Of a stretch of DNA of 64,000 nt, positions 1-64,000 are shown piece after piece. Made by a program: the position numbers and the translations under genes. The notes beneath the pieces were generated by a model. That model saw only the letters and a list, made by a program, of their open reading frames with translations, did no database searches and was not told the DNA's origin. This stretch comes from Polaromonas sp. Its GTDB lineage: Bacteria > Pseudomonadota > Gammaproteobacteria > Burkholderiales > Burkholderiaceae_C. The DNA lies in assembly GCA_030683705.1 (NCBI GenBank), contig JAUXPP010000031.1, positions 1 through 64,000 of the forward strand, given 5' to 3'. Each line of letters opens with the position of its first letter. The first letter of the stretch is position 1.

Positions 1-346
1 GCGCATTGACCACGCGGCCCAGCAGCTCGGGGCCGACCGGCACTTCCAGAATGCGGCCCGTGCACTTGACGGTGTCGCCTTCGGCAATGTGTTCGTACTC
101 GCCCAGAATCACGGAACCGACGGAGTCGCGCTCCAGGTTCAGTGCCAGACCGTAAGTCGGCGTGCCATCGGCGGTGGCCGGGAATTCAAGCATCTCGCCC
201 TGCATCACATCGGACAGGCCGTGGATACGCACGATGCCGTCGGTCACCGACACAACGGTGCCCTGGTTGCGGATGTCGCTGCTGGCTGTCAGGCCCTCGA
301 TGCGGCTCTTGATCAGTTCAGAAATTTCTGCGGGATTGAGTTGCAT
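1..346 (-). CDS. atpA: ATP synthase F1 alpha subunit, N-terminal part (cut by window edge)
   Basis: The first 115 residues of the F1 alpha subunit are visible; the gene runs off the left edge. The product starts [18 protein letters not shown], a typical alpha-subunit N-terminus, and continues through the beta-barrel crown region ([14 protein letters not shown], and [19 protein letters not shown]). The nucleotide-binding domain lies outside the window. The alpha subunit alternates with beta in the catalytic hexamer of the cytoplasmic F1 sector. The start ATG at 344-346 is preceded by a good purine-rich ribosome site (AAGGAAAG). It is the sixth gene of the minus-strand operon and follows atpH by 58 nt, the usual order in Proteobacteria. 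Confidence 0.95.
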
Positions 347-404
347 GACTCTTTCCTTCTTTCTTCGGTTATGGGCTAAAACTTCAGGACTTGCACTCGG
401 CAGA

Positions 405-935
405 TCAGGAAATCAGTGCCGCTTTCATTTGCTCTAAACGGGCTTTGATCGAGGTGTCCAGCACCTCGTCACCCACCACGACTCGTACGCCGCCTATCAG
501 TTCGGGCTCCAGCTCGACCTTGAGGTTGAGCTTGCGGCCGAAGCGTTTTTCCAGCGTTGCAGCCAGCCCGACCAGCGCGGCACCGTCCAGCGCCAAGGCG
601 CTGTAAACAGTCGCGTCGGACGAACCCGCCTTCGTATTTTTCAGCACCCGGAACTGGCTGGCGATTTCCGGCAGCACACTGATGCGCCCGTTGTCGATGA
701 CCGCGCGCAGGAAATTCTTGGCGGCCTCGGGCAATTTGCTTTTGGCAACGCCGGAAATCACGTCAAAGGTCTGCGCCGAAGTCACGCTGGGGTTGCCTGC
801 GTACTGCTGCAGCTGCACATTGGAAGCAATCGCGGCCAGCTCGTCGAGCCAGGCAGCGGTGCCGTCGAGATCGCCGCCGGCGGTCTTGAACAGCGCTTCA
901 GCGTAGGGACGGGCAATGGTGGCTAGTTCGGCCAT
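405..935 (-). CDS. atpH: ATP synthase F1 delta subunit
   Basis: This is a 176-residue OSCP/delta family protein, the usual length. It forms the peripheral-stalk cap that links F1 alpha to the b subunits. The N-terminus ([12 protein letters not shown]) is the helical delta signature, and the C-terminal stretch ([19 protein letters not shown]) is the conserved family end. It lies 22 nt downstream of atpF and upstream of atpA in one operon, so it is translated with the other stalk subunits. Nothing unusual is seen. Confidence 0.96.
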
Positions 936-957
936 AGTGATGCTCGCTTGAATTCAG

Positions 958-1428
958 TCAAAGTTCGGTCTTCAGGCGGCCCAGCAAGTCAGCATGCACA
1001 CCGGCATTGACTTCCTTGCGCAGGATCTGCTCAGCGCCCTTGACAGCCAGTGCGGCGACCTGCTCGCGCAGGGTTTCGCGGGCCTTGACGGTCTGCTGCT
1101 CGGCTTCAACCCTGGCTGCAGCAATGATCTTGCTGCCTTCTTCGGTGGCCCTGGCCTTGGCTTCCTCGATCATGGCCTGCGCACGGCGCTCGGCTTCTGC
1201 CAGACGCAGGGCAGACTCGTTGCGCGACTTGGCCAGTTCCTCTTCCACGCGCTTGTTGGCGACGGAAAGTTCGGACTTGGCCTTGTCGGCGGCGGCGAGG
1301 CCGTCGGCGATCTTGCCGGCGCGCTCATCAAGAGCTGCCGTGATGGGCGGCCACACAAACTTCATCGTGAACCAGACCAGAATCCCGAACACGATCAGCT
1401 GGATTATTAGGGTACCTGTAATGCTCAC
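958..1428 (-). CDS. atpF: ATP synthase Fo b subunit
   Basis: The protein has 156 residues, normal for a proteobacterial b subunit. One N-terminal membrane segment (about residues 5-25, rich in I, L, V and F) is followed by a long charged, alanine-rich region (about 30-150) with the heptad character of the dimeric right-handed coiled coil of the peripheral stalk. It anchors the alpha3beta3 head against rotation by binding the a and delta subunits. It is the fourth gene of the operon and lies between atpE and atpH. Confidence 0.96.
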
Positions 1429-1500
1429 TGCTCATCCTTTCCCCACGGACCCGGCCAGAAGCCAGCCCGAAGGAATGACATTTTTACGATAGATGAAGGC

Positions 1501-1773
<273 letters not shown>

Positions 1774-1823
1774 TTAGGACTAGGTTGCGAGAGAAAAAGA
1801 AAAAGAAACGGAAACAGAAAAGC

Positions 1824-2702
1824 TCAGTGGTGATCGTGGGCCTGGCCGATGTACACCAGCGTCAGCATCATGAACACAAAGGCCTGCAGCGTGATGATCA
1901 GGATGTGGAAGATGGCCCAGGCGGTACCGGCGATGACGTGGCCGATGGCCAGTGCGATACCGGTGCCCAGCGAAACCGAGGCAATCGCGCCACCCATCAG
2001 CGCGATCAGCATGAAGATCAGTTCGCCGGCATACATGTTGCCGAACAGTCGCATGCCATGCGATACCGTCTTGGCGACAAACTCGATGATCTGCATCATG
2101 AAGTTGAAGGGGTACAGGGCCCAGTGATTGCCAAAGGGCGCGGTGAACAGCTCGTGGATCCAGCCGCCAAAACCCTTGATCTTGACGTTGTAGACCAGGC
2201 AGGTGAGCAATACACCCAGCGACAGGCCCATGGTGACCGACAGGTCGGCGGTGGGCACCACACGCATGTAGGCATGGTGCGGATCAAGGCCGGCGCCGCT
2301 ATAGATCCCGGCCCAGATGACCGGCAGCAAATCCACCGGCAGCAAGTCCATGGCGTTCATCAGGAAAATCCAGACAAACACGGTCAGGGCCAGCGGCGCG
2401 ACCAGCTTGCGGCTCTGGGCATTGTGAACAATACCCTTGGCCTGGGAGTCGACCATTTCAACCAGCAACTCGACGGCCGCCTGGAAGCGGCCCGGGACGC
2501 CGGAAGTGGCCTTGCGGGCAGCTTTCCAGAGAAGGAAAGAGCCGAGGATGCCAAGCACAATGCTGAAAAAAGCGGAATCCAGATTGACCACCGTCAGGTC
2601 AAAAGGGCCGACCAGCTCCTTGTTGCGCCAATGCGTCAGATGGTGAATGATGTATTCACCGGCCGTTGGGCCTGCCTGTCCTGCAGCGTTCTCAGAAGCC
2701 AT
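1824..2702 (-). CDS. atpB: ATP synthase Fo a subunit
   Basis: This 292-residue polytopic membrane protein forms the proton half-channels beside the c ring. The essential arginine is present in [15 protein letters not shown], the most conserved stretch of the family, and the C-terminal helix LVYIGQAHD is typical. The N-terminus carries a short polar lead ([17 protein letters not shown]) before the first helices, as is common in Burkholderiales. It follows atpI by 12 nt. Confidence 0.96.
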
Positions 2703-2714
2703 TTATTGCTCGCC

Positions 2715-3206
2715 TCAAAGTTTTTTATGCCTGGCCGCCAAAAACAGCGCGAACCAGGACACTTTCATTGTCACTACCAGGCCGATCAACATGATCGGCC
2801 AGCTCAGCATCGAAACCAGCCTCGGCGCCGCAAACAGCATTGCCAGCGTCAAAGCGACCTTGACCATTTCCCACAAAAAGAATCCGGCCACAGCCGTGCC
2901 CGGATTCATCGACCAAACCTTGCCGGTCAAACCGCGCGCAAAAAGCGCTGCAGGAACAACCACCGCCAGCGACCCGTACAAGGCAGACCAGCCGGCACTT
3001 GGCCTTCCGGTCAGCAGCCATGCGAGCAAGGCCACCAGGACACCCGCCACACACTGACCCGCCAGCACGTGCCAGAGAGAAACCTGAGGATGGTTTTTTC
3101 GAAACTGCTGCGCCTGTTCGCGCGTCAGTGACTTGAAATCGTCCTGTTCCGTCTCATCTCTATCACCGGAAGCTCTCGCCGCCCGGTCAACCGCCGCATC
3201 TGTCAT
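2715..3206 (-). CDS. atpI: ATP synthase subunit I (assembly protein)
   Basis: A membrane protein of 163 residues when read from the ATG at 3206: a polar N-terminal region with acidic residues (about 1-50), then four hydrophobic segments. It is first in the atp operon, the standard place for AtpI, which helps c-ring assembly and magnesium uptake in other bacteria. An upstream in-frame ATG at 3254 exists, but it would lie almost at the predicted transcription start of the promoter at 3263-3291, so I prefer 3206. The family is weakly conserved, so the assignment leans on position and topology. Confidence 0.83.
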   Translation of the reverse strand: MTDAAVDRAARASGDRDETEQDDFKSLTREQAQQFRKNHPQVSLWHVLAGQCVAGVLVALLAWLLTGRPSAGWSALYGSLAVVVPAALFARGLTGKVWSMNPGTAVAGFFLWEMVKVALTLAMLFAAPRLVSMLSWPIMLIGLVVTMKVSWFALFLAARHKKL

Positions 3207-3262
3207 TTTGGTCACCACAAATTGGGCAGGCGGTTCACGGCCGGTTATTAGCAAAGCCCTTG

Positions 3263-3291
3263 ATTATACGTAGAAACCCGCCCGTTCCCAA
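3263..3291 (-). promoter_or_regulatory. Sigma-70 promoter of the atp operon
   Basis: On the minus strand, TTGGGA (-35, 3286-3291) is separated by exactly 17 nt from a perfect TATAAT (-10, 3263-3268). Transcription would begin near 3256, leaving a leader of about 50 nt before the preferred atpI start. Position and spacing are seen directly; activity is inferred. Confidence 0.7.
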
Positions 3292-3450
3292 AATTCCCCT
3301 GCCCGACGCTGCGGTGATGGTGCCGGCTGCAGGCCGCATCACGGGTGGCGCAGGTATTGCAAGCGACAATTGACAATTGCACGACCCTGTCGCAGCCGCG
3401 CACCTGCTTGCTGCACTGACGGCAGGTGCCGCTTACCCCAAAGGAACCCC

Positions 3451-3897
3451 ATGCCCGCCCTGATGAAATTTCTCCATATCGCCGCTGCCATCGTGTGGCT
3501 GGGCGGCATCAGTTTCATGCTGTTTGCGCTGCGTCCGGCCGCCACGGCGCAACTGGCGCCGCCCCAGCGGCTGCCGCTGATTGCCGGCGTGCTGCAAAAC
3601 TTCTTCAAATGGGTATGGCTGTCCATAGGCCTGCTGCTTCTGACCGGCCTGGCCATGCTGATGGCGGTGGGCATGAAAAACGCCCCCGTCGGCTGGCACC
3701 TGATGTTCGGCATCGGCCTGCTGATGTTTGCGCTGTTCGGCCACCTGTTTTTCGGTCCCTTCCGGCGGCTCAAGCTGGCGGTCGCTGCCGCCGACTGGCC
3801 CGAAGGCGGCAAACGGGTTGGCCAGATCGCCATGCTGGCCAGCCTGAACCTGGGCCTGGGGGCACTGGCCATTGCGGCTGTCATTTTTCTGGCTTGA
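3451..3897 (+). CDS. CopD-like integral membrane protein
   Basis: A 148-residue protein with four hydrophobic segments (about 5-25, 45-70, 78-100, 125-147). The opening LMKFLHIAAAIVWLGGISFM, with a conserved His in the first helix and later GHLFFGPFRRLK, resembles the CopD/DUF4149-type membrane family linked to copper handling or haem binding. The start at 3451 is chosen because AAGGAA sits 6 nt upstream; a longer in-frame start at 3370 has no such site and adds an atypical tail. The substrate is unknown. It starts about 245 nt from atpI, on the opposite strand. Confidence 0.75.
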   Translation: MPALMKFLHIAAAIVWLGGISFMLFALRPAATAQLAPPQRLPLIAGVLQNFFKWVWLSIGLLLLTGLAMLMAVGMKNAPVGWHLMFGIGLLMFALFGHLFFGPFRRLKLAVAAADWPEGGKRVGQIAMLASLNLGLGALAIAAVIFLA

Positions 3898-3972
3898 CGC
3901 GCACTTCGCCCGCCTCGACGCCCCCATGAACCCTGGCGACTTCCGCCCCCCGCTTCGCAGGCCGCCACGTCC

Positions 3973-4563
3973 ATGACGCAGCGCAAACCCACCCGCCCGA
4001 CGGCCGGCAGCAAAAAGCAGCGCGCCCACTGGAGTGATCGCTTCACCCAGGGCGTGAGCCGCGAGACGCTGGCCGCCCACCCATGGCTCAAGCCGGTATC
4101 GCACCACTTGCAGGAGCCCGGGCTGTGGCACCTGCAGCATGAGGCCGTGGCGCGCGGCGTCGCCATCGGCCTGTTCTGGGCCTTTGCCCTTCCAGTCGCT
4201 CAAATCCTGGTGGCCGCGGTGCACTGCGTCTGGTGGCGCGGCAACATCCCGGTGGCGGCCGGCGCCACGCTCATTACCAACCCCTTCACCATCGGCTTCT
4301 GGCTCTGGCTGGCCTACAAGCTTGGCAGCCTGATCCTGGGCGTTTCCCCGCAAGAGGCGGCCGCCGGCGACGCGGTGCTGGACGCGGCCGCCACCAGCGC
4401 AGGCTTCGATGCCGTGGCCTGGCTGCAGCGTTTCGGCTGGCCGGCGGTGCTCGGCATGGCGATTTTTGCCATCGGTGGTTCCGCCGGCGGTTACGTGCTG
4501 GTCAAGCTGGTCTGGCGCGGGCGTGTCTGGTTCAAGCGGCGGGTACTGCGGCACGGAAAATAA
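3973..4563 (+). CDS. DUF2062 domain membrane protein
   Basis: A 196-residue protein of the DUF2062 family. A basic N-terminal region (about 1-45) is followed by hydrophobic segments around VARGVAIGLFWAFALPVAQ, ATLITNPFTIGFWLWLAYKL and GMAIFAIGGSAGGYVLVKLV. The central N-P-F-T pair after a small-residue helix is the family hallmark. The family's role is not known; some members are predicted glycosyltransferase-linked or envelope proteins. It lies 75 nt after the CopD-like gene and 40 nt before the transaminase gene, on the same strand. Confidence 0.8.
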   Translation: MTQRKPTRPTAGSKKQRAHWSDRFTQGVSRETLAAHPWLKPVSHHLQEPGLWHLQHEAVARGVAIGLFWAFALPVAQILVAAVHCVWWRGNIPVAAGATLITNPFTIGFWLWLAYKLGSLILGVSPQEAAAGDAVLDAAATSAGFDAVAWLQRFGWPAVLGMAIFAIGGSAGGYVLVKLVWRGRVWFKRRVLRHGK

Positions 4564-4603
4564 GGCTGCGCGACAATAGTCTCTGCCTCAATCCACATTC
4601 AAC

Positions 4604-5503
4604 ATGACATCTTCCCCTCCCCTCCTTCCGGACACACCCTGCTACCTCAATGGCGAGATCACCGCGCTCCGGGACGCGAAGATCAGCGTCATGGACCGCG
4701 GCTTCATCTTCGGTGACGGCGTGTATGAAGTGGTGCCGGTGTACGGCGGCAAGCCTTTCCGTTTTGCCCAGCACATGGCACGGCTGGACCGCAGCCTGGC
4801 CGAGCTGCGCATCGCCAACCCGCTGACCCACGACAAATGGCGCTGGATTGTCATGCAGCTGGTGGACGGCTATGCGCTGTCGCAGCACAGTGCGCCCGAA
4901 AAAATCGACCAGCTGGTGTACATCCAGATCACGCGCGGCGTGGCGCTGCGCGATCACGTGATGCCGCCGGATCTCGCTCCCACGGTGTTCGTGATGACCA
5001 GCACCATGAAGCCGCCCACGCCTGAGCAGCGCGCCGGCGGCGTGGCCTGTGTCACGGCCGACGACTTCCGCTGGAGCAAGGCCCACATCTAGGCGACCAG
5101 CCTGCTGGGCGCGGTGTTCGCGCGCCAGATCAGCGCCGATGCCGATGCGGTGGAAACCGTGATGTTCCGGGACGGCTTTCTCAGCGAGGCTGCGGCGTGC
5201 AATGTCTGGGTGGTCCAGGACGGCAAGGTGCTGGGGCCGCCCAAGGACAACCTGGTGCTCGAGGGCATCCGTTACGGCCTGATCGAGAGCATGTGCCGCG
5301 ATGCAGGCATCCCCTTCGAACTGCGCCGGATCAAGCGCGAAGAGGTGCTGGCCGCCGACGAATTGCTGCTGTCCTCGGCCACCAAGGAAGTGCTGGCCAT
5401 CACCACGCTGGACGGCCAGGCGGTCGGTACCGGCAAACCCGGGCCGGTTTATGCCAAATTACACGCCGCCTACCAGCGTGCCAAACAGGAGCCCGTCGCT
5501 TGA
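4604..5503 (+). pseudogene. dat: D-amino-acid transaminase gene with in-frame amber codon at the catalytic lysine
   Basis: Reading straight through gives a 300-codon fold-type IV PLP aminotransferase. The N-terminal half (YLNGEITALRDAKISVMDRG, FGDGVYEVVPVYGG, QITRGVALRDH) and the C-terminal half (FRDGFLSEAAACNVWVV, LVLEGIRYGLIE, ELLLSSATKEVL) are both well preserved and in one frame. A TAG at 5090-5092 interrupts RWSKAHI-stop-ATSLLGAVFARQ. In family members (for example Bacillus D-amino-acid transaminase, RWLRCDIKSLNLLGAVLAKQ) that position is Lys145, which forms the Schiff base with PLP. The change from AAG needs one substitution. Cys in AAACNVW replaces the usual Ser next to the phosphate site. 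As written the gene cannot make active enzyme; a reading error is the main alternative. The lipoate genes follow directly. Confidence 0.85.
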
Positions 5504-5793
5504 GCCTGCCGACCCCGCCCCCCGATATCCCGCGCCAGGAGTCGCTGATCGAGTACCCGTCGCAGTTCCCCATCAAGGTGATGGGCGAGAAGGTCGACGG
5601 CCTGGTCCACGCCATCAGCATGATCGCGCGCGAGTTCGACCCGGCTTTCGACGCCTCCACCATCGAGCTGCGCGAGAGCAAGGGCGGCAAGTACCTGGGC
5701 GTCACCGTGACCGTCACCGCCACCAGCCGCGAACAGCTCGACGAGCTGTACCGCACGCTGAGCACACACCCGATGGTCAAAGTCGTGCTTTAA
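5500..5793 (+). CDS. ybeD: YbeD/DUF493 family protein
   Basis: A small 97-residue alpha/beta protein of the YbeD (DUF493) family. The core [20 protein letters not shown] followed by [20 protein letters not shown] and the end THPMVKVVL are diagnostic. The family has an ACT-like fold and is regularly found between dac or dat and lipB; a regulatory role in lipoate metabolism has been suggested but not proven. The start is taken as TTG at 5500, which overlaps the preceding stop by 4 nt and has AGGAG at 5487-5491. No ATG or GTG gives a family-like N-terminus. Confidence 0.85.
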
Positions 5794-5800
5794 AAATGGT

Positions 5801-5873
5801 GCCCCCACGCTCCGCCGCTACGCGGGTCGCTGCCCCCCTAGGGGGCTGGCCTTGCTTGGGGCGGCCCGGCGCG
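5801..5873. repeat. GC-rich 73-bp element, intergenic copy
   Basis: The stretch between ybeD and lipB begins GCCCCCACGCTC, contains the palindrome GCCCCCCTAGGGGGC (5832-5846) and ends CTTGGGGCGGCCCGGC. The reverse complement of 22331-22403, inside priA, is clearly the same element. I recall similar elements in many Comamonadaceae genomes; that part is memory, not measured here. Because it lies just before lipB it probably forms its leader or acts as a weak terminator. Confidence 0.7.
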
Positions 5874-5884
5874 GCGGCCGTGCC

Positions 5885-6595
5885 GTGTTAACCCGGCAAC
5901 TCGGGCAGGTCGATTACCTGCCCACCTGGCAGGCCATGCAGGCCTTCACCGCCGCGCGCAGCCGTGTTGCTGAAATTCCAGGCCAAATCGGCCTCCAGCC
6001 CAATAACGACGTGCGTGACCAGCTATGGATTTGTGAGCATTCGCCGGTCTACACCCAGGGCCTGGCCGGCAAAAACGAGCACGTGCTGAACCCCGGGCTC
6101 ATCCCGGTGGTGGCCACCGACCGTGGCGGGCAGGTTACCTACCACGGCCCCGGGCAGGTGGTGGCTTACCCGCTGCTCGACCTCAAGCGCGCCGGTTATT
6201 ACGTCAAGGAATACGTCTACCGCATCGAGGAAGCGGTGATCCGCACGCTGGCGCATTTCGGCGTCACCGGTCACCGCGTCGGCGGTTCGCCCGGCATTTA
6301 TGTGCGCCTGGACGAACCCGGCTCGCATGCCGCGCTGACCGGCCCGCGCGACCCGCTGGACCCGTTTCGCGGCCTCGGAAAGATCGCCGCGCTGGGCATC
6401 AAGATCAGCCGCCAGTTCAGCTACCACGGCGTGGCGCTGAACGTCGCGATGGACCTGGAACCCTTTTCCCGTATCAACCCCTGCGGTTATGCCGGGCTGG
6501 TCACCACAGACCTTTCTACAATCGGCGTATCGGCAAGCTGGCAGGAGGCCGCGGATGTGCTGGGCCAAAAGCTCGTCACCTATCTGGCACCCTGA
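5885..6595 (+). CDS. lipB: Octanoyltransferase (lipoyl-ACP:protein transferase)
   Basis: LipB moves octanoate from acyl carrier protein to the lipoyl domains of 2-oxoacid dehydrogenases and GcvH. The signature [20 protein letters not shown] is complete, the catalytic Lys is in [12 protein letters not shown] and the catalytic Cys in INPCGYAGL. The GTG start at 5885 gives 236 residues, a normal length, beginning [15 protein letters not shown] start at 5852 would lie inside the GC-rich repeat and add residues that are only translated repeat. lipA follows 24 nt downstream, so the two final steps of lipoate assembly are co-transcribed. Confidence 0.93.
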
Positions 6596-6619
6596 AGCCA
6601 CACCCCCAAGGCAAACACC

Positions 6620-7657
6620 ATGAGCACCCCAGAAGTCGTCCGTGAAATCCAGAGCCAGGAGGCCTACAACCCGCTGGCCAAACAAAAGGCGGCGGCCAAG
6701 CTGTCGCGCATCCCGGTCAAGGTGGTGCAGGGCGAGGTGCTGAAAAAACCCGAGTGGATTCGCGTCAAGGCCGGCAGCCCGAGCACGCGCTTCTACGAAA
6801 TCAAGCAGATCCTGCGCGAAAACAAGCTCAACACCGTCTGCGAAGAGGCGAGTTGCCCGAACATCGGTGAGTGTTTCGGCAAGGGCACAGCCACCTTCAT
6901 GATCATGGGTGACAAATGCACGCGCCGCTGCCCGTTTTGCGACGTCGGCCACGGCCGGCCGGATCCGCTGGATGCGGATGAGCCGCTGAACCTGGCAAAA
7001 ACCATTGCGGCGCTCAAGCTCAAGTATGTGGTCATCACCAGCGTGGACCGCGACGACCTGCGCGACGGCGGCAGCGGCCATTTTGTCGAATGCATACGCA
7101 AGACACGTGAGTTGTCCCCGGGCACGACGATTGAAATCCTGGTGCCCGACTTCCGCGGCCGCGACGACCGCGCGCTGGAGATCCTGAAAGCTGCACCGCC
7201 CGACGTGATGAACCACAACCTGGAAACGGCGCCGCGCCTGTACAAGGAAGCGCGCCCCGGTTCGGACTACCAGTTCAGCCTCAACCTGCTGAAGAAATTC
7301 AAGGCCCTGCACCCCGACGTGCCGACCAAAAGCGGCATCATGGTCGGCCTGGGCGAGACCGACGAGGAAATCCTGCAGGTCATGCGCGACATGCGTGCGC
7401 ACAACATCGACATGCTGACCATCGGCCAGTACCTGGCGCCGTCGAACAGCCACTTGCCGGTGCGGCGTTATGTGCACCCGGACACCTTCAAGATGTTTGA
7501 AGCGGAAGCCTACAAGATGGGCTTCACCCACGCGGCCGTCGGCGCCATGGTGCGCAGCAGCTACCACGCCGACCAGCAGGCCCATGCCGCAGGCGTGTCG
7601 GATCGTCCGGCCGGGGTGGCCGGCCAGGCCGACGCCGCGGCGCTGAACGCGCCCTGA
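6620..7657 (+). CDS. lipA: Lipoyl synthase
   Basis: This 345-residue radical SAM enzyme inserts two sulfurs into protein-bound octanoate. Both cluster motifs are intact: the auxiliary [4Fe-4S] motif [12 protein letters not shown] and the SAM cluster motif [15 protein letters not shown]. The terminal serine region MVRSSYHA, which ligates the auxiliary cluster, is also present. About 50 extra N-terminal residues before the catalytic core are usual in betaproteobacteria, while the tail after SSYHADQQ is Ala/Gly-rich and probably disordered. ATG at 6620 follows lipB closely. Confidence 0.97.
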
Positions 7658-7708
7658 GCGCCGGCGCGGCCTGCATCCGGTGCAGCGCCGGCGTTTATGC
7701 TTGCCGCC

Positions 7709-8551
7709 ATGTCTGCCAACCTCTACGCACTCGGCGCCATCGCCCTGTGGGCCACCCTGGCCTCGCTCGGTGTCGCGCTCAAACATGTCCCGCCGTTCTT
7801 ACTGACTGGCGTCGCGCTGCTGGCCGGCAGCCTGCTGGCCCTGCCCTTTGTGCTGAAGGACCGCCGACTGTGGGCCATCCCGGCCTCGACGCTCGCGCTG
7901 GGTGTCTACGGCCTGTTCGGCTTTCACTTCCTGCTGTTCATCGCGCTGCGCCATGCGCCCGCCGTGGAGGCCAACCTGGTCAACTATTTGTGGCCGCTGT
8001 TCATGGTGGTGCTCGCGCCCCTGTTCCTGAAGAACATGCGGCTGCGCGGCGTGCACGTGGCCGCTGCGCTGCTGGGGTTTGCCGGTGCGGCTATCGCCAT
8101 CCTGGGCGCGCGTGAAGGCGCGACCGGCGGCACCGGCTGGGCCTGGGGCTATCTGCCGGCGCTGGGGTCAGCCTTCATCTGGGCCAGTTATTCGCTGCTT
8201 ACACAACGCGTGGCGGCCTTCCCGACTGCCGCCATCGGCCTGTTCGGCCTGGTGTCGGGGGTGTTGTCGCTGCTGTGCCACGCCTTGCTTGAGCCGGCGA
8301 CCGCGCTCTCCGGCCGCGACTGGGCGCTGCTGGCCGTGATGGGCCTGGGTCCGCTGGGCGCAGCATTTTTCCTCTGGGACAAGGCCCTCAAACTCGGCGA
8401 TGCGCGCCAGATCGGTATCCTGAGTTACCTGACACCGCTGTGCTCCACCGCCTTGCTGATGCTGGTCAGCGGGCGGGCGCTGAGCTGGAGCATCGCGCTG
8501 GCCGCCGTGATGATTATTGGGGCGGCGGTGCTGGGGACGCGGGGAAAATAG
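7709..8551 (+). CDS. EamA/DMT family exporter
   Basis: A 280-residue membrane protein with ten hydrophobic segments in two five-helix EamA halves. The first half opens with ANLYALGAIALWATLASLGV and the pair VEANLVNYLWPLFMVVLAP is typical of the YddG-like branch, whose known members export aromatic amino acids. The substrate here is not established. An ATG at 7697 would add four residues; neither start has a strong ribosome site. It is 50 nt beyond lipA and may be read from the same transcript. Confidence 0.85.
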   Translation: MSANLYALGAIALWATLASLGVALKHVPPFLLTGVALLAGSLLALPFVLKDRRLWAIPASTLALGVYGLFGFHFLLFIALRHAPAVEANLVNYLWPLFMVVLAPLFLKNMRLRGVHVAAALLGFAGAAIAILGAREGATGGTGWAWGYLPALGSAFIWASYSLLTQRVAAFPTAAIGLFGLVSGVLSLLCHALLEPATALSGRDWALLAVMGLGPLGAAFFLWDKALKLGDARQIGILSYLTPLCSTALLMLVSGRALSWSIALAAVMIIGAAVLGTRGK

Positions 8552-8611
8552 TTCGCCCCGCCCCTTTTCGACAACACGCTGCGACCGTAGCTCGCAACAA
8601 GCAGTGGTTTC

Positions 8612-9024
8612 AACTCCCCACTCCCACCCCTAGCCCCTCCCTCGCCCCGCTGGGCGATGGAGGGGGACTTCATGTGGCCGCGTGTGCTGCGCTCGCGTGC
8701 AAACATGACCGTTCGTTGGGATTCCCGCAGAAGAAGCGCTACGCGCTTCTTCTGCTCCGGACTTTTGTCTTCGGTATTGGTTTTCTACCTCACCCTTCTG
8801 TATGCGCCGAGGAGCGGAGGTCCAGACGGATCAGGGCGAGCGATTGTCTGAGGCGAAGCCGAGTTCGAGCTCGACCCCGGCTGGACCGAGCACCGCAGGT
8901 TGCCCTCCGTAGCGTCAGCGAAGGAGGGACGCAGACAGCAGGGTCGCCTTTTCTTTGGTGACTTTCTTTTGGCGAAGCAAAAGAAAGTTACTTGCCGCCG
9001 GGCAACCCCCGGCCAACAGGCGCT
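8612..9024. repeat. Structured ~410-bp repeat, copy 1
   Basis: Copy 1 of a two-copy repeat (the other at 12264-12666, same orientation). It starts AACTCCCCACTCCCACCCCT and ends near GGGCAACCCCCGGCCAACAG. It can form at least three hairpins: stem I, 13-bp arms 8727-8739 and 8743-8755 with a 3-nt loop; stem II, 8819-8829 with 8877-8887, one mismatch; stem III, ACTTTCTTTTG (8961-8971) with CAAAAGAAAGT (8978-8988). Stems I and II differ in sequence from copy 2 yet remain paired. Function is unknown. Confidence 0.85.
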
Positions 9025-9055
9025 AACCGACTGCCAACCATCGAAGCAGCCAAAG

Positions 9056-9081
9056 ATGGATCCCGGATCAAGTCCGGCATA
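9056..9081 (-). repeat. Short GGATCCCGGATC hairpin repeat, copy 1
   Basis: Read on the minus strand this is TATGCCGGACTTGATCCGGG followed by ATCCAT, nearly the same as the element at 23523-23552. Such hairpins are dispersed intergenic repeats in many Proteobacteria. Here it lies between the structured repeat and the end of the sensor kinase gene. Confidence 0.55.
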
Positions 9082-9153
9082 CAAACCCCAAGCGGCCTCA
9101 ACAGTCAGATACGAATCGGCCTTCAGCCCAAATCCAGCAAGCGTAAGCAGCTA

Positions 9154-10482
9154 CTATTTCCATAGCACACTGACCCCCAGACCCGGCGCCGCATGACGCA
9201 GTTCAAGCTGCGTGCCATGCGCCTGTGCCACCAGCCGGCACAAATACATGCCGAGGCCGACGCCACCCGTAGCCCGCTGGCGTGCGCTGTCGGTGCGGTA
9301 AAACGGCTCGGTCAGCCGGGCCAGCTGGGCCTCATCCACGCCAGGCCCGAAATCACGCACGTCGAGCAACACGCCGCCGTCCTGCGGCTGCAGGCGGACA
9401 CACGGCGGGCGATCGGCGCCGGCGCTGTAACGCAAGGCGTTGTCGAGCAGGTTGCGCAGCAGCAGGCGCACACGCGTGCGGTCCAGCGCCAGCACCGGCA
9501 GGCCGGGCGCGATGTCCAGCTCGACGGCCTCTGCGCCAGCGACTTCGGCGACAGTTTCGCGCACCAACGCAGCCAGGTCCACCGTCTCGCGCTGCAGCGC
9601 GGCGTGCGGGCTGGCCAGGCGCTCGCTCTCCAGAAGATCGCTGATCAGGTCACGCATCTCGCCCAGGTCGCGCAGCAGCGCCGCACGTTCGGCAGCGCCC
9701 GGCACATCGGGCCCGGCAGGCAGCAACTCTGCATGGAGCCGCGCGCGCGTGAGCGGCGAGCGCAGCTCATGGCTGAGCGCCAGCAGCAGCCCGCGTTTGG
9801 CATCGAGCATGCCTTCGATGTCGTGCGCCATGGTGTTGATGCGCTGGGCCAGCTCGCCGAGTTCGTCACGGCGGCGCAGCGGAATCGGCTGGTCAAAGGC
9901 GCCGCGGCCGAAACGTTCTGCCCCATCGCGGATGTCGTCCAGCGGCCGCAGCAAGCGCCGCACATAGGCATAAGCCGCCACGACCAGGCCCAGCAGCAGC
10001 GCCAGCGTGATCCAGCCGATGCCGCCGGGCTCGCGCTGCCAGGGCAGGGTGCCCAGGCCAAAGGTCAACCGGTGGCCGTCGGCGGTGCTGCGGCTGCGCC
10101 AGTCCGCGCCGCCCGGCTCATGCCGGTCCAGGCGTTCGTTCTTGTCGTCCATCCAGCCGCGCCGCGGCCGGTCGGCGTGGGAGTCCCAGTTCACCGCCGG
10201 TCCGCTGATACGTACCGAAATCGGCAGGCGGTCCACCAGCGCCTGCGCCCGCGCGATGTCGGGCGGGCTGCCGATGTCGGCCGCCAGCCGGTCCATGTAA
10301 TCGTTCACGATGGGCCGCGCCGCATCGCGCCAGCCGCCGCTCAGCGCACGCTGCATGCCGCCCATGAACACGGCACCCATGGCCAATGCCAGCAACACAA
10401 ACACGGTGATCAGCCGCAGCCGCAGCGAATGCCGCCAGCGGTGCCGCCATGGGCGCGGCGCCAGCGTGTGCGCGGCCTTCAC
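9154..10482 (-). CDS. Two-component sensor histidine kinase (Cpx/OmpR-type partner)
   Basis: A 442-residue membrane kinase. A basic N-terminus precedes TM1 (about 24-43), a periplasmic domain (about 44-163), TM2 (about 165-190), HAMP, a HisKA domain with the phosphorylated His in LLALSHELRSPLTRAR, and a HATPase domain with N box (LLRNLLDNALRYS), G1 box (DFGPGVDEAQL) and G2 box (TGGVGLGMYLCRLV). Its ATG overlaps the stop of the upstream response regulator by 4 nt, so the two form a translationally coupled pair. The Spy-like lipoprotein gene upstream suggests an envelope-stress role like CpxA, which is inference from context. Confidence 0.9.
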   Translation of the reverse strand: MKAAHTLAPRPWRHRWRHSLRLRLITVFVLLALAMGAVFMGGMQRALSGGWRDAARPIVNDYMDRLAADIGSPPDIARAQALVDRLPISVRISGPAVNWDSHADRPRRGWMDDKNERLDRHEPGGADWRSRSTADGHRLTFGLGTLPWQREPGGIGWITLALLLGLVVAAYAYVRRLLRPLDDIRDGAERFGRGAFDQPIPLRRRDELGELAQRINTMAHDIEGMLDAKRGLLLALSHELRSPLTRARLHAELLPAGPDVPGAAERAALLRDLGEMRDLISDLLESERLASPHAALQRETVDLAALVRETVAEVAGAEAVELDIAPGLPVLALDRTRVRLLLRNLLDNALRYSAGADRPPCVRLQPQDGGVLLDVRDFGPGVDEAQLARLTEPFYRTDSARQRATGGVGLGMYLCRLVAQAHGTQLELRHAAPGLGVSVLWK

Positions 10483-11159
10483 GGTGCCGCCTTGCCAACC
10501 GCCAGCGCGTAACCGGCATTGCGCAAGGTCTTGATGCAGTCCAGCGGCTCGAGTTTTTTGCGCAGCCGGCTGACCACGATATCGACCGCACGGGTGTAGA
10601 GCTCGGCTTCATGGCCGCGCAGGTGGTTCAGGATGTCGTCGCGGCTGAACACCTTGCCGGGCTCGGCGGCCAGCAGCGCCAGCAGCTCGAACTCGGTGCC
10701 GGTCAGCTCGACAGCTTCACCGGCGCGGCGCACCTCGCGGGTTTCGAGGTCGATGGACAGGCCCTGGAACTCGCGCCGCTGCGCGGCCGGCGACGCGCTG
10801 CGCTGGCGCCGCAAGATCGTTTGCAGACGCGCCACCAGTTCACGAGGTTCGAAGGGTTTGGGCAGGTAGTCGTCGGCGCCGAGCTCGAGCCCGACCACGC
10901 GGTCCATCACGTCGCCGCGCGCGGTCAGCATCACGATCGGCAGGTCGCTGTCCTTGCGAATCTCGCGGCACAGGGCAAAACCGTCCATCTCGGGCAGCAT
11001 CACGTCGAGAATGGCCGCGTCGTAAGCCGTTGCCTTGAGCATGGCCAGCCCCTGGCCGGGGCGCAGGGCGCTGTCGAGCACCAGGCCGAAACGCGCAAGG
11101 TAGGCCGCCAGCGGCGCGGCCAGGTGTTCGTCGTCGTCGATCAGCAGGATGCGGGGCAT
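10479..11159 (-). CDS. OmpR-family response regulator
   Basis: This 226-residue protein has a receiver domain (acidic pair Asp8-Asp9, phosphoacceptor Asp52 in AAILDVMLPEMDG, Lys in YLPKPFEPREL) and a C-terminal winged-helix DNA-binding domain (VELTGTEFELLALLAAEPGK to RLRKKLEP). The start at 11159 opens with MPRILLIDDDEHL, the normal receiver beginning. A much longer upstream frame exists but translates the antisense of the DUF4260 gene, so it is not used. It is coupled by a 4-nt overlap to the kinase gene downstream and probably regulates the Spy-like gene. Confidence 0.92.
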   Translation of the reverse strand: MPRILLIDDDEHLAAPLAAYLARFGLVLDSALRPGQGLAMLKATAYDAAILDVMLPEMDGFALCREIRKDSDLPIVMLTARGDVMDRVVGLELGADDYLPKPFEPRELVARLQTILRRQRSASPAAQRREFQGLSIDLETREVRRAGEAVELTGTEFELLALLAAEPGKVFSRDDILNHLRGHEAELYTRAVDIVVSRLRKKLEPLDCIKTLRNAGYALAVGKAAP

Positions 11160-11187
11160 GCAGACATCATAAGAAGCTTTGTGAGCC

Positions 11188-11619
11188 TCACCACGGGTCG
11201 GCGCGACCGATGGGGCCCAGGTGGGTCTGGCGAAAGCCGGAGGCGTACTTGAGCCCGTAGCCCAGCGCACGGTCAAAACCGATGTGGGCACACCAGACCA
11301 GCGCGATGGCCAGCAGTCCCGGCATGGCGCCCAGCACACCCAGCGCCAGCAGCCCCAGCGGCCCGGCGTAGGAATGTGCGGCGTTGTAGGCCGCCGCTCC
11401 GGCGCGTGGACCGGCCAGGTAAGCGAACAAGGACAGGTCGGGCAGCAGAAACAACAGCACGAACCAGCCCCAGCCCGCGCCAAACTGCGCGTACGCCGCC
11501 GTGGCCAAGGCCAGCACGGCGAGTCCCTCGAGGCGCAGCAAGGTGCGCACGCCGCCGCCCACACTGCCGGCGCTCAGCGCAGGCGCGGCCCGGTCATGCC
11601 CGGTGGCGACGCGCACCAC
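11188..11619 (-). CDS. DUF4260 family membrane protein
   Basis: A small integral membrane protein with about four hydrophobic segments. The core from TLLRLEGLAVLALATAAYAQ through WFVLLFLLPDLSLFAYLAG to HIGFDRALGYGLKY matches DUF4260, a family of uncharacterised membrane proteins. The start is uncertain: GTG at 11619 avoids overlapping the lipoprotein gene, an ATG at 11694 would overlap it by 44 nt, and a GTG nearer the DUF4260 core is also possible. It lies between the Spy-like gene and the response regulator on the same strand, so it may belong to the same regulon. Confidence 0.7.
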   Translation of the reverse strand: MVRVATGHDRAAPALSAGSVGGGVRTLLRLEGLAVLALATAAYAQFGAGWGWFVLLFLLPDLSLFAYLAGPRAGAAAYNAAHSYAGPLGLLALGVLGAMPGLLAIALVWCAHIGFDRALGYGLKYASGFRQTHLGPIGRADPW

Positions 11620-11650
11620 CCGAGCGCCGGCGGACCCGAAAGCAATCGCC

Positions 11651-12109
11651 TTAGCCACGATGGCCCCAGCGGCGGCCACGCTGCATGAACTCACGCACTT
11701 TCTGCTGCTGCTCGGGCCGCAGGTTGTCGAAAAAATCCGCGGCAGCGGCTATCACTTCGGGGCTGCCGGCTTGCAACGCTGCGGTCTTTTCGGCGATCAG
11801 CTTGTTCGCGCCGGCCTGGTCTAGCTTGTTGCCGGCGAACAGGCCCTGCACCGTGGCGCGCGGGTCCTGCGCGCCACGCAGCGCAGCGCGCTGGGCCTGC
11901 AGCTTGTCGGCCAGCACCGAGAGCTTCTGCTTTTGCGCAGCATCCAGGTCCAGCTTGGCGCCGACCTTCTCGACCATGCGCGCGCGAGACTCCGGCGTAG
12001 CCTCGGATTGCCAGCCGCCGGGACCGCGGTGCGAACAGGCGCCCAGGCTGCCGATGATCAGCGCCCCGCCGACCAGGCCGAGCAGGGTTCTCTTGATAAA
12101 ACGTTTCAT
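11651..12109 (-). CDS. Spy/CpxP-like periplasmic lipoprotein
   Basis: A 152-residue protein with a lipoprotein signal peptide (KRFIKRTLLGLVGGALI) and lipobox LGAC giving a lipidated Cys at about 26. The mature part is alpha-helical and charged, with two helices resembling the LTxxQ regions of Spy/CpxP: LDLDAAQKQKLSVLADKL and LRPEQQQKVREFM. These proteins are ATP-independent periplasmic chaperones or inhibitors of CpxA. The ATG at 12109 follows AAGGTG. Together with the regulator and kinase it looks like an envelope-stress module; a CpxP-type feedback role is inference. Confidence 0.8.
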   Translation of the reverse strand: MKRFIKRTLLGLVGGALIIGSLGACSHRGPGGWQSEATPESRARMVEKVGAKLDLDAAQKQKLSVLADKLQAQRAALRGAQDPRATVQGLFAGNKLDQAGANKLIAEKTAALQAGSPEVIAAAADFFDNLRPEQQQKVREFMQRGRRWGHRG

Positions 12110-12726
12110 GAAGCACCTTGCGAATGAGTGGATGAGGGTTGCATGGTGCCGGTGGAGGGGGGAGGGAGGGTTTCGTGGGGATTGCGGTGTGTTTCGGTTT
12201 GTTTCGACGCGATGAAGACGTGCATCTCGTAGCACCTTCAGTCCTTGCGGACCTCTGGGACTTAACTCCCCACTCCCACCCCTAGCCCCTCCCTCGCCCC
12301 GCTGGGCGATGGAGGGGGACCTCATGTGGCCGCGTGCGCTGCGCTCGCGTGCACACATGACCGTTCGTTGGGATTCCCGTCCTTGAAGCGCAAAGCGCTT
12401 CAAGGACTCCGGATTGAATTCGGTATTGGTTTGCTCCTCCACCCGTCGGGCTGGGCCGAGGAGCACAGACAAAAGCGGATCAGGGCTCGCGATTGTCTGA
12501 GCCGAAGGCGAGTTCGAGCGAGACCCCGCTTTTGTCGAGCACCGGAGGTTGCCCGTAGCGAAGCGGAGGGACCCAGACCATCGGGTCGCCTTTTCTTTGC
12601 TTACTTTCTTTTGGCGAAGCAAAAGAAAGTGAGTTGCCGCCGGGCAACCCCCGGCCAACAGACGCTGGCAAGCCGCACGCAGTCCGGCCACAGCCGCGGC
12701 TCCCCGTGGGCCGAAGCGCCCCAGCG
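12110..12726. other. Gene-free stretch holding the second structured repeat
   Basis: Upstream region of the Spy-like gene (12110-12263, likely holding its promoter, though none is clear enough to mark), followed by structured repeat copy 2 (12264-12666) and 60 nt to the end of the radical SAM gene. Open frames crossing it are repeat translations. Confidence 0.65.
12264..12666. repeat. Structured ~400-bp repeat, copy 2
   Basis: Second copy of the repeat at 8612-9024. Stem I here is GTCCTTGAAGCGC (12379-12391) and GCGCTTCAAGGAC (12395-12407) with loop AAA, a perfect 13-bp hairpin whose outer pairs differ from copy 1. Stem II is GACAAAAGCGG (12468-12478) with CCGCTTTTGTC (12526-12536), a perfect 11-bp match with a sequence unlike copy 1. 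Stem III (12603-12613 with 12620-12630) is identical to copy 1. Flanking blocks are highly similar, so the two copies share descent while the stems have diverged with pairing kept. Confidence 0.85.
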
Positions 12727-14364
12727 CTAGGCCGCCGCAGCGGCCTTCTGAATTTCTTCCCGCAAAGCCTGCTGCTGCCCCAGATGCCGCCCCTGCCGCT
12801 CGGCCCGGACTTTTCCACCAGCGGCAGACGGGGTTTGCTGCGCCCCGGCCAGCAGCGCCGCCAGGCATTGCGGCCGTCCCCGCGCACCGCTGGCCTGGTA
12901 GTCGGCCAGCAGCGCTGCCGCCACAAGCTGCGGGTCCAGCGCCCGCACCTGCGTCAGGTGCACAAACAGCAGGTCCACCAGCTTTTCCAGCGCGAACTCA
13001 TGTGTCTTGCCGGTGCTCTGCCAAAGCCAGTCGCTGAAGGCCAGGAAATGCCCGAAGGCCGAGCCCGGCGCCAGCAGCAAGGCCAGGCCCTGCGCAAAAC
13101 GCCCGGAATTGGCGACCATTTCCCAGTAACGCGCGAAACGCTTGATGCGCTGCATGCCGGCAAAGTCCACCGTCGAGTTCTGCAGGATGGTGTACGGTGT
13201 CTGCGGGTCGTAGACCATGGCGAAGCCGTCGGTGTGCCGCGTGATCGGCGTGCCGCGCAAGCGCTTGAGCACACCGAACTGGATCTCGTGCGGGCGCAAG
13301 CCAAACAGGCGGTCGAAGCCCTCGGCAAAACTCTCCAGCGTTTCGCCGGGCAGTCCAAAGATCAGGTCGGCATGCACATGGGCGCGGCTCTCGCTGACCA
13401 GCCAGCGCAGGTTGTCGGCGGTTTTGCCGTTGTCCTGCTTGCGCGAGATGCGCTGCTGCACCTCGGGGTTGAAGCTCTGGATGCCGACCTCGAACTGCAG
13501 CGCGCCCTCGGGAAACCGCGCGATCAGTTCCTTCAGGCGGTCCGGCAGGCTGTCGGGCACCACCTCGAAATGTACAAACACATCGGGCGCTTCGGCAATC
13601 CGGTCCAGGAAGAACTGCAGGATGCGCACCGAGTTGTCAATCTTCAGGTTGAAGGTGCGGTCGACGAACTTGAAGTTGCGCGCACCGCGCCGGTACAGCG
13701 CGTCCATCTCCGCCATGAAGCCGTCGAGCTCGAAGGCCCAGGCGGTTTTGTCGAGTGAACTCAGGCAGAACTCGCACTTGAAGGGACAGCCGCGCGAGGC
13801 CTCGACATACAGCAGCCGCTGCGCCAGGTCCTCGGCGGTGTACTCCGCGTAGGGCAGCGCCAGTTCATCGAGCGGCGGCTGTTCGCCGGCAATCACCTTC
13901 ATCAACGGTTTCGGCCCGTCGAGCAGCGCGCGGCACAGCTTCGGAAAACTCACGTCGCCCCAGCCGGTCACCACATGGTCGGCCAGCCGGCAGATCTCCT
14001 GCTGCTCGATCTCAAAGCTGACTTCAGGCCCACCCAGCACAATGCGGATGTCCGGCCGCAAGGCCTTCAGCAGTCGCACCAGCTGCGTGGTTTCGACCAC
14101 GTTCCAGATATAAACGCCCAGGCCGATGACTTCGGGAGCCAGCGCCAGCAGCTCTTCCACCATGCGTGTGACAGGCTGCCCAATCACGAACTCGCGCAGC
14201 TGCGTCTGGGCCCGCAAGCCGGCGCCGCCATGCCTGTCCATATTGGCCAGCAGGCAGCGCAGGCCCAGCGAGGCGTGGATGTATTTGGCGTTGAGCGTGG
14301 CCAGCACGATACGCGCGCTGCTCCCCGATACAAGGGCAGCAGGCTGGTGCGAAGCGCGGTTCAT
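12727..14364 (-). CDS. B12-binding-domain radical SAM protein with DUF4080
   Basis: A 545-residue protein. The N-terminal cobalamin-binding-like domain (about 15-150: VLATLNAKYIHASLGLRCL, GLGVYIWNV, IVLGGPEVSFE) precedes a radical SAM core with the cluster motif CPFKCEFC and EASRGCPF context, and a C-terminal DUF4080 region containing ARYWEMVANSGRF. Family members are B12-dependent radical SAM proteins, several of them methyltransferases; the substrate of this group is unknown. The C-terminus is Gln/Ala-rich and poorly conserved. It is divergent from alaX with only 17 nt between starts, so the promoters must overlap the coding ends. Confidence 0.88.
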   Translation of the reverse strand: MNRASHQPAALVSGSSARIVLATLNAKYIHASLGLRCLLANMDRHGGAGLRAQTQLREFVIGQPVTRMVEELLALAPEVIGLGVYIWNVVETTQLVRLLKALRPDIRIVLGGPEVSFEIEQQEICRLADHVVTGWGDVSFPKLCRALLDGPKPLMKVIAGEQPPLDELALPYAEYTAEDLAQRLLYVEASRGCPFKCEFCLSSLDKTAWAFELDGFMAEMDALYRRGARNFKFVDRTFNLKIDNSVRILQFFLDRIAEAPDVFVHFEVVPDSLPDRLKELIARFPEGALQFEVGIQSFNPEVQQRISRKQDNGKTADNLRWLVSESRAHVHADLIFGLPGETLESFAEGFDRLFGLRPHEIQFGVLKRLRGTPITRHTDGFAMVYDPQTPYTILQNSTVDFAGMQRIKRFARYWEMVANSGRFAQGLALLLAPGSAFGHFLAFSDWLWQSTGKTHEFALEKLVDLLFVHLTQVRALDPQLVAAALLADYQASGARGRPQCLAALLAGAQQTPSAAGGKVRAERQGRHLGQQQALREEIQKAAAAA

Positions 14365-14381
14365 GCCGGTATTATCAAACC

Positions 14382-15155
14382 ATGACGCAAACCCTGTTCC
14401 GCGATGACGCTTACCTGCGGGAATGTTCGGCCACTGTGACTGCCATCAGCGAACAGGGCCTGGTGCTGGACCGTACCGTGTTTTACCCGCTGGGCGGTGG
14501 GCAGGCCGGCGATGCCGGTGTGCTGGTACTGGCCGATGGCCGTGAAATCGCGATTGCCGACACCCGCAAGGGAAAAAACGAGGACGGCCAGCCCACCGAC
14601 GCAATTTGCCACCTGCCCGTGCTCGCAGACCCGGCTGCTTCGGTGTTGCTGCAATGGCAACGAGCCGGTGTGCAGGTCGGCGACCAAGTCACCGCACGCG
14701 TCGACTGGGAACGCCGGCACCGGCTGATGCGGTTCCACACCACCACGCATCTGCTGTGCCACCTGGTGCCGCAGCTGGTCAACGGCTGCTCGATCACGCC
14801 CGACTATGCGCGGCTGGACTTCAGCATGACGGACCCGCTGGACAAGGAGGCCCTGACAGCCGGCATCGCCCGCCTGGTGGCGGCGGCGCATCCACTGGTG
14901 GTCGGCAGCATCAGCGACGCCGAACTCGACGCGAATCCGGCGCTGGTCAAAAGCATGAGCGTGTTGCCGCCGCGCGGCAGCGGCCAGGTGCGCACCATAC
15001 GCATAGGCGGTCCCGGGCCGGAGCAGATGATCGATTTGCAGCCTTGCGGGGGCACCCATGTAGCCAACACCGCCGAGATCGGCGCGGTGGTCGTCACCAA
15101 AATCGAGAAAAAAAGCGCGACCACCCGCCGGGTGGTGCTGGGTTTTGCCGCCTGA
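14382..15155 (+). CDS. alaX: Alanyl-tRNA editing protein AlaX
   Basis: A free-standing editing domain of 257 residues that deacylates Ser-tRNA(Ala). The zinc site is intact: HTTTH in the first motif (RLMRFHTTTHLLCHLV), and CGGTHVANTAEIG near the C-terminus supplies the Cys and His. The N-terminal beta-barrel resembles the AlaRS linker (VFYPLGGGQAGD). The length suits a type II AlaX. Its gene is followed after 3 nt by the DUF167 gene, so the two are co-transcribed. Confidence 0.92.
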   Translation: MTQTLFRDDAYLRECSATVTAISEQGLVLDRTVFYPLGGGQAGDAGVLVLADGREIAIADTRKGKNEDGQPTDAICHLPVLADPAASVLLQWQRAGVQVGDQVTARVDWERRHRLMRFHTTTHLLCHLVPQLVNGCSITPDYARLDFSMTDPLDKEALTAGIARLVAAAHPLVVGSISDAELDANPALVKSMSVLPPRGSGQVRTIRIGGPGPEQMIDLQPCGGTHVANTAEIGAVVVTKIEKKSATTRRVVLGFAA

Positions 15156-15158
15156 GCC

Positions 15159-15482
15159 ATGCGGCCACGCAACGCCACCGGCGACTCTTTTTTTGCCTGG
15201 GACGGCGACGTGCTGGTGCTCAACATCCTGGGCAAGCCGGCGGCCGCGCGCGACGCCATCGGCAAGCCCAAAGGGACACAATTGAAAGTCAGCGTCACGG
15301 CTGCACCCCAAGCCGGCAAGGCGACAGACCACATGTTGCGTTTCCTGGCGCCACTGTTCGGCGTGGCCGTGGCCGACATCGAGGTGGTGTTCGGCCGGGA
15401 AAATGTCAACAAGCAGCTGCGCATCAAGGCACCGACCCGGCTGCCGGCCGTGTTTGGCCCGGTCACGCCACCCCATCTATGA
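15159..15482 (+). CDS. DUF167 (YggU-type) protein
   Basis: A 107-residue protein of the DUF167 family. The core LKVSVTAAPQAGKATDHMLR and FGVAVADIEVVFGRENVNKQ to LRIKAP is the conserved family sequence (usual form: kV.a.PeeGkAN..li..LA). The role is unknown. The start ATG lies 3 nt after the alaX stop. The phrase QAGKATDH deviates slightly from the common GKAN pattern. Confidence 0.85.
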   Translation: MRPRNATGDSFFAWDGDVLVLNILGKPAAARDAIGKPKGTQLKVSVTAAPQAGKATDHMLRFLAPLFGVAVADIEVVFGRENVNKQLRIKAPTRLPAVFGPVTPPHL

Positions 15483-15536
15483 GCCGGGCGCCAGACCGGC
15501 CCCGCAGGAACTAAAGGCGCAAGCCCCGCTCACACC

Positions 15537-17696
15537 ATGACCATGTTTTTCCAACGGCTTTTATCCGCTATCGCTTTGATAGCTGCTTGCGCAGTGCCGG
15601 CGGGCGTTGGGGCCCAATTCAGCCTCAAACCCCAGGCATCGACCGGCGCCACCGTGGTGACCGACCAGGTGCGCGCCGAACTGCTCGCCTGGGCACCCGA
15701 TGGCGTGCAGCCCGGCAAACCGCTGTGGGTCGGCCTGCAGCTCGCACACATTCCGGAATGGCACACCTACTGGAAAAACTCCGGCGATTCCGGCCTGCCG
15801 ACGCTGCTCGAATGGACCTTGCCTGCGGGCATCACGGCCGGCGACATCGCCTGGCCCACCCCGAAAAAGATACCCATAGGCAACCTCGCCAACTACGGCT
15901 ACGAAGGCACGGTGCTGTTGCCGGTGCCGCTCACTGTGGCCCCCGGCTTTGATGCCAGCCAGCTCGAGATCAAGCTCAAGGCCGCCTGGCTGGTCTGCAA
16001 GAAGGAATGTATTCCGCAGGAAGGCGATTTTGTGCTGCGCATCCCGGCGCGCAGCTCGACCGGCCTGAGCAGCAATACCTTTGCCGCGGCGTTTGCCGCC
16101 AGCCCCCAGCCGCTGGACGGCGCCGGCAGCGGGATTGATGTGGAAGCCCAGGCGATCAAGGTCTCGCTGGCCGGCCTGCCGGCCAGCCTGCAGGGCAAGA
16201 CCCTGGAGTTTTTCCCGGAAACCGGCAGCGTGATCGAACCGGCTGCCGCCTGGCAACAGGCCTGGCAGGGCGCGGTCTGGACGGCGCGGGTTCCGCTGTC
16301 CGGCCAGCGCAGCGAAAGCCCCACGCGCATGGCGGTGGTGGTGGCTTCGGGCGGCACCGCCTGGCGTATCGACACGCCGGTGCAAGGCGCCTGGCCGGCC
16401 GTCGCCGCGCCGGCCACCATGTCGCCGGCACTCGAAGCCGCGCTCAAGGCCAATGCCGCTGTGGGTGCGACGCCCACCGTCAGCAGCGGCCAGCCGCTCG
16501 GGCTGCTGGCCGCCCTGCTCGGCGCGCTGCTGGGCGGGTTGATCCTGAACCTGATGCCCTGCGTGTTTCCGGTGCTGGCCATCAAGGTCGTCAGTTTCAC
16601 ACAGGAAAAAAACCAGGCCGCACGGCTGGCCGGCGGGCTGGCCTACACCGCCGGCGTGCTGCTGTCCTTTATCGCACTGGGTGCCGTGCTGCTGGGGCTG
16701 CGCGCCGCCGGTGAACAGCTCGGCTGGGGCTTCCAGTTGCAAAGCCCGGCGGTGGTGGCGGCGCTGGCCGCGCTGTTCACGCTGATCGGCCTGAACCTGG
16801 CGGGCCTGTTCGAGTTCGGCAGCGTGCTGCCCAGCCGCGTCGCCAGCCTGCAAGCCGGCAACCCGACGGCCAATTCCTTTCTCACCGGCGTGCTGGCGAC
16901 CGCGATTGCCTCGCCCTGCACCGCGCCGTTCATGGGCGCGTCGCTGGGCTTTGCGCTGGGCCTGCCGGCCTGGCAGGCGCTGGCGGTGTTTGCGGCCATC
17001 GGCCTGGGCATGGCTTTGCCCTACCTGGCGGCCAGCGCCGTGCCCGCCGTCGCACGTGCGCTGCCACGCCCCGGCCCGTGGATGGACACCTTCCGCCGGC
17101 TGATGGCCTTCCCGATGTTTGCCACCGTGGCCTGGCTGGTCTGGGTGCTGGGCCAGCAAAGCGGCATCGACGGAGCCGGCGCCTTGCTGGCGCTGCTGGT
17201 GCTGATGGCGCTGGTGCTGTGGTCGCTGACCCTGCGGGGCCGGGCACGCCTTCTGCTTGCCACGTTTTCAATAGCGCTTGCCGCAGCGGGACTCTGGGCT
17301 GTCGGCCCGAATGTCACCCAGCCGATGGCCGCCGCCAGCAGCGCCGGCGCGCCCTCAGAGCGCTGGCAGGCCTGGGAACCGGGCCGGGTCGAGCAGCTCA
17401 CGGCGCAGGGCCAGAGCGTGTTTGTGGACTTCACCGCGGCCTGGTGCGTGACCTGCCAGTACAACAAAAAAACCACGCTGGCCGACAGCACGGTGCTGGC
17501 CGACATGGACGCCAAAAAAGTCGCCCTGCTGCGCGCCGACTGGACCCGCCGCGACCCGGCCGTGACGGCGGCGCTGGCGCAACTGGGCCGCAATGGCGTG
17601 CCGGTGTATGTGATTTACAAGCCCGGCAGCGCGCCGGTGGTGCTGTCGGAAATTCTGTCTGTCGATGATGTCCGGGCCGAACTGGCCAAACTGTGA
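15537..17696 (+). CDS. DsbD-family thiol:disulfide interchange protein
   Basis: A 719-residue inner-membrane reductase that passes electrons from cytoplasmic thioredoxin to periplasmic thiol proteins. Signal peptide residues 1-26; an N-terminal DsbD-alpha-like domain with a Cys pair in LVCKKECIPQEG; eight membrane segments (about 320-580) carrying the redox cysteines in LNLMPCVFPVLAIK and ATAIASPCTAPFMGASLG; and a C-terminal thioredoxin domain with CVTC in AAWCVTCQYNKKTT. The long N-terminal domain resembles the ScsB/DsbD-2 branch. The signal peptide core contains a copy of the TTTGATAGC element (15575-15592) and a second lies at 17265-17284. A redoxin gene follows in the same direction. Confidence 0.9.
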   Translation: MTMFFQRLLSAIALIAACAVPAGVGAQFSLKPQASTGATVVTDQVRAELLAWAPDGVQPGKPLWVGLQLAHIPEWHTYWKNSGDSGLPTLLEWTLPAGITAGDIAWPTPKKIPIGNLANYGYEGTVLLPVPLTVAPGFDASQLEIKLKAAWLVCKKECIPQEGDFVLRIPARSSTGLSSNTFAAAFAASPQPLDGAGSGIDVEAQAIKVSLAGLPASLQGKTLEFFPETGSVIEPAAAWQQAWQGAVWTARVPLSGQRSESPTRMAVVVASGGTAWRIDTPVQGAWPAVAAPATMSPALEAALKANAAVGATPTVSSGQPLGLLAALLGALLGGLILNLMPCVFPVLAIKVVSFTQEKNQAARLAGGLAYTAGVLLSFIALGAVLLGLRAAGEQLGWGFQLQSPAVVAALAALFTLIGLNLAGLFEFGSVLPSRVASLQAGNPTANSFLTGVLATAIASPCTAPFMGASLGFALGLPAWQALAVFAAIGLGMALPYLAASAVPAVARALPRPGPWMDTFRRLMAFPMFATVAWLVWVLGQQSGIDGAGALLALLVLMALVLWSLTLRGRARLLLATFSIALAAAGLWAVGPNVTQPMAAASSAGAPSERWQAWEPGRVEQLTAQGQSVFVDFTAAWCVTCQYNKKTTLADSTVLADMDAKKVALLRADWTRRDPAVTAALAQLGRNGVPVYVIYKPGSAPVVLSEILSVDDVRAELAKL
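15575..15592 (+). repeat. TTTGATAGC element inside DsbD signal peptide
   Basis: TTTGATAGCTGCTTGCGC matches the start of the dispersed element seen at 26831, 57591 and 62268. Here it encodes part of the hydrophobic core (ALIAACAVP) of the DsbD signal peptide. Confidence 0.5.
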
Positions 17697-17721
17697 TCAC
17701 TGTTTTTCAAGGAGTTTTGCC

Positions 17722-18366
17722 ATGTCCAGGTCTTCTTCTCCGGTTTCCGTGAATCGCCGCGTGTTTTCCGGCGCCCTGCTCGCCGCGCCGTGGGCGCTGT
17801 CGCTCGCCAGCCCGGCCTTTGCGGCTGCCAGCGTCGGCCAGGCCGCTCCGGATTTTTCGGCCACCGACACGGCGGGCCAGAACCGCAAGCTCAGCGACTA
17901 CAAGGGCAAGCTGGTGGTGCTCGAGTGGACCAACCCGGGCTGCCCCTTTGTGCAGAAGCACTACAACGGCAACATGCAGTCGCTGCAGAAGGAATTTGCC
18001 GGCAAGGGCGTGGTCTGGCTGGCGATCAACTCGACAGAAACCGGCCACGGCGACTACCTGGCCCCGGCCAAGCTCGCCGGCTGGCTGGGCGAGAAGCAGG
18101 CCGCGCCGGCCGCCACGCTGATGGACGAGTCCGGCAGGATAGGCCAGCTCTACGGCGCCAAAACCACGCCGCACATGTACATCGTGAGCCCCCAGGGACA
18201 GCTGATCTACGCCGGCGGCATCGACAGCATCCCTTCGGCGCGGGTCGAGGACATCAAGACTGCCGTCAACTATGTGCGCCAGGGCCTGAACGAAGCGCTG
18301 GCCGGCAAGCCACTCAGCGTGGCCTCCAGCCGGGCCTACGGCTGCTCCATCAAGTACAAGGCCTGA
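17722..18366 (+). CDS. Exported thioredoxin-like/redoxin family protein
   Basis: A 214-residue AhpC/TSA-type redoxin. The signal peptide (about 1-32) carries RRVFSGALLAAP, weakly twin-arginine-like. The domain opens ASVGQAAPDFSATDTAGQN and has a single active-site-like Cys in TNPGCPFVQKHYNG rather than CxxC; YGAKTTPHMYIVSPQG contains the cis-Pro region. A second Cys near the C-terminus (RAYGCSIKYKA) could form a disulfide. ATG at 17722 follows AAGGAG at the ideal distance. Placed 25 nt after DsbD, it is a likely periplasmic partner reduced by it, which is inference. Confidence 0.85.
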   Translation: MSRSSSPVSVNRRVFSGALLAAPWALSLASPAFAAASVGQAAPDFSATDTAGQNRKLSDYKGKLVVLEWTNPGCPFVQKHYNGNMQSLQKEFAGKGVVWLAINSTETGHGDYLAPAKLAGWLGEKQAAPAATLMDESGRIGQLYGAKTTPHMYIVSPQGQLIYAGGIDSIPSARVEDIKTAVNYVRQGLNEALAGKPLSVASSRAYGCSIKYKA

Positions 18367-18371
18367 ACGGC

Positions 18372-18812
18372 ATGGCCACGCTGGCGCCGGCAGAGACCAT
18401 GCCGCACATCCTGAAGCATTGCCGGACCATCGCGGTGGTGGGCCTGTCGGACCAGCCGCACCGCCCCAGCTTCGATGTGGCGCGTTACATGCAGGCGCAG
18501 GGTTACCGCATCATCCCGGTGAACCCCAACCTCACCGAAGTGCTGGGCGAAAAAGCCTATGCCTCGCTGACAGAAGCCGCGAAGCACGAAAAGATCGACC
18601 TGGTGAACTGCTTTCGCAACAGCCCTGACATCCCGCCGGTGGTCGATCAAGCCATCGCCATCGGTGCCCAGGCCGTGTGGATGCAACTGGGCATCTCGCA
18701 TCCGGAGGCCGCCGCGAAGGCGCAAGCAGCGGGCCTGCTGGTGGTGCAGGACCACTGCATCAAGATCGACCACCGGGTGCTTCAGTCGCGTGGCCTGCTG
18801 ACGCCACCCTGA
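18372..18812 (+). CDS. CoA-binding (YccU-type) protein
   Basis: A 146-residue single-domain Rossmann protein of the CoA-binding family. The nucleotide motif TIAVVGLSDQPHRPSFDVA is followed by GYRIIPVNPNLTEVLGEKAY, LVNCFRNSPDIPPVVDQAI, and VWMQLGISHPEAAAKAQAAG, all standard. Family members bind CoA but have no assigned enzyme activity. The start is 5 nt after the redoxin stop, so it is cotranscribed with it. Confidence 0.88.
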   Translation: MATLAPAETMPHILKHCRTIAVVGLSDQPHRPSFDVARYMQAQGYRIIPVNPNLTEVLGEKAYASLTEAAKHEKIDLVNCFRNSPDIPPVVDQAIAIGAQAVWMQLGISHPEAAAKAQAAGLLVVQDHCIKIDHRVLQSRGLLTPP

Positions 18813-18867
18813 ACCCCTGTGCGGCCGAAGTGCTTGCGCAGGCAGACTTCTTCGGGATAATCGCCGC

Positions 18868-19623
18868 ATGCCCCCGAGCCGGCCCGTTCTTCACACCTGG
18901 CTTTTGCCCTCCGCCTGCGCACTGACCCTGCTGCTGGTTGGCTGTTCGACACAGGGTCCGGCCGCGGTCAATCGCGGCGAGACCCAGGTCGCGCCGCTGA
19001 CGTCCAGCGAACTGGCGCAGTCGGACCTCAACCGCATGGCCACGCTGGGCATGCGCGACAACCTGGACAGCCTGTACCGCCTGCTCGACAAGCTCTACCG
19101 GCGCAACCCGGCCGAGTGGCGCAAGGGCGGCAGCGCCAGCCGCGAGGCCGCGGTGCAGCGCGTGCGCGCCGCCATCGAGAACCGCACACCCTGGCCCGAG
19201 CTGCAGGGCAAACGCGATATCGCGGCCCTGTCGCTGGCGCTCAGCCCCGAGTTCCGCGGCGACCGCGTTGCCGCCTTTGTTTACGCCAGCGCCGACATGC
19301 TGATCACCGCGCACGACGGCAAAACGATGTTCTACCTGGTCGATGGCCTGGACGCGCAGCACATCTACAACGCCGCGCGCAATGTCGAGTCCGCCGTCTG
19401 GTTGCTGGCCACGCGGCGCAACGCGGCCGGCCAGCCGCTGCTGCTGGCCGATGAACTCTCCGAACGCGAGCGCAACCTGAGCTTCGAGCGCGAGTTCGGA
19501 AAAATCGTCGGCCGGCTGGACCTGCTGTCCGGCGTGCTGACCGAAAAATACCGGCGCGCCGTGATCACCTATGTGCAGAACCTGGCGGGCGCCTCGTTTT
19601 TGCAGTTTCTGCCGGTCAGGTAG
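18868..19623 (+). CDS. Putative lipoprotein of unknown function
   Basis: A 251-residue predicted lipoprotein: signal peptide about 1-26 with lipobox LLVGC. The mature part has an alpha-helical stretch (MRDNLDSLYRLLDKLYRRNP), a central SLALSPEFRGDRVAAFVYAS and TMFYLVDGLDAQHIYNAARN, and no catalytic motif I can identify. Homologues seem common in Burkholderiales as hypothetical lipoproteins. It lies between the CoA-binding gene (55 nt) and hemE. Confidence 0.8.
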   Translation: MPPSRPVLHTWLLPSACALTLLLVGCSTQGPAAVNRGETQVAPLTSSELAQSDLNRMATLGMRDNLDSLYRLLDKLYRRNPAEWRKGGSASREAAVQRVRAAIENRTPWPELQGKRDIAALSLALSPEFRGDRVAAFVYASADMLITAHDGKTMFYLVDGLDAQHIYNAARNVESAVWLLATRRNAAGQPLLLADELSERERNLSFEREFGKIVGRLDLLSGVLTEKYRRAVITYVQNLAGASFLQFLPVR

Positions 19624-19797
19624 AGGCCACGCGCTCGCCGTTTCAGGGGTTCAGGCGCGCCCAGAGTCGTGAAGATTTCGTAGCGCGCGGGCCGAGGTGG
19701 CGACCAGGAGCGGAGCCGTAAAAGGGTAGGGTGAGCAGCGCAGGCGTCAGATCGGGTCGCGCAGTAGAAAGATTCACGGCTCTGAGACAATGGGGCG

Positions 19798-20898
19798 ATG
19801 TTTGCTCCCCTCCAAAACGACAATTTCCTGCGCGCCTGCCTGCGCCAGGCCACCGACTACACCCCCGTCTGGCTGATGCGCCAGGCCGGGCGTTATTTGC
19901 CCGAGTACCGTGCCAGCCGCGCGAAAGCCGGCAGCTTCATGGGTTTGGCGACCTCGCCCGATTACGCGACCGAGGTCACGCTGCAGCCGCTGGAGCGTTA
20001 CCCGCTGGACGCGGCCATCCTGTTTTCCGACATCCTGACCGTGCCCGACGCCATGGGCCTGGGCCTGTCGTTTGCGCTGGGCGAAGGCCCGCGTTTTGCC
20101 ACGCCGGTGCGCGACGAGGCCGCCGTGGCCCGGCTCGAAGTGCCGGACATGGACAAGCTGCGTTACGTCTTCGACGCCGTCACCTCCATCCGCAAGGCGC
20201 TCAATGGGCGGGTTCCGCTGATCGGCTTTTCCGGCAGTCCCTGGACGCTGGCCTGTTACATGGTCGAGGGTGCCGGCTCCGACGACTACCGCCTGGTCAA
20301 GACCATGCTGTACCAGCGCCCCGACCTGATGCACAAGATGCTGGCGATCAATGCCGACGCCGTCGCCGCCTACCTGAACGCGCAAATCGAGGCCGGCGCC
20401 CAGGCGGTAATGATTTTCGACAGCTGGGGCGGCGTGCTGGCCGACGCGGCCTTCCAGACCTTCAGCCTGGCCTACACCCAGCGCGTGCTCAGCCAGCTCA
20501 AGCGCAGCCATGAGGGCGTCATCATCCCGCGCCTGGTGTTCACCAAGGGCGGCGGCCTGTGGCTGGAGCAGATGGCCCAGCTCGACTGCGAGGTGCTGGG
20601 GCTGGACTGGACCGTGAACCTGGGCGAGGCGCGGGCGCGGGTCGGTGCACGCATGGCGCTGCAGGGCAATCTCGACCCGAATGTGCTGTTCGCCCAGCCG
20701 GCGCAGATCGAGAAAGAAGTGGCCGCCGTCCTGGACAGCTTCGGGCAGCCGCATGCCGACCTGCAGAGCAAGGGTCCGACCCACATCTTCAACCTCGGCC
20801 ATGGCATCAGCCAGCACACCCCGCCTGAAAGTGTCGAAGTGCTGGTACGCGCAGTACACGCCCACTCCCGCAGGATGCGCACCGGCGCGCCGCATTAA
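19798..20898 (+). CDS. hemE: Uroporphyrinogen decarboxylase
   Basis: HemE removes four acetate carboxyls from uroporphyrinogen III to give coproporphyrinogen III in haem synthesis. The protein has 366 residues, the standard size. The substrate-binding signature [17 protein letters not shown] is intact, followed by [17 protein letters not shown] (catalytic Asp), [16 protein letters not shown] and [15 protein letters not shown]. The start ATG opens [20 protein letters not shown]. It is apparently monocistronic, with 174 nt before it and a 355-nt gap after. Confidence 0.97.
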
Positions 20899-20948
20899 GC
20901 GGGTTTTTCCATTGCCGATAACACAAAACCAGGCGCCGGAGGCAAGAC

Positions 20949-20957
20949 TTATTCACA
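20949..20957 (+). promoter_or_regulatory. DnaA-box-like site
   Basis: TTATTCACA differs at one position from the consensus TTATNCACA family's best form TTATCCACA. It is the distal of two sites upstream of priA. Confidence 0.4.
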
Positions 20958-21135
20958 AATTTCGTGCTGCGGTGCGACATGACCCAGGTCAAGACGCTAG
21001 TTTCGCTATCAAACCCATAGCGCCGCTAAGTGCTTGATTCATATAACTTCTTCAAATTGCTTTTTTTCTGGGCAATTTAAGAAAAGCCTTGATTTACAAG
21101 GCTTGGGCCGGGCCCAAGGCAATCTATCAACAAAG

Positions 21136-21144
21136 TTATCCACA
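21136..21144 (+). promoter_or_regulatory. Perfect DnaA box upstream of priA
   Basis: TTATCCACA, the high-affinity DnaA binding sequence, lies 110 nt before the priA start. A role in regulating priA is inferred; with one strong and one weak site it is not enough for an origin. Confidence 0.5.
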
Positions 21145-21253
21145 AAAACTCTGGATCACCTTCAAAGTAGTTTGAAATCAAGCACTTACGGCGTTTTCCG
21201 AAAATGTATCTCAGCACTTACGACTTTTTACGTAGTTCCCGGCGTCAACGCCC

Positions 21254-23518
21254 ATGAGTTACTGGCTGGCCGTTGTGGTGGCCACTCCGGCCCACAGCAA
21301 TGTGGCTGGCGCGCTGACCTATGCCAGTGAATGGCCTCTGACACCCGGCACCTTGGTGCGTGTGCCGCTGGGCAAGCGCGAAGTGCTGGGCGTGGTCTGG
21401 GAGCTGCTGCCGGACAGCGGTGATCTGAAGCCCGCGCAAGCCCGGGCCGTGCTGGGCGCGCTGGATGGCCTGGCGCCCCTGTCGGCGACCTGGCGCCAGC
21501 TGGTGGCATTCACCGCCAGTTATTACCAGCGCTCGATTGGTGAGGTGGCGCTGGCCGCGCTGCCACCGCAGTTGCGCGAACTGAGCACGGTGCAGCTTGC
21601 GCGTCGGCTGAAACGCCCGGTGGCGGCTCTGCCGGACACCCCAGATACGACTGATTTGATAGCACTCAGCGCAGGACAGGCAAGGGCCATTGCCGAATTT
21701 GATGCCGACACCCGGCCGGCCCTGCTGTTTGGTGCGACCGGCAGCGGAAAAACCGAGGTGTATCTGCGTGCTGCGGCGAAGGTGCTGGCTGACGATGCCA
21801 GCGCCCAGGTGCTGGTGATGGTGCCCGAGATCAACCTGACGCCGCAATTGCAGGCACGTTTCGAGGAACGTTTTGCCCATTTGGGCAAGGCCCAGGTGGT
21901 GGCCCTGCACAGCGGCCTGACGCCGGCGCAGCGACTCAAGAGCTGGCTGGCCGCCCACGCCGGCCAGGCCAGGCTGGTGCTGGGCACCCGCATGGCGATT
22001 TTTGCCTCGCTGCCCAATCTGCGCCTGATCATCGTCGACGAGGAGCACGACCCCAGCTACAAGCAGCAGGAAGGCGCACGGTATTCGGCGCGCGACCTCG
22101 CCGTCTATCGCGCCATGATCGAAAGCTCGCCGGACAAGGCCGCGGAAAGCACCGATGCCAGCGCGGAGCACGAAGCCAGGCCGGCCGGCATTTGCCGCGT
22201 GCTGCTGGGTTCGGCCACACCTTCGCTGGAAAGCTGGCAGGCGACCGTGGTCGGCCGCTACCAGCGCCTGACCATGAACGAACGTATAGGGGGGACGACC
22301 CAGCCGCTCGGAACCGGCGACGGTTCCACCGCCGGGCCGCCCCAAGGTGGAACGGCCCCCCCGGGGGGCAGCGACGGACACGCAGTGCCGAGCGTGGGGG
22401 CTATCCATGGCAGCCTGCCCCAGGTCCGGCTGGTCGACATGAACCACCAGCCCAAACACTGCACCATTGCGCCGCCGCTGCTGGACGCCATCGCCCAGCG
22501 CATCGCGCGCGGCGAACAGTCGCTGATCTTCCTGAACCGGCGCGGGTATGCGCCGGTGCTGGCCTGCCACGACTGCGGCTGGAAAAGCGAATGCCCGCAC
22601 TGCAGCGCCTACCGCGTGTTCCACAAGCTGGACCGCACCCTGCGCTGCCACCATTGCGGCTTCACCGAGCGTGTGCCGCGCGCCTGCCCGGGCTGCGGCA
22701 ACATCGACATCGCGCCGCTGGGCAAGGGCACGGAACGCCTGGAGGAACACATCGCCGAGTTACTGGCGGGTGTGGCACGCCCGGACGGCAGCCCGCTGCA
22801 CAACTCGGTGAGGATTGCGCGCATCGACGCCGACACCACCCGGCTCAAGGGTGCGCTCGAGTCGCAACTGGCCAGCGTGCATGCGCGCGAGGTCGATGTG
22901 CTGGTCGGCACGCAGATGATTGCAAAGGGCCACGATTTCCGCCACATCACCCTGGTCGCGGCGATCAACCCGGACGGCGCGCTGTTTTCCAGCGACTTCC
23001 GCGCGCCCGAGCGCCTGTTTGGCCTGTTGATGCAGGCGGCCGGGCGCGCCGGGCGCGATGCCGAGCGCGCCGAAGCCAGCGAGATGTGGGTGCAGACTTT
23101 CCATCCGCAGCATCCTCTGTTTGCGGCCTTGAAAAAACACGACTATCCGTCCTTTGCCGCGCAGGAACTCCAGGAGCGCGAGGCGGCCGGCATGTCGCCC
23201 TTCGGATTTTCGGCGCTGCTGCGCGCCGAGGCCAGGGAGCAGGCCGTGGCCCAGGGCTTCCTCAATGCCGCGGCGGCCGCGGCACAGGCGCAGCAACTGC
23301 CCGGCGGGGATGCTGTGACGCCCTACCCGGCCGTGCCCATGACCATCCAGCGCGTGGCCAACATCGAACGCGCACAAATGCTGGTGGAAAGCCCGTCGCG
23401 CGCCGCGCTGCAGCGTTTCCTCGCGGCCTGGCAGCCGCTGCTGCACCAGACCCGGCATCAGGCCGAATTCAAAAGCCTGATCCGCTGGGCGATTGATGTA
23501 GACCCATTAGCGATCTAG
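21254..23518 (+). CDS. priA: Primosomal protein N' (replication restart helicase)
   Basis: PriA reloads the replicative helicase at stalled forks. The 754-residue protein has an N-terminal 3'-end-binding domain (about 1-105), a superfamily 2 helicase core with Walker A GATGSGKTEVYL and DEEHD, and a zinc region with eight cysteines (CHDCGWKSECPHC, CHHCGFTERVPRACPGC). Helicase motif V/VI region LVGTQMIAKGHDFRHITLV and QAAGRAGR is intact. A Gly/Pro-rich insert of about 40 residues (about 347-386, GGTTQPLGTGDGS onward) coincides with an in-frame GC-rich repeat at 22331-22403, making the protein longer than usual. A TTTGATAGC element (21655-21672) encodes part of the linker before the helicase core. 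Confidence 0.95.
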   Translation: MSYWLAVVVATPAHSNVAGALTYASEWPLTPGTLVRVPLGKREVLGVVWELLPDSGDLKPAQARAVLGALDGLAPLSATWRQLVAFTASYYQRSIGEVALAALPPQLRELSTVQLARRLKRPVAALPDTPDTTDLIALSAGQARAIAEFDADTRPALLFGATGSGKTEVYLRAAAKVLADDASAQVLVMVPEINLTPQLQARFEERFAHLGKAQVVALHSGLTPAQRLKSWLAAHAGQARLVLGTRMAIFASLPNLRLIIVDEEHDPSYKQQEGARYSARDLAVYRAMIESSPDKAAESTDASAEHEARPAGICRVLLGSATPSLESWQATVVGRYQRLTMNERIGGTTQPLGTGDGSTAGPPQGGTAPPGGSDGHAVPSVGAIHGSLPQVRLVDMNHQPKHCTIAPPLLDAIAQRIARGEQSLIFLNRRGYAPVLACHDCGWKSECPHCSAYRVFHKLDRTLRCHHCGFTERVPRACPGCGNIDIAPLGKGTERLEEHIAELLAGVARPDGSPLHNSVRIARIDADTTRLKGALESQLASVHAREVDVLVGTQMIAKGHDFRHITLVAAINPDGALFSSDFRAPERLFGLLMQAAGRAGRDAERAEASEMWVQTFHPQHPLFAALKKHDYPSFAAQELQEREAAGMSPFGFSALLRAEAREQAVAQGFLNAAAAAAQAQQLPGGDAVTPYPAVPMTIQRVANIERAQMLVESPSRAALQRFLAAWQPLLHQTRHQAEFKSLIRWAIDVDPLAI
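22331..22403 (-). repeat. GC-rich element inside priA, in frame
   Basis: The reverse complement starts GCCCCCACGCTCGG and runs through GTCGCTGCCCCCCGGGG to CTTGGGGCGGCCCGGCGG, aligning end to end with the intergenic element at 5801-5873. It lies within the open priA frame and encodes the low-complexity stretch around GPPQGGTAPPGGSDGHAVPS. The frame is uninterrupted, so the insert was tolerated. Confidence 0.75.
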
Positions 23519-23526
23519 AACCCGTC

Positions 23527-23547
23527 ATCCCGGACTCGATCCGGGAT
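23527..23547. terminator. Hairpin repeat between convergent priA and AEC genes
   Basis: ATCCCGGA-CTCGA-TCCGGGAT forms a perfect 8-bp hairpin with 5-nt loop in the 55-nt gap between the convergent ends of priA and the AEC transporter gene. No T-tract follows, so it may be a dispersed repeat acting as a two-way transcription barrier. A close relative lies at 9056-9081. Confidence 0.45.
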
Positions 23548-23573
23548 CCATGTCCGCGTTCCCCGCGGGCGAG

Positions 23574-24527
23574 TCAGGTCAGCAGCGCCACGGCTGCCGA
23601 GAAACTGAAAAACGCCAGCACCGTGGACAGCAAAATGATGCGGGCGATGCGGCCGTTGTTGGCGCCGAAACGTTCGGCCAGCAGGGACACGTTGCTGGCG
23701 CTGGGCAGCGCCGCGACCAGCACGATCACTGTCAGCGCAAAGGGCTGCAGCGGAACGCCGAGCTGAATCGCGCCCAGGCCCACCAGCCCGACCAGCAAGG
23801 GGTGCAGCAGCAGCTTGATCAGCGCGACCGGCACATAGTCCTTCAGCGCAATCGTTTCCACGCTGTTCATCTGGGAACGCGCCAGCACGGCGCCTATGGT
23901 GAACAGCGCGACCGGCGAGGCGGCATCGGCCAGCAGCGCGACCGTCTGCATCACGGGTGCCGGCAATGCCAACTGCAGGCCCGAGGAGACCGCGCCCAGC
24001 ACGATGGCCCAGGGCATGGGATTGAGCGCCACGCCGCGCAGCGCCTTGCGGGCGGCCACATTCGCGCCGTGGGCGTCGGCCGAGTCCAGCCGCGACAAGG
24101 CAATACACAGCGAACTGGTCACCAGCAGGTCGACCACGATGGTCACGATGGCCGGGCCGGCCGCCTGCGCGCCCAGCAGGGCCACCAGCAAGGGAACACC
24201 CATGAAGCCGGTGTTCGGAAAAGCCGCCACCAGCGCGCCGAAGGACGCATCGTTCCAGCCGATGCGCCGGTTGCGCGTCACGGCGATCGTGAAACCCACC
24301 ATGACCAGCGCGCAAAACAGGTAGACCGCCACCACGCCGCCGTCCAGCAACTGTGCCAGCGGCGTGTTCGCGCCGAAACGGTACAACATGCAGGGCAGGG
24401 CGAAATACAGCACGAAGGTGTTGAGCCCGGGAATCGCCGCCTGCGGCAGCAGGCCGCGCCGCGCTGCCAGGTAGCCGCACAGCACCAGCGCGAAGAAGGG
24501 GAAGGTGATGAGGAGAATGCTTAACAC
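23574..24527 (-). CDS. AEC family transporter (auxin efflux carrier-like)
   Basis: A membrane protein of 317 residues from GTG 24527, with ten hydrophobic segments in the two-bundle pattern of the AEC family. Typical motifs include FPFFALVLCGYLAARRGLLP at the start, FALPCMLYRF, FGALVAAFPNTGFMGVPLL with the conserved N-x-G-F/Y-x-G-x-P, and ASNVSLLAERFGANNGR near the end. Members export small carboxylates or auxin-like compounds; the substrate here is unknown. An in-frame ATG at 24716 would add about 63 polar residues overlapping the divergent helicase start, so it was not chosen. Confidence 0.85.
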   Translation of the reverse strand: MLSILLITFPFFALVLCGYLAARRGLLPQAAIPGLNTFVLYFALPCMLYRFGANTPLAQLLDGGVVAVYLFCALVMVGFTIAVTRNRRIGWNDASFGALVAAFPNTGFMGVPLLVALLGAQAAGPAIVTIVVDLLVTSSLCIALSRLDSADAHGANVAARKALRGVALNPMPWAIVLGAVSSGLQLALPAPVMQTVALLADAASPVALFTIGAVLARSQMNSVETIALKDYVPVALIKLLLHPLLVGLVGLGAIQLGVPLQPFALTVIVLVAALPSASNVSLLAERFGANNGRIARIILLSTVLAFFSFSAAVALLT

Positions 24528-24651
24528 AAAGCGTATTGTCGCCGCCAAGCTTGGCGTCAGCTGACTGGCTATGATGCCCGCTGCCCTGCTGTTTTCCTCA
24601 GTGCCACGCTGCGCTGCCGCTTTGGGCTCACCTTGCCCGTTTTTTGTCTGC

Positions 24652-26787
24652 ATGTCCTCACCTTCGCCCGATTTATCCACCGCCGGACTCAACCTCGCCC
24701 AGCAGGAAGCCGTCAACTACATGCACGGCCCCTGCCTGGTGCTGGCCGGCGCCGGCTCGGGCAAGACGCGGGTGATCACCCACAAGATAGGCCGGCTGAT
24801 CCAGGCCGGCCTGCCGCCGCAGGAGATCGCGGCCATCACTTTCACCAACAAGGCCGCCGCCGAAATGCGCGAACGCGCCAAAAAACTGATAGGCCAGCCG
24901 GCCCGGGGCGTGCTGATCTGCACCTTCCACGCGCTGGGCGTGCGCATGTTGCGCCAGGACGGCGAAGTTCTGGGCCTGAAAAAGCAGTTTTCCATCCTCG
25001 ACAGCGACGACGTCACCAGCATCCTGAAGGACGCCGGCGGCAGCACCGATGCGGCCACGGCGCGGCAGTGGCAGTGGACCATCAGCGCGTGGAAAAACAG
25101 CGGGCTCAACGCGGCCCAGGCCGAGGCCCAGGCCAGTGGCGACGAAGACCGGCTGGTCGCCCGCATCATGGCGCGTTATGAGGAGCGCCTGACGGCCTAC
25201 CAGAGTGTGGATTTCGACGACCTGATCGGCCTGCCGCTCAAGCTGCTGCGGGAGCACGACGCGGTGCGGGACAAATGGCAAAAGGCCATGGGCCACGTGC
25301 TGGTCGACGAGTACCAGGACACCAACGCCACCCAGTACGAGGTGCTCAAGTTACTGGTCGGTGCGCGTGGGCGTTTCACCGCGGTCGGCGACGACGACCA
25401 GTCGATTTACGGCTGGCGCGGCGCGACCCTGGACAACCTGAAGAAGCTGCCGGTCGACTACCCGACCCTGCGCGTCATCAAGCTGGAGCAGAACTACCGC
25501 TCGACCAGCGCCATCCTGCGCGCGGCCAACAATGTGATTGCGCCCAACCCCAAGCTGTTTCCGAAAACCCTGTTCAGCGAACTCGGTGAAGGCGAGCCGG
25601 TCCGGGTGGTGGACTGCGACAGCGAGGAGCACGAAGCCGAACGTGTGGTGGCGCGCATCCAGAGCCTGCGCGCCGAAGGCACGCTGCAGGCCGAGGGCAG
25701 CCAGCACAAGGAATGGAAGGACTTCTGCGTGCTCTACCGCGCCAACCACATGGCCAAGCCCTTCGAAAAGGCCTTCCGCAAGGCCAACATCCCCTACAAG
25801 GTCTCGGGCGGGCAAAGCTTTTTCGACCGGGCCGAGATCAAGGACCTGTGCAGCTGGATGGTGCTGATGGTCAACAACGACAACAACGCCGCCTTCATCC
25901 GCGCCATCAAGACGCCCAAGCGCGGCATTGGCCACACCACGCTGGGGGCGCTGAGCAGCTTTGCCGAGCAGTACAGGCTCAGCCTGTTCGAGTCGCTGTT
26001 CAGCAATTCCCTGAGTGCCGTGCTGCCGGCCAAGGCGGTGGGCTCGCTGCATGAATTCGGCCGCTACCTCAACGACCTCGAGTACCGCGCCCGGCGCACC
26101 GTGGGCGCCGAGGACGCGCGCGCTTTTCTGAGCGCCTGGCTCAAGGACATCGACTACGAAAAACACATCTACGACAGCGAGGACAGCGAAAAAGTCGCCG
26201 CCGCCCGCTGGACCAATGTGATGGACTTCTGCGACTGGATGGCCCAGCGCTGCGGCGGCCAGATCGACGACACCAGCGGCGCCGTTGTCGCGGCCGAAAC
26301 CAAGACCATGCTCGAGGTGGTGCAGACGATTGCGCTGCTGTCGACCATCAGCGAACGCGAGGGCGACCAGAATGTCGTGACCCTGTCCACACTGCATGCC
26401 GCCAAGGGACTCGAATGGCCGCATGTGGTGCTGGCTGGCGTGAACGAAGGCTTGCTGCCCTTCAAGCTCGAGGACGACGACGGTACCGATGCCATGAAGA
26501 CCGACGACCTGGCGCTGCGCCTGCAGGAGGAGCGCCGCCTGATGTATGTAGGCATCACCCGGGCCCAGCGTACGCTGGCGGTGAACTGGCTGCGCCGCCG
26601 CAAGAAAGGCCGTGAGACGGTGGCCGGCGTGCCCAGCCGCTTTATCGCCGAGATGGGGCTGGACAAAACCACGGTGCGCGAAGACCCGCGCGAGAAAATC
26701 AGGGCGCTGCGGGCCGAGTTCGCCAAGCGGGCAGCCGACAGCGCCGAGGCCCACAGCCTGGCGGAGGCGGCCCGAGGCGCCGATTGA
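24652..26787 (+). CDS. UvrD/Rep-type ATP-dependent DNA helicase
   Basis: A 711-residue superfamily 1A 3'-5' helicase. Motif Q region LNLAQQEAVNYMHGPCLVL; Walker A AGAGSGKTRVIT; motif Ia ITFTNKAAAEMRERA; Walker B VLVDEYQDTN; motif III VGDDDQSIYGWRGA; motif IV LEQNYRST; motif V VTLSTLHAAKGLEWPHV; and motif VI RRLMYVGITRAQ are all seen. The length suits Rep rather than longer UvrD, and the 'EGLLPFK' region follows Rep-like proteins, but distinguishing them needs a tree. The start at 24652 is chosen from the MSSPSPDLSTAGLNLAQQEA beginning; upstream codons are signal-like nonsense. Confidence 0.93.
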   Translation: MSSPSPDLSTAGLNLAQQEAVNYMHGPCLVLAGAGSGKTRVITHKIGRLIQAGLPPQEIAAITFTNKAAAEMRERAKKLIGQPARGVLICTFHALGVRMLRQDGEVLGLKKQFSILDSDDVTSILKDAGGSTDAATARQWQWTISAWKNSGLNAAQAEAQASGDEDRLVARIMARYEERLTAYQSVDFDDLIGLPLKLLREHDAVRDKWQKAMGHVLVDEYQDTNATQYEVLKLLVGARGRFTAVGDDDQSIYGWRGATLDNLKKLPVDYPTLRVIKLEQNYRSTSAILRAANNVIAPNPKLFPKTLFSELGEGEPVRVVDCDSEEHEAERVVARIQSLRAEGTLQAEGSQHKEWKDFCVLYRANHMAKPFEKAFRKANIPYKVSGGQSFFDRAEIKDLCSWMVLMVNNDNNAAFIRAIKTPKRGIGHTTLGALSSFAEQYRLSLFESLFSNSLSAVLPAKAVGSLHEFGRYLNDLEYRARRTVGAEDARAFLSAWLKDIDYEKHIYDSEDSEKVAAARWTNVMDFCDWMAQRCGGQIDDTSGAVVAAETKTMLEVVQTIALLSTISEREGDQNVVTLSTLHAAKGLEWPHVVLAGVNEGLLPFKLEDDDGTDAMKTDDLALRLQEERRLMYVGITRAQRTLAVNWLRRRKKGRETVAGVPSRFIAEMGLDKTTVREDPREKIRALRAEFAKRAADSAEAHSLAEAARGAD

Positions 26788-26797
26788 GACGGATACC

Positions 26798-27316
26798 ATG
26801 AAACCCCATTCCCGCCCCTTGTTCGCTCTGTTTTTAATAGCTGCCAGCGCTTGCTGCATCAGGGTTGAAGCCCAAAACCTTCCCACAGACCCGGGGGCGG
26901 CGCGCAAGTCAGGCGCTTGTCCGACGGCAACACAGCTGTCCGCCCCACAGATCTACGGCCAGTGGCGGGTACGCTTTACCCCGGCCCCTGCGGGCTTGCC
27001 TGCAGAGGCCGTCATGCGCCTGGAAAGACATGCAGAATTCAGCGAAAGTGTGGCGGGCTCCGTCCTGCGCGATCTGGGCACGGCGCGAACCGGAGGCCAT
27101 GCCGCCAGGGCGCAGCTTGCCGGCGATCTGGAAAACGGGTTTCTGACCCTCGACGAATCTTCGAACGGCATCAGCATTACAGGCACCTGGAACGGTGAAT
27201 TGGTCAAGGAATCATGCGGAAAAAAATTTACAGGCCTATGGAAAGACACGCGCGACAACGCGCCGCCGGATACACCGGAGGTGCCCTTCACCATGGAGAA
27301 AGTGCCCGGATGGTAG
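26798..27316 (+). CDS. Small secreted protein of unknown function
   Basis: A 172-residue protein with a signal peptide (about 1-27, PLFALFLIAASACCIRVEA). The mature part (GQWRVRFTPAPAGLPAEAVM, LTLDESSNGISITGTWNGEL, CGKKFTGLW) suggests a small beta-barrel resembling lipocalin-like or calycin folds, with a possible disulfide between its two cysteines; this is a structural guess. Its signal-peptide core holds a TTTTTAATAGCTGCC element (26831-26856). It starts 10 nt after the helicase gene and its stop overlaps the pldA start by 7 nt, so it is probably co-translated with pldA. Confidence 0.75.
   Translation: MKPHSRPLFALFLIAASACCIRVEAQNLPTDPGAARKSGACPTATQLSAPQIYGQWRVRFTPAPAGLPAEAVMRLERHAEFSESVAGSVLRDLGTARTGGHAARAQLAGDLENGFLTLDESSNGISITGTWNGELVKESCGKKFTGLWKDTRDNAPPDTPEVPFTMEKVPGW
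26831..26856 (+). repeat. TTTGATAGC-type element inside a signal peptide
   Basis: TTTTTAATAGCTGCCAGCGC then TTGCTG. It is nearly identical to 62268-62290 (TATTGATAGCTGCCAACGCT then TGCTG) and similar to 15575 and 57591. Here it encodes FLIAASACC, the hydrophobic signal core. Confidence 0.55.
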
Positions 27317-28512
27317 CCTGGGCAAAACCAGCCATTCACACGCTGGCGGCGATGGGACTGTTGCTGACGGGTGGCCTGGCACAGGCCCAGAGCGGCGTCA
27401 CGCCCGGCTTGCCCGACCGCAGCGGCCGCCTGGGCTGGCAGGCCTGCCAGGCGATGAGCGCCGATGCCGTGGCGCAGCTGGCCTGCTTCAAAAGCTGGGC
27501 CGACGCACAAAACAGCCCAGGCAGCCCGCCGCCGGCCATGACGACCGCCCCCGCCAACCCGGAGACCGGACAGAAAGAGGCCAATGTATTACTGCTGCCG
27601 GCCCTGGCCACTGAGGCGCCGGACGGCAAGCAGATCGGCTGCCGCAACACGAGCTACAGCGGGCTCTCGCGGTTTTGGGAGCTGCAACGCGGCACCGACT
27701 GCGACACCTTCGGCATCCGCGGCTACCGCCCCATCAGCCTGATGTGGTCGGGCTCGGACAGCGTGAACAACCAGCCGTCGTCACCCGCCCCCGGTCACAC
27801 CGTGACCACGCCCTTCAATTACAAGCGCTCCGAAGCACGCCTGCAACTGTCGGTGCGCACCAAGGTGGCCAAGGGCCTGCTCACCTCCGGCAGTGGCGAC
27901 GAGGCCGGCAGCGATTCGGTCTGGCTGGGCTACACCCAGCAAAGTTACTGGCAGCTTTTCAACGGGGGAATTTCGCGGCCGTTCCGCACCACCGATCATG
28001 AACCCGAGGTGGTCTACATCTACCCGCACATGATCGACCTGCCCGGTGGCTGGAAGTACCGCCTGAGCGGCCTGGGCCTGACCCACCAGTCCAACGGGCA
28101 GAGCCTGCCGCTGTCGCGCAGCTGGAACCGCGTCTACCTGATGGGCGCGGCCGAAAAGGAGCTCGGCGGCGACGCCAGCCTGACCCTGCAGGCCCGCGTC
28201 TGGCAGCGCCTGCGCGAATCGTCAGGCAGCGACGACAACCCGGGTATTTCCGACTTCATCGGTCGTGCCGAAGTCGCCGGAACCTGGCAGATCAACAAGC
28301 TGCACAGCCTGGGCATGACGGTGCGCCATTCGCTCAAATCCGACGCGCGCGGCTCGGTCAAGCTCGAATGGATGAAGGCCTCGACCGCCATCGCCGACAG
28401 CGCAGCGCTGCGTTACCACGTACAGCTGTTCAGCGGCTACGGCGACAGCATGATCGACTACAACCGCCGCCGCAACGTGCTGAGCGTAGGCTTGAGCCTG
28501 GTGGACTGGTAG
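27310..28512 (+). CDS. pldA: Outer-membrane phospholipase A
   Basis: OMPLA hydrolyses phospholipids that leak into the outer leaflet of the outer membrane. The protein has 400 residues with signal peptide (TLAAMGLLLTGGLAQAQ) and a 12-strand barrel. The catalytic triad is visible: His and Ser in LTHQSNGQS and Asn in SRSWNRVYL, matching the E. coli H142-S144-N156 pattern. The N-terminal Pro/Ala-rich extension (about 27-110), with WQACQ and AQLACFKSWAD, is longer than in E. coli but seen in betaproteobacteria. It is convergent with the T6SS-linked gene at 28616. Confidence 0.92.
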   Translation: MVAWAKPAIHTLAAMGLLLTGGLAQAQSGVTPGLPDRSGRLGWQACQAMSADAVAQLACFKSWADAQNSPGSPPPAMTTAPANPETGQKEANVLLLPALATEAPDGKQIGCRNTSYSGLSRFWELQRGTDCDTFGIRGYRPISLMWSGSDSVNNQPSSPAPGHTVTTPFNYKRSEARLQLSVRTKVAKGLLTSGSGDEAGSDSVWLGYTQQSYWQLFNGGISRPFRTTDHEPEVVYIYPHMIDLPGGWKYRLSGLGLTHQSNGQSLPLSRSWNRVYLMGAAEKELGGDASLTLQARVWQRLRESSGSDDNPGISDFIGRAEVAGTWQINKLHSLGMTVRHSLKSDARGSVKLEWMKASTAIADSAALRYHVQLFSGYGDSMIDYNRRRNVLSVGLSLVDW

Positions 28513-28615
28513 GCAGTCCTGGCGGCTGTCCACGCCGCGGCCGCTGCCTCGCAATCACGGCGCGGGCTGACCGCGGTCTCCCCCCGCCGGCGTGTGTTCC
28601 CGGAGGGCCCGCTGC

Positions 28616-30535
28616 TCAGGTCGCGATGGCCGACAGGACGCCGTCGAACACCTTGCCAGGCGTTTTCCTGGTGGACTCGGCATGGTGGTTTTTGGCATGG
28701 TCGAGCAAGCCCTGGATGTACTTCTTGTCGCCCGCGATCACCGGGTTGGCCTTGAACTCGAACCCTGAATCACCCAAATACTTTTTGCCGTAACGCTTGA
28801 GCCGGGTGAAATACTTGGTTCCGCTGTCGAACTCGTTCTGGCCGATCTCACCCTTGATGGTTTTCCCCTTGATCTTGCCCATGTCGGTGAACATGCTCTG
28901 AAGCTGCCACTGGCTGCCGCAAATTCCGGAGTTCAGTGTCAGCATGGCAATGAGGGGGCTGGCACTGCATCCGCTCTGATAGAAACGCTTGAAGGCCTCC
29001 AGATCGTGGATGAGACTCTTCTTGCCGCGGGCATTGACGGTGTCCACCACCCGGTGTCCGGATTCGTCCTTTTTTGTCAGTTTCCGCGCTTTCATGTACT
29101 GCATCTTGGCGGTCAGCAAAAACATCTTGATGCTGGCCTGCTCGATCAAACGCATAACGAACTTGATCACCCACTCGACAGCACTGGTGATGGCGCCGAC
29201 CAGGCTCTGTGCACCGGGCACGGAGCCCGCCAGGGCCAGCTGCACCGCGCCCTTGATCATGGTCCACAAACCAGACGCAATGTCCATGGTCATCGATCGC
29301 TCGATACGGTTGGCCAGCAGCGCCGGATGACCATCGGTGATGCGGATTTTCCTTCTCTCGAGCCAGCCGCCCACCTTCATCTTGATGGCCTTGAAGGTCT
29401 GGGCGAAACCGGTCAACAGGTCCAGGCCGGCACTGACGAACGGGACCGAAGCGGCTGCGCATTTTTTGACCGTGAACATGATCAGGGCCTTGATGGTGCT
29501 GGCGCCGACCGTGAAAGGAAATTCGCTGTCCTGAAGCAGTTTGTCTTTCAGCCAGTCGACAAAACTCGTCACCAGGGACTTCAGCACATCGATGAGTTTG
29601 CCCATCAAATCGTAGAACGCGGCGCCTACCACCACGGCGCCGCTGATGGGCGCAAACGCTATGGCAGCCACCTTGTGCTGGCCCATGGCCTCCAGCGCGC
29701 GTTTGGTGGTCGGGAAACCGTAATCGCTCTGCTCGGCCAGCGGCGTCGCGCTCAGCGGGCGTGGCGTCAACTGCAGGTAGTTGATATTGGCTATCGCGTG
29801 CGGAGGGCCTTTCCCGTCGCGCGAATAGGGCCGCGGAGCAGGACCGAATACCGGTCGGCCATTGATCACGCCGTGCGGCTCGGGCACCATCACCCGGCCC
29901 GGCCGGTGATGGCGCTTGACGGTTCCGGGGGCCATGATTTTGTCCACGACAGGCGGGATCGCAGCCAGCACCGGTTTGGACACATAACCGAAGGCGTCCG
30001 ACACGCTGACGTCCTCCCCAAAGGCCTTGAAGGCCACCTTGTCCACCTTGTCGACGTCTTTGAGCTTGTCGTAATTTGTGCCAAAGCCAGCTGCCAAGGC
30101 GCCACCCACGGCACTCACGCCTTCGAGCGTGATGCCCATGTAATCCATGTTGATGTCGATATTGCCCAGCAGGTACAGCACACCGTAGCGTGAGTGGATG
30201 TTGTCGCGCTCGATCGCTTCAATGCCCTTGGTGGTGACCGCATTTTCCCGGTAGATCATTTCGAAGATGTACTGCAACAAGCCATTGCTGACCTTGTTGC
30301 GCTCACTTTTTTTCCAGTCCCGGCCATGGCTGCTGTAATACACCTGCAGCGCATCCTGCAATTGCTTGCGGTACATCTCCTCGATCTTTTCGTTCGGCTG
30401 GCTGCGGCTGTTGTACCACCGGGTGTAGGCTGAATCGAGTGTTTTGGTCTCTTCGCCGCGGCTGGAGAGCCGCAGCGAGGTACGCGCCTTCCATTCGGCC
30501 GGCGTGACAATTGCGGGGGGTAGCTTGGTGGCCAT
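28616..30535 (-). CDS. Unknown T6SS-linked protein, possible effector
   Basis: I do not recognise this 639-residue protein. The N-terminal third is polar (LRLSSRGEETKTLDSAYTRW, SHGRDWKKSERN), a region that resembles the start of several Burkholderiales T6SS-associated proteins. The middle has repeated hydrophobic or amphipathic stretches (about 280-330, 355-385, 420-475), and the C-terminus is basic with SGCSASPLIAMLTLNSGICG and IGQNEFDSGTKYFTRLK. There is no signal peptide. It is last in the T6SS operon, 58 nt downstream of tssA, a common place for effector or accessory genes. The hydrophobic middle could make it a pore-forming effector, but no immunity gene follows; a structural accessory role is equally possible. 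Confidence 0.6.
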   Translation of the reverse strand: MATKLPPAIVTPAEWKARTSLRLSSRGEETKTLDSAYTRWYNSRSQPNEKIEEMYRKQLQDALQVYYSSHGRDWKKSERNKVSNGLLQYIFEMIYRENAVTTKGIEAIERDNIHSRYGVLYLLGNIDINMDYMGITLEGVSAVGGALAAGFGTNYDKLKDVDKVDKVAFKAFGEDVSVSDAFGYVSKPVLAAIPPVVDKIMAPGTVKRHHRPGRVMVPEPHGVINGRPVFGPAPRPYSRDGKGPPHAIANINYLQLTPRPLSATPLAEQSDYGFPTTKRALEAMGQHKVAAIAFAPISGAVVVGAAFYDLMGKLIDVLKSLVTSFVDWLKDKLLQDSEFPFTVGASTIKALIMFTVKKCAAASVPFVSAGLDLLTGFAQTFKAIKMKVGGWLERRKIRITDGHPALLANRIERSMTMDIASGLWTMIKGAVQLALAGSVPGAQSLVGAITSAVEWVIKFVMRLIEQASIKMFLLTAKMQYMKARKLTKKDESGHRVVDTVNARGKKSLIHDLEAFKRFYQSGCSASPLIAMLTLNSGICGSQWQLQSMFTDMGKIKGKTIKGEIGQNEFDSGTKYFTRLKRYGKKYLGDSGFEFKANPVIAGDKKYIQGLLDHAKNHHAESTRKTPGKVFDGVLSAIAT

Positions 30536-30593
30536 ATCGACTCCGGTGTGCCTGGGTGGAAATCAGAATGCGGTGCTGTGATGCAAGGCCCGC

Positions 30594-31733
30594 CTACTCC
30601 TGGCGGGACTCCTTGATGCCCAGCAAGGAGAAGTAGCGGGCAATGTCGCCCTCTTCCCGCACCACTTCCTGCATCAGGTCAGCCAGCGACATCCTGCCCC
30701 AGGAGACCGCCCGCTTGACGAGGTAAGGCGTGGGACTGTGCGGCTCGGCTTTTTCAAGATAGGCAGCCACCGCTTCCAGCATGCGGTAGGCATCCTCGCG
30801 GCTGGTGATGGGGCCGGAATGCAACACAAGGCCCGGGCTTGCGGGGGTCTCTTCCTGGTGGGGTGCCGCAGCATCCATGGTCTGCTCCTGGTTTGATGGT
30901 GGTGATGCCGGGGCGGGGTCGCTGGCGACCGGCTGGACGGGCGCCCGCCCGTCGATCAGGCTGGTGACCGCGCGCTCCATGCGGCGCAGCATTTCGCCGA
31001 CCCGCGCAACGCTGGGAGGGTTGTTGCGCATCCTGTCGTCGAGCATGCGGGCCAGCGCGTCCCACTTGCCGGTGGCGACCTCCAGCCGGGCCTTGAGGGC
31101 GATCAGGGCCAGCAGGTTTTTCCCGCTGGCACTGGCGGTCAACTCCTCCCGCGTGAGCGGGTTACCGCCGGCCGGCTGGGGCTTTTTATCCTCGCTTTTC
31201 TGGTTGTCGGCAATCAGCGCCTGGTCCCAGTCGGCCAGACTGACGGCCGAAGGAATCCGGTCCGACAGGTGCAACAGCGGCACATGCAGCTTCAAGGTCA
31301 GCGGCAGGTTCTCGTTCATCCAGATGAAGCTGGCCACGCGCGCATCGTCATCCCCGTCCTCGATTTGCGGGTAGGCCGTGTCCCAGAAACGCTCCACCAG
31401 CCCCGTCAGCACATCGACAGCGGCAATAAATCCATCCATCTGGTGCAAATGAATCCAGGATTCGCACAACCAGGCCGCGGCCTGGAAGTCCTTGGTGTGT
31501 TTGCCCAGCAGCTGGCTGCAACTGGCGGCGACCGCCTTCCAGTCGGCCTTCTTGAGCGGCCGCTCCCACTCGCCCATGGGCAGGCTGGCATCGTCCTCCT
31601 CGCGGGCCTGCGCCACGCCGAGATAAAGCGGGTCGTAACGCATGGACACGCCGGCAGGCTCTGCACCGGGAATCGGCGCCAGCAGGGCTTCGGTGTCTGG
31701 CAGAAAAACGGAGTCCTGGGTCATGCTTTTCAT
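30594..31733 (-). CDS. tssA: T6SS sheath-organising protein TssA
   Basis: TssA caps and coordinates growth of the T6SS tube and sheath in the cytoplasm. This 379-residue protein has the ImpA N-terminal domain: LLAPIPGAEPAGVSMRYDPL, YLGVAQAREEDDASLPMGEW, KADWKAVAASCSQLLGKHTK and AAWLCESWIHLHQMDGF are diagnostic. The C-terminal part ends with a helical region like the short TssA class (REDAYRMLEAVAAYLEKAEP, SPTPYLVKRAVSWGRM). The start at 31733 overlaps the tssM stop by one base (TGATG), implying coupling; ATG 31724 is an alternative. Confidence 0.92.
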   Translation of the reverse strand: MKSMTQDSVFLPDTEALLAPIPGAEPAGVSMRYDPLYLGVAQAREEDDASLPMGEWERPLKKADWKAVAASCSQLLGKHTKDFQAAAWLCESWIHLHQMDGFIAAVDVLTGLVERFWDTAYPQIEDGDDDARVASFIWMNENLPLTLKLHVPLLHLSDRIPSAVSLADWDQALIADNQKSEDKKPQPAGGNPLTREELTASASGKNLLALIALKARLEVATGKWDALARMLDDRMRNNPPSVARVGEMLRRMERAVTSLIDGRAPVQPVASDPAPASPPSNQEQTMDAAAPHQEETPASPGLVLHSGPITSREDAYRMLEAVAAYLEKAEPHSPTPYLVKRAVSWGRMSLADLMQEVVREEGDIARYFSLLGIKESRQE

Positions 31734-34700
31734 CACTGTCCGGCAAATTCGGGGGCCCGCGTCGGGAACACGCCGGGCCAAAACACGGAGGTCCGCTTGC
31801 CGACCGGAGACAGGGAAACACGCATGTACACGCGCGCCCTGACTTCCTGGGGTGTCAGGCGGGGATTGTCGGCGCCGAAAACCATGGGAAACTCCATGCG
31901 CAACAACTGCGAACGGCCGTCGGCGCGGCCGGCCGGGTCCGGTTCGCGCTGGCGCTGGATCATGCGCAACAGCGCCCAGGCGTCGGTGAACCGGTAGGAA
32001 ACGGTTTTGCCGTCGGCCGACATGTGAAGCTGCTGCGCATCATTGGTGGCGTTGACGGGTGAGTCCTTGGCCAGCCGCAAGGTCAGGGTGATGGGCGTGC
32101 CGGGCTCCCAGCGCAAGGGGCGCGGGGCGTCGCGCAGCCTGAGGGTCTGGGAGCCGACTTCCAGGGTCCAGTCGATCACCTTGTTGCCCTCGATCTCCGC
32201 GGACTGGTTGGTCCTGAACTCCACCGCCATGTCGTAGCCCGCGATTGCCCCCTCTTCCACCGGATACAAAGGCGCCATGAAGGCCCTGACCCGGTCAAAC
32301 TGCTCCATGAAACGGCGTGCGGCCTGGCCGGAGGCGGCACTGCGGCTGCTGGCGGCGGTGTCCTTGAAGATGCGCGACATCCGCTCCGAGCTCTTGAGCA
32401 CCTGGCCGACATCTTCGAAATCCGCATCCTGCGCGTCCCTGGCGCCAGGAACGGCAAAAGGCTGGCGCCCGGCCAGCAGGCGGTTGAAGTTCCCCGAGAA
32501 AACTGCCCACTGCTCCTGTTGCTCACCGGCCCGCAATTCGTTGCAGCGCTTGAGCAGGGCGTTGTACACCTGCAAGTGCTTTTCCGCAAAATAGTCGGCC
32601 GGACGTCCGCCGGGCGCCTTCCCGGCCAGCTTCTCGGAACAGTTGCTGCGGTCGATATCTGCGCCCACCGTGACCAGGAATTGCTCGTAAACGACCAGGC
32701 TGCTGTTCGGGTTTTTCAGGCGGTAACGCTCGAGCTCCCGGTTGATCGCCTGCCAGCGGCGTGCCAGTTGCGACTCGGCGCTGGCGCTGTCCAGCGATGC
32801 CAGGTAGATCTCGGATTGCCGGCCCAGGGTCTCGGCGCGGCTGAACTGCAAGGCCAGGGTCTGCATCAGGCCAGGCGCATCGGTCACACCAAAGGCCTGC
32901 AGCAAGGGGCCCCGGTCACCCAGCCAATAGCTGAAGTCGCGGCCCCGGATGGCGTAGAGGTCGGACTGGTTGAGGTTCTCGTCGACCTGCCGCAAGCGAG
33001 CCACTGCATCCTGGGAAATCAGGCTGCGCAGATTGTCTGCCTTGCCCCTGGCGCCCAGCTCTGTCAGCAGCCCCTGCACCTTGATCAGCCGTCCCCTCGA
33101 AGCATCAAAAGCCATCGCGTCCGCCACCGCACCGGGGTCAGTCCGTCCGCTGATCGACAAGGCATCGATCGCATGGTCACTGACCAGACGCGCGAACTGG
33201 AAATTGACGAAGGCAGCCACGCTGGGCCGGACGGATGGCGGGAATTTGGCGAGGCTTTCTCCCATGAAACGTTTGTGGGCGTCGCTCAGCGCCAGGGCCT
33301 GGTCCAGCTTGGTGCTGTCCCACACCAGAATGCTCTGCGCAACGATCTCCGGGATCTCCCGATCACTCGGCGGCGTCATGAACGACTGCGCGAGCAGCCC
33401 TGTCAGGGCATCACGCAGGGCCAGCCGGTCGGCAGACAACATAAAGCGCGCGTCCTTTTCCTGCCAGACGATGCCCGACTGCCCATCCACCCCGAACCGG
33501 GTGTAAAACTCGGCGCTGAATTTCTGGAACTCGGTCAAGGCATGCTGGCGCGCCTGATCGGCCGGCTCCGGCCCAAGCAGGCGGCGTGACTGGGTGATGC
33601 GAGTGAGCGCGCCATCGTAGGCAGGCCCCAGATTCAGCGTGGCTTGCCGCATCCAGCCGCCCTTGCCGCTGGCCAGCAGGCTTTCCTGCTCCTTGATCGC
33701 GGCCACGACCGCCTTGTAGCCACCCACCGTCTGGCTGAAGCTCGTGATGCGCGCATCCGGGGCAAACAGCCGCATGGTCTGCGCCGCGAGCTCGCGTTCG
33801 GACACCAGCAGATCGTTGTTCGTGAACAGGCGCTGGTCCAGTGCGACCACCCCCTTGCCCAAACTGCAGCGCACCGCCTGCTGGATGTGCATCACGCTGA
33901 TGGCCGCCGGTGAAATACTGCCCGGCGCATCATCGCCTCGGAAGAACCGGATGCTTTGGGAAATGTTGCCGGGCAATTCAGCGCCCAGCGTGTACTTCAC
34001 CAGCAATCGCAGGTCACTGGCCTCGTTCGGACCGGGTTTTTGCAGCCTGACCATGGAAACGATCGCCTGGTCCAGCCGCTCGACCGCCGTCAGGTACTGC
34101 AGCAAGGCTGCAAATTCTGCCGTGTCCTCCACCGCCAGGGTGCTCTTGCGTGCTTGTCCCGCAATCGCCAGGAATCCGGCAGGCGCGGCGCACTCCCCGC
34201 CGATGATCAGCTCTCCCGTGCTGGCATCCTGGGATACCCCCGTCATGTCGGCCGCGCGTGCATACAGCTCGCGCCGCAGCGTATTGATGGCAATTTCGCC
34301 GAATTCGCGCTCGATCCGCTCGGCCACACGTTCATCCAGGTCGTCAAAGATGTACCAGGACCCCGGCATGAAAAATGTCCACGCCTTGTCGGTCCCCAGC
34401 TTCTCGATCGCCGCCAGCAGCGACAGTGTTTTTGCCCGGTACCAGTCCGACGGAATCGACTCTCCACGTTCACTGGCCCTGGCCCTGTAGCCGGCATCGG
34501 TTTCAATCTGCGTCAAGGCCCTGGCCAATTCCGGGTTGCGCTTGCTCAGCTGAACCGTGGCCACCAACAGGCCCACGCTCCAGCCACCGAGCAACACCAC
34601 GGCGCCCCAGCGTGCCGCACGACTGAGCACGGGACGGCTGAGCTGCTGGCGCGAGGGGCGCGCCACGCCATATTCCATGAAGATTTTCTTCTCGAAAAGA

Positions 34701-35800
34701 TCCCGCAGGAACGCCGGCTCCCGCATCAACTGGGAGACCAGGTCCGCCGGGTCCTCGCGGGTTTCGCCCTCCATCGCCGCAGCCATGTCCAGCACACCGG
34801 CTTTCTGCGCCGATTCGCTGCTGTCACCCGTGAGGTAAATGCCGCGGAAAAAAAATGGCTCGTGGTACGCGCTGGGCCGCATCAACTCGTCCACATACAC
34901 CTGCAATTGCGCGCGGATCGAATCGATGCGTGATGGCAACAGGAAAAACTTGCCGGTCTCGGCGCTGACAGAATCCAGCGCAAAAAGTTCGGCGGAGGTG
35001 TCCGAGACGGTCTTGACGACACTGTCCAGCGCCTCGCCAACCCAGCCGTCCTGGTAAGTGGTGGACAGGTCGTAAGGCGAAGACCAGCCCAGGATGCCGG
35101 CCCGCATCGGCTCGGGCAAGGCCCGCGCGAAAGGCGAAAAGCCTTCAATCTGGTCACACCCGGACACCAGCACATACACGGCAAAACGCATGGCAAAGCG
35201 GTTTTGCGCCAGCCAGAGGCGGCGGTGCGCCAGCCGCGCCAGCTTCCCGAGTTCGAGCAAGGCGTCCGGGTTACTGTCGAGCAAAAGGGCCGCAGGCACG
35301 GTGATGACCACCGAGTCGAAGGGCCGCTGCGGCCGGTACTTGCGGCACAGCCCCAGAAACTCGTCCCAGGGTTTTTCGGCCGCATCTTCATCGTCCGGGG
35401 AACCCAGATAGGCTCCCTGCATGTCGATGACAATGCCCTTGTCGAAAAAATGCCAGGAAATGCCCTGGGCCGCGGCGGCAGAGGCCGCTTCCGAACTCAG
35501 GGCGCTGGCCACACCGGACTGCTCGATCGGCAGTTGGCGGTTGTCGTGGCCTTCGTTGAGAACCAGCACCCAGGGGATGCTGTAACGCTCCCCCCTGGAT
35601 GCAATATTGCCCTCGATCAGCTCGACCGCCTGGCGGAAGGAACTGCGCAGCGAGTCAAACCGGAGTTTGACAATCTTGGGGTCGCTCCCCGGCTTGACCG
35701 CAGAGCGGCGCGTCGCGAAATACAGCACCAGGCCCAGCGCAACAAGCACCAGCACGATCAGAATGCCCAGCGACGCCAGGAACAAGTTGTCTCTCAGCAT
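31733..35800 (-). CDS. tssM: T6SS membrane-complex protein TssM (IcmF), Walker A absent
   Basis: A 1355-residue inner-membrane protein of the TssJLM complex. TM segments lie at about 7-29 and near WGAVVLLGGWSVGLLVATV; the N-terminal cytoplasmic domain lies between them and the long periplasmic part binds TssJ. In the usual place of the P-loop stands PWVLVLNEGHDNRQLPIEQS, which lacks the G-x4-GK-[ST] consensus, so NTP binding is doubtful. The IcmF-related and C-terminal beta domains (PLRWEPGTPITLTLRLA, WALLRMIQ) are present. ATG 35800 follows AAAGG. Confidence 0.93.
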   Translation of the reverse strand: MLRDNLFLASLGILIVLVLVALGLVLYFATRRSAVKPGSDPKIVKLRFDSLRSSFRQAVELIEGNIASRGERYSIPWVLVLNEGHDNRQLPIEQSGVASALSSEAASAAAAQGISWHFFDKGIVIDMQGAYLGSPDDEDAAEKPWDEFLGLCRKYRPQRPFDSVVITVPAALLLDSNPDALLELGKLARLAHRRLWLAQNRFAMRFAVYVLVSGCDQIEGFSPFARALPEPMRAGILGWSSPYDLSTTYQDGWVGEALDSVVKTVSDTSAELFALDSVSAETGKFFLLPSRIDSIRAQLQVYVDELMRPSAYHEPFFFRGIYLTGDSSESAQKAGVLDMAAAMEGETREDPADLVSQLMREPAFLRDLFEKKIFMEYGVARPSRQQLSRPVLSRAARWGAVVLLGGWSVGLLVATVQLSKRNPELARALTQIETDAGYRARASERGESIPSDWYRAKTLSLLAAIEKLGTDKAWTFFMPGSWYIFDDLDERVAERIEREFGEIAINTLRRELYARAADMTGVSQDASTGELIIGGECAAPAGFLAIAGQARKSTLAVEDTAEFAALLQYLTAVERLDQAIVSMVRLQKPGPNEASDLRLLVKYTLGAELPGNISQSIRFFRGDDAPGSISPAAISVMHIQQAVRCSLGKGVVALDQRLFTNNDLLVSERELAAQTMRLFAPDARITSFSQTVGGYKAVVAAIKEQESLLASGKGGWMRQATLNLGPAYDGALTRITQSRRLLGPEPADQARQHALTEFQKFSAEFYTRFGVDGQSGIVWQEKDARFMLSADRLALRDALTGLLAQSFMTPPSDREIPEIVAQSILVWDSTKLDQALALSDAHKRFMGESLAKFPPSVRPSVAAFVNFQFARLVSDHAIDALSISGRTDPGAVADAMAFDASRGRLIKVQGLLTELGARGKADNLRSLISQDAVARLRQVDENLNQSDLYAIRGRDFSYWLGDRGPLLQAFGVTDAPGLMQTLALQFSRAETLGRQSEIYLASLDSASAESQLARRWQAINRELERYRLKNPNSSLVVYEQFLVTVGADIDRSNCSEKLAGKAPGGRPADYFAEKHLQVYNALLKRCNELRAGEQQEQWAVFSGNFNRLLAGRQPFAVPGARDAQDADFEDVGQVLKSSERMSRIFKDTAASSRSAASGQAARRFMEQFDRVRAFMAPLYPVEEGAIAGYDMAVEFRTNQSAEIEGNKVIDWTLEVGSQTLRLRDAPRPLRWEPGTPITLTLRLAKDSPVNATNDAQQLHMSADGKTVSYRFTDAWALLRMIQRQREPDPAGRADGRSQLLRMEFPMVFGADNPRLTPQEVRARVYMRVSLSPVGKRTSVFWPGVFPTRAPEFAGQ

Positions 35801-35834
35801 TGCCGGCCTTTCATGCTGGATCGGTGGAATACCT

Positions 35835-36593
35835 TCATTTGGCAGCTTCCGTTCCGGTGATGATGCCGCCCTGCAGTACCTGACGGACCGGCCACGATTG
35901 CCAGAGCCAGAGAATTTCCGAAATGGCCAGCAGACCCGCAAACCCCAGCAGGAATATCACCGTCCAGCGGCTCAGCGTCTGCATCTTTCGCGGTGCGATG
36001 TGCGACAAGGTGCTGGCATAGGCACGCTCGGACAACACCCTGTCCCTGCCCGAAAGATCGGGGCGGCGCTGGTAGACAAACTGGAACAGCTCTTCGCGGT
36101 AACCCGCAAAACGATCGGTTTCACCCGCGCCCCGGTATTTGCCCTGGAATCCCAGGGCCAGTGCCGACAGGTAGAGGCTCGCAATCGGTCGCAGCGAAGG
36201 CTCGCGGTTCGACAGCAGTTGTTCGATGCGCTCGAACACCCGTTCGCCGGCGACGCTGGTCCGGAACAGCGAAGCCTCCAACAGGTGGGCGGTCCAGCAG
36301 TCACGCCCTATCCATGGTGTGTTGAGCAATATCTCATCGGCGAGCGCGGCCTTGAGGTAGCGGGCATCGGCGATGCTCTCGAGTTCAAACCGGTTACCTT
36401 CGCGTTTGGATTCCAGAGTCTGCAGCTCGATCAGGTTTTCCAGGTGCTTGCTGACCTGCTGCGCTGCCAGGTCCGGGTCGGTCTCGCGCATCTCGATCGC
36501 GCGCAATTGCGCCTTCGAAACCTCATCGAAAAAGGCGCGGAATTGCTTGATCAGATGATCGTCGTCCAGCTTGTCCCGGTTTTGGCGTGCCAT
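35835..36593 (-). CDS. tssL: T6SS membrane-complex protein TssL (DotU)
   Basis: A 252-residue inner-membrane protein of the short TssL type: a cytoplasmic helical DotU domain (LIKQFRAFFDEVSKAQLRAI, DARYLKAALADEILLNTPW) and a single C-terminal membrane segment (WTVIFLLGFAGLLAISEILWL, about 212-232), with no OmpA-like peptidoglycan-binding extension. It partners TssM. The start ATG at 36593 is preceded by AGGAG; an earlier ATG would add an atypical arginine-rich lead. Confidence 0.93.
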   Translation of the reverse strand: MARQNRDKLDDDHLIKQFRAFFDEVSKAQLRAIEMRETDPDLAAQQVSKHLENLIELQTLESKREGNRFELESIADARYLKAALADEILLNTPWIGRDCWTAHLLEASLFRTSVAGERVFERIEQLLSNREPSLRPIASLYLSALALGFQGKYRGAGETDRFAGYREELFQFVYQRRPDLSGRDRVLSERAYASTLSHIAPRKMQTLSRWTVIFLLGFAGLLAISEILWLWQSWPVRQVLQGGIITGTEAAK

Positions 36594-36615
36594 GTCGTGT
36601 TGACTCCTGTGAGCC

Positions 36616-37944
36616 TCAGCCCTTGACGAAAAGAACCATTTCCTGCGGACGCTGCGCGGAAGCACTCTCCGTGGAATTGCTGACAATCAGGGGCTCATTT
36701 GCCAGCGTCAGTGCGGCGCTGATCTGAATCGAAAACAGCGTGTAGCCCGAGCTGGCGCGCACGCCCAGCTCCTCGGCCACCTCGATGTGTGAACGCTGGG
36801 CGCCAAGCACACGACGTTCCCGCAACGAGGCGTAAGCCGACTGGGAACCGACAATGGCGCCGTTCATCCAGGCAATCAGGTCTTTTTCCGGCTGCCCACG
36901 CATCCCCACCACCAGTTGCCTGTCCACCCACTCCGGTTGCAGCGTGATTTCGAATGCCCCGTGGCGGTATTCAAATTTATGCTCGCGATACTCCTGGCTG
37001 ATTTCCTGCAACGAGTCCTGCAATGCCTCCAGAACGGGATTGAGCACCGACAGCGGATCGGCGTGGTTGTATTCCGGCGGGACCGGCGGCAGCGCGCCCG
37101 GCTTGAGCATGCTGAGCGGCCCAAGCAAGCCGCAAAGTGCCAGATAGAGGGCATAGGGATGCAAGCTGGGCGTGCGTAATACCGCCTCGATCTGCGGCAA
37201 ACCGGTCATCAGGTTGCGCAGGCGCTCTCTTTGTTCCAGGTAGGCCAGCCGGTCTTCGGCCTTGGAGGAGGGCACAGCGGTCTGTTTGGCCACGAAAGCC
37301 GCCTTGCCGCGCAACTGCCCGGCGAAAGCCGACACACGCTCCCACAGTTCGCCGTCCTTGGGCATCTCGATAAGAGGCGGGAGCGTGCTCCCCATCTTGA
37401 TGAGTTCGTTGTCCTTGAACACCGTTCCCAGCCGCAGCCAGGTGTACAGGCCCGAAGGCACTTTTCCCGCCGTCAGCGACAGGTTGGGCAGGAGGCGCGG
37501 AACATCAGCCGGCAGGGCCTCGGAAACCTCGTCTTCCACCTGATTGCTCGCCACCGACCGGAAACGGGCCGGCGAACTCTTGTCACGCATGCTCCGGGTC
37601 AGGGGCAGGATCAGGTAGACGTCCAGAGGACCGTTGCCCAAGGCCTCGGAAAAAGGCGCAAGGCCGAGTTCCAGCCCACCGTGCAAGGCGTTGTCGGCCC
37701 TATGGCTGACGGAGGTGCCATCCGGCATGATGGCCTCGAGCTCGAGCACCCGGACAATCCCGGCCGGCAAAAGTCCCGTGTCGAACTTCAGGCTGCGAAT
37801 ACCCCATGAGAAGGGCGCAGCCAGCAGCGTATGCCAGGCCACCAGGGAATCCAGCCTGGAAGAAGCCTGCTGGAAATGTTGCGGGGACAGCAGCATGCCT
37901 TCATGCCACTGAATGCGATCTTCAACAGTCAACGACTTAGACAT
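36616..37944 (-). CDS. tssK: T6SS baseplate protein TssK
   Basis: TssK forms trimers that join the baseplate wedges to the TssJLM membrane complex. The 442-residue protein opens SKSLTVEDRIQWHEGMLLSP followed by QHFQQ, the family signature. The shoulder and head domains follow, with the motif YALYLALCGLLG and the C-terminal LFSIQISAALTLANEPLIV region. The ATG at 37944 has AAGGGG about 7 nt upstream; the nearby ATG at 37950 is too close to it. Confidence 0.94.
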   Translation of the reverse strand: MSKSLTVEDRIQWHEGMLLSPQHFQQASSRLDSLVAWHTLLAAPFSWGIRSLKFDTGLLPAGIVRVLELEAIMPDGTSVSHRADNALHGGLELGLAPFSEALGNGPLDVYLILPLTRSMRDKSSPARFRSVASNQVEDEVSEALPADVPRLLPNLSLTAGKVPSGLYTWLRLGTVFKDNELIKMGSTLPPLIEMPKDGELWERVSAFAGQLRGKAAFVAKQTAVPSSKAEDRLAYLEQRERLRNLMTGLPQIEAVLRTPSLHPYALYLALCGLLGPLSMLKPGALPPVPPEYNHADPLSVLNPVLEALQDSLQEISQEYREHKFEYRHGAFEITLQPEWVDRQLVVGMRGQPEKDLIAWMNGAIVGSQSAYASLRERRVLGAQRSHIEVAEELGVRASSGYTLFSIQISAALTLANEPLIVSNSTESASAQRPQEMVLFVKG

Positions 37945-38028
37945 GGACATACCCCTTGTGGCCATGGCTGCGGACCATGTTCTGCGAGAAATGAATCATG
38001 GGATGTTTTTTCATGGGCGTTCCCGGAT

Positions 38029-38529
38029 TTATTCGCTCTTCTGGGCAGAAACAGAAAAAGAGCGTGCGCCAAGCTGCACCAGGATGTCTCCTTGCATCTG
38101 GTCCACACGCACCCGATGTTCACCCGGTGTCAGGTAATCTGCAAAAAGTATCACCCCCACCAGGCGCGACGCGCCGAACGCGCTTGCCGGAAGCTTCAGC
38201 GTCTGGCTGGGTGCAATCTCCACACTCTGGTAACTCAGGCCTTCAGGAAAGGTCTTGGCCAGATCGGCCCGGGAAGAAAACCATTTGGACGCCGACAAGG
38301 CGGACACCATGCCCAGCGTGGCATCGTCGCGCAGCAGCACCACATCCAGAGCGACAGGGGTATTCAGGTTGGCCCCTTCGGAAGCAACGACGGTGACGCC
38401 TTTCCAGTCCAGGCGGCTGCCCTTGACGGTGAAGAAATCACCCACGCTGTTGAGCACACCCAGGGCACCACAGGCCGACAGGCTTCCCAGAGCTATTCCG
38501 ATCAGGCAAATTTTCAGAAATTTCATCAT
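38029..38529 (-). CDS. tssJ: T6SS outer-membrane lipoprotein TssJ
   Basis: A 166-residue lipoprotein with signal peptide about 1-19 and lipobox LSAC, which is lipidated at Cys20. The mature transthyretin-like beta sandwich is typical: LNTPVALDVVLLRD, ASKWFSSRADLAKTFPEGLS and ADYLTPGEHRVRVDQM. It binds the periplasmic part of TssM. tssK follows 84 nt downstream. On its other side it abuts (4 nt) the first symporter gene, showing that the amino-acid module and the tss genes share one transcript. Confidence 0.92.
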   Translation of the reverse strand: MMKFLKICLIGIALGSLSACGALGVLNSVGDFFTVKGSRLDWKGVTVVASEGANLNTPVALDVVLLRDDATLGMVSALSASKWFSSRADLAKTFPEGLSYQSVEIAPSQTLKLPASAFGASRLVGVILFADYLTPGEHRVRVDQMQGDILVQLGARSFSVSAQKSE

Positions 38530-38533
38530 CTTC

Positions 38534-40009
38534 TTAAACAGTCGGGTACCCGGGTATCAGCAGGCCCATGGCATGCGGTCGAATGGGGACAGCTTCGCCT
38601 TTGCGCATGCCGACACCCACACCCGCAATCGTAATCAATATCGAGACCAGCAGGACACAGGCAAGCACCAACAGCAAGCTGGCCCTGGAAAAAACAAAAC
38701 GGACCGGCTGCAATGCGCCGACCTCTGTGGGTGTGGCCGCCTCGACACGTTCCGAAGGCAGGCCCCTGGACACCAGGACAATCAGTACGCAGGCAAACAA
38801 CAAGGTCAGCAGGTTGCGTGGTCCTTCGCAAACCAGGTCGATCGCCAGGAAAAGGGCCAGCGCGGCCTCGACAGGCAGCTTGAGCATGGTGAGCACAATG
38901 CTGGCAAATCCGACAGCGGCAAGGCTGTTGTTGCCGGCAGAGGCAAACGCGGCCATGGAGGCGCCGACACAAATCACCAGGAATTCCTCGGCAGCGACAG
39001 GCCGTCCATAAATATTGGCTACAAAAATCGCGAGCAATGCGAAGTAGAGTGCCGCGCCTGAGCGCATGAAAACAGAAGAGATCGGGATCACCAGCTCCGC
39101 GATCCCCCGACTGAAACCCAGCCGGGAACTCATGGCCTCTATCGTGTCGGGAATGGTCGCCGTTGTGCTGGCCGATGTCAGGCTGATCAGGGCCGGCGTC
39201 TTCAATGCCGAAAGAACCACGCCGGGAGGGAGGCCCGACTTCTTCCAGATCAGCGCTGTGGCCAGGGCAGACAGGGCGAAAGCAAAAACGAAGAACCACG
39301 CCAGAAAACTGCCCATGGCATGTACTGTCCGGGCTTCCGTATTCGCCACGAAATACGCAGCCATCCCGAAGGCCAGCACGGGAATGAACATGTTGACGCG
39401 CGAAATGATCAACTCCAGCGCCCGGTAAATGGCCTCGAATATTCCCATCAATGAATTGCTTTGCGCCTTCATCAATGCGGCGAACGCCAGCCCGAAAAGA
39501 ATGGCGCACAGCAATATGCCCAGGGATTGCCCCTCCGCCAGTGCCCGGAAGAAGTTGTCCGGCACCAGCGCCCACTGCTCCGCTTCCGGCTCGGTCGCGG
39601 CCCCGGCGCCGTACAGGGAAATTTCGGCGTTAGCCGCATCGCCGCCGGCACCTTGCACCAGCGTTCCGAGGTACTCACGGCTGGACGGGCTCAAATTCTG
39701 GCCAGGCCCGGCCAGGACGCCCAAAACCGCACCCAGGACAGCACAAAGAACCACCAGCCCGATCGCCAGGGCCACAATCATGAGAGTCCGCCGGCCAGGC
39801 TGCGGTAATGACAAGGTCTGGCGCAAACCAAAAAAAGTGGCGACCACGAGCAATGGCAGGGCAGCCATATTCACCAGGGCCAGATAAATCTGTCCCAGGA
39901 TGAAGGCCTGACTCCCCCATGACGGCGCCAGCCAGCCCACCAGCCCGCCCCCCAGCACACACAGGAGAAGAGCCAGCGGGCTGTTCGACAGGCGCTTCAG
40001 GAGTCCCAT
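38534..40009 (-). CDS. Divergent dicarboxylate/amino acid:cation symporter (DAACS)
   Basis: A 491-residue membrane transporter of the GltP/DctA family with eight main helices and re-entrant loops. The family hallmark serine-rich motif is present as SASTTATIPDTIEAMSSRLG, and AASMAAFASAGNNSLAAVGF-type loops follow. The last family motif (usually D-x3-DMxRTxxNVxGD) is altered to AIDLVCEGPRNLLTLLF, so substrate or cation binding may differ. A Gly/Ala-rich extra loop near residues 115-150 and a hydrophobic C-terminal extension make it longer than DctA. It overlaps the racemase gene by 13 nt. ATG 40009 is chosen over GTG 40024. Confidence 0.85.
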   Translation of the reverse strand: MGLLKRLSNSPLALLLCVLGGGLVGWLAPSWGSQAFILGQIYLALVNMAALPLLVVATFFGLRQTLSLPQPGRRTLMIVALAIGLVVLCAVLGAVLGVLAGPGQNLSPSSREYLGTLVQGAGGDAANAEISLYGAGAATEPEAEQWALVPDNFFRALAEGQSLGILLCAILFGLAFAALMKAQSNSLMGIFEAIYRALELIISRVNMFIPVLAFGMAAYFVANTEARTVHAMGSFLAWFFVFAFALSALATALIWKKSGLPPGVVLSALKTPALISLTSASTTATIPDTIEAMSSRLGFSRGIAELVIPISSVFMRSGAALYFALLAIFVANIYGRPVAAEEFLVICVGASMAAFASAGNNSLAAVGFASIVLTMLKLPVEAALALFLAIDLVCEGPRNLLTLLFACVLIVLVSRGLPSERVEAATPTEVGALQPVRFVFSRASLLLVLACVLLVSILITIAGVGVGMRKGEAVPIRPHAMGLLIPGYPTV

Positions 40010-40713
40010 CCGGTCCGGTTCCACCCTCTGGCCAGGGCAAAGGCAACGCTGGCCCGGGCCAGTTCCAGAGAGCTGTCGATCAGGGCCAGGCCCGATACGT
40101 CGGCCTCTCTGCTTGCAATGGGGATCTCTGTACAGCCCATGATGAGCGTCGTGGCTCCCTGGCCCGCAGCATCCTGACAGGCCCTCGAAAGATGTTGCGC
40201 GCCGCCGGCCAGGTTGCCTGCCTTGACCTCACGAATGCAGGCGTCCACCTGGATCTGCGTGCCATCCGGATCGGGAATCATGAATTGAATGCCACGCGCA
40301 TCGAGCTCGCGCTGGTAAAACCCCGACGCCAACGCACCCCGCGTCGCAAAAATGGCCACACGATCGGTCCCCGACGACGCAATCGCCTCCACGCAGGCCT
40401 TCGCGATGTGCAGGAGCGGGACCTTGCTGCAGCGGCTCATCTCGTCAAACCAGTGATGCGACGAGTTGCACGGTATGGCGATCACACCGACGTCGGCACG
40501 ATTGAGCATCTCGATACCCGCCAGCAACTGCGGGAGTGGATCCCGCCCGCGACCCAGGATGGCGCTGGAGCGATCATGGATATGCGGCAGGCTGGCGACA
40601 ATCACCGGCAGATGATCCTGGTCGCGAGAGGCAGGCGTGAGCTTGACGAGCTTGTCCAGAAAGTCGACCGTCGCTGACGGCCCCATTCCCCCAAAAACGC
40701 CAATGCGCGACAT
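39997..40713 (-). CDS. Aspartate/glutamate racemase family protein
   Basis: A 238-residue PLP-independent racemase. The N-terminus MSRIGVFGGMGPSATVDFLD is the family start, the first catalytic Cys lies in VIAIPCNSSHHWF and the second in LIMGCTEIPI, both intact. Family members interconvert L- and D-Asp or L- and D-Glu or act on related amino acids. The gene lies between two amino acid symporters inside the T6SS operon, which suggests it processes an amino acid that they import. AGGGGA precedes the ATG at 40713. Exact substrate unknown. Confidence 0.9.
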   Translation of the reverse strand: MSRIGVFGGMGPSATVDFLDKLVKLTPASRDQDHLPVIVASLPHIHDRSSAILGRGRDPLPQLLAGIEMLNRADVGVIAIPCNSSHHWFDEMSRCSKVPLLHIAKACVEAIASSGTDRVAIFATRGALASGFYQRELDARGIQFMIPDPDGTQIQVDACIREVKAGNLAGGAQHLSRACQDAAGQGATTLIMGCTEIPIASREADVSGLALIDSSLELARASVAFALARGWNRTGWDS

Positions 40714-40721
40714 GCCGTCCC

Positions 40722-41999
40722 CTAGATCTTTAACGGCCGGGGGCAGATCAGCGACACTGCGGCGTTGTTGCCAATCACCAGCACAAGCGTCCGCAGCATG
40801 TCGCAGATCGGGTCCACCGCGAGGAACAGGATAAATGCCGCCTCGAACGGCAGTCCAAGGTAACTGCAGGTCAAACCGACCAGTGAAACCGTCAGCAGGC
40901 CGGTCATGCCCGCAGAGGCAAATCCGGCGAGGATGGACGCAGAAAGAATCACGGCCAGTTCTGTGATTCCAAGCGGTTTGCCATACAACTGCGCGATAAA
41001 CACGGTGGCAGCCACGTAATAAATGACGGGTCCGATTCTCAACAGCGAGACACTCAGCGGCACCATCAACTCGACGCGGGAGCGCGCGAACCCCAGGCGA
41101 TCGGCGAGGCTCTCTATCATGATGGGCATGCAGGTTGCACTGCTCCGGGTGGCAAGCGCCAGGGCAAACGGTCCGCGCAGGGCGTTCAGGGTCTGGCCAA
41201 GTGTCGAATTTGAACGCTTCCAGATGATGATCGTGGCGATGACCAGCGCCAGCAGGGAGGCCACGAAGAAGGCAAGGACAAACTGCGCCATCGCCTGTAG
41301 CGGCCCAATGCCGGTCTTGGCCATCTGGGCCGCACTCATGCAAAAGAGAATCACCGGCAAGGGGTAGTTCAGCCAGCGCATCAAGGTCTGGCACGAGTGA
41401 TAAATGGTTTCCAGCGATTGCGTCAGTCCGTCGGAAACGCGCGAGGGCACCTGCCCCACGGCGAAGCCGAACAGCAGCGCAAAAACCAGGGCCTTGAGTG
41501 TGTCACCGCTTGCAAGGGCGGCAAAGATGTTGGAAGGCACCAGGCTCACCAGCACCTCCGTAAAACTGACCGACTTGACGGGTGCATCCACACCCTGCAG
41601 GCTCATCACCGTGTCGCTGGAGTTCAGGTCGTTACCAACGATCTTGCCAAATGTCTGCATGGTTTCCGTCGAGAGGTTTTCGCCCGGCTTCATCACCAGC
41701 AGCGTCAGCGCCCCCAGCAACGCGACCACCACGGAGAACACGGCGAAAACCACGGCTACACGCGCCATCAGGCCGCCGGCGCCGCCTTCGCGGAACAGGC
41801 GTTGCAGGCTGAAGATGACCGCTGACACCATGAAAGGCAAGGCAATCATCTTGAGCAGATCGACATAGACATCGCCTACAAAACCGAGCTTGAGGCCAAG
41901 CGCCGGCATGTACATGCCAAGCATGAAGCCGGCTGACAGGCTGGCGATCACCACCCAGGGATTGAGCGCAAACGCATATACAGTTTTTAGATTGATCAT
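40722..41999 (-). CDS. Dicarboxylate/amino acid:cation symporter (DAACS)
   Basis: A 425-residue GltP/DctA-type symporter. The serine-rich motif RSSATCMPIMIESLADRLG and the substrate/cation motif FLAVDPICDMLRTLVLVIGNN (canonical D-x3-DMxRT-x-NVxG) are both recognisable, so it is probably active for acidic amino acids or C4-dicarboxylates. It lies 8 nt upstream of the racemase gene and 20 nt downstream of the binding-protein gene. The two symporters of this cluster are paralogues that have diverged considerably. Confidence 0.88.
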   Translation of the reverse strand: MINLKTVYAFALNPWVVIASLSAGFMLGMYMPALGLKLGFVGDVYVDLLKMIALPFMVSAVIFSLQRLFREGGAGGLMARVAVVFAVFSVVVALLGALTLLVMKPGENLSTETMQTFGKIVGNDLNSSDTVMSLQGVDAPVKSVSFTEVLVSLVPSNIFAALASGDTLKALVFALLFGFAVGQVPSRVSDGLTQSLETIYHSCQTLMRWLNYPLPVILFCMSAAQMAKTGIGPLQAMAQFVLAFFVASLLALVIATIIIWKRSNSTLGQTLNALRGPFALALATRSSATCMPIMIESLADRLGFARSRVELMVPLSVSLLRIGPVIYYVAATVFIAQLYGKPLGITELAVILSASILAGFASAGMTGLLTVSLVGLTCSYLGLPFEAAFILFLAVDPICDMLRTLVLVIGNNAAVSLICPRPLKI

Positions 42000-42019
42000 C
42001 GCGTACCTTGGTTAATCAA

Positions 42020-42967
42020 CTACTTGTCCAGCGCCTTGAGAACCTTGTCGATGGTCAGTTTTTCCGAGCTTTCGGACAGGAACTGGTTGACGTAGGCCAG
42101 CAAGGTCGGGTCCTGGATGCCAACGGCAATGCCAAGCGTGTCCTCCAGATCCTTGAAGGTCACCGTGCGCAGGGTGAGCGATGCCGTCGGATCACTTTTC
42201 AAGATGCGTTTGATCTCGAATTCATCCCGATAGGCCGCCATGATCTGGCCCTTTTCAAGCGCTTTGAGTACGGCGTCCCAAGTGGGGAACTCGCGGAGCT
42301 CAGACAGCGGAAAATTCTTGCTGGCGTAATCGGAAAAGGACGACTTCGCAATGACGCCGATCGAACCCTTGAACTCCCGCACCACGAGGGGCAGAGGCCG
42401 GTCGCGGGCAAGCTCGGCAAACTTCACCCGGTTCAGGATGAAGGCATGATTCAGGCGGATATACGGATCCGTGAAACTGATCATCTGTGCGCGCGCCAGC
42501 GTTCGGGACAACTTGCTGATGCCCAAATCTGCCTCCTGCCGTGCCACGATATCCACGACCTCGTTGAAGGTCCGGGCACTCCGGTCAAACCTGACATTGA
42601 CCTTGAGCTCCTTGGCGATCGCCTTGGCAAGGTCGACCTCCAGGCCCACCAGTTCGCCCTTCTTCATGTAGAAAAAGGGCGGCGTGTCCACGCCGAGCAT
42701 GGCAACAACGAGTTCGCCCCGGTTGACAATGCGGGCGATGTCGGGGGCCAGCAGGCGGCCATCGGTGACTTTGACAAGGGTCGAAGTCGGCACGGGAACG
42801 ACCGGCGGACTGGCTTCCACCGCCGGGGCCTTCACAGGACCCGCCGGCGCGGGCCCTGCCGCAATTGCCATGCTTGAGCCTGCGAGACAGCCCAGTGCCA
42901 GGAGAAAGTTGCTTGCCCCCTTGCCCGCCAGGCGATAGAAATGTTGTGCGTACTGTTTGTATGACAT
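42020..42967 (-). CDS. Periplasmic amino-acid-binding protein (SBP_bac_3)
   Basis: A 315-residue exported solute-binding protein. Signal peptide about 1-36 (ASNFLLALGCLAGSSMAIAA), a Pro/Ala-rich linker to about residue 70, then the type 3 binding fold: GELVVAMLGVDTPPFFYMKK, LVGLEVDLAKAIAKELKVNV, DLGISKLSRTLARAQMISFT, and the second-lobe helices. No ABC permease or ATPase is nearby, so it may serve the symporters or sense amino acids. ATG 42967 is 6 nt after AGGA; the preceding ATG 42970 is possible. Confidence 0.88.
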   Translation of the reverse strand: MSYKQYAQHFYRLAGKGASNFLLALGCLAGSSMAIAAGPAPAGPVKAPAVEASPPVVPVPTSTLVKVTDGRLLAPDIARIVNRGELVVAMLGVDTPPFFYMKKGELVGLEVDLAKAIAKELKVNVRFDRSARTFNEVVDIVARQEADLGISKLSRTLARAQMISFTDPYIRLNHAFILNRVKFAELARDRPLPLVVREFKGSIGVIAKSSFSDYASKNFPLSELREFPTWDAVLKALEKGQIMAAYRDEFEIKRILKSDPTASLTLRTVTFKDLEDTLGIAVGIQDPTLLAYVNQFLSESSEKLTIDKVLKALDK

Positions 42968-42980
42968 CATCAATCCTGAT

Positions 42981-43208
42981 TCATGGTTTTGCCGCGGCCG
43001 GTGCAGAGGGGGCATCGGCAGGTGCCACAGGCGCTGCAGAAGCCGGCGCCGAAGGTATCGCAAGCGCGGCAGGCACGATCCCATCGGCAGGTACTGAGAG
43101 CCGCTTGCCGATCTCGACCCCCAGTAAAAAAAGAAGCACGCAGAGCAACAGAAGGCACAGCCCCGCGATCGTCATCATTCGGGTTGTCAGCGATAAAGTG
43201 TATTGCAT
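42981..43208 (-). CDS. Small single-pass membrane protein with Pro/Ala-rich tail
   Basis: A 75-residue protein: N-terminal TM helix (MMTIAGLCLLLLCVLLFLLG, about 11-30), then GVEIGKRLS and a periplasm-facing tail of Ala and Pro (about 45-75). No known domain. The gene sits between the DUF4280 gene (18 nt) and the binding-protein gene (13 nt) on the T6SS strand, and the codon pattern is consistent with coding. It could tether an envelope component; the function is unknown. Confidence 0.65.
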   Translation of the reverse strand: MQYTLSLTTRMMTIAGLCLLLLCVLLFLLGVEIGKRLSVPADGIVPAALAIPSAPASAAPVAPADAPSAPAAAKP

Positions 43209-43226
43209 TTGTTACGATTTTTGACG

Positions 43227-43613
43227 TTACGGAACCATGACGGTGAACTGGCCGGGCGCAAGAATCTGGATCACGCCACCCCACTGACACATCAGTTTTG
43301 ACGAGTTCTGCAAGCTGGGCATGCCGCCGACCATGACCGTCGGCGCCCCGGGCATCCAGGGCGCAGAAGTCACGGGGATACATGGCATGGGCGTGAGCAC
43401 CCCGAGGGCGGCTGCTGTCGCCGCAGCCACCATAGGATTGGACGGGCAGTTGCACATGCCAAACGGCAGAATATTGAGCATGGGCACGTGGTCCATGATG
43501 TTGGCAGCGGGCCCGCCCGTCATCGTCCGGTTCACGGGAAGCACCGTCAGGACACCGGGCGCCACGCCGAAACTGCATTGAAGGGTTGCGCCGACAGCGA
43601 CCTGGATTCCCAT
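43227..43613 (-). CDS. DUF4280 PAAR-like spike-tip protein
   Basis: A 128-residue PAAR-like protein. The family pattern is clear: VAVGATLQCSFG, VNRTMTGGPAANIMDHVPML, CNCPSNPMVAAAT, PMPCIPVTSAPWMPGAPTV and the C-terminal LMCQWGGVIQILAPGQ. Four conserved cysteines could bind metal at a cone tip. There is no extra C-terminal toxin domain, so it is a structural tip rather than an evolved effector. It lies downstream of vgrG and the YwqK-type gene, and no classical PAAR protein is present in the locus, so it probably fills that role. Confidence 0.85.
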   Translation of the reverse strand: MGIQVAVGATLQCSFGVAPGVLTVLPVNRTMTGGPAANIMDHVPMLNILPFGMCNCPSNPMVAAATAAALGVLTPMPCIPVTSAPWMPGAPTVMVGGMPSLQNSSKLMCQWGGVIQILAPGQFTVMVP

Positions 43614-43615
43614 GC

Positions 43616-44356
43616 TCAGCCCTTCACCAGTTTTTCGAGTCGTTTCATCAGGCCCTTTTGCGCATCCTCACCGCGAAGCTCCGCCCCTTTGCTGTCGAAA
43701 CGCCGCGGCTTGCCAACCGGTTTGCCGGCACGGTACACCAGGACTTCCATCACCTGACCGTCCGGCCAGTATCGCGTCAAGGTCCCGTCGAGCAGGTTGG
43801 CTCTGTAGTTCGCACGCTGCACCACTGCGCCATCGCGGTCGTAGTCACAGGTTTCCCCCTCCATCAGGCCCTTGCGGTAAGTCGACCGGCGGACAACGCC
43901 TCCTTCATTCAGGAAAAGCGTTTCTCCCTCGACCTCGCCCCTGAAGAAATGCTGCTTCATCGTGACATCACCGGCCTCCGAATAGGCAGTCGCCTCGCCA
44001 TGCAGACGCCCGGCCGAAAAGTGCTGCTCCGACAACAACCTGCCGCCGGCAAACACGCGGGTCAGCCCCTGTTGCACGCCGCGGACGTAGGCAACTTCCT
44101 GAACCGGGCTTCCGTCGTCGTCAAACAGCCTGAGCACACCATGAAGCTCACCGGTGTCGTAAGGTGCCAGTGCGACAAGCGTCCCGCCAGGACCAAATGA
44201 CCGCATGTCGCCGTGCAGGAGACCGTTGGCGAAAACGGCGCTGCCGACCAGATTGCCGGCGTCATCGAACTGCTCCACCAGCCCCTCCGGAGCCTCAGCG
44301 CCCGTTGCGCCGGTCCCGGCGACCGGCAAGGAGGATGGGTCTTTCATTGCGCCCAT
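43616..44356 (-). CDS. YwqK/MORN-variant repeat protein
   Basis: A 246-residue soluble protein made of about eight tandem beta-hairpin repeats of 20-23 residues resembling MORN variants (for example ANGLLHGDMRSFGPGG, DTGELHGVLRLFDDDG, FRGEVEGETLFLNEGG, YRKGLMEGETCDYDRDG). The YwqK group includes antitoxin-like and vgrG-linked proteins. The gene starts 1 nt after the vgrG stop and ends 2 nt before the DUF4280 gene, so it is likely an adaptor or immunity-like protein for the spike. It has no signal peptide. Confidence 0.75.
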   Translation of the reverse strand: MGAMKDPSSLPVAGTGATGAEAPEGLVEQFDDAGNLVGSAVFANGLLHGDMRSFGPGGTLVALAPYDTGELHGVLRLFDDDGSPVQEVAYVRGVQQGLTRVFAGGRLLSEQHFSAGRLHGEATAYSEAGDVTMKQHFFRGEVEGETLFLNEGGVVRRSTYRKGLMEGETCDYDRDGAVVQRANYRANLLDGTLTRYWPDGQVMEVLVYRAGKPVGKPRRFDSKGAELRGEDAQKGLMKRLEKLVKG

Positions 44357-44357
44357 G

Positions 44358-46349
44358 TCAGTTGATCTTCACCAGACCACCCTTGAGGGTCAACATACCG
44401 CCGCCGTCCACGGTCTGCATGGCGGAGGCCTTGTTCGTCACCATGGCTCCCTCATTGTCCAGCGTGGTCCCCGCCTTGTTCTTGAGTCCTGTCCCCGCCT
44501 GGTTGGTCAGGTCCAGGCCAGCCTTGTTGGTCAGGGACGTGCCCGCCTCATTGGTCAGGGCCGTTCCCGCCTTGCTGGTCAGGGCCGTCCCCGCCTCGGA
44601 TTTGAGGGTCGTTCCGGATTTGATACTGATGGAGCCGGTCACGTCGATCACCAGGTTACCGGTGACTTTCAGTTCATAGTTGCCAGTGACCGCCTGCTTG
44701 AAATCGGCTTGATTGGTATGGGTTTCATTGCCGGTCACCGTCAACTCGCGTGTGCCTTTGACCTTGTGGATTTCCTTGCCAGTCTGCACATCCACCGTGC
44801 GGTCACCTTTTTCCAGCGTATGGGTTTCGGAGCCCTTGACCAGCTTGGTGCTTAAGTCATTTTCGATCTCGATCTTCATGTCCTTCTGCGCATGAAAGTA
44901 AAACTCCTCGGCATCTTTCTTGTCTTCCATGCGCATTTCATTACCCGCCGCGCCCTGCTTGGAGGAGCGCGATTTGATCGTGCTTTGCGTCTGCATGCCC
45001 GGAAGCGTCACCGGAGGGGTGTTTTCCGCGTTGTAGACACAGCCCGTGACCAGAGGCCGGTCAGGATCGCCGTCGACATAACTGACGACGACTTCCTGTC
45101 CAATACGCGGCAAAAACAGGCTGCCCCATCCCAGCCCGGCCCACGACTGCGAGACGCGAACCCAGCAAGAGCTGTTTTCGTCCTTGACGCCCAGCCGGTC
45201 CCAATGGAACTGCACCTTGATCCGTCCATGTTTGTCGGTCCAGATCTCTTCCCCACTGGGTCCCACGACCAGCGCCGTCTGGCTACCCGAGACCCGGGGC
45301 AACAAGGCCACGCGGGGCGGCCGGAACGGTGTGGTGGCCGGAAACGCTTCAAATGCGTTGCTGTACTGGTCGTTGCTGGCCGCGTGGGTGACAGCGCGCA
45401 GGACCAGCGAGGTGTTCAGGGCGGTCCGCGAATGCCCGGACAGGGTGAATTTTTTGCCGGCCGACAGCGGATAGCAGTAACTGGTCCCCCGGCAGACCGC
45501 GCCATCCACCTGGCTGGCCTCGGAACGGACCTTGGCCCGCTGGGTGCCGTCGGCGACAACGGCATGTTTGCCCGGGTACTCGAACTGCTTGCCTTTTCCC
45601 GTCGCCCCTGCCGATTCGGTCTTCAGCGCCGTACTCGGCGTGAGGTAGTTGTAGTCGCTGTATTCGAATTTTTGCGCTACCAGCCGGCTCTCGTATTCCA
45701 GTTGGTTGACCGCATCGATCACGCGCCTTCCGCCCTCGTCGGGGAAATAACGCAAGGCGGCCGCGTCCGCACAATCCGTATGGGCGGAGGAGCTGTCCCC
45801 CAGCACCATGGTGTGGCCGCCATTTCTGAATGTGAAGAAATAGAAGATTCCCTCCTCCTCCATGAGGCGGGATATGAATTCCAGCGCCGTCTCGTCGTAC
45901 TGAACACAGTATTCGCGGCTGCCATAGGTTCCGGTCAACTGCGCATCGAAAGTCACGCCGAACTCGCCAAGCACCGCCTTGATGATGTCGGCGGCCGTCT
46001 TGTTCTGGTAGATCACCCGGTCCCGGCTCAAGGTCAGCAGCCAGAGGCTGGGCACCAGTTCTGCCGAATAGGACGAAAACGCCTTGTCGCCACCCGCATG
46101 CATGAAGCGCGACACGATGCCATTGAAATACCGGACCGGTCCGGCGGGCAGGGCAAACTTGACCGTGACCGATGCACCAATGATCAGCGCGGGGTCCAGC
46201 CCCGTGTTTGCCGAACGCATGGACAGGGAAAACTTGAAGGGCTGCGATATCGCCTCCACACCCTGAAAGTGATCCAGCAGCAACTCATCCGCACCGAACG
46301 GGGTCGTCACCGTCAAGGTCGAGTTGGTCTGCTTGTAACCGGTCCGCAT
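44358..46349 (-). CDS. vgrG: T6SS spike protein VgrG (TssI)
   Basis: A 663-residue VgrG trimer subunit. The N-terminal gp27-like region (LTVTTPFGADELLLDHFQGV, YCVQYDETALEFISRLMEEE) and the gp5 OB-fold (IKVQFHWDRLG, CWVRVSQSWAGLGWGSLFLP, IGQEVVVSYVDGDPDRP) are standard. The C-terminal needle has seven perfect-length 8-residue repeats (residues 578-633, AGTALTNE-type) coded by a 24-bp tandem array. There is no added effector domain. It is followed by its likely adaptor (YwqK type) and tip (DUF4280). Confidence 0.95.
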   Translation of the reverse strand: MRTGYKQTNSTLTVTTPFGADELLLDHFQGVEAISQPFKFSLSMRSANTGLDPALIIGASVTVKFALPAGPVRYFNGIVSRFMHAGGDKAFSSYSAELVPSLWLLTLSRDRVIYQNKTAADIIKAVLGEFGVTFDAQLTGTYGSREYCVQYDETALEFISRLMEEEGIFYFFTFRNGGHTMVLGDSSSAHTDCADAAALRYFPDEGGRRVIDAVNQLEYESRLVAQKFEYSDYNYLTPSTALKTESAGATGKGKQFEYPGKHAVVADGTQRAKVRSEASQVDGAVCRGTSYCYPLSAGKKFTLSGHSRTALNTSLVLRAVTHAASNDQYSNAFEAFPATTPFRPPRVALLPRVSGSQTALVVGPSGEEIWTDKHGRIKVQFHWDRLGVKDENSSCWVRVSQSWAGLGWGSLFLPRIGQEVVVSYVDGDPDRPLVTGCVYNAENTPPVTLPGMQTQSTIKSRSSKQGAAGNEMRMEDKKDAEEFYFHAQKDMKIEIENDLSTKLVKGSETHTLEKGDRTVDVQTGKEIHKVKGTRELTVTGNETHTNQADFKQAVTGNYELKVTGNLVIDVTGSISIKSGTTLKSEAGTALTSKAGTALTNEAGTSLTNKAGLDLTNQAGTGLKNKAGTTLDNEGAMVTNKASAMQTVDGGGMLTLKGGLVKIN
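44451..44618 (-). repeat. 24-bp tandem repeat in the vgrG needle region
   Basis: Seven 24-bp units encoding AGT-x-LT-x-x octapeptides (SGTTLKSE, AGTALTSK, AGTALTNE, AGTSLTNK, AGLDLTNQ, AGTGLKNK, AGTTLDNE). Each octamer makes one step of the triple-stranded beta-helix, so unit number would set the needle length. Confidence 0.85.
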
Positions 46350-46355
46350 ATCTGT

Positions 46356-49073
46356 TTACTGCTGCTTGGGCGGGGCGAACGTGAATGAAAAATCATCGTT
46401 CGCATCCACGCCCATGTGCACCGCGCCAAAAGGATCGGACATGGAAATTTTTTCCAGCACCTGCCGGGAGAGTTCCGGGAGTACGGCATGCGACAGGATG
46501 TGGTCGACGTTGCGCGCACCGCTATCAACTTCAGTGCATCGCGCCGTGATGGTCTGGGCGACCTCGTCGTCCCATGTGAACAAGGCCTTGTGGTTGCGTG
46601 AGAATCGCTGCGCGAGCTTGCCGAGTTTCAGGGTGACAATCGAGCGGATCTGCTCGTCACCCAGCGGGTAATAAGGCACAAGGGCAAGACGCCCGAGGAA
46701 AGCCGGCGAAAACTGTTTCGTCAGCACCGGCCGGAGCTGTTCGATCAGTACTTCCGGGTCGGGGCGGCGCCCCCCTTCGCACGCATCGGTGATGACGTCC
46801 TGGGCAGCATTGGACGTCAACAGGATCAGGGTGTTCTTGAAGTCGATCTGCACCCCTTCACCATCCTCCATCACACCTTTGTCAAAGACCTGGAAAAACA
46901 GCTCCAGCACATCAGGGTGCGCCTTTTCCATTTCGTCCAGCAACACCACGCTGTAGGGCCGGCGCCGCACAGCCTCGGTCAGCACCCCGCCCCGGCCATA
47001 CCCCACGTATCCCGGAGGCGCCCCCTTCAGGCTGGAGACGGTGTGCGCTTCCTGGAATTCAGACATGTTGACCGTGACCATGTTGCGGTCTCCGCCGTAG
47101 ATCATGTCGGCCAGCGCAAAGGCCGTCTCCGTCTTGCCGACGCCGCTCGGGCCGACCAGCATGAAGACTCCGACCGGCTTGCCCGGGTCATCGAGGTCCG
47201 CCCGCGATGTCCTGACCCGCCGGGCGATGGCATCGAGGGCCTGGTCCTGCCCAACCACCCGCTCCGCCAGTTTTTCCTTGAGATTCAGCACGGTGTGCAA
47301 CTCGTCCGCCAGCATCTTCCCCACAGGAATCCCGGTCCAGCCTGAAATCACCGACGCAACCACGCCGGAATCCACGCAGACCGGAATCATGGGTTCATCG
47401 CTCTGGATGGCATCCAGTCCCCGTTCCAGCCGATTCAGGGAGGCAGCCAGGTCTTCCCTGTCTTCACCTTCGAGTCCCGCACCGTCCTCGCCCAGGCTGT
47501 CCGCGATGCGTTTGCGCAAGGCCACGATTTCAGCAACCGCGCTCTTTTCCTCCTCCAGCTTTTCCGTCAAGCGGCGTTTGCGCTGCTGAAGTCTTTCCAG
47601 CTCCAGCGCCAGAGCCGTGATGGCAGGGCCGTGCTCACGGCCGGTTGCCGACTCATGCCGGTAAATGCGCAACTGGCTTTCTGCATTGGAAATTTCCCGC
47701 GTCGTGGACTCGATTTCGGGCGGCACGCCGTTCTGTCCGATCGCCACCCGTGCACACGCGGTATCGAGCACACTGATGGCTTTGTCGGGAAGCTGGCGAC
47801 CGGATATGTAGCGATGCGAAAGCTTGACGGCGTCCCTGACGGCATCGTCGATGATCTCCACGCCATGGTGCTTCTCCAGCGTCTTCACCATACCGCGCAA
47901 CATGTCGACAGCGACATCTTCGGAGGGTTCGTCCACCTTGACCACCTGGAAGCGCCGGGCCAGCGCCGGGTCACGTTCGACATACTTCTTGTATTCGGCC
48001 CAGGTTGTGGCTGCAATCGTTCGCAACTCGCCGCGGGCCAGCGCGGGCTTGAGCAGGTTGGCCGCGTCACCCTGGCCTTCGGCACCGCCCGCTCCGATCA
48101 GCTGGTGGGCTTCGTCGATGAACAATATCACCGGCACCAGCGAAGCCTTGACTTCGGCAATCACGGATTTCAAGCGGTTTTCAAATTCTCCCTTGACGCC
48201 GGCGCCGGCCTGGAGCAACGCCAGATCCAGGGAACGAACCGAGACCTTCTGCAACGCCGGCGGCACGTCCCCCTGGACCACGCGCTGGGCAAAGCCTTCC
48301 ACAACGGCGGTTTTGCCGACACCGGCCTCGCCGGTCAAGATGGGATTGTTCTGCCGGCGCCTGAGCAGGACATCGATGATCTGCCGGATCTCCGAGTCGC
48401 GCCCCCGGATCGGGTCAATTTTCCCTTGTCTCGCCTGCTCCGTCATGTCCACGGTGTAGAGGTCCAACGAAGGATGAGAAGACGCGCCGCGACGCATGGT
48501 GGGCATTTGCAGCGATGGCGCCTCTGCTCCGGCTGAACCCGTCCCGGTTTGCCCGCCCGCGTGGACCGGTGCGCTGGACCGCACTGCGCCGCCAGCATCT
48601 TCGGCCGAGCTTGCCAGCACATCCGCCAGATTCTTGCGCAGGCTTTCGCGTGGTATCTGAAGAAGACCCGGTGCCGACTCGATCAAGGCACCCCGAAGGC
48701 TGTCGACCTCGAGCAGAGCCAGTACCAGCGTCCCGGACCGGACCTGCTGTTCGCCCAAGAGCATGGAACTGAGCAACCATGCCTCCTGGAACAGCGGGGC
48801 CAGATGCGGCGAAAGTGCGGGCGTGCGCCCATTTCCACGCTTGAAGCGATCCATCGCCTCCTGCAACTGGGCCAGGATGACGTCCATCTTGATGTCATAT
48901 TCCGGCAGGATCAGGCAGACATCCGGGGCTTCGGTTTCTATGAGCTTGAACAGCAGGTGTTCGACATCCACGTTGTAGTGGGTTTGCTGAACGCACAGCT
49001 CCGCGGCCTTTTCGAGCGCCCTCTTGCATTCCGGATTCAGCTTGCCGAGCAATGTGCGAATGTCTATTTCCAT
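46356..49073 (-). CDS. clpV: T6SS sheath-recycling ATPase ClpV (TssH)
   Basis: A 905-residue ClpB-type AAA+ disaggregase that unfolds contracted TssBC sheath. The N-terminal double Clp domain (LLGKLNPECKRALEKAAELC) is typical of ClpV, followed by AAA-1 (Walker A TGEAGVGKTAVVEG, Walker B VILFIDEAHQL), a middle coiled-coil domain (about 440-550), and AAA-2 (Walker A VGPSGVGKTETAF, Walker B YSVVLLDEMEKAHPDVL). It lies 17 nt downstream of tssG and 6 nt upstream of vgrG. Confidence 0.96.
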   Translation of the reverse strand: MEIDIRTLLGKLNPECKRALEKAAELCVQQTHYNVDVEHLLFKLIETEAPDVCLILPEYDIKMDVILAQLQEAMDRFKRGNGRTPALSPHLAPLFQEAWLLSSMLLGEQQVRSGTLVLALLEVDSLRGALIESAPGLLQIPRESLRKNLADVLASSAEDAGGAVRSSAPVHAGGQTGTGSAGAEAPSLQMPTMRRGASSHPSLDLYTVDMTEQARQGKIDPIRGRDSEIRQIIDVLLRRRQNNPILTGEAGVGKTAVVEGFAQRVVQGDVPPALQKVSVRSLDLALLQAGAGVKGEFENRLKSVIAEVKASLVPVILFIDEAHQLIGAGGAEGQGDAANLLKPALARGELRTIAATTWAEYKKYVERDPALARRFQVVKVDEPSEDVAVDMLRGMVKTLEKHHGVEIIDDAVRDAVKLSHRYISGRQLPDKAISVLDTACARVAIGQNGVPPEIESTTREISNAESQLRIYRHESATGREHGPAITALALELERLQQRKRRLTEKLEEEKSAVAEIVALRKRIADSLGEDGAGLEGEDREDLAASLNRLERGLDAIQSDEPMIPVCVDSGVVASVISGWTGIPVGKMLADELHTVLNLKEKLAERVVGQDQALDAIARRVRTSRADLDDPGKPVGVFMLVGPSGVGKTETAFALADMIYGGDRNMVTVNMSEFQEAHTVSSLKGAPPGYVGYGRGGVLTEAVRRRPYSVVLLDEMEKAHPDVLELFFQVFDKGVMEDGEGVQIDFKNTLILLTSNAAQDVITDACEGGRRPDPEVLIEQLRPVLTKQFSPAFLGRLALVPYYPLGDEQIRSIVTLKLGKLAQRFSRNHKALFTWDDEVAQTITARCTEVDSGARNVDHILSHAVLPELSRQVLEKISMSDPFGAVHMGVDANDDFSFTFAPPKQQ

Positions 49074-49090
49074 GTTTCTTGCCGTTTCGG

Positions 49091-50146
49091 TCAGGCAGCG
49101 ACTGGCGCTGCGTCGTCGTGGAGTTTGAGTCTTGCCGGCGGGAGATACCCCGTGTACGGCGAGTGGCTCACAAGCCAGGATGTCCAGCCCAGGCGAAGCG
49201 GCTCTTTTTGTCCCAGAACACTTGGCTTGAGCTCCCGCGCCTCAACGCGCAAAACCAACTCGACACCGACGTCCTGCTGGAGATATCGGCGAACCATCCA
49301 TTTGACCAACTCATATTCCTCGCCACCCCGGAGCAGACGGCGCAGCCGACGCAGGGGCAAACCGGACAACGCAATGGAAATGCCGGCGCTCTGATCCCAC
49401 ACCCGGCGGCCCAACACCGCAGAACGCCCCAGGCGGGGCGCACGGTGCGCTCCGGAAGCGCTGAGGCGGGCGACATCACGGGGCTCCAGATACCGCCATC
49501 CGCCGCAGAACTGCTGGCCGCTGGCCGTCACCCCCAGGCGGTCTGACAGCATGGCCAGCAAGCCTGTCATCGATCTGGGCGCGCCGCCCATCAGGCCGGC
49601 ATGCCGAAGCCAGGTGGTTTCGCCCATCGGCGCCCGGATCCCGGCCTTGAGGCCCAACGCACTCAGGGAATCCAGGCAGGCCGCCAGGGTGGAGGACTGA
49701 GGGGACTTCCAGTTCAGTCCCATGTGGTGCTTTTTACGGCTGCGGTACAAAAACGCCAGAAAGCGGTGGTTGAAAATGTCGAGGAAATCGGCCGTGGCAT
49801 GGTCGCGGGCGGCCGTACGCTCCAGGACCATTTCGGTGAAAGGCAGCGGGAGCGGGCCCTGGGCACCGGCCAAAGACATCACCGCCGTTGACAGGGTATG
49901 GGCTTCGCCGTGCTGGCCGCCCGCGGCCACCCGGCTGACGTCACTGGGCTGGAACCCGAGGGACACCACCGAGCTCAGCCGAACCGATTCGGTCTGGCCG
50001 TCGCCCTTTCCCACAGGCGCCAATTCCGGCGACACCCGTTCCAGCAGGCTGACAGCCTGAAAAAGATTGAAGCCGTGCGGCCGGTCAAGCAAGCGCTTGA
50101 CTAGAGCACCAGCTGGCGGCCGCTCATCGGTTCCCATTGTTTCCAT
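49091..50146 (-). CDS. tssG: T6SS baseplate protein TssG
   Basis: A 351-residue baseplate wedge protein (TssG/ImpH/VasB). The typical start LVKRLLDRPHGFNLFQAVSL then LERVSPE, the segment ALGTGPLPLP-like GAQGPLPLPFTEMVLERTA with DFLDIFNHRFLAFLYRSRKK, and the GVWRYLEP-like GGWRYLEPRDVARLS are diagnostic. Its start at 50146 lies inside the end of tssF (46-nt overlap in another frame); an ATG at 50137 is equally plausible. Confidence 0.93.
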   Translation of the reverse strand: METMGTDERPPAGALVKRLLDRPHGFNLFQAVSLLERVSPELAPVGKGDGQTESVRLSSVVSLGFQPSDVSRVAAGGQHGEAHTLSTAVMSLAGAQGPLPLPFTEMVLERTAARDHATADFLDIFNHRFLAFLYRSRKKHHMGLNWKSPQSSTLAACLDSLSALGLKAGIRAPMGETTWLRHAGLMGGAPRSMTGLLAMLSDRLGVTASGQQFCGGWRYLEPRDVARLSASGAHRAPRLGRSAVLGRRVWDQSAGISIALSGLPLRRLRRLLRGGEEYELVKWMVRRYLQQDVGVELVLRVEARELKPSVLGQKEPLRLGWTSWLVSHSPYTGYLPPARLKLHDDAAPVAA

Positions 50147-51864
50147 ACTTCATCGCCGCGATGCACCCCTAACTGAACAAATGAATTGACGGATGTGTAC
50201 ATGGCGAAGAAACGCGCCAGCACCGCAGACATCAGCAACTGCGATCCCCCGACAAACGCCTCCTCATCGAACTCAAGCGTGACCTCTGTTCCACGGCAGT
50301 AGCCACGCCAGGCGTCATTGCCCACCCGGCCTGTCACGCTGCGCGCCTGCAAACCCCGGATGCCGCGAATCTGCTCGTGGTCCCGTGTGCTGTCCGACGC
50401 GAACAATGTCAGCATTTCCCGCAGCTGATCCTTGCCCGTGGAGCCGTCCACCAGCGACTGGTGGTTGAGCGTCAGCAGCGACACCAGCCTCCAGAGGGTT
50501 TCGCTTCCCAAAGGGGGGTTTCTTTGCGAGGTCGGTTCGTACAAACATCGCACGGTGGCCGTATTGGATATGCCTTCGGCGACCATGCGCGCACCTATCG
50601 GCACCTGCTCCGCCAGCCGCCGGTTGGTACAAAGCAGGTTGGCAAACACCACCGGCTCGACGGGCGTCTTGAGGGTGTTGGCCTGGTCCACAAAAGACAG
50701 AAACACATCGGTCCCTGAAATGTCCTTGCGCAGGCTGTGTTCGCGGCGTGATGACCAGAAACTGGTCTGCTCGTCGGAGCGGATATGCCCCAGCGCCGAA
50801 AAACTGGGCACCAGGACAGGCCGTTCCGCATTGGGGTCGGACGCCGTCACCGACACAATGGAGTGCACCTCGGTCGTTGCCTCCCGTTGCCGGTCGGCCA
50901 CCAAAAGATACTCGTAGTGCCGATGGTCCACCAGAATGGGTTCGCTGGTCTTGGGGAACAGGTTGACAACCGGCGTACAGCCCAGCCGGAAATTGTCGGC
51001 CGAGATGTTGCCCAGCCCCCGGGCCGGCTGGCCCAGGGTCAGTATCAAGTCGAACCGCTTGCACGAGCCCAGGCGCGCGCGAAGGTTGAGCACATCAAAA
51101 AAATGGAACTTGCGAGGAAAGGAAAAATACTCCTGCATCAGCCCATAGGCAGGCTGCGCGTTGCGCGGCAGGGGAAGAACATTTTCGTCCTCGGAATAAC
51201 CGACTTCGCGCCAGGAGCCGTGAGGCAGGAATTGAGGCAGACCGCCTTCGGGCACGAGACTGGCGCTCACCACGTCTGCCACCAGAAATTCGTAAAGCGG
51301 CATGGTGGTCATCCAGTCGCCCTGGAGATGGAGACGCAGGCGATCAAGCTCCAGTTCCGAAAAATCGGTTTCCGGGCTGCATTCAAAGGTCAGGCGCAAG
51401 GTGGAGCCCCCCTCCAACGCGGCCCTGCTCACGCTCACCGGCCACAAAACGGTGTTCCAGGCCGTGCGAAAACGACACTGCTGGCCACCGGAAGCGCTGG
51501 CGTACAGCGCAGTGTGCTGCGGGATTTTGAAACCTGCGGTCACCTTGCCCTGCGCGGGATCCAGGTGGAACTGCGCCACCGTCATGGAGGGAACGGGCTG
51601 GATCAGGGAGGGGCACAAATTGTCCAGCAAGGCGGCAGCCACCTGCGGAAATTCGCGGTCCAGGTCCTGGTGCACCCGCGCCGCCAGGAAAGCCACCGAC
51701 TCGATCAACCGCTCGGTATGCGGATCCAGCGACTCGGTCCCGTGCAGCGACAGCATGGACGCCACCTTGGGGTAGCGCTTGGCGAAGTTGGACCCCTGAT
51801 CACGCAGGTAGACGAGTTCGCGCTTGTAGTACTGCAGCAGGTCGTTGTGCAAAATTTCGGCCAC
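50101..51864 (-). CDS. tssF: T6SS baseplate protein TssF
   Basis: A 587-residue protein of the TssF/ImpG/VasA family, the main wedge subunit. The start LLQYYKRELVYLRDQGSNFA and KRYPKVASMLSLHGTESLDP, HTERLIESVAFLAARVHQDL are the conserved signature. The C-terminal part contains GTEVTLEFDEEAFVGGSQLL and FLHVYT-like FFAMYTSVNSFVQL. It follows tssE by 2 nt and overlaps tssG. Confidence 0.95.
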   Translation of the reverse strand: MAEILHNDLLQYYKRELVYLRDQGSNFAKRYPKVASMLSLHGTESLDPHTERLIESVAFLAARVHQDLDREFPQVAAALLDNLCPSLIQPVPSMTVAQFHLDPAQGKVTAGFKIPQHTALYASASGGQQCRFRTAWNTVLWPVSVSRAALEGGSTLRLTFECSPETDFSELELDRLRLHLQGDWMTTMPLYEFLVADVVSASLVPEGGLPQFLPHGSWREVGYSEDENVLPLPRNAQPAYGLMQEYFSFPRKFHFFDVLNLRARLGSCKRFDLILTLGQPARGLGNISADNFRLGCTPVVNLFPKTSEPILVDHRHYEYLLVADRQREATTEVHSIVSVTASDPNAERPVLVPSFSALGHIRSDEQTSFWSSRREHSLRKDISGTDVFLSFVDQANTLKTPVEPVVFANLLCTNRRLAEQVPIGARMVAEGISNTATVRCLYEPTSQRNPPLGSETLWRLVSLLTLNHQSLVDGSTGKDQLREMLTLFASDSTRDHEQIRGIRGLQARSVTGRVGNDAWRGYCRGTEVTLEFDEEAFVGGSQLLMSAVLARFFAMYTSVNSFVQLGVHRGDEVWKQWEPMSGRQLVL

Positions 51865-51866
51865 GT

Positions 51867-52328
51867 TCAGGCCGCCTTCGCGCGACTGCCTTGTCGCTGA
51901 TCAAGCTGAAGCTCAAAATTCAATTGCCGCAACTTCAGCCCTATCGTCACCGTCCCGCCAATCAGCAGCGCCGCCGAACCGCCACCATGACCCGAAGGAA
52001 AGGCCTTGACGGTCACGTCCTTCAGGCGCGGCTCGAAATGCACGATGGCCTGCCTGATGGTGGCCTGGAGCAAATCGAGGTCCGGGTGGGAGGATGGGGA
52101 AAGGGAAGAAATATCAGGAATCCCGTAATCGAGGGCCGTGCCCGTGCTGTCCGAAAACTCAGAGGGCAGCAGCCGAGAACGCGTGTTCAGCAGTCGGGAT
52201 AACTCCCGCCCGATGGACGCTTCCAGCTGCTCTGGGGTCAGTAGCTGTTGCCGACTGCCGTCAGCACCCTGCACCGACGACAGCCTGTCGAAAAGGGGGA
52301 CTGGAGAGCCTCGGACAAGTTCCGACAT
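51867..52328 (-). CDS. tssE: T6SS baseplate protein TssE (gp25-like)
   Basis: A 153-residue gp25/lysozyme-like wedge protein that starts sheath assembly. LFDRLSSVQGADG at the start, SIGRELSRLLNTRSRL, DYGIPDISSLSPSSHPDLD and IRQAIVHFEPRLKDVTVKAF are typical. It is located between hcp (54 nt) and tssF (2 nt). Confidence 0.94.
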   Translation of the reverse strand: MSELVRGSPVPLFDRLSSVQGADGSRQQLLTPEQLEASIGRELSRLLNTRSRLLPSEFSDSTGTALDYGIPDISSLSPSSHPDLDLLQATIRQAIVHFEPRLKDVTVKAFPSGHGGGSAALLIGGTVTIGLKLRQLNFELQLDQRQGSRAKAA

Positions 52329-52382
52329 GATGGCTTCTTCCCCCTAACGGAGCGGCTGACATCGGTGAAGATGCACGATGTA

Positions 52383-52871
52383 TCAGGTAGGCGCGAGCGC
52401 CTTGCCCTCTTTCAGATCCCAGCCGAAAGGAGCAACACCCTTCTGGGTGGAATCAGGGTTCTGCTGCGTCATCTGCGACGTGATGGTCGTGAAGTTGATG
52501 CTGAAGCTTTCCTGGGGCAGGTCGCCGCCACCGGAGCCCGAGGTGCTGATGCCGGAAATCATGGCGTCACCAAGCACGTACTTGATGGTCGACATGACCT
52601 TGGCGCCCTCGATGCGGGTGACCGAAACCGTTGCGGTGCCAAGCTTCAGGTTGCCGGCACAAGCCTGGTACAGGCCTGGCGACGAGGAGTCCAGCGTTTT
52701 GGTGAAGTTCATTTCCGAGAACTGCGGGCCATCGGAAGTACGTTCCGTGTTCCCGGGCCGCGAGGTCAGGGACTGGCTCAGGCCATGACTGAAGGAGTCC
52801 AGGATGATCTGATCCTTGTAGGGGTCTTCAGTGCAGTTGCCCTTGATGGAATCAATTTTGAGATAAATCAT
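52383..52871 (-). CDS. hcp: T6SS tube protein Hcp (TssD)
   Basis: A 162-residue Hcp protein whose hexamers stack into the inner tube. It opens IYLKIDSIKGNCTEDPYKDQ, contains FTKTLDSSSPGLYQACAGNL and ISGISTSGSGGGDLPQESFS plus the C-terminal INFTTITSQMTQQN. It is separated from tssC by 90 nt containing a strong hairpin (52902-52928), which could stabilise an hcp-specific transcript, in keeping with the large amounts of Hcp needed. Confidence 0.95.
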   Translation of the reverse strand: MIYLKIDSIKGNCTEDPYKDQIILDSFSHGLSQSLTSRPGNTERTSDGPQFSEMNFTKTLDSSSPGLYQACAGNLKLGTATVSVTRIEGAKVMSTIKYVLGDAMISGISTSGSGGGDLPQESFSINFTTITSQMTQQNPDSTQKGVAPFGWDLKEGKALAPT

Positions 52872-52901
52872 GAATCACTCCGTAGATAAAACCATGTAAC
52901 G

Positions 52902-52939
52902 GGGGCCCGGGCAAACTGACCGGGCCCCGCTTTTTTTTT
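52902..52939. terminator. Strong GC hairpin with T-tract between tssC and hcp
   Basis: GGGGCCCGG (52902-52910) pairs perfectly with CCGGGCCCC (52920-52928) around a 9-nt loop; nine T residues follow at 52931-52939 on the plus strand. As a terminator it would act on plus-strand (antisense) transcription. On the sense mRNA the hairpin follows an A-tract, so it may also protect the 5' end of a processed hcp message. Confidence 0.6.
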
Positions 52940-52961
52940 GACTAGCGAACCATGCCCCGCA

Positions 52962-54461
52962 TCAAGCAGCAGCGGCCGGCAATTCAGCCACCAGGCGAAT
53001 CGAAGCGGTGAGCTCTTCCATCTGGAAATGCGGCTTGAGGAAACAAGTGGCCTGGTATGCACCGGGCTTGCCTGCAACATCCGTCACGTCGATGCGTGCC
53101 GCGCCCAGCGGGAAACGGGCTTTCATTTCCTGGGGAGCCGAATCGTTGAGGAGCACATAGTCCGCAATCCAGTTGTTCAGGAAGGTTTCAACCTGGCCGC
53201 GGGACTGGAAACTGCCGATCTTGTCACGCATGATGACCTTGATGTAGTGCGCGAACCGGGAAGCCGCCAGAACGTAGGGCAGGCGAGCCGACAGTTGTGC
53301 ATTGGCGTTGGCCGCATCCTTGTTGTACAGCTTGGGCTTGTTCACGGTCTGGCCACCGAAGAAGGAAGCAAAGTCGGAACCCTTGGAGTTCACGATGGCG
53401 ATGAAACCCAGATCATTCAATTCCTTTTCGCGGCGGTCCGTGATCAGCACCTCGGTCGGGCACTTCAGCGCAACATCACCTTCGTCGGTTTTGAAGGCAT
53501 GGGCCGTCATGCCCGTCACCTTGCCACCGCCTTCCACGCCGCGGATCGCGGTGGACCAGCCGTACTTGGCATAAGCATCGGTGATGCGCAAACCCAGCTG
53601 GTACGCAGAGTTGGCCCACAGGTATTTGGAGTGGTCCTTGCCATCGACGTCTTCCTCGAAGTTGAAGTTGTCGACAGGAATCGTCTTGGCACCGTAAGGC
53701 AGGCGCGCCGCATAACTCGGCAGCACCAGCGAGACATAACGCGAATCTTCCGAGTCGCGGAACCCGCGCCAGGTGGCCAATTCGGCGCTTTCGAAGATTT
53801 TCGACATGTCGCGCGGAACACCCAGTTCCGTGAACGACTTCATGTCAAACATAGCCGGCGCGGCAGCGGCGATAAAGGGCGCGTGGGCTGCTGCCGCCAC
53901 CTTGGACATGCGCTGGAGCAGCGCCATGTCCTGGGGATGACGGCCGAAAGTGTAGTCGCCGATCAGCACCGAGTAGGGGTGGCCGCCGAAGGTGCCGTAT
54001 TCTTCCTCGTAGATTTTCTTGAACAGCACACTCATGTCGTGGTCGACAGCGGACTCGAGGTCCTTGAGCAGCTCTTTTTTTGTCACATTGAGCAAGCGCA
54101 ACTTGAGGCGGCTGCTGGTTTCGGTACCGAAGACCATGTCATGCAGACCTCGCCAGGAGGCCTCGAGCGCCTGGAATGCAGGGTCGTGCATGATCTCGTT
54201 GAGCTGGTCGGACAGGAGCTTGTCGATTTCCGCAACACGCTCGTTGATCATCGCAACCACGCCCTTGTCCGGGCTGGCTTTCATGCCTTCGTCCAGGATT
54301 TGCGAAGCAAACTGACCAATCAGCTTCTTGGCATAGGTTCCCTGCGACGGCTCGACCGCCATGTTGCCTTCAACAATGATGCGGTCAAGAAGACCCAGTT
54401 CACTGGTCTCGCTGGTGGCAGCGCCCGCTGCGCCGCCCGCTTCTGATTTCTTAGTAGCCAT
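52962..54461 (-). CDS. tssC: T6SS contractile sheath large subunit TssC
   Basis: A 499-residue sheath protein (TssC/ImpC/VipB). Typical segments include DQLNEIMHDPAFQALEASWR, GLHDMVFGTETSSRLKLRLL, YGTFGGHPYSVLIGDYTFGR, LPYVLAASRFAHYIKVIMRD and the C-terminal LKPHFQMEELTASIRLVAEL. It interlocks with TssB. ATG 54461 is preferred to the GTG three codons upstream. tssB precedes it by 57 nt. Confidence 0.96.
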   Translation of the reverse strand: MATKKSEAGGAAGAATSETSELGLLDRIIVEGNMAVEPSQGTYAKKLIGQFASQILDEGMKASPDKGVVAMINERVAEIDKLLSDQLNEIMHDPAFQALEASWRGLHDMVFGTETSSRLKLRLLNVTKKELLKDLESAVDHDMSVLFKKIYEEEYGTFGGHPYSVLIGDYTFGRHPQDMALLQRMSKVAAAAHAPFIAAAAPAMFDMKSFTELGVPRDMSKIFESAELATWRGFRDSEDSRYVSLVLPSYAARLPYGAKTIPVDNFNFEEDVDGKDHSKYLWANSAYQLGLRITDAYAKYGWSTAIRGVEGGGKVTGMTAHAFKTDEGDVALKCPTEVLITDRREKELNDLGFIAIVNSKGSDFASFFGGQTVNKPKLYNKDAANANAQLSARLPYVLAASRFAHYIKVIMRDKIGSFQSRGQVETFLNNWIADYVLLNDSAPQEMKARFPLGAARIDVTDVAGKPGAYQATCFLKPHFQMEELTASIRLVAELPAAAA

Positions 54462-54518
54462 ATCAATCACCGTTCCAAAAAATGAGGCGTGTGCCGTGGC
54501 ACAGACCGGGATGGTTGC

Positions 54519-55055
54519 TTATGCTGCCGGGGTTTCGGCGGCTGGAGCCTCTGCTGCATCGGCGCCTGCGTTGGCTTCGGTCTGCAGTGTTTTGAGCTCC
54601 TCGGTGCTCTGGACGATGTTCTCCAGCAGGGAGTCGAGTTCATCGTTGCCGTCCAGCTTGGCCAGCAGGTCGCGCAGTTGCTGGCGCGCTTCAAGCAGCT
54701 TGGCCAGGCGCGGCACCTGTTTGACGATGGCTTCAGGATGGAAGTCGTCGAACTCCTTAAAGTTCAACTCGACCTTGATGTTGCCTTCGCCTTTCATGGC
54801 ATCGGGGACCGACAGGTCCAGGCGAGGGGCGATTTTCCCCATGATTTCGTTGAAGTTGTCGCGGTCGATTTCCACCAGTCGGCGATCCTTCAGCTTGGGA
54901 AGCGGCATCGCCGGCTGGCCCGACAGGTCGGCGAGCAAGCCAACCACCATGGGCAACTCTTTTTTCTCGACCGCGTCTCCGATTTCCACATCGTATGTAA
55001 TTTGAACGCGCGGGGGCCGGTTGCGGCCCACCCACTTTTGCAAACTGTCAGACAT
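54519..55055 (-). CDS. tssB: T6SS contractile sheath small subunit TssB
   Basis: A 178-residue sheath protein (TssB/ImpB/VipA). SLQKWVGRNRPPRVQITYDV, ELPMVVGLLADLSGQ, RRLVEIDRDNFNEIMGKIAP and VELNFKEFDDFHPEAIVKQV are the family signature. The Ala-rich C-terminus (about 150-178) is low complexity. It is the first gene of the T6SS operon: ATG 55055 follows AGGGGAA, and a 430-nt intergenic region upstream separates it from the divergent 55488 gene. Confidence 0.96.
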   Translation of the reverse strand: MSDSLQKWVGRNRPPRVQITYDVEIGDAVEKKELPMVVGLLADLSGQPAMPLPKLKDRRLVEIDRDNFNEIMGKIAPRLDLSVPDAMKGEGNIKVELNFKEFDDFHPEAIVKQVPRLAKLLEARQQLRDLLAKLDGNDELDSLLENIVQSTEELKTLQTEANAGADAAEAPAAETPAA

Positions 55056-55487
55056 AACTTCCCCTCGAAAAAGGTTGATAACAATGCAGCAAGGCGTCGC
55101 GACAAGAAGCGAAAGGGAACCCGGGTCACAACTCTTACATTTGCAGGTTTTTACAATATAAAACTTGGCCTAGCAATAAGTAATTTCTACTGCCGTTGCG
55201 AATTCTGCACATGGGCATGACGCGCTGATGACGTCGCAATCGTCATCCCGCGGGAGCGTATTTTGAGCATTTCCTGTGCTCAAAGGTTACTTTTGTGCCA
55301 AGCTAGTGATTAAGTTACAAAAGTCGTGGCCTTACTTCCGCCCCGCCCGGGACACCCCCTCCGCTCCTGTCCCAGGAGCGCATACTGCTCGCCACATCAT
55401 GGCCGGCCGTGGCCTCGGCGCCTGAGACAAGTGCGGCATCCGGGCATCGGCATGTGCCGGGAAGTCGCCATCACGAAAGGAAAAGTC
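55056..55487. promoter_or_regulatory. T6SS operon upstream region with three inverted repeats
   Basis: AT-richer gap between tssB and the divergent 104-residue ORF. It holds GATGACG-7 nt-CGTCATC (55227-55247), TTGAGCA-7 nt-TGCTCAA (55263-55283) and ACTTTTGT-20 nt-ACAAAAGT (55289-55324). The first two have identical geometry (7-bp arms, 7-nt spacer), as expected for dimeric regulators. No confident -35/-10 or sigma-54 site is seen. Confidence 0.5.
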
Positions 55488-55802
55488 ATGGACAAGCTGG
55501 ACAGCCTGCAGTCTGAAATTTCGAGCCTTCGCATGGTGGTGGCCATCGACTCGGCCATGTTGTTGTCCGTGATGCGGCGCATGAACGCCGACCAGCTGGC
55601 CATGGCCTCCAGGGACTTTCTCGAGGTTTGCGAGGGCCTGAGCATCAAGGCACTTTTTTCGGAAATGGACGACCACTCGATTCAGTCAGCGCAAAAACGC
55701 CGCGACTGGTGGATTGGACTGGTCGCCGAAGTGGTCGCCAATGAAGCTGTAGGCGACACCCCGCCGCCATCCGGGTCCACAACGGACGCTTCCCCGTCCT
55801 GA
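55488..55802 (+). CDS. Small hypothetical protein divergent from the T6SS operon
   Basis: A 104-residue protein: MDKLDSLQSEISSLRMVVAI then DSAMLLSVMRRMNADQLAM, LSIKALFSEMDDHSIQ and RRDWWIGLVAEVVA. It is predicted mostly helical with no signal peptide and a Pro/Ser tail. AAGGAAAA lies 5 nt upstream of the ATG at 55488; a longer upstream frame is unsupported. I do not recognise a family. Its position opposite tssB makes a T6SS-linked or regulatory role possible. Confidence 0.65.
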   Translation: MDKLDSLQSEISSLRMVVAIDSAMLLSVMRRMNADQLAMASRDFLEVCEGLSIKALFSEMDDHSIQSAQKRRDWWIGLVAEVVANEAVGDTPPPSGSTTDASPS

Positions 55803-55866
55803 GCCTTGCGATTGTCTGCATAATCTGCGGCCAACCACGGCCGGAGCGCAGGAAGACACTTACCCC

Positions 55867-57570
55867 ATGAACCAGATCGAGGCCGAAGCCGCGTTCAAGC
55901 AGGCCATTGCGTTTCAGCAGCAAGGGCAGATCGACCCGGCACAAGTGCTGTATGAGCAGATTCTGGCGGTGCATCGCAACCACCACCATGCGCTTCATCT
56001 GCTGGGCGTGATCATGAGCCAGAAGGGCAATCAGTTCTACGCAAGACGGTTGATCGAATCCAGTTTGTCGCTGGCACCGGGCGATGCCGACGCGCTGGCC
56101 AATCTCGGACAGGTCTGCTTTTACCTGGGGCTGCACGAGCAGGCCCTGCAGCGCTGCGACGAGTCCCTCGCGATCCAGCCGGACAATGCCCGGTGCCATC
56201 TCACGCGGGGCAAGGCATTGCGCTTTCTTGCACGTTATGAGGACGCCTTGCCCGCGCTGGACAATGCCATTCGGCTCCAGCCCGAACTGGCGGAAGCCTT
56301 GATCCACCGTGGCTTCTGCCTGCACAACCTCCAGCGCCTGGAAGCGGCGCTGGCCGACTACAACGCGGCCCTGCAGCTGCGACCGGACAACCCGGAAGTC
56401 CTCAACAACCGCGGCCATGCCCTGTTTGCACTGGAGCGGCAGCAGGAGGCCGTCGACAGCATTGAAAGGGCGCTGCAGATCGCTCCAGACTTTCCGGAAG
56501 CTTATTACCACCGGGGCCTGACGTTCCAGCATGAAAACCGTTTTGAGGAGGCGCTGGCCTGTTACGCCCGGGCCGTGCAACTCAAGGGCGACTACGAACA
56601 GGCGCTGGTGCGGCAGGCTTTTGTCATGCACAAGCTGAAGAAGCTGCCGCAGGATTGCATCGCCGTGCTGGACCGGGCATTGCGTTTCAAGCCCGACGAT
56701 GCATCCACGCTGGCCACCCGCGCCGGCCTGCTGGCCGGGCTGAAAATCCTGGACCAGGCGCTTCGGGATTACGACCGCGCCATCGAACTCGAGCCGGCCA
56801 ACCCGAAGACCCACGCGGACCGCGGCGAAACGCTGCTGATGCTCAAGCGCCCCTCAGAAGCGGCCGACGCCTTCCGGCGCGCGCTGGAGCTCGGTGGCGA
56901 CCAGGCCGAACTGGGCTACGCGCTGGCCTCACTGGGCGCCGACGCCACGCCCGCCACGGCGCCCAGCAACTATGTCGTCACCCTGTTCGACTGGTACGCC
57001 GACCACTTCGACGACCACTTGCAGGGACGCCTGAAGTACCGCACCCCCGCCCTGCTCTGCGAACAGATCTTCCGGCTTGATCCGCCATCCGGCCTGGATG
57101 TGCTGGACCTGGGTTGCGGCACGGGCCTGTGCGGGCCGCTGCTCAAGCCGCTGGCGCGCAGCATGACCGGTGTCGACCTGTCGCCAAAGATGCTCGAGAT
57201 GGCGCGCCAGCGCGGGCTCTACGACGAGCTTGTTTGCAGCGACCTCACCGACTTCCTGCAGCCTCACACCGCCCGCTTCGACCTCGTGGTGTCCACCGAT
57301 GTGTTTATTTATGTCGGTGCACTTGAAGCGGTTTTTGCGGCCACCCGCAAGGCGGTCCGTCCAGGCAGCCTGTTTGCTTTCTCCTTCGAGACCAGCGACG
57401 AGCAGGATCTGGTGTTGCGACCGACACGCCGCTACGCGCATTCGGTGGCCTACATTCGCCGGCTGGCCGGCGCCCACGGGTTCGACGTGCTCAGCCTGGA
57501 GCCCAGCGTGATCAGGGAAGAAGGCGGCAAGGATCTGGACGGTTTTCTTGCCGTGCTGCGCGCGTGCTGA
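55867..57570 (+). CDS. TPR protein with C-terminal SAM-dependent methyltransferase domain
   Basis: A 567-residue fusion. Residues about 1-350 form roughly ten tetratricopeptide repeats (for example DALANLGQVCFYLGLHEQAL, PEVLNNRGHALFALERQQEA, PEAYYHRGLTFQHENRFEEA). Residues about 375-565 are a class I methyltransferase: motif I VLDLGCGTGLCGPLL, acidic VTGVDLSPKML-like MTGVDLSPKMLEMARQRGLY and the post-I FDLVVSTDVFIYVGALEAVF. The methyl acceptor is unknown. It lies 65 nt from the 104-residue ORF on the same strand, beside the T6SS start. Confidence 0.85.
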   Translation: MNQIEAEAAFKQAIAFQQQGQIDPAQVLYEQILAVHRNHHHALHLLGVIMSQKGNQFYARRLIESSLSLAPGDADALANLGQVCFYLGLHEQALQRCDESLAIQPDNARCHLTRGKALRFLARYEDALPALDNAIRLQPELAEALIHRGFCLHNLQRLEAALADYNAALQLRPDNPEVLNNRGHALFALERQQEAVDSIERALQIAPDFPEAYYHRGLTFQHENRFEEALACYARAVQLKGDYEQALVRQAFVMHKLKKLPQDCIAVLDRALRFKPDDASTLATRAGLLAGLKILDQALRDYDRAIELEPANPKTHADRGETLLMLKRPSEAADAFRRALELGGDQAELGYALASLGADATPATAPSNYVVTLFDWYADHFDDHLQGRLKYRTPALLCEQIFRLDPPSGLDVLDLGCGTGLCGPLLKPLARSMTGVDLSPKMLEMARQRGLYDELVCSDLTDFLQPHTARFDLVVSTDVFIYVGALEAVFAATRKAVRPGSLFAFSFETSDEQDLVLRPTRRYAHSVAYIRRLAGAHGFDVLSLEPSVIREEGGKDLDGFLAVLRAC

Positions 57571-57590
57571 GCACTCGACTGCGCTCTGGT

Positions 57591-57636
57591 TTTGATAGCG
57601 ACTTACGCTAGCCAGGTATGGGCTAAAGGCCAATTT
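57591..57636 (+). repeat. TTTGATAGC element, intergenic copy
   Basis: TTTGATAGCGACTTACGCTA then GCCAGGTATGGGCTAAAGGC and CAATTT. Most complete intergenic example of the element also seen at 26831 and 62268; it follows the methyltransferase gene. Confidence 0.5.
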
Positions 57637-57708
57637 GCCTCATAGGCTGGGCTCATCCCACCTGCTGCAGGCGCGGAGCCTCGCCCGCCCCCAAGCGTGA
57701 TTCTCATG

Positions 57709-57743
57709 AAAAAGCCCCTGACTCCGTTGGGAATCAAGGGCTT
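57709..57743 (-). terminator. Rho-independent terminator of tRNA-Phe
   Basis: On the minus strand AAGCCCTTGA (57743-57734) pairs with TCAGGGGCTT (57721-57712), one G-U pair, and is followed by T residues (57713-57709). It begins 8 nt after the tRNA 3' end. Confidence 0.75.
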
Positions 57744-57750
57744 GCGCATC

Positions 57751-57826
57751 TGGTGGCCTGGGGCGGAATCGAACCACCGACACAAGGATTTTCAATCCTC
57801 TGCTCTACCGACTGAGCTACCGGGCC
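57751..57826 (-). tRNA. tRNA-Phe (GAA)
   Basis: A 76-nt cloverleaf on the minus strand starting GGCCCGGTAGCTCAGTCGGT, anticodon GAA in GGATTGAAAATCC, T arm GGTTCGATTCC and encoded CCA end. The acceptor stem has one mismatch: C5 faces A68 (3' strand CCAGGCC where CCGGGCC would pair fully). A terminator follows. It lies between the TPR-methyltransferase gene and the NtrX-like gene. Confidence 0.95.
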
Positions 57827-57844
57827 TGAGCCTAAGATTATATA

Positions 57845-58522
57845 TCAGGCCGCGCGCTTGCCGCGGGTCAGGTCGACGCCCAGTTGTTTGAGTTTGCGGT
57901 ACAGGTGGGTACGCTCCAGGCCGGTCTTTTCGGCCACGCGGGTCATTGAGCCGCCTTCCTTGGCCAGATGGAATTCAAAGTAGGCCTTTTCAAATTCATC
58001 ACGCGCATCACGCAGCGGCTTTTCGAGCAGGAAGCTTTGTGTCGCCTGGGGACCGAGTTCGACCACCGCCACCGCCACACCGCCCGTCATCGCCGCTTCC
58101 ACCGTCAGGTCGGCCGCATGCAGCACCGCGGCCTGCGGGACCAGCGGCTTGCGCCCCGCGGCCTTGACCAGGCCCTGCTCGACAGCCTTGAGCAGCTTTT
58201 GCAGGGTGATGGGTTTTTCGAGAAAGGCCATCGCGCCGATTTTGGTGGCCTCCACCGCCGTGTCGATGGTGGCGTGGCCACTCATCATGATCACCGGCAT
58301 GGTCAACATGCCGCTGGACGACCATTCCTTGAGCAGGGTAACGCCATCGGTGTCGGGCATCCAGATGTCCAGCAGTACCAGATCGGGGCGGGCCCGTCCG
58401 CGCGCGGCGCGGGCCTGGGCGGCGTTTTCAGCAAGTTCGACCTGATGGCCTTCGTCGTTGAGAATTTCCGACAGCAGGTCGCGTATGCCCAGCTCGTCGT
58501 CAACCACCAAAATATTTGCCAT
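57845..58522 (-). CDS. NtrX-like response regulator without AAA+ domain
   Basis: A 225-residue protein: receiver domain (about 1-120, phosphoacceptor Asp52 in LVLLDIWMPDTDG, Lys in FLEKPITLQKL) joined by a linker (about 125-185) to a Fis-type helix-turn-helix (MTRVAEKTGLERTHLYRKLK). The sigma-54 AAA+ domain of full NtrX/NtrC proteins is absent, so it cannot act as a sigma-54 activator. The partner kinase gene lies 71 nt upstream in the same operon. Such short forms occur in Comamonadaceae to my knowledge. Confidence 0.88.
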   Translation of the reverse strand: MANILVVDDELGIRDLLSEILNDEGHQVELAENAAQARAARGRARPDLVLLDIWMPDTDGVTLLKEWSSSGMLTMPVIMMSGHATIDTAVEATKIGAMAFLEKPITLQKLLKAVEQGLVKAAGRKPLVPQAAVLHAADLTVEAAMTGGVAVAVVELGPQATQSFLLEKPLRDARDEFEKAYFEFHLAKEGGSMTRVAEKTGLERTHLYRKLKQLGVDLTRGKRAA

Positions 58523-58593
58523 GATGAATCGCTATCCCTAACCAGCAGTTATCGGTCCTGCGGTAGCGCTGCAATCCGCGCTCGCAAGTGTTG

Positions 58594-60900
58594 TTAAGTC
58601 ACAACCGCGAATGATAACGATACTTGGGCGCCCTGCACGACGTCATCAACCACCCGATTTGAAATATCGATGCGGGCGCCGTGTTCGTCGGCAATTTTTT
58701 TGACCACCGCCAGGCCCAGCCCGGTGCCCTTGACCTTGGTCGTGACGTAGGGCTCAAACGCCCGTTTCAGGATGTGTTCGGGGAAGCCGGTGCCGTTGTC
58801 GCGCACTGTCAGGCGCACCCGGCGCGAGGCCGGCGAGTACTCGGTCTTGAGCGTGACCAGTGCCGTGCGCCCGGCCGGCAGCCCTTCCTGCGCGTCCTGG
58901 GCGTTTTGCAACAAGTTGTGAATAACCTGCCGAATCTGTTGTGAATCCGCCTTGATGTCGGGGCAACCGGGCTCGAGCTCGGTCTGCACCGGCACCACGG
59001 CGTTGTCGCTGGCGTAGAGCTGGATCACGTCGTTGACCAGCGCGTTGAGGTCCACCGGCTTGAGCTCGGCGGCGGGCAGGCGCGCGTAGTCACGGAACTC
59101 ATTGACCAGCCGCTTCATGGCATCGACCTGGTCGACGATGGTCTTCACCGACTTGGTCAGCAGGATCTGCTCGGGCTCGCCCACCTTGCCGGTGAGCTTC
59201 ATTTCCAGCCGTTCGGCCGACAGCTGGATCGGTGTCAGCGGGTTCTTGATTTCATGCGCAAGGCGCCGTGCCACTTCACCCCAGGCCTGGGCGCGCTGGG
59301 CCGACACCATCTCGGACACGTCGTCGAACACCAGCAGGCATTCGTTGCCGGGCATCTTGGCGCCACGGGCAATCAGCGTGATGGCATTGTCGGGTGTACC
59401 CGGCTGCGCCGCGTTGAGCTCGAAGGACTGCTGCCAGTGCTCGATGCCGTGCAGGGTGTTCTCGCCGAAATAGGTGTCGAACTGGGCTTGCACGCCTTGC
59501 GCAAAGGCCGCCAGTCCGGGCACCTCGCTCAGGGGCTGGCCGTGGTGCGCGGCCAGCGGCACACGCAGGATGCGCGTGGCGCCCGGGTTGCTGGTCTGGA
59601 TGCGCCCGTGCAGATCGAGCACCATGACACCCGCCGTCAGGTTGTCCAGAATGGTCTGCAGGTTGGCGCGGGCAGCATCGACCTGGTCCATGCTTTTCTG
59701 GACGGCGCCGCGCGCATCGGCGAGCTGCTGGGTCATGTCGGCAAACGAGCGGGTCAACCCGCCCAGCTCGTCCTTGCCCTGCAGTGCAGCCTTGGGTGTC
59801 AAGTCGCCCTGCGCGACCTGCTTGACGCCTTCGGCGAGCACCAGCAGTGGGCGGGCCAGCTGGTTGCCCAGCACCACGGCCAGCAGCACCGCGCCGAACA
59901 CCGCCAGGAACAGGCTGAGCGTGAGTGTGCCTATGTACATCTTGCGCAGGCCGCCGCGGGCCAGCGCACGCTCCTGGTACTCGCGGTTGGCCTCTTGTAC
60001 CGCAATGGCGTTGGCCACCAGGCTCGCCGGCAACAACTCGGTCACCTGCAGGAAACGGCTCTCGCCGAACAGGCCCACACCGGGGCTGTTGACCAGGGCC
60101 AGCGCCTTGATGCGGGGCGCGCTGCTGGCGTCACCGGCGGCGCCAGGCGCCGCAGGCGCAACCGGCTCGGCGCCGCCCGCCTCTGCGGCGGGCAGGGCCA
60201 CCTCGTCCAGTCCCTCGATCTGCGTCGCCACGCGCTGCGTACGCGCATTGCGCAGCAATTGCCCGGGCGGGCGCTCCGGCTTGATCGAATAACGCGAATC
60301 GCCGGCGCTGGCAATCATCTGGCCGGAGGCAGTCCACAACACCACGTCGCTGACCGCGAGCTGGTCGCGCAGGCGTTCCAGCGCCAGCCCGGCGGTGGCA
60401 TCGGGCGTCTGCGCGAGCTGGCCTGCGGCCACCCGGGTTTTGTTGGCCAGCTCCCCCGCCAGGGTGTCCAGCGTGACGCGGCCCAGGTTCAGGCCCGCGT
60501 CCAGCGCGCCTTCGACCTTCACATCGAACCAGCTTTCGATGGAACGCGAGACGAACTGGTAGGACACGACGTAAATCATCATGCCCGGCATCAGGCCCAC
60601 GAGTGCAAAAATGGCAGCCAGCTTGACCAGCAGCCGGCTGCCGAACTTTCCCTTGCGCAAACGCAGGAACAGGCGAAGCACGATCCAGCCGATCACCAGC
60701 AGCAACAGACCGGCAACCGCCACGTTCAGCCCGAACAGCAGCACGTAATTGCGTTCGTAGAGCTCGCGGTTGCCGGTGGCCTGGGTCAGCAGGAACATCA
60801 GCACCAGCCCCAGTGCCGCCATCACCCCCACACCGACGCCGACGGTCCAGCGGAAGGCCGGGCTGCTTTTGAGCGACGACACCTGCCGCTGGAGGCTCAC
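58594..60900 (-). CDS. NtrY-like sensor histidine kinase
   Basis: A 768-residue membrane kinase. Three N-terminal TM segments (about 19-41, 48-77, 88-112), a periplasmic domain, a fourth TM (about 320-347), HAMP (LARPLLVLAEGVKQVAQGDL), a PAS region (LQTILDNLTAGVMVLDLHGR), HisKA with His in ARRLAHEIKNPLTPIQLSAE, and HATPase (IHNLLQNAQDAQEG, NGTGFPEHILKRAFEPYVTT, KGTGLGLAVVKKI). This is the NtrY architecture. It overlaps the DUF4390 gene by 4 nt and is cotranscribed with the NtrX-like gene. Nitrogen or redox control is inferred from relatives. Confidence 0.92.
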   Translation of the reverse strand: MSLQRQVSSLKSSPAFRWTVGVGVGVMAALGLVLMFLLTQATGNRELYERNYVLLFGLNVAVAGLLLLVIGWIVLRLFLRLRKGKFGSRLLVKLAAIFALVGLMPGMMIYVVSYQFVSRSIESWFDVKVEGALDAGLNLGRVTLDTLAGELANKTRVAAGQLAQTPDATAGLALERLRDQLAVSDVVLWTASGQMIASAGDSRYSIKPERPPGQLLRNARTQRVATQIEGLDEVALPAAEAGGAEPVAPAAPGAAGDASSAPRIKALALVNSPGVGLFGESRFLQVTELLPASLVANAIAVQEANREYQERALARGGLRKMYIGTLTLSLFLAVFGAVLLAVVLGNQLARPLLVLAEGVKQVAQGDLTPKAALQGKDELGGLTRSFADMTQQLADARGAVQKSMDQVDAARANLQTILDNLTAGVMVLDLHGRIQTSNPGATRILRVPLAAHHGQPLSEVPGLAAFAQGVQAQFDTYFGENTLHGIEHWQQSFELNAAQPGTPDNAITLIARGAKMPGNECLLVFDDVSEMVSAQRAQAWGEVARRLAHEIKNPLTPIQLSAERLEMKLTGKVGEPEQILLTKSVKTIVDQVDAMKRLVNEFRDYARLPAAELKPVDLNALVNDVIQLYASDNAVVPVQTELEPGCPDIKADSQQIRQVIHNLLQNAQDAQEGLPAGRTALVTLKTEYSPASRRVRLTVRDNGTGFPEHILKRAFEPYVTTKVKGTGLGLAVVKKIADEHGARIDISNRVVDDVVQGAQVSLSFAVVT

Positions 60901-61583
60901 TTCTGCGCCTCTTTGGCCGCTTCCCTGGCGGGATCGGGCGCCAGCGACATGTCGCGGATCGGCTCGGGGACCAGTTGCCGGCTGTCCTCGACGGCAATGG
61001 TCCAGTCACGCTGGCCCGCCACACCGATCTGGAAAGGGCGCGGCAGCTGCGACAGGTCCAGCCGGAAACGGAACTCGACGTTGTGCCGGGAGGCGGCGTC
61101 GATTTCGGCAGCATCGGCAATGCGCCAGCGCGAGATGCGCTGGATCGCGGCCATGGCCTCGGACAGGGTGTCGTAGTTCTGGCTCAGGGAGGCCCGCAGG
61201 CCCGTCACGCTGATCGCGCCGGGCAGGATGTTCAGGCGCCAGCGCCGGGTCAGCGGCTGGTAAGCCAGGCGCATGGTGCGGGTGGCGGTGGTGATGCGTT
61301 TGTCATACCAGTACCAGCGGTCGCGGTAGATGTCGGCCTCGGCCACAAAAAACATGGGGATGCCCTTGAGCAGGGCATCCTCGACGACCATCGGCAATTC
61401 GAAGCGGACGGTCGCGGACAGGTAGACCGACTCTTCGGAGCGTTCCATGCGGAGCTGCGTGACTTCGGCCGCCTGCACGGCAGGGCCGGCACACACCATC
61501 ACCAAAAACGCCAGCATCCCCCGCAGCAGGTAGTCACATGCTGCGTTTTTCAAAAACTGCGTAATAAAAGCCGTCGTGGTCAC
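60897..61583 (-). CDS. DUF4390 exported protein
   Basis: A secreted protein of up to 228 residues in the DUF4390 family, commonly encoded between rsmB and ntrY in betaproteobacteria. The hydrophobic signal (MLAFLVMVCAGPAVQA) ends before AEVTQLRMERSEESVYLSAT; the core RDRWYWYDKRITTATRTMRL and AYQPLTRRWRLNI is the family hallmark. The true start is uncertain: ATG 61583 overlaps rsmB by 50 nt, TTG 61553 gives a better-charged signal peptide, and ATG 61517 avoids overlap. Function unknown. Confidence 0.85.
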   Translation of the reverse strand: MTTTAFITQFLKNAACDYLLRGMLAFLVMVCAGPAVQAAEVTQLRMERSEESVYLSATVRFELPMVVEDALLKGIPMFFVAEADIYRDRWYWYDKRITTATRTMRLAYQPLTRRWRLNILPGAISVTGLRASLSQNYDTLSEAMAAIQRISRWRIADAAEIDAASRHNVEFRFRLDLSQLPRPFQIGVAGQRDWTIAVEDSRQLVPEPIRDMSLAPDPAREAAKEAQK

Positions 61584-62865
61584 CCTTCAAATTGTCCGGG
61601 AAGACCGTCTCCCCCACGCCACTTTGGGGCAGCAAATGACCCGGCGATGGCATGAAATGGGCGTCTTTGTGGTGCGTAACAAACGTTTGCGCCTGCTGCT
61701 CGCCTTCGGCCCGAAAAACCGAGCAGGTGCAGTAGAGCAGGCGCCCACCGGGTTTGAGCAGCGGCCACAAGGCCTCCAGCAGTTGCCTTTGCAGGGCCGC
61801 GAGTTGCGCAATGTCGCTGGGCCGGCGCAACCAGCGCACGTCCGGGTGCCGGCGCACAATGCCCGAGGCCGTGCACGGCGCGTCCAGCAGGATGCCGTCG
61901 TAGGGCTGACCGTCCCACCAGGCGTCCGGGCGTGCGGCATCACCCACACGCACATCCGCCTGCAGACCGAGGCGCTGCAGGTTCTGCCGGATGCGTTCGC
62001 AGCGGCGCGCGTCGATGTCGATCGCCGTGACGTCGGCATCGGCCAGTTCGAGCAGGTGGGCCGTCTTGCCGCCCGGCGCGGCGCAGGCGTCCAGCAGCCG
62101 CAAGCGGCCACCGGGGCGTGCCTCCAGGCCGTCCAGCAACAGGGGGGCGGCCAGTTGCGCCGCCGCGTCCTGCACGGAAAAATGCCCTTCAGCGTAGCCG
62201 GGCAGCGAAGGAACCGGCTGGGCACTCGCCAATACGAGACCCTGCGCGCCGGACAGGGATGCTCCTGTATTGATAGCTGCCAACGCTTGCTGGTAAAGGG
62301 CTGGCGTCGTTTTTCTTTGATTGATCCGGAGGGTCAGCGGGGCCCGGCTGTTGTTGGCCCGCAAAATGGCCTGCCACTGCGCCGGATGGTCCTTGCGCAA
62401 GCGGTCTATCCACCACTGCGGATGGTTCCAGACGGCTTGCGGATGTTTTTCCGTATCTGCCACCAGCGACTCCCGATCGCGCAGGAAACGGCGCAGGCAG
62501 CCGTTGATGAAACTGGCCTGGTGGCGCGTGTCCTCGCTGCGTTTGGCGGCTTCCACCGCCTGATCGACCAGCGTGTGCGCCGTGTAAGGCGCGCCTTCTT
62601 CCGTCCAGACCAGCGCCAGCGCCACGCAGAGCAGCGCGTCGGCCTCGGGCGGCGGCGGCCGGCTGGCCAGTCGCTGGCGCAGGGCCTCGGCACGTCCGAG
62701 CTGGCGCAGGGCGTGAAAGCCGAGCGCCTGCACGCCGGGCCGGATCGCGGCATCCACGTCTTCAAGGGCGGCCGTCATCGAGCGGCCCGAACGCACAGCC
62801 ATCAGTAAAAAAGCAGCCCCCTGCAGCTGACGCCACAAGGGAATTTGGGTGGAGGTGTCTTGCAT
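61534..62865 (-). CDS. rsmB: 16S rRNA (cytosine967-C5)-methyltransferase
   Basis: RsmB methylates C967 of 16S rRNA. The 443-residue protein has a NusB-like N-terminal RNA-binding domain (about 1-150) and a Rossmann methyltransferase domain: LLDACAAPGGKTAHLLEL, DILLDAPCTASGIVRRHP-like ILLDAPCTASGIVRRHPDVR (motif IV Cys) and LLYCTCSVFRAEGEQQ (motif VI catalytic Cys). The start ATG 62865 is chosen because upstream residues (ARRFPTAFLS) look non-native. A TTTGATAGC element (62268-62304) encodes a loop at about residues 190-205. Confidence 0.94.
   Translation of the reverse strand: MQDTSTQIPLWRQLQGAAFLLMAVRSGRSMTAALEDVDAAIRPGVQALGFHALRQLGRAEALRQRLASRPPPPEADALLCVALALVWTEEGAPYTAHTLVDQAVEAAKRSEDTRHQASFINGCLRRFLRDRESLVADTEKHPQAVWNHPQWWIDRLRKDHPAQWQAILRANNSRAPLTLRINQRKTTPALYQQALAAINTGASLSGAQGLVLASAQPVPSLPGYAEGHFSVQDAAAQLAAPLLLDGLEARPGGRLRLLDACAAPGGKTAHLLELADADVTAIDIDARRCERIRQNLQRLGLQADVRVGDAARPDAWWDGQPYDGILLDAPCTASGIVRRHPDVRWLRRPSDIAQLAALQRQLLEALWPLLKPGGRLLYCTCSVFRAEGEQQAQTFVTHHKDAHFMPSPGHLLPQSGVGETVFPDNLKGDHDGFYYAVFEKRSM
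62268..62304 (+). repeat. TTTGATAGC element inside rsmB
   Basis: TATTGATAGCTGCCAACGCT then TGCTGGTAAAGGGCTGG, antisense to rsmB. Strong match to 26831-26856 and similar to 57591-57636. Confidence 0.55.
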
Positions 62866-63077
62866 GGAACTCAGGAACGCCGTCGGAAATCGTCGGGCCA
62901 ACCCCTATTAGACCAGTCACGGCGCGCACAGATACGCCGTATTGCAAGCAGGGGCCGCGGGGCCGGCTGCTAAGCTGCCTGAGCAGGTTTGGACAGGCAT
63001 CAGCAGCGAAGCCTCCGGCGGGCGGCGGCCTGCAAGGTGCAGGGCGCTACACGCAGTGAGCTACCGTGGGGGCCAAA

Positions 63078-64000
63078 TCAAACCAGGGTGTCGGCCCAGA
63101 TGTTGCTCGCCCAGTTCAGCGCATACGTGCCTTCGAGTTCGGACGGGGCGGTGCTGACGCCGCCGGAGCCCGCCACCGTCTTGAAGGTTTTCTCTGCGGC
63201 GACGTATTCGTGGACACTGGCCACATGGATGACGTTCTTGTTGTCCACGAAGCTGTAGCAGGTGTTGGTCAGCATGGGTGCAGGGTTGATCTCCCAGCCC
63301 GACAGCTGCGCCACGATGGCGGCGGCTGCGACCTTGCCATGGCTGTTGGCCATGTGGCCGCTTTTGGGCATGGCCGGCGCGATCTGTATCGAGTCACCGA
63401 GCACAAACACGTCTTTCGCGGCGGTGGACTCGAAGCTCTGGTAGTTGACGCCGCACCAGCGGTTGTTGGCCATGTTGTTCAGGCCGGTCTGCACCGCAAT
63501 GGCACCGGCTCGCATGGACGGCAACACGTTGAGCACATTGGCCTTGACGTCTTCCTGCACGTCGAACTTGACCACGCCGGATCTGGCATCGACCGCCGTG
63601 GCCTTGTGCTGGCCGCGGTATTCGATGATGCCCTTGTACTGCTCGGCCCAGACCTTCTTGAACAGCGGTCCCTTGGAGGTCACATCCGGATTGGCATCGA
63701 GGATCAGCACCTTGCTGCGCGGCTTGAAAGCCTTGAAATAACCGGCGATGACCGAAGCACGCTCGTACGGTCCGGGCGGGCAGCGGTACGGCGCTTCAGG
63801 AATCGTGATCGCGTACACACCGCCATCGGGCATGGCCTCGAGTTGCCTGCGCAGCGCCACGGTTTCGGGCCCGGCTTTCCAGGCCTGCAGGATCTGGCCG
63901 GCGGCCTGCGCCTGCTGCAGGCCCTCGATGCTGCTGTAGACCAGGTCGATGCCCGGCGAGACCACCAGCTTGTCATAGGCGATGGTGGCGCCGCCGGCAA
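63078..64000 (-). CDS. fccB: Flavocytochrome c sulfide dehydrogenase flavoprotein subunit (5' end beyond window)
   Basis: The last 307 residues of an FAD-dependent sulfide dehydrogenase (FCSD/SoxF type) are visible; the frame is open to the right edge. Segments AYDKLVVSPGIDL, ITIPEAPYRCPPGPYERA and NNRWCGVNYQSFES supply the two redox-active cysteines, DVFVLGDSIQIAPAMPKSGH is the FAD-binding region, and the C-terminal FCSD flavin-binding domain (CYSFVDNKNVIHVASVHEYV) completes the protein. Such enzymes oxidise sulfide in the periplasm and pass electrons to a cytochrome c subunit, not in view. Confidence 0.88.
   Translation of the reverse strand, partial: AGGATIAYDKLVVSPGIDLVYSSIEGLQQAQAAGQILQAWKAGPETVALRRQLEAMPDGGVYAITIPEAPYRCPPGPYERASVIAGYFKAFKPRSKVLILDANPDVTSKGPLFKKVWAEQYKGIIEYRGQHKATAVDARSGVVKFDVQEDVKANVLNVLPSMRAGAIAVQTGLNNMANNRWCGVNYQSFESTAAKDVFVLGDSIQIAPAMPKSGHMANSHGKVAAAAIVAQLSGWEINPAPMLTNTCYSFVDNKNVIHVASVHEYVAAEKTFKTVAGSGGVSTAPSELEGTYALNWASNIWADTLV

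Follow-up and report, generated by a model that had tools for sequence, protein, structure and literature searches.

A transport module within a T6SS operon

Why does a T6SS operon encode an amino-acid binding protein, two transporter-like proteins, and a racemase? We addressed this question in a 64,000-nucleotide stretch of Polaromonas DNA (the window), where open reading frames, Pfam matches, and gene spacing bore out a first-pass annotation that had placed these four genes inside such an operon. They lie on the minus strand of one strand-continuous T6SS operon, between the spike genes (VgrG/PAAR) and tssJ/tssK. The first encodes a family-3 periplasmic amino-acid binding protein (SBP; 42020..42970, with a start at 42970 or 42967; PF00497 [SBP_bac_3], E = 1.6e-19) with a signal-like N terminus. 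Next, after 20 nt, comes SdfA, an SLC1/DAACS-family protein (40722..41999; PF00375 [SDF], E = 3.2e-60), and, after a further 8 nt, a PLP-independent, Asp/Glu-type racemase (39997..40713; PF01177 [Asp_Glu_race], E = 6.5e-41). The racemase gene overlaps by 13 nt that of SdfB, an SDF paralogue (38534..40009; SDF, E = 1.4e-48), and a gap of 4 or 7 nt, depending on which of two ATGs is the start, separates SdfB from the gene for a TssJ-like lipoprotein (38029..38529). This lipoprotein, for which neither Pfam nor NCBIfam gave a match, was assigned by its position before tssK and has homologues in 61 of the 80 loci described below. Beyond it, also on the minus strand, are tssK, tssL, tssM, and tssA (PF05936, PF09850, PF14331, and PF06812) and a 639-aa gene with no family match in Pfam (together 28616..37965). 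On the other side of the module, again on the minus strand, lie genes for a PAAR-like spike tip (43227..43613; NCBIfam IglG PAAR-like, 7.8e-18, under the cut-off), a MORN_2 (YwqK-like) protein (43616..44356; PF07661, 3.3e-14), and VgrG (44358..46349; PF05954, 1.2e-88), followed by clpV, tssG, tssF, tssE, hcp, tssC, and tssB (46356..55055; Pfam). A 75-aa gene between PAAR and SBP (42981..43208, minus strand), missing from the earlier gene list, encodes a small single-helix membrane protein with a Pro/Ala-rich tail.

The only sigma-70-like promoter site in positions 38000-43700 was on the plus strand (shuffled sequences give 1.2), so that none was found on the minus strand, and a separate promoter for the module was rejected. 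Terminator-like sequences were in excess (15 versus 6.4 in shuffles), mostly within genes, and were not taken as meaningful. Pfam searches detected no histidine kinase gene in the window's T6SS operon. The kinase/regulator pair at 57845-60900, past tRNA-Phe, appears to be a chromosomal neighbor; it was rejected as a partner, being a flank gene that is retained in two of the loci lacking the T6SS (L029 and L103).

The module has a fixed place in one T6SS lineage

SdfA was found in 80 loci, 68 T6SS-type and 12 stand-alone, and an SBP match adjoins it in all 80 (partial in L085). SdfB was present in 65 of the 68 T6SS-type loci, the other three contigs ending before its place, and in none of the 10 stand-alone loci with that place visible. 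Module order and strand were identical in 66/66 loci showing other T6SS genes, a fixed operon place across lineages such as a T6SS component would have; one other arrangement occurs in L160, where SBP-SdfA-SdfB lies on the opposite strand, after tssM. Chance insertion was rejected on the basis of this fixed gene order. Neither absence from relatives nor a separate minus-strand promoter-like site was found, and the earlier proposal that the module is part of the T6SS lineage thus stood.

Searches for TssK (threshold E 1e-60) gave 5 matches in 300 order-level genomes, 3 with SdfA and 2 (G183 and G311) without. Among 61 relatives, TssK had 3 matches (G000, G025, and G022), all with SdfA, and SdfA had 5, of which G017 and G011 were without a TssK match; in the class-level set of 321 genomes, TssK matched no genome except that of the window. 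Carriers of the module are soil, water, and plant-associated Burkholderiales.

Both symporters have lost the cation motif

SdfA and SdfB belong to the SLC1/DAACS family by their SDF Pfam match and SLC1 fold, which they have in common with GltPh, GltTk, and EAAT. Unlike these, they have lost the NMDGT cation/substrate motif of TM7 and gained a basic residue, the motif being replaced by L-R-I-G-P (R321) in SdfA and by M-R-S-G-A in SdfB. The loss that the first-pass annotation had noticed in one symporter is therefore real but affects both. The Asp/Arg/Thr of the TM8 substrate site is retained in SdfA (R397- and T398-type residues in 70/70 and 69/70 sequences, respectively); in SdfB, the TM8 substrate Thr is Asn. 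At the position of GltPh M311, Arg or Lys was found in 69/70 T6SS SdfA proteins (L090 has Gln), 64/64 SdfB proteins, 11/11 stand-alone SdfA proteins, and 4/5 distant relatives, versus 0/12 other SDFs picked from the same genomes without a motif filter. The position of GltPh D312 was Asp in 0/150 clade proteins, compared to 11/12 of the other SDFs. L118, whose SBP lies outside the visible sequence, has Pro instead of the basic residue. L101 and L162 are one contig and entered these counts once; a length cut-off left out 1/80 SdfA rows (L103) and 3/65 SdfB rows (L033, L050, and L065).

Because the basic residue is fixed at the former cation motif, SdfA probably is not driven by cations as a pump would be, but instead exchanges substrates without Na+ or serves as a receptor gated by its substrate. 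In a report on DASS-E exchangers (e.g., LaINDY), basic side chains (Arg/His) at former Na+ sites are likewise proposed as Na+ surrogates, in connection with exchange (PMC7553777). These exchangers are a separate transporter family and have the principle alone in common with SdfA.

The SBP has the fold and ligand residues of a family-3 amino-acid binding protein, as judged from PF00497, residue counts, and PDB matches. Its AlphaFold model (pLDDT 84.6) has AncCDT-1 (5t0w) as the top PDB match, and R160 (83/83) and D249 (80/83) are conserved at positions aligned with the 5t0w ligand-site region; one SBP row of 80 (L085) fell below the length cut-off. We take R160 and D249 to be the alpha-carboxylate Arg and the alpha-amino Asp of family-3 binding proteins. 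Such retained SBP and SdfA residues would suit a unit that scavenges, importing acidic or sulfonated amino acids such as those from lysed prey, with the racemase making an enantiomer usable and the T6SS link amounting to coexpression. However, the cation motif is lost in 150/150 copies, which makes concentrative import doubtful, and with both symporters altered, cation-driven scavenging no longer serves as the default reading.

The C-terminal helix of SdfB is homologous to a small T6SS-associated membrane protein

SdfB ends in an extra helix (residues 435-471; 38597..38707, minus strand) with homology to the 75-aa membrane protein whose gene separates PAAR from SBP. Profile-profile comparison gave a P value of 8.9e-6 over 37 columns and a score of 35.2, versus a maximum of 22.4 in 200 column shuffles; comparisons with SdfA, TssL, TssM, TssK, TssJ, SBP, and ClpV scored ≤16.2. 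Residues 442-471 of SdfB are helical in the predicted structure. A plain HMM search of the helix was weak (best E = 0.13 in SdfB; 0.16 for a stretch of TssL). The small protein itself, which belongs to no Pfam or NCBIfam family, matched its HMM (E < 1e-4) in 62/62 T6SS loci whose PAAR-SBP interval could be seen, the HMM having been built from 52 of those 62 loci. Weak matches also lie directly before tssJ in two T6SS loci without the module (L163, E = 0.028; L164, E = 0.0065). Judged by these matches, the small protein is apparently ancestral to this T6SS lineage. From the common helix alone, we infer a contact between SdfB and the T6SS.

SBP-SdfA-racemase persists in loci lacking the T6SS

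The same chromosomal site in Polaromonas relatives has no T6SS and retains SBP-SdfA-racemase. Window flanks matched on both sides in L029; in L027, one flank matched at length and the other over 68 bp, and in L031 and L103, one flank matched each. TssK was found in none of these four genomes, no SdfB accompanies the unit at sites without the T6SS, and for the small protein these sites gave no significant match and no intact gene. The sbp, sdfA, and rac reading frames are open in L027, L029, and L031, and their low dN/dS values indicate that the unit is under purifying selection in T6SS-less relatives. Because it stands alone in 12/80 loci and is retained without TssK, the unit cannot serve the T6SS only, contrary to the idea of a module tied to that system alone.

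In comparison with G025, SdfA had the lowest dN/dS of ten genes (0.023), and SdfB (0.110) was near tssM (0.089). The faster evolution of SdfB, together with the stand-alone copies, would be expected if the module were a passenger placed in the operon for expression, with no functional tie and with SdfB as a decaying duplicate. We regard this as quite improbable, given that order and strand are fixed in the 66 loci with T6SS genes and that SdfB has a dN/dS near that of tssM, is lacking at sites without the T6SS, and has a T6SS helix.

The racemase is optional and its substrate may be cysteate

The racemase resembles both aspartate racemase and the cysteate racemase CuyB: both catalytic Cys are conserved (C82, 57/57; C194, 56/57), PDB entry 1jfl matches (9.2e-41), and the window protein, the only one scored, exceeded the NCBIfam CuyB equivalog cut-off (NF052483; 225.3 bits versus 190). 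This match suggests cysteate use. The first-pass assignment to an Asp/Glu-type family held; because the protein passes the CuyB cut-off, Asp/Glu as the substrate is not settled. Nor is the racemase a constant member of the module; it is absent from 17 T6SS-type loci with its place visible and was rejected as conserved core. Five loci extended from racemase matches in other genomes (L013-L017) contained no further window gene, and one of 55 racemase rows (L034) was left out by the length cut-off. A formyltransferase-like gene is present in 9 of those 17 loci, in 4/12 stand-alone loci, and in 0/49 racemase-bearing T6SS-type loci, with at most 10 kb visible per side of each locus. Since the SdfA proteins of formyltransferase-bearing loci fall within one clade of 15 rows, the swap may have been a single event.

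Scavenging draws further support from both racemase Cys, from the suggested cysteate use, and from retention of the unit without the T6SS. It leaves SdfB, with its T6SS-only distribution and its helix, unexplained, and the enzyme it invokes is optional; we consider it unlikely. Another role for the enzyme would be self-protection or cell-wall editing, in which the racemase and transporters move D-acidic amino acids to the periplasm, where these are built into peptidoglycan or weaken T6SS effectors in some other way. A lysine racemase beside an Acinetobacter T6SS has reportedly been linked to peptidoglycan editing, and an exchanger with a racemase could export a D-form. The 17 racemase-less loci, retention of the module in four genomes without TssK, and the nature of the enzyme (PLP-independent, Asp/Glu-type, and lacking a signal peptide on visual inspection) all speak against such a role, which we judge very improbable.

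Discussion

Our preferred reading, to which we assign a probability of a little under one-half (about 0.48), is that the module works autonomously as a receptor/exchanger for an amino acid (Asp/Glu or cysteate) and is coupled by SdfB to the T6SS, probably for sensing. The SBP would act as periplasmic receptor for a small acidic ligand (aspartate, glutamate, or cysteate), with SdfA as its partner of SLC1 fold in the membrane; where present, the racemase would interconvert this ligand intracellularly. In one T6SS lineage, this unit lies between the small-protein gene and tssJ, together with SdfB, which would be an adapter to the T6SS membrane complex. Ligand occupancy would most likely set T6SS assembly or firing, and, because the unit is retained without the T6SS, such control would not be its only role. 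A more specific version, possible but leaning toward unlikely, makes a transporter into a signal transducer for the T6SS, with SBP-SdfA reading an extracellular amino acid, SdfB, docked by its helix, relaying occupancy to the T6SS membrane complex and gating firing, and an exchangeable enzyme (the racemase or, in one clade, the formyltransferase-like protein) making or erasing the signal. Of the earlier interpretation, two points survive, namely that the module is a conserved part of this T6SS lineage and that a transporter-like protein stripped of its motifs makes a good sensor or accessory candidate; scavenging by default, a T6SS-only role, and a settled Asp/Glu substrate do not.

A precedent for joint sensing is the DctA/DctB/DctS unit, for which Graf et al. 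2014 is said to be the primary paper. According to PMC6978683, the Bacillus subtilis SDF transporter DctA and the accessory co-receptor DctB jointly sense C4-dicarboxylates with DctS. The corresponding pairing of an SDF protein with a periplasmic co-receptor was found in 80/80 loci. The output there is a histidine kinase (PMC6978683), whereas here we propose the T6SS, the operon encoding no kinase.

The module order has already been reported, as intriguing, for T6SS-b of Paraburkholderia phymatum (Bphy_5986-5992), which has YwqK, PAAR, a small hypothetical protein, an amino-acid transporter component, SDF, racemase, and SDF, and for which relatives are given, one without the racemase (PMC8356804). 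There, the SDF pair was read as dicarboxylate symporters and possible sensors of plant dicarboxylates (PMC8356804). Relative to the accessible part of that report, the Arg substitution, the T6SS-only SdfB, the common helix, the stand-alone copies, and the T6SS loss are additions. Promoter activity of T6SS-b was highest with citrate and low in glutamate, and with malate and aspartate it was described as constitutive (PMC8356804). As far as this source goes, acidic amino acids are thus unsupported as a transcriptional signal; the readout is not one of post-translational gating.

The decision to fire the T6SS is open for many lineages, and a receptor-transporter unit with a T6SS-only adapter provides a defined candidate; some strains in nature lack both the T6SS and the adapter and have kept the receptor. 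More broadly, this SLC1-family clade, with a basic residue in place of the cation motif, may consist of Na+-independent exchangers or receptors.

Gene order and distribution of the T6SS-embedded module

In the window sequence, SBP (42020 to 42970), SdfA (40722 to 41999), the racemase (39997 to 40713) and SdfB (38534 to 40009) were located and tightly spaced as the first-pass annotation had described. They belong to a minus-strand operon that runs tssB, tssC, hcp, tssE, tssF, tssG, clpV, vgrG, MORN, PAAR, a small ORF (42981 to 43208, encoding a 75-aa membrane protein), SBP, SdfA, racemase, SdfB, tssJ, tssK, tssL, tssM and tssA. The window genome is Polaromonas-like, and the same operon is present in its same-genus relative G025. 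Among ten genes compared with G025, the MORN (YwqK-like) gene (43616 to 44356, minus strand) was the fastest evolving (dN/dS = 0.21), resembling what an effector or immunity gene might show.

The same gene order is described for Paraburkholderia phymatum T6SS-b and relatives (PMC8356804); that paper describes the symporters as intriguing and as previously unreported so far as its authors knew, and gives T6SS-b expression as highest on citrate. T6SS-b has been linked to competition (PMC5732942). Among literature titles, in which subscription journals are sparsely covered, none announcing a functional study of the module was found.

SdfA was detected in 3 of 300 order-level genomes, the window included (E cutoff, 1e-40), and its profile matched 7 of 398 at the phylum level (E cutoff, 1e-60). 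A scan of GTDB contigs used patterns taken from SdfA, so that T6SS loci without SdfA could not turn up; 80 of the 108 confirmed relatives were compared with 20 window proteins. Other T6SS genes were visible in 66 of the 80 loci, and all 66 shared gene order and strand; 57 loci covered the span from vgrG to tssK. Two short contigs (L052, L065) carry SdfB and were hence counted as T6SS-type, giving 68 T6SS-type and 12 stand-alone loci. The genera included Polaromonas, Ramlibacter, Variovorax, Paraburkholderia, Caballeronia, Trinickia, Achromobacter, Bordetella, Derxia, Massilia and Duganella. One such Burkholderiales-type T6SS (L035) lies on a contig labeled as an Akkermansia muciniphila metagenome assembly, probably a binning error. 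A TssK search added two genomes (G183 and G311; TssK identity, 40 and 35%) that keep the order vgrG, MORN, PAAR, tssJ, tssK but have no module in the T6SS, and a third (G022, locus L160) with SBP-SdfA-SdfB after tssM on the opposite strand, plus a formyltransferase-like gene.

SBP and SdfA form a separable unit

An SBP match adjoins SdfA in 80/80 loci (partial in L085). SdfB is present in 65/68 T6SS-type loci, the contigs of the other three (L034, L041, L079) stopping short of its position, and in 0/10 stand-alone loci with that position visible; stand-alone L089 and L103 were left out because SdfA, whole or truncated, is the last gene on their contigs. Of the T6SS-type loci, 49/68 carry the racemase, as do 6/12 stand-alone loci; among the other 19 T6SS-type loci, the contigs of L041 and L079 end before its position, so that 17 lack it. 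In the distant Pseudomonadota G592 and G389, SBP, SDF and racemase genes are neighbors at 35 to 43% identity. These comparisons bear out a predicted portable receptor-transporter(-racemase) unit.

Neighbors of the unit vary. In G371 (L117), two tail-to-tail SBP-SDF pairs adjoin genes for a GAF-HD protein and for a protein with an adenylate cyclase domain. Stand-alone L106 also neighbors an adenylate cyclase domain protein, this one with a subthreshold dCache match; both settings would fit a signaling role. Three stand-alone loci (L088, L093, L105) lie beside TPR-secretin, NMT1_3 binding protein and pentapeptide-repeat protein genes, possibly a second envelope machine using the same receptor unit. 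L089 neighbors an outer membrane efflux protein. The only SDF-family genes found in genomes G000, G025 and G371 were the module's two or its pairs.

The unit at sites without the T6SS

We compared the window with stand-alone loci at the nucleotide level. L029 matches 57750 to 63998 (the side with tRNA-Phe, regulator and kinase), then 39997 to 42786, then 21003 to 28510 in pieces. L027 (P. eurypsychrophila) matches only 68 bp at the tRNA-Phe end (57706 to 57773; no tRNA predicted there), then 39993 to 43236, then 19782 to 28512 in pieces. L029 therefore lacks both T6SS arms at this chromosomal site, and so, with less certainty, does L027. L031 (39997 to 42778, then 20608 to 28510 in pieces) and L103 (57706 to 63998 in pieces, and 41337 to 43042 up to the contig end) each show one side of such a site. 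The 57706-to-63998 flank carries genes for tRNA-Phe, a response regulator, a histidine kinase, DUF4390 and RsmB. It adjoins the T6SS in the window and, in L029 and L103, the stand-alone module, which places the T6SS next to a tRNA gene. On the other side, the phospholipase A1 gene (27214 to 28512, plus strand), convergent with the T6SS end, is retained as DNA in L027. A gene after tssA (28616 to 30535, minus strand) encodes a 639-aa protein without a Pfam or NCBIfam match; given its absence from L027 and L029 in the nucleotide comparison, the protein is perhaps T6SS-linked.

A TssK search of 10 genomes with stand-alone loci gave matches in three (those of L037, L088 and L106) and none in those of L027, L029, L031 and L103, three of which are metagenome assemblies of unstated completeness. 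The small-protein profile had no significant match in these four loci (best E = 2.2); by eye, L029, L031 and L027 have short start-like peptides that diverge or break, and L103 has none. L027, L029 and L031 have open reading frames for SBP, SdfA and the racemase. Between pairs of these loci and the window, dN/dS, rough at dS values of 0.83 to 1.74, was 0.051 to 0.075 (SBP), 0.027 to 0.096 (SdfA) and 0.102 to 0.153 (racemase). Between the window and T6SS-bearing G025 it was 0.087, 0.023 and 0.081, respectively, and the higher values for SdfA and the racemase suggest that these may be somewhat relaxed at T6SS-less sites. The presence of the SBP-SdfA-racemase unit at sites apparently without a T6SS is borne out by these alignments, and we infer that the T6SS was lost and the unit retained; the reverse order, a T6SS built around an older unit, would require two insertions.

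Altered cation sites and a T6SS-linked helix in SdfB

The final alignment held 162 SDF proteins: 70 SdfA of T6SS loci (window and L160 included), 64 SdfB, 11 stand-alone copies, 5 distant relatives and 12 other SDFs of the same genomes chosen without a motif filter. In GltPh numbering, position D312 is Asp in 11/12 other SDFs versus 0/150 of this clade, and position M311 is Arg or Lys in 69/70 SdfA, 64/64 SdfB, 11/11 stand-alone and 4/5 distant proteins and in 0/12 other SDFs. The alignment bears out the loss of the cation motif in the module SDF proteins. SdfA retains D390 (70/70), R397 (70/70) and T398 (69/70); SdfB has R397 in 60/64, with T398 replaced by Asn in 55/64. In the tree, the 150 clade members group together (support, 0.82), SdfB is monophyletic (1.0), and SdfA plus stand-alone copies are monophyletic (0.87), the latter falling at several places within SdfA. 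Exchangers of the DASS family are distinguished by basic residues where Na+ sites used to be (PMC7553777). The SDF sequences were also aligned to solved structures; those closest to SdfB include the ancestral uncoupled aspartate transporter 9bh0, which we rejected as evidence of the same mechanism because its relatives 9bgz and 9bgy keep NMDGT.

The small protein is encoded in all 62 T6SS loci in which the PAAR-SBP interval can be seen, 52 of which were used in building the model. Its profile aligns with the SdfB end over 37 columns (P = 8.9e-6, probability 83%) and with the SdfB C-terminal piece alone at P = 1.7e-8 (95%). The small protein/SdfB score was 35.2, against 22.4 for the best of 200 column shuffles and at most 16.2 for SdfA, TssL, TssM, TssK, TssJ, SBP and ClpV; the likeness was much weaker in a plain HMM search than in profile-profile alignment. 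An AlphaFold model of SdfB (pLDDT 80.8) has a separate helix at 442 to 471, past the region to which SLC1 structures align. In the module-less T6SS (L163/L164), tssJ is immediately preceded by the small gene, a place taken in the window by the last helix of SdfB. These data bear out SdfB as a paralogue that occurs exclusively alongside the T6SS and bears a T6SS-linked helix. Its simplest origin would be fusion of an SDF gene to a small-gene copy; the opposite direction is also conceivable, if less simple.

Associated enzymes and a candidate ligand

Both catalytic Cys residues are present in the racemase, which passed the CuyB cysteate-racemase model; CuyB interconverts L- and D-cysteate (PMC11382572). 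SBP retains amino-acid-site residues, and its conserved R156 (80/83) and R248 (82/83) fit, and do not prove, an acidic ligand side chain. The formyltransferase-like gene is found within the cluster in one racemase-less clade; in T6SS clusters lacking the racemase it follows tssM, and in stand-alone loci it precedes SBP (L160, 7197 to 7847; L026, 4226 to 4867; L091, L092, L094, L095, L097 to L100 and L104; L093, L101, L105 and L106). Asn, His and Asp of its product agree in alignment with a sugar formyltransferase, where they have catalytic roles.

Ligand identity, exchange, docking and gating are what we infer. The module is most likely an amino-acid receptor/exchanger whose state SdfB passes to the T6SS: we propose that the unit would change state with its ligand and that SdfB would relay that state to the secretion system.
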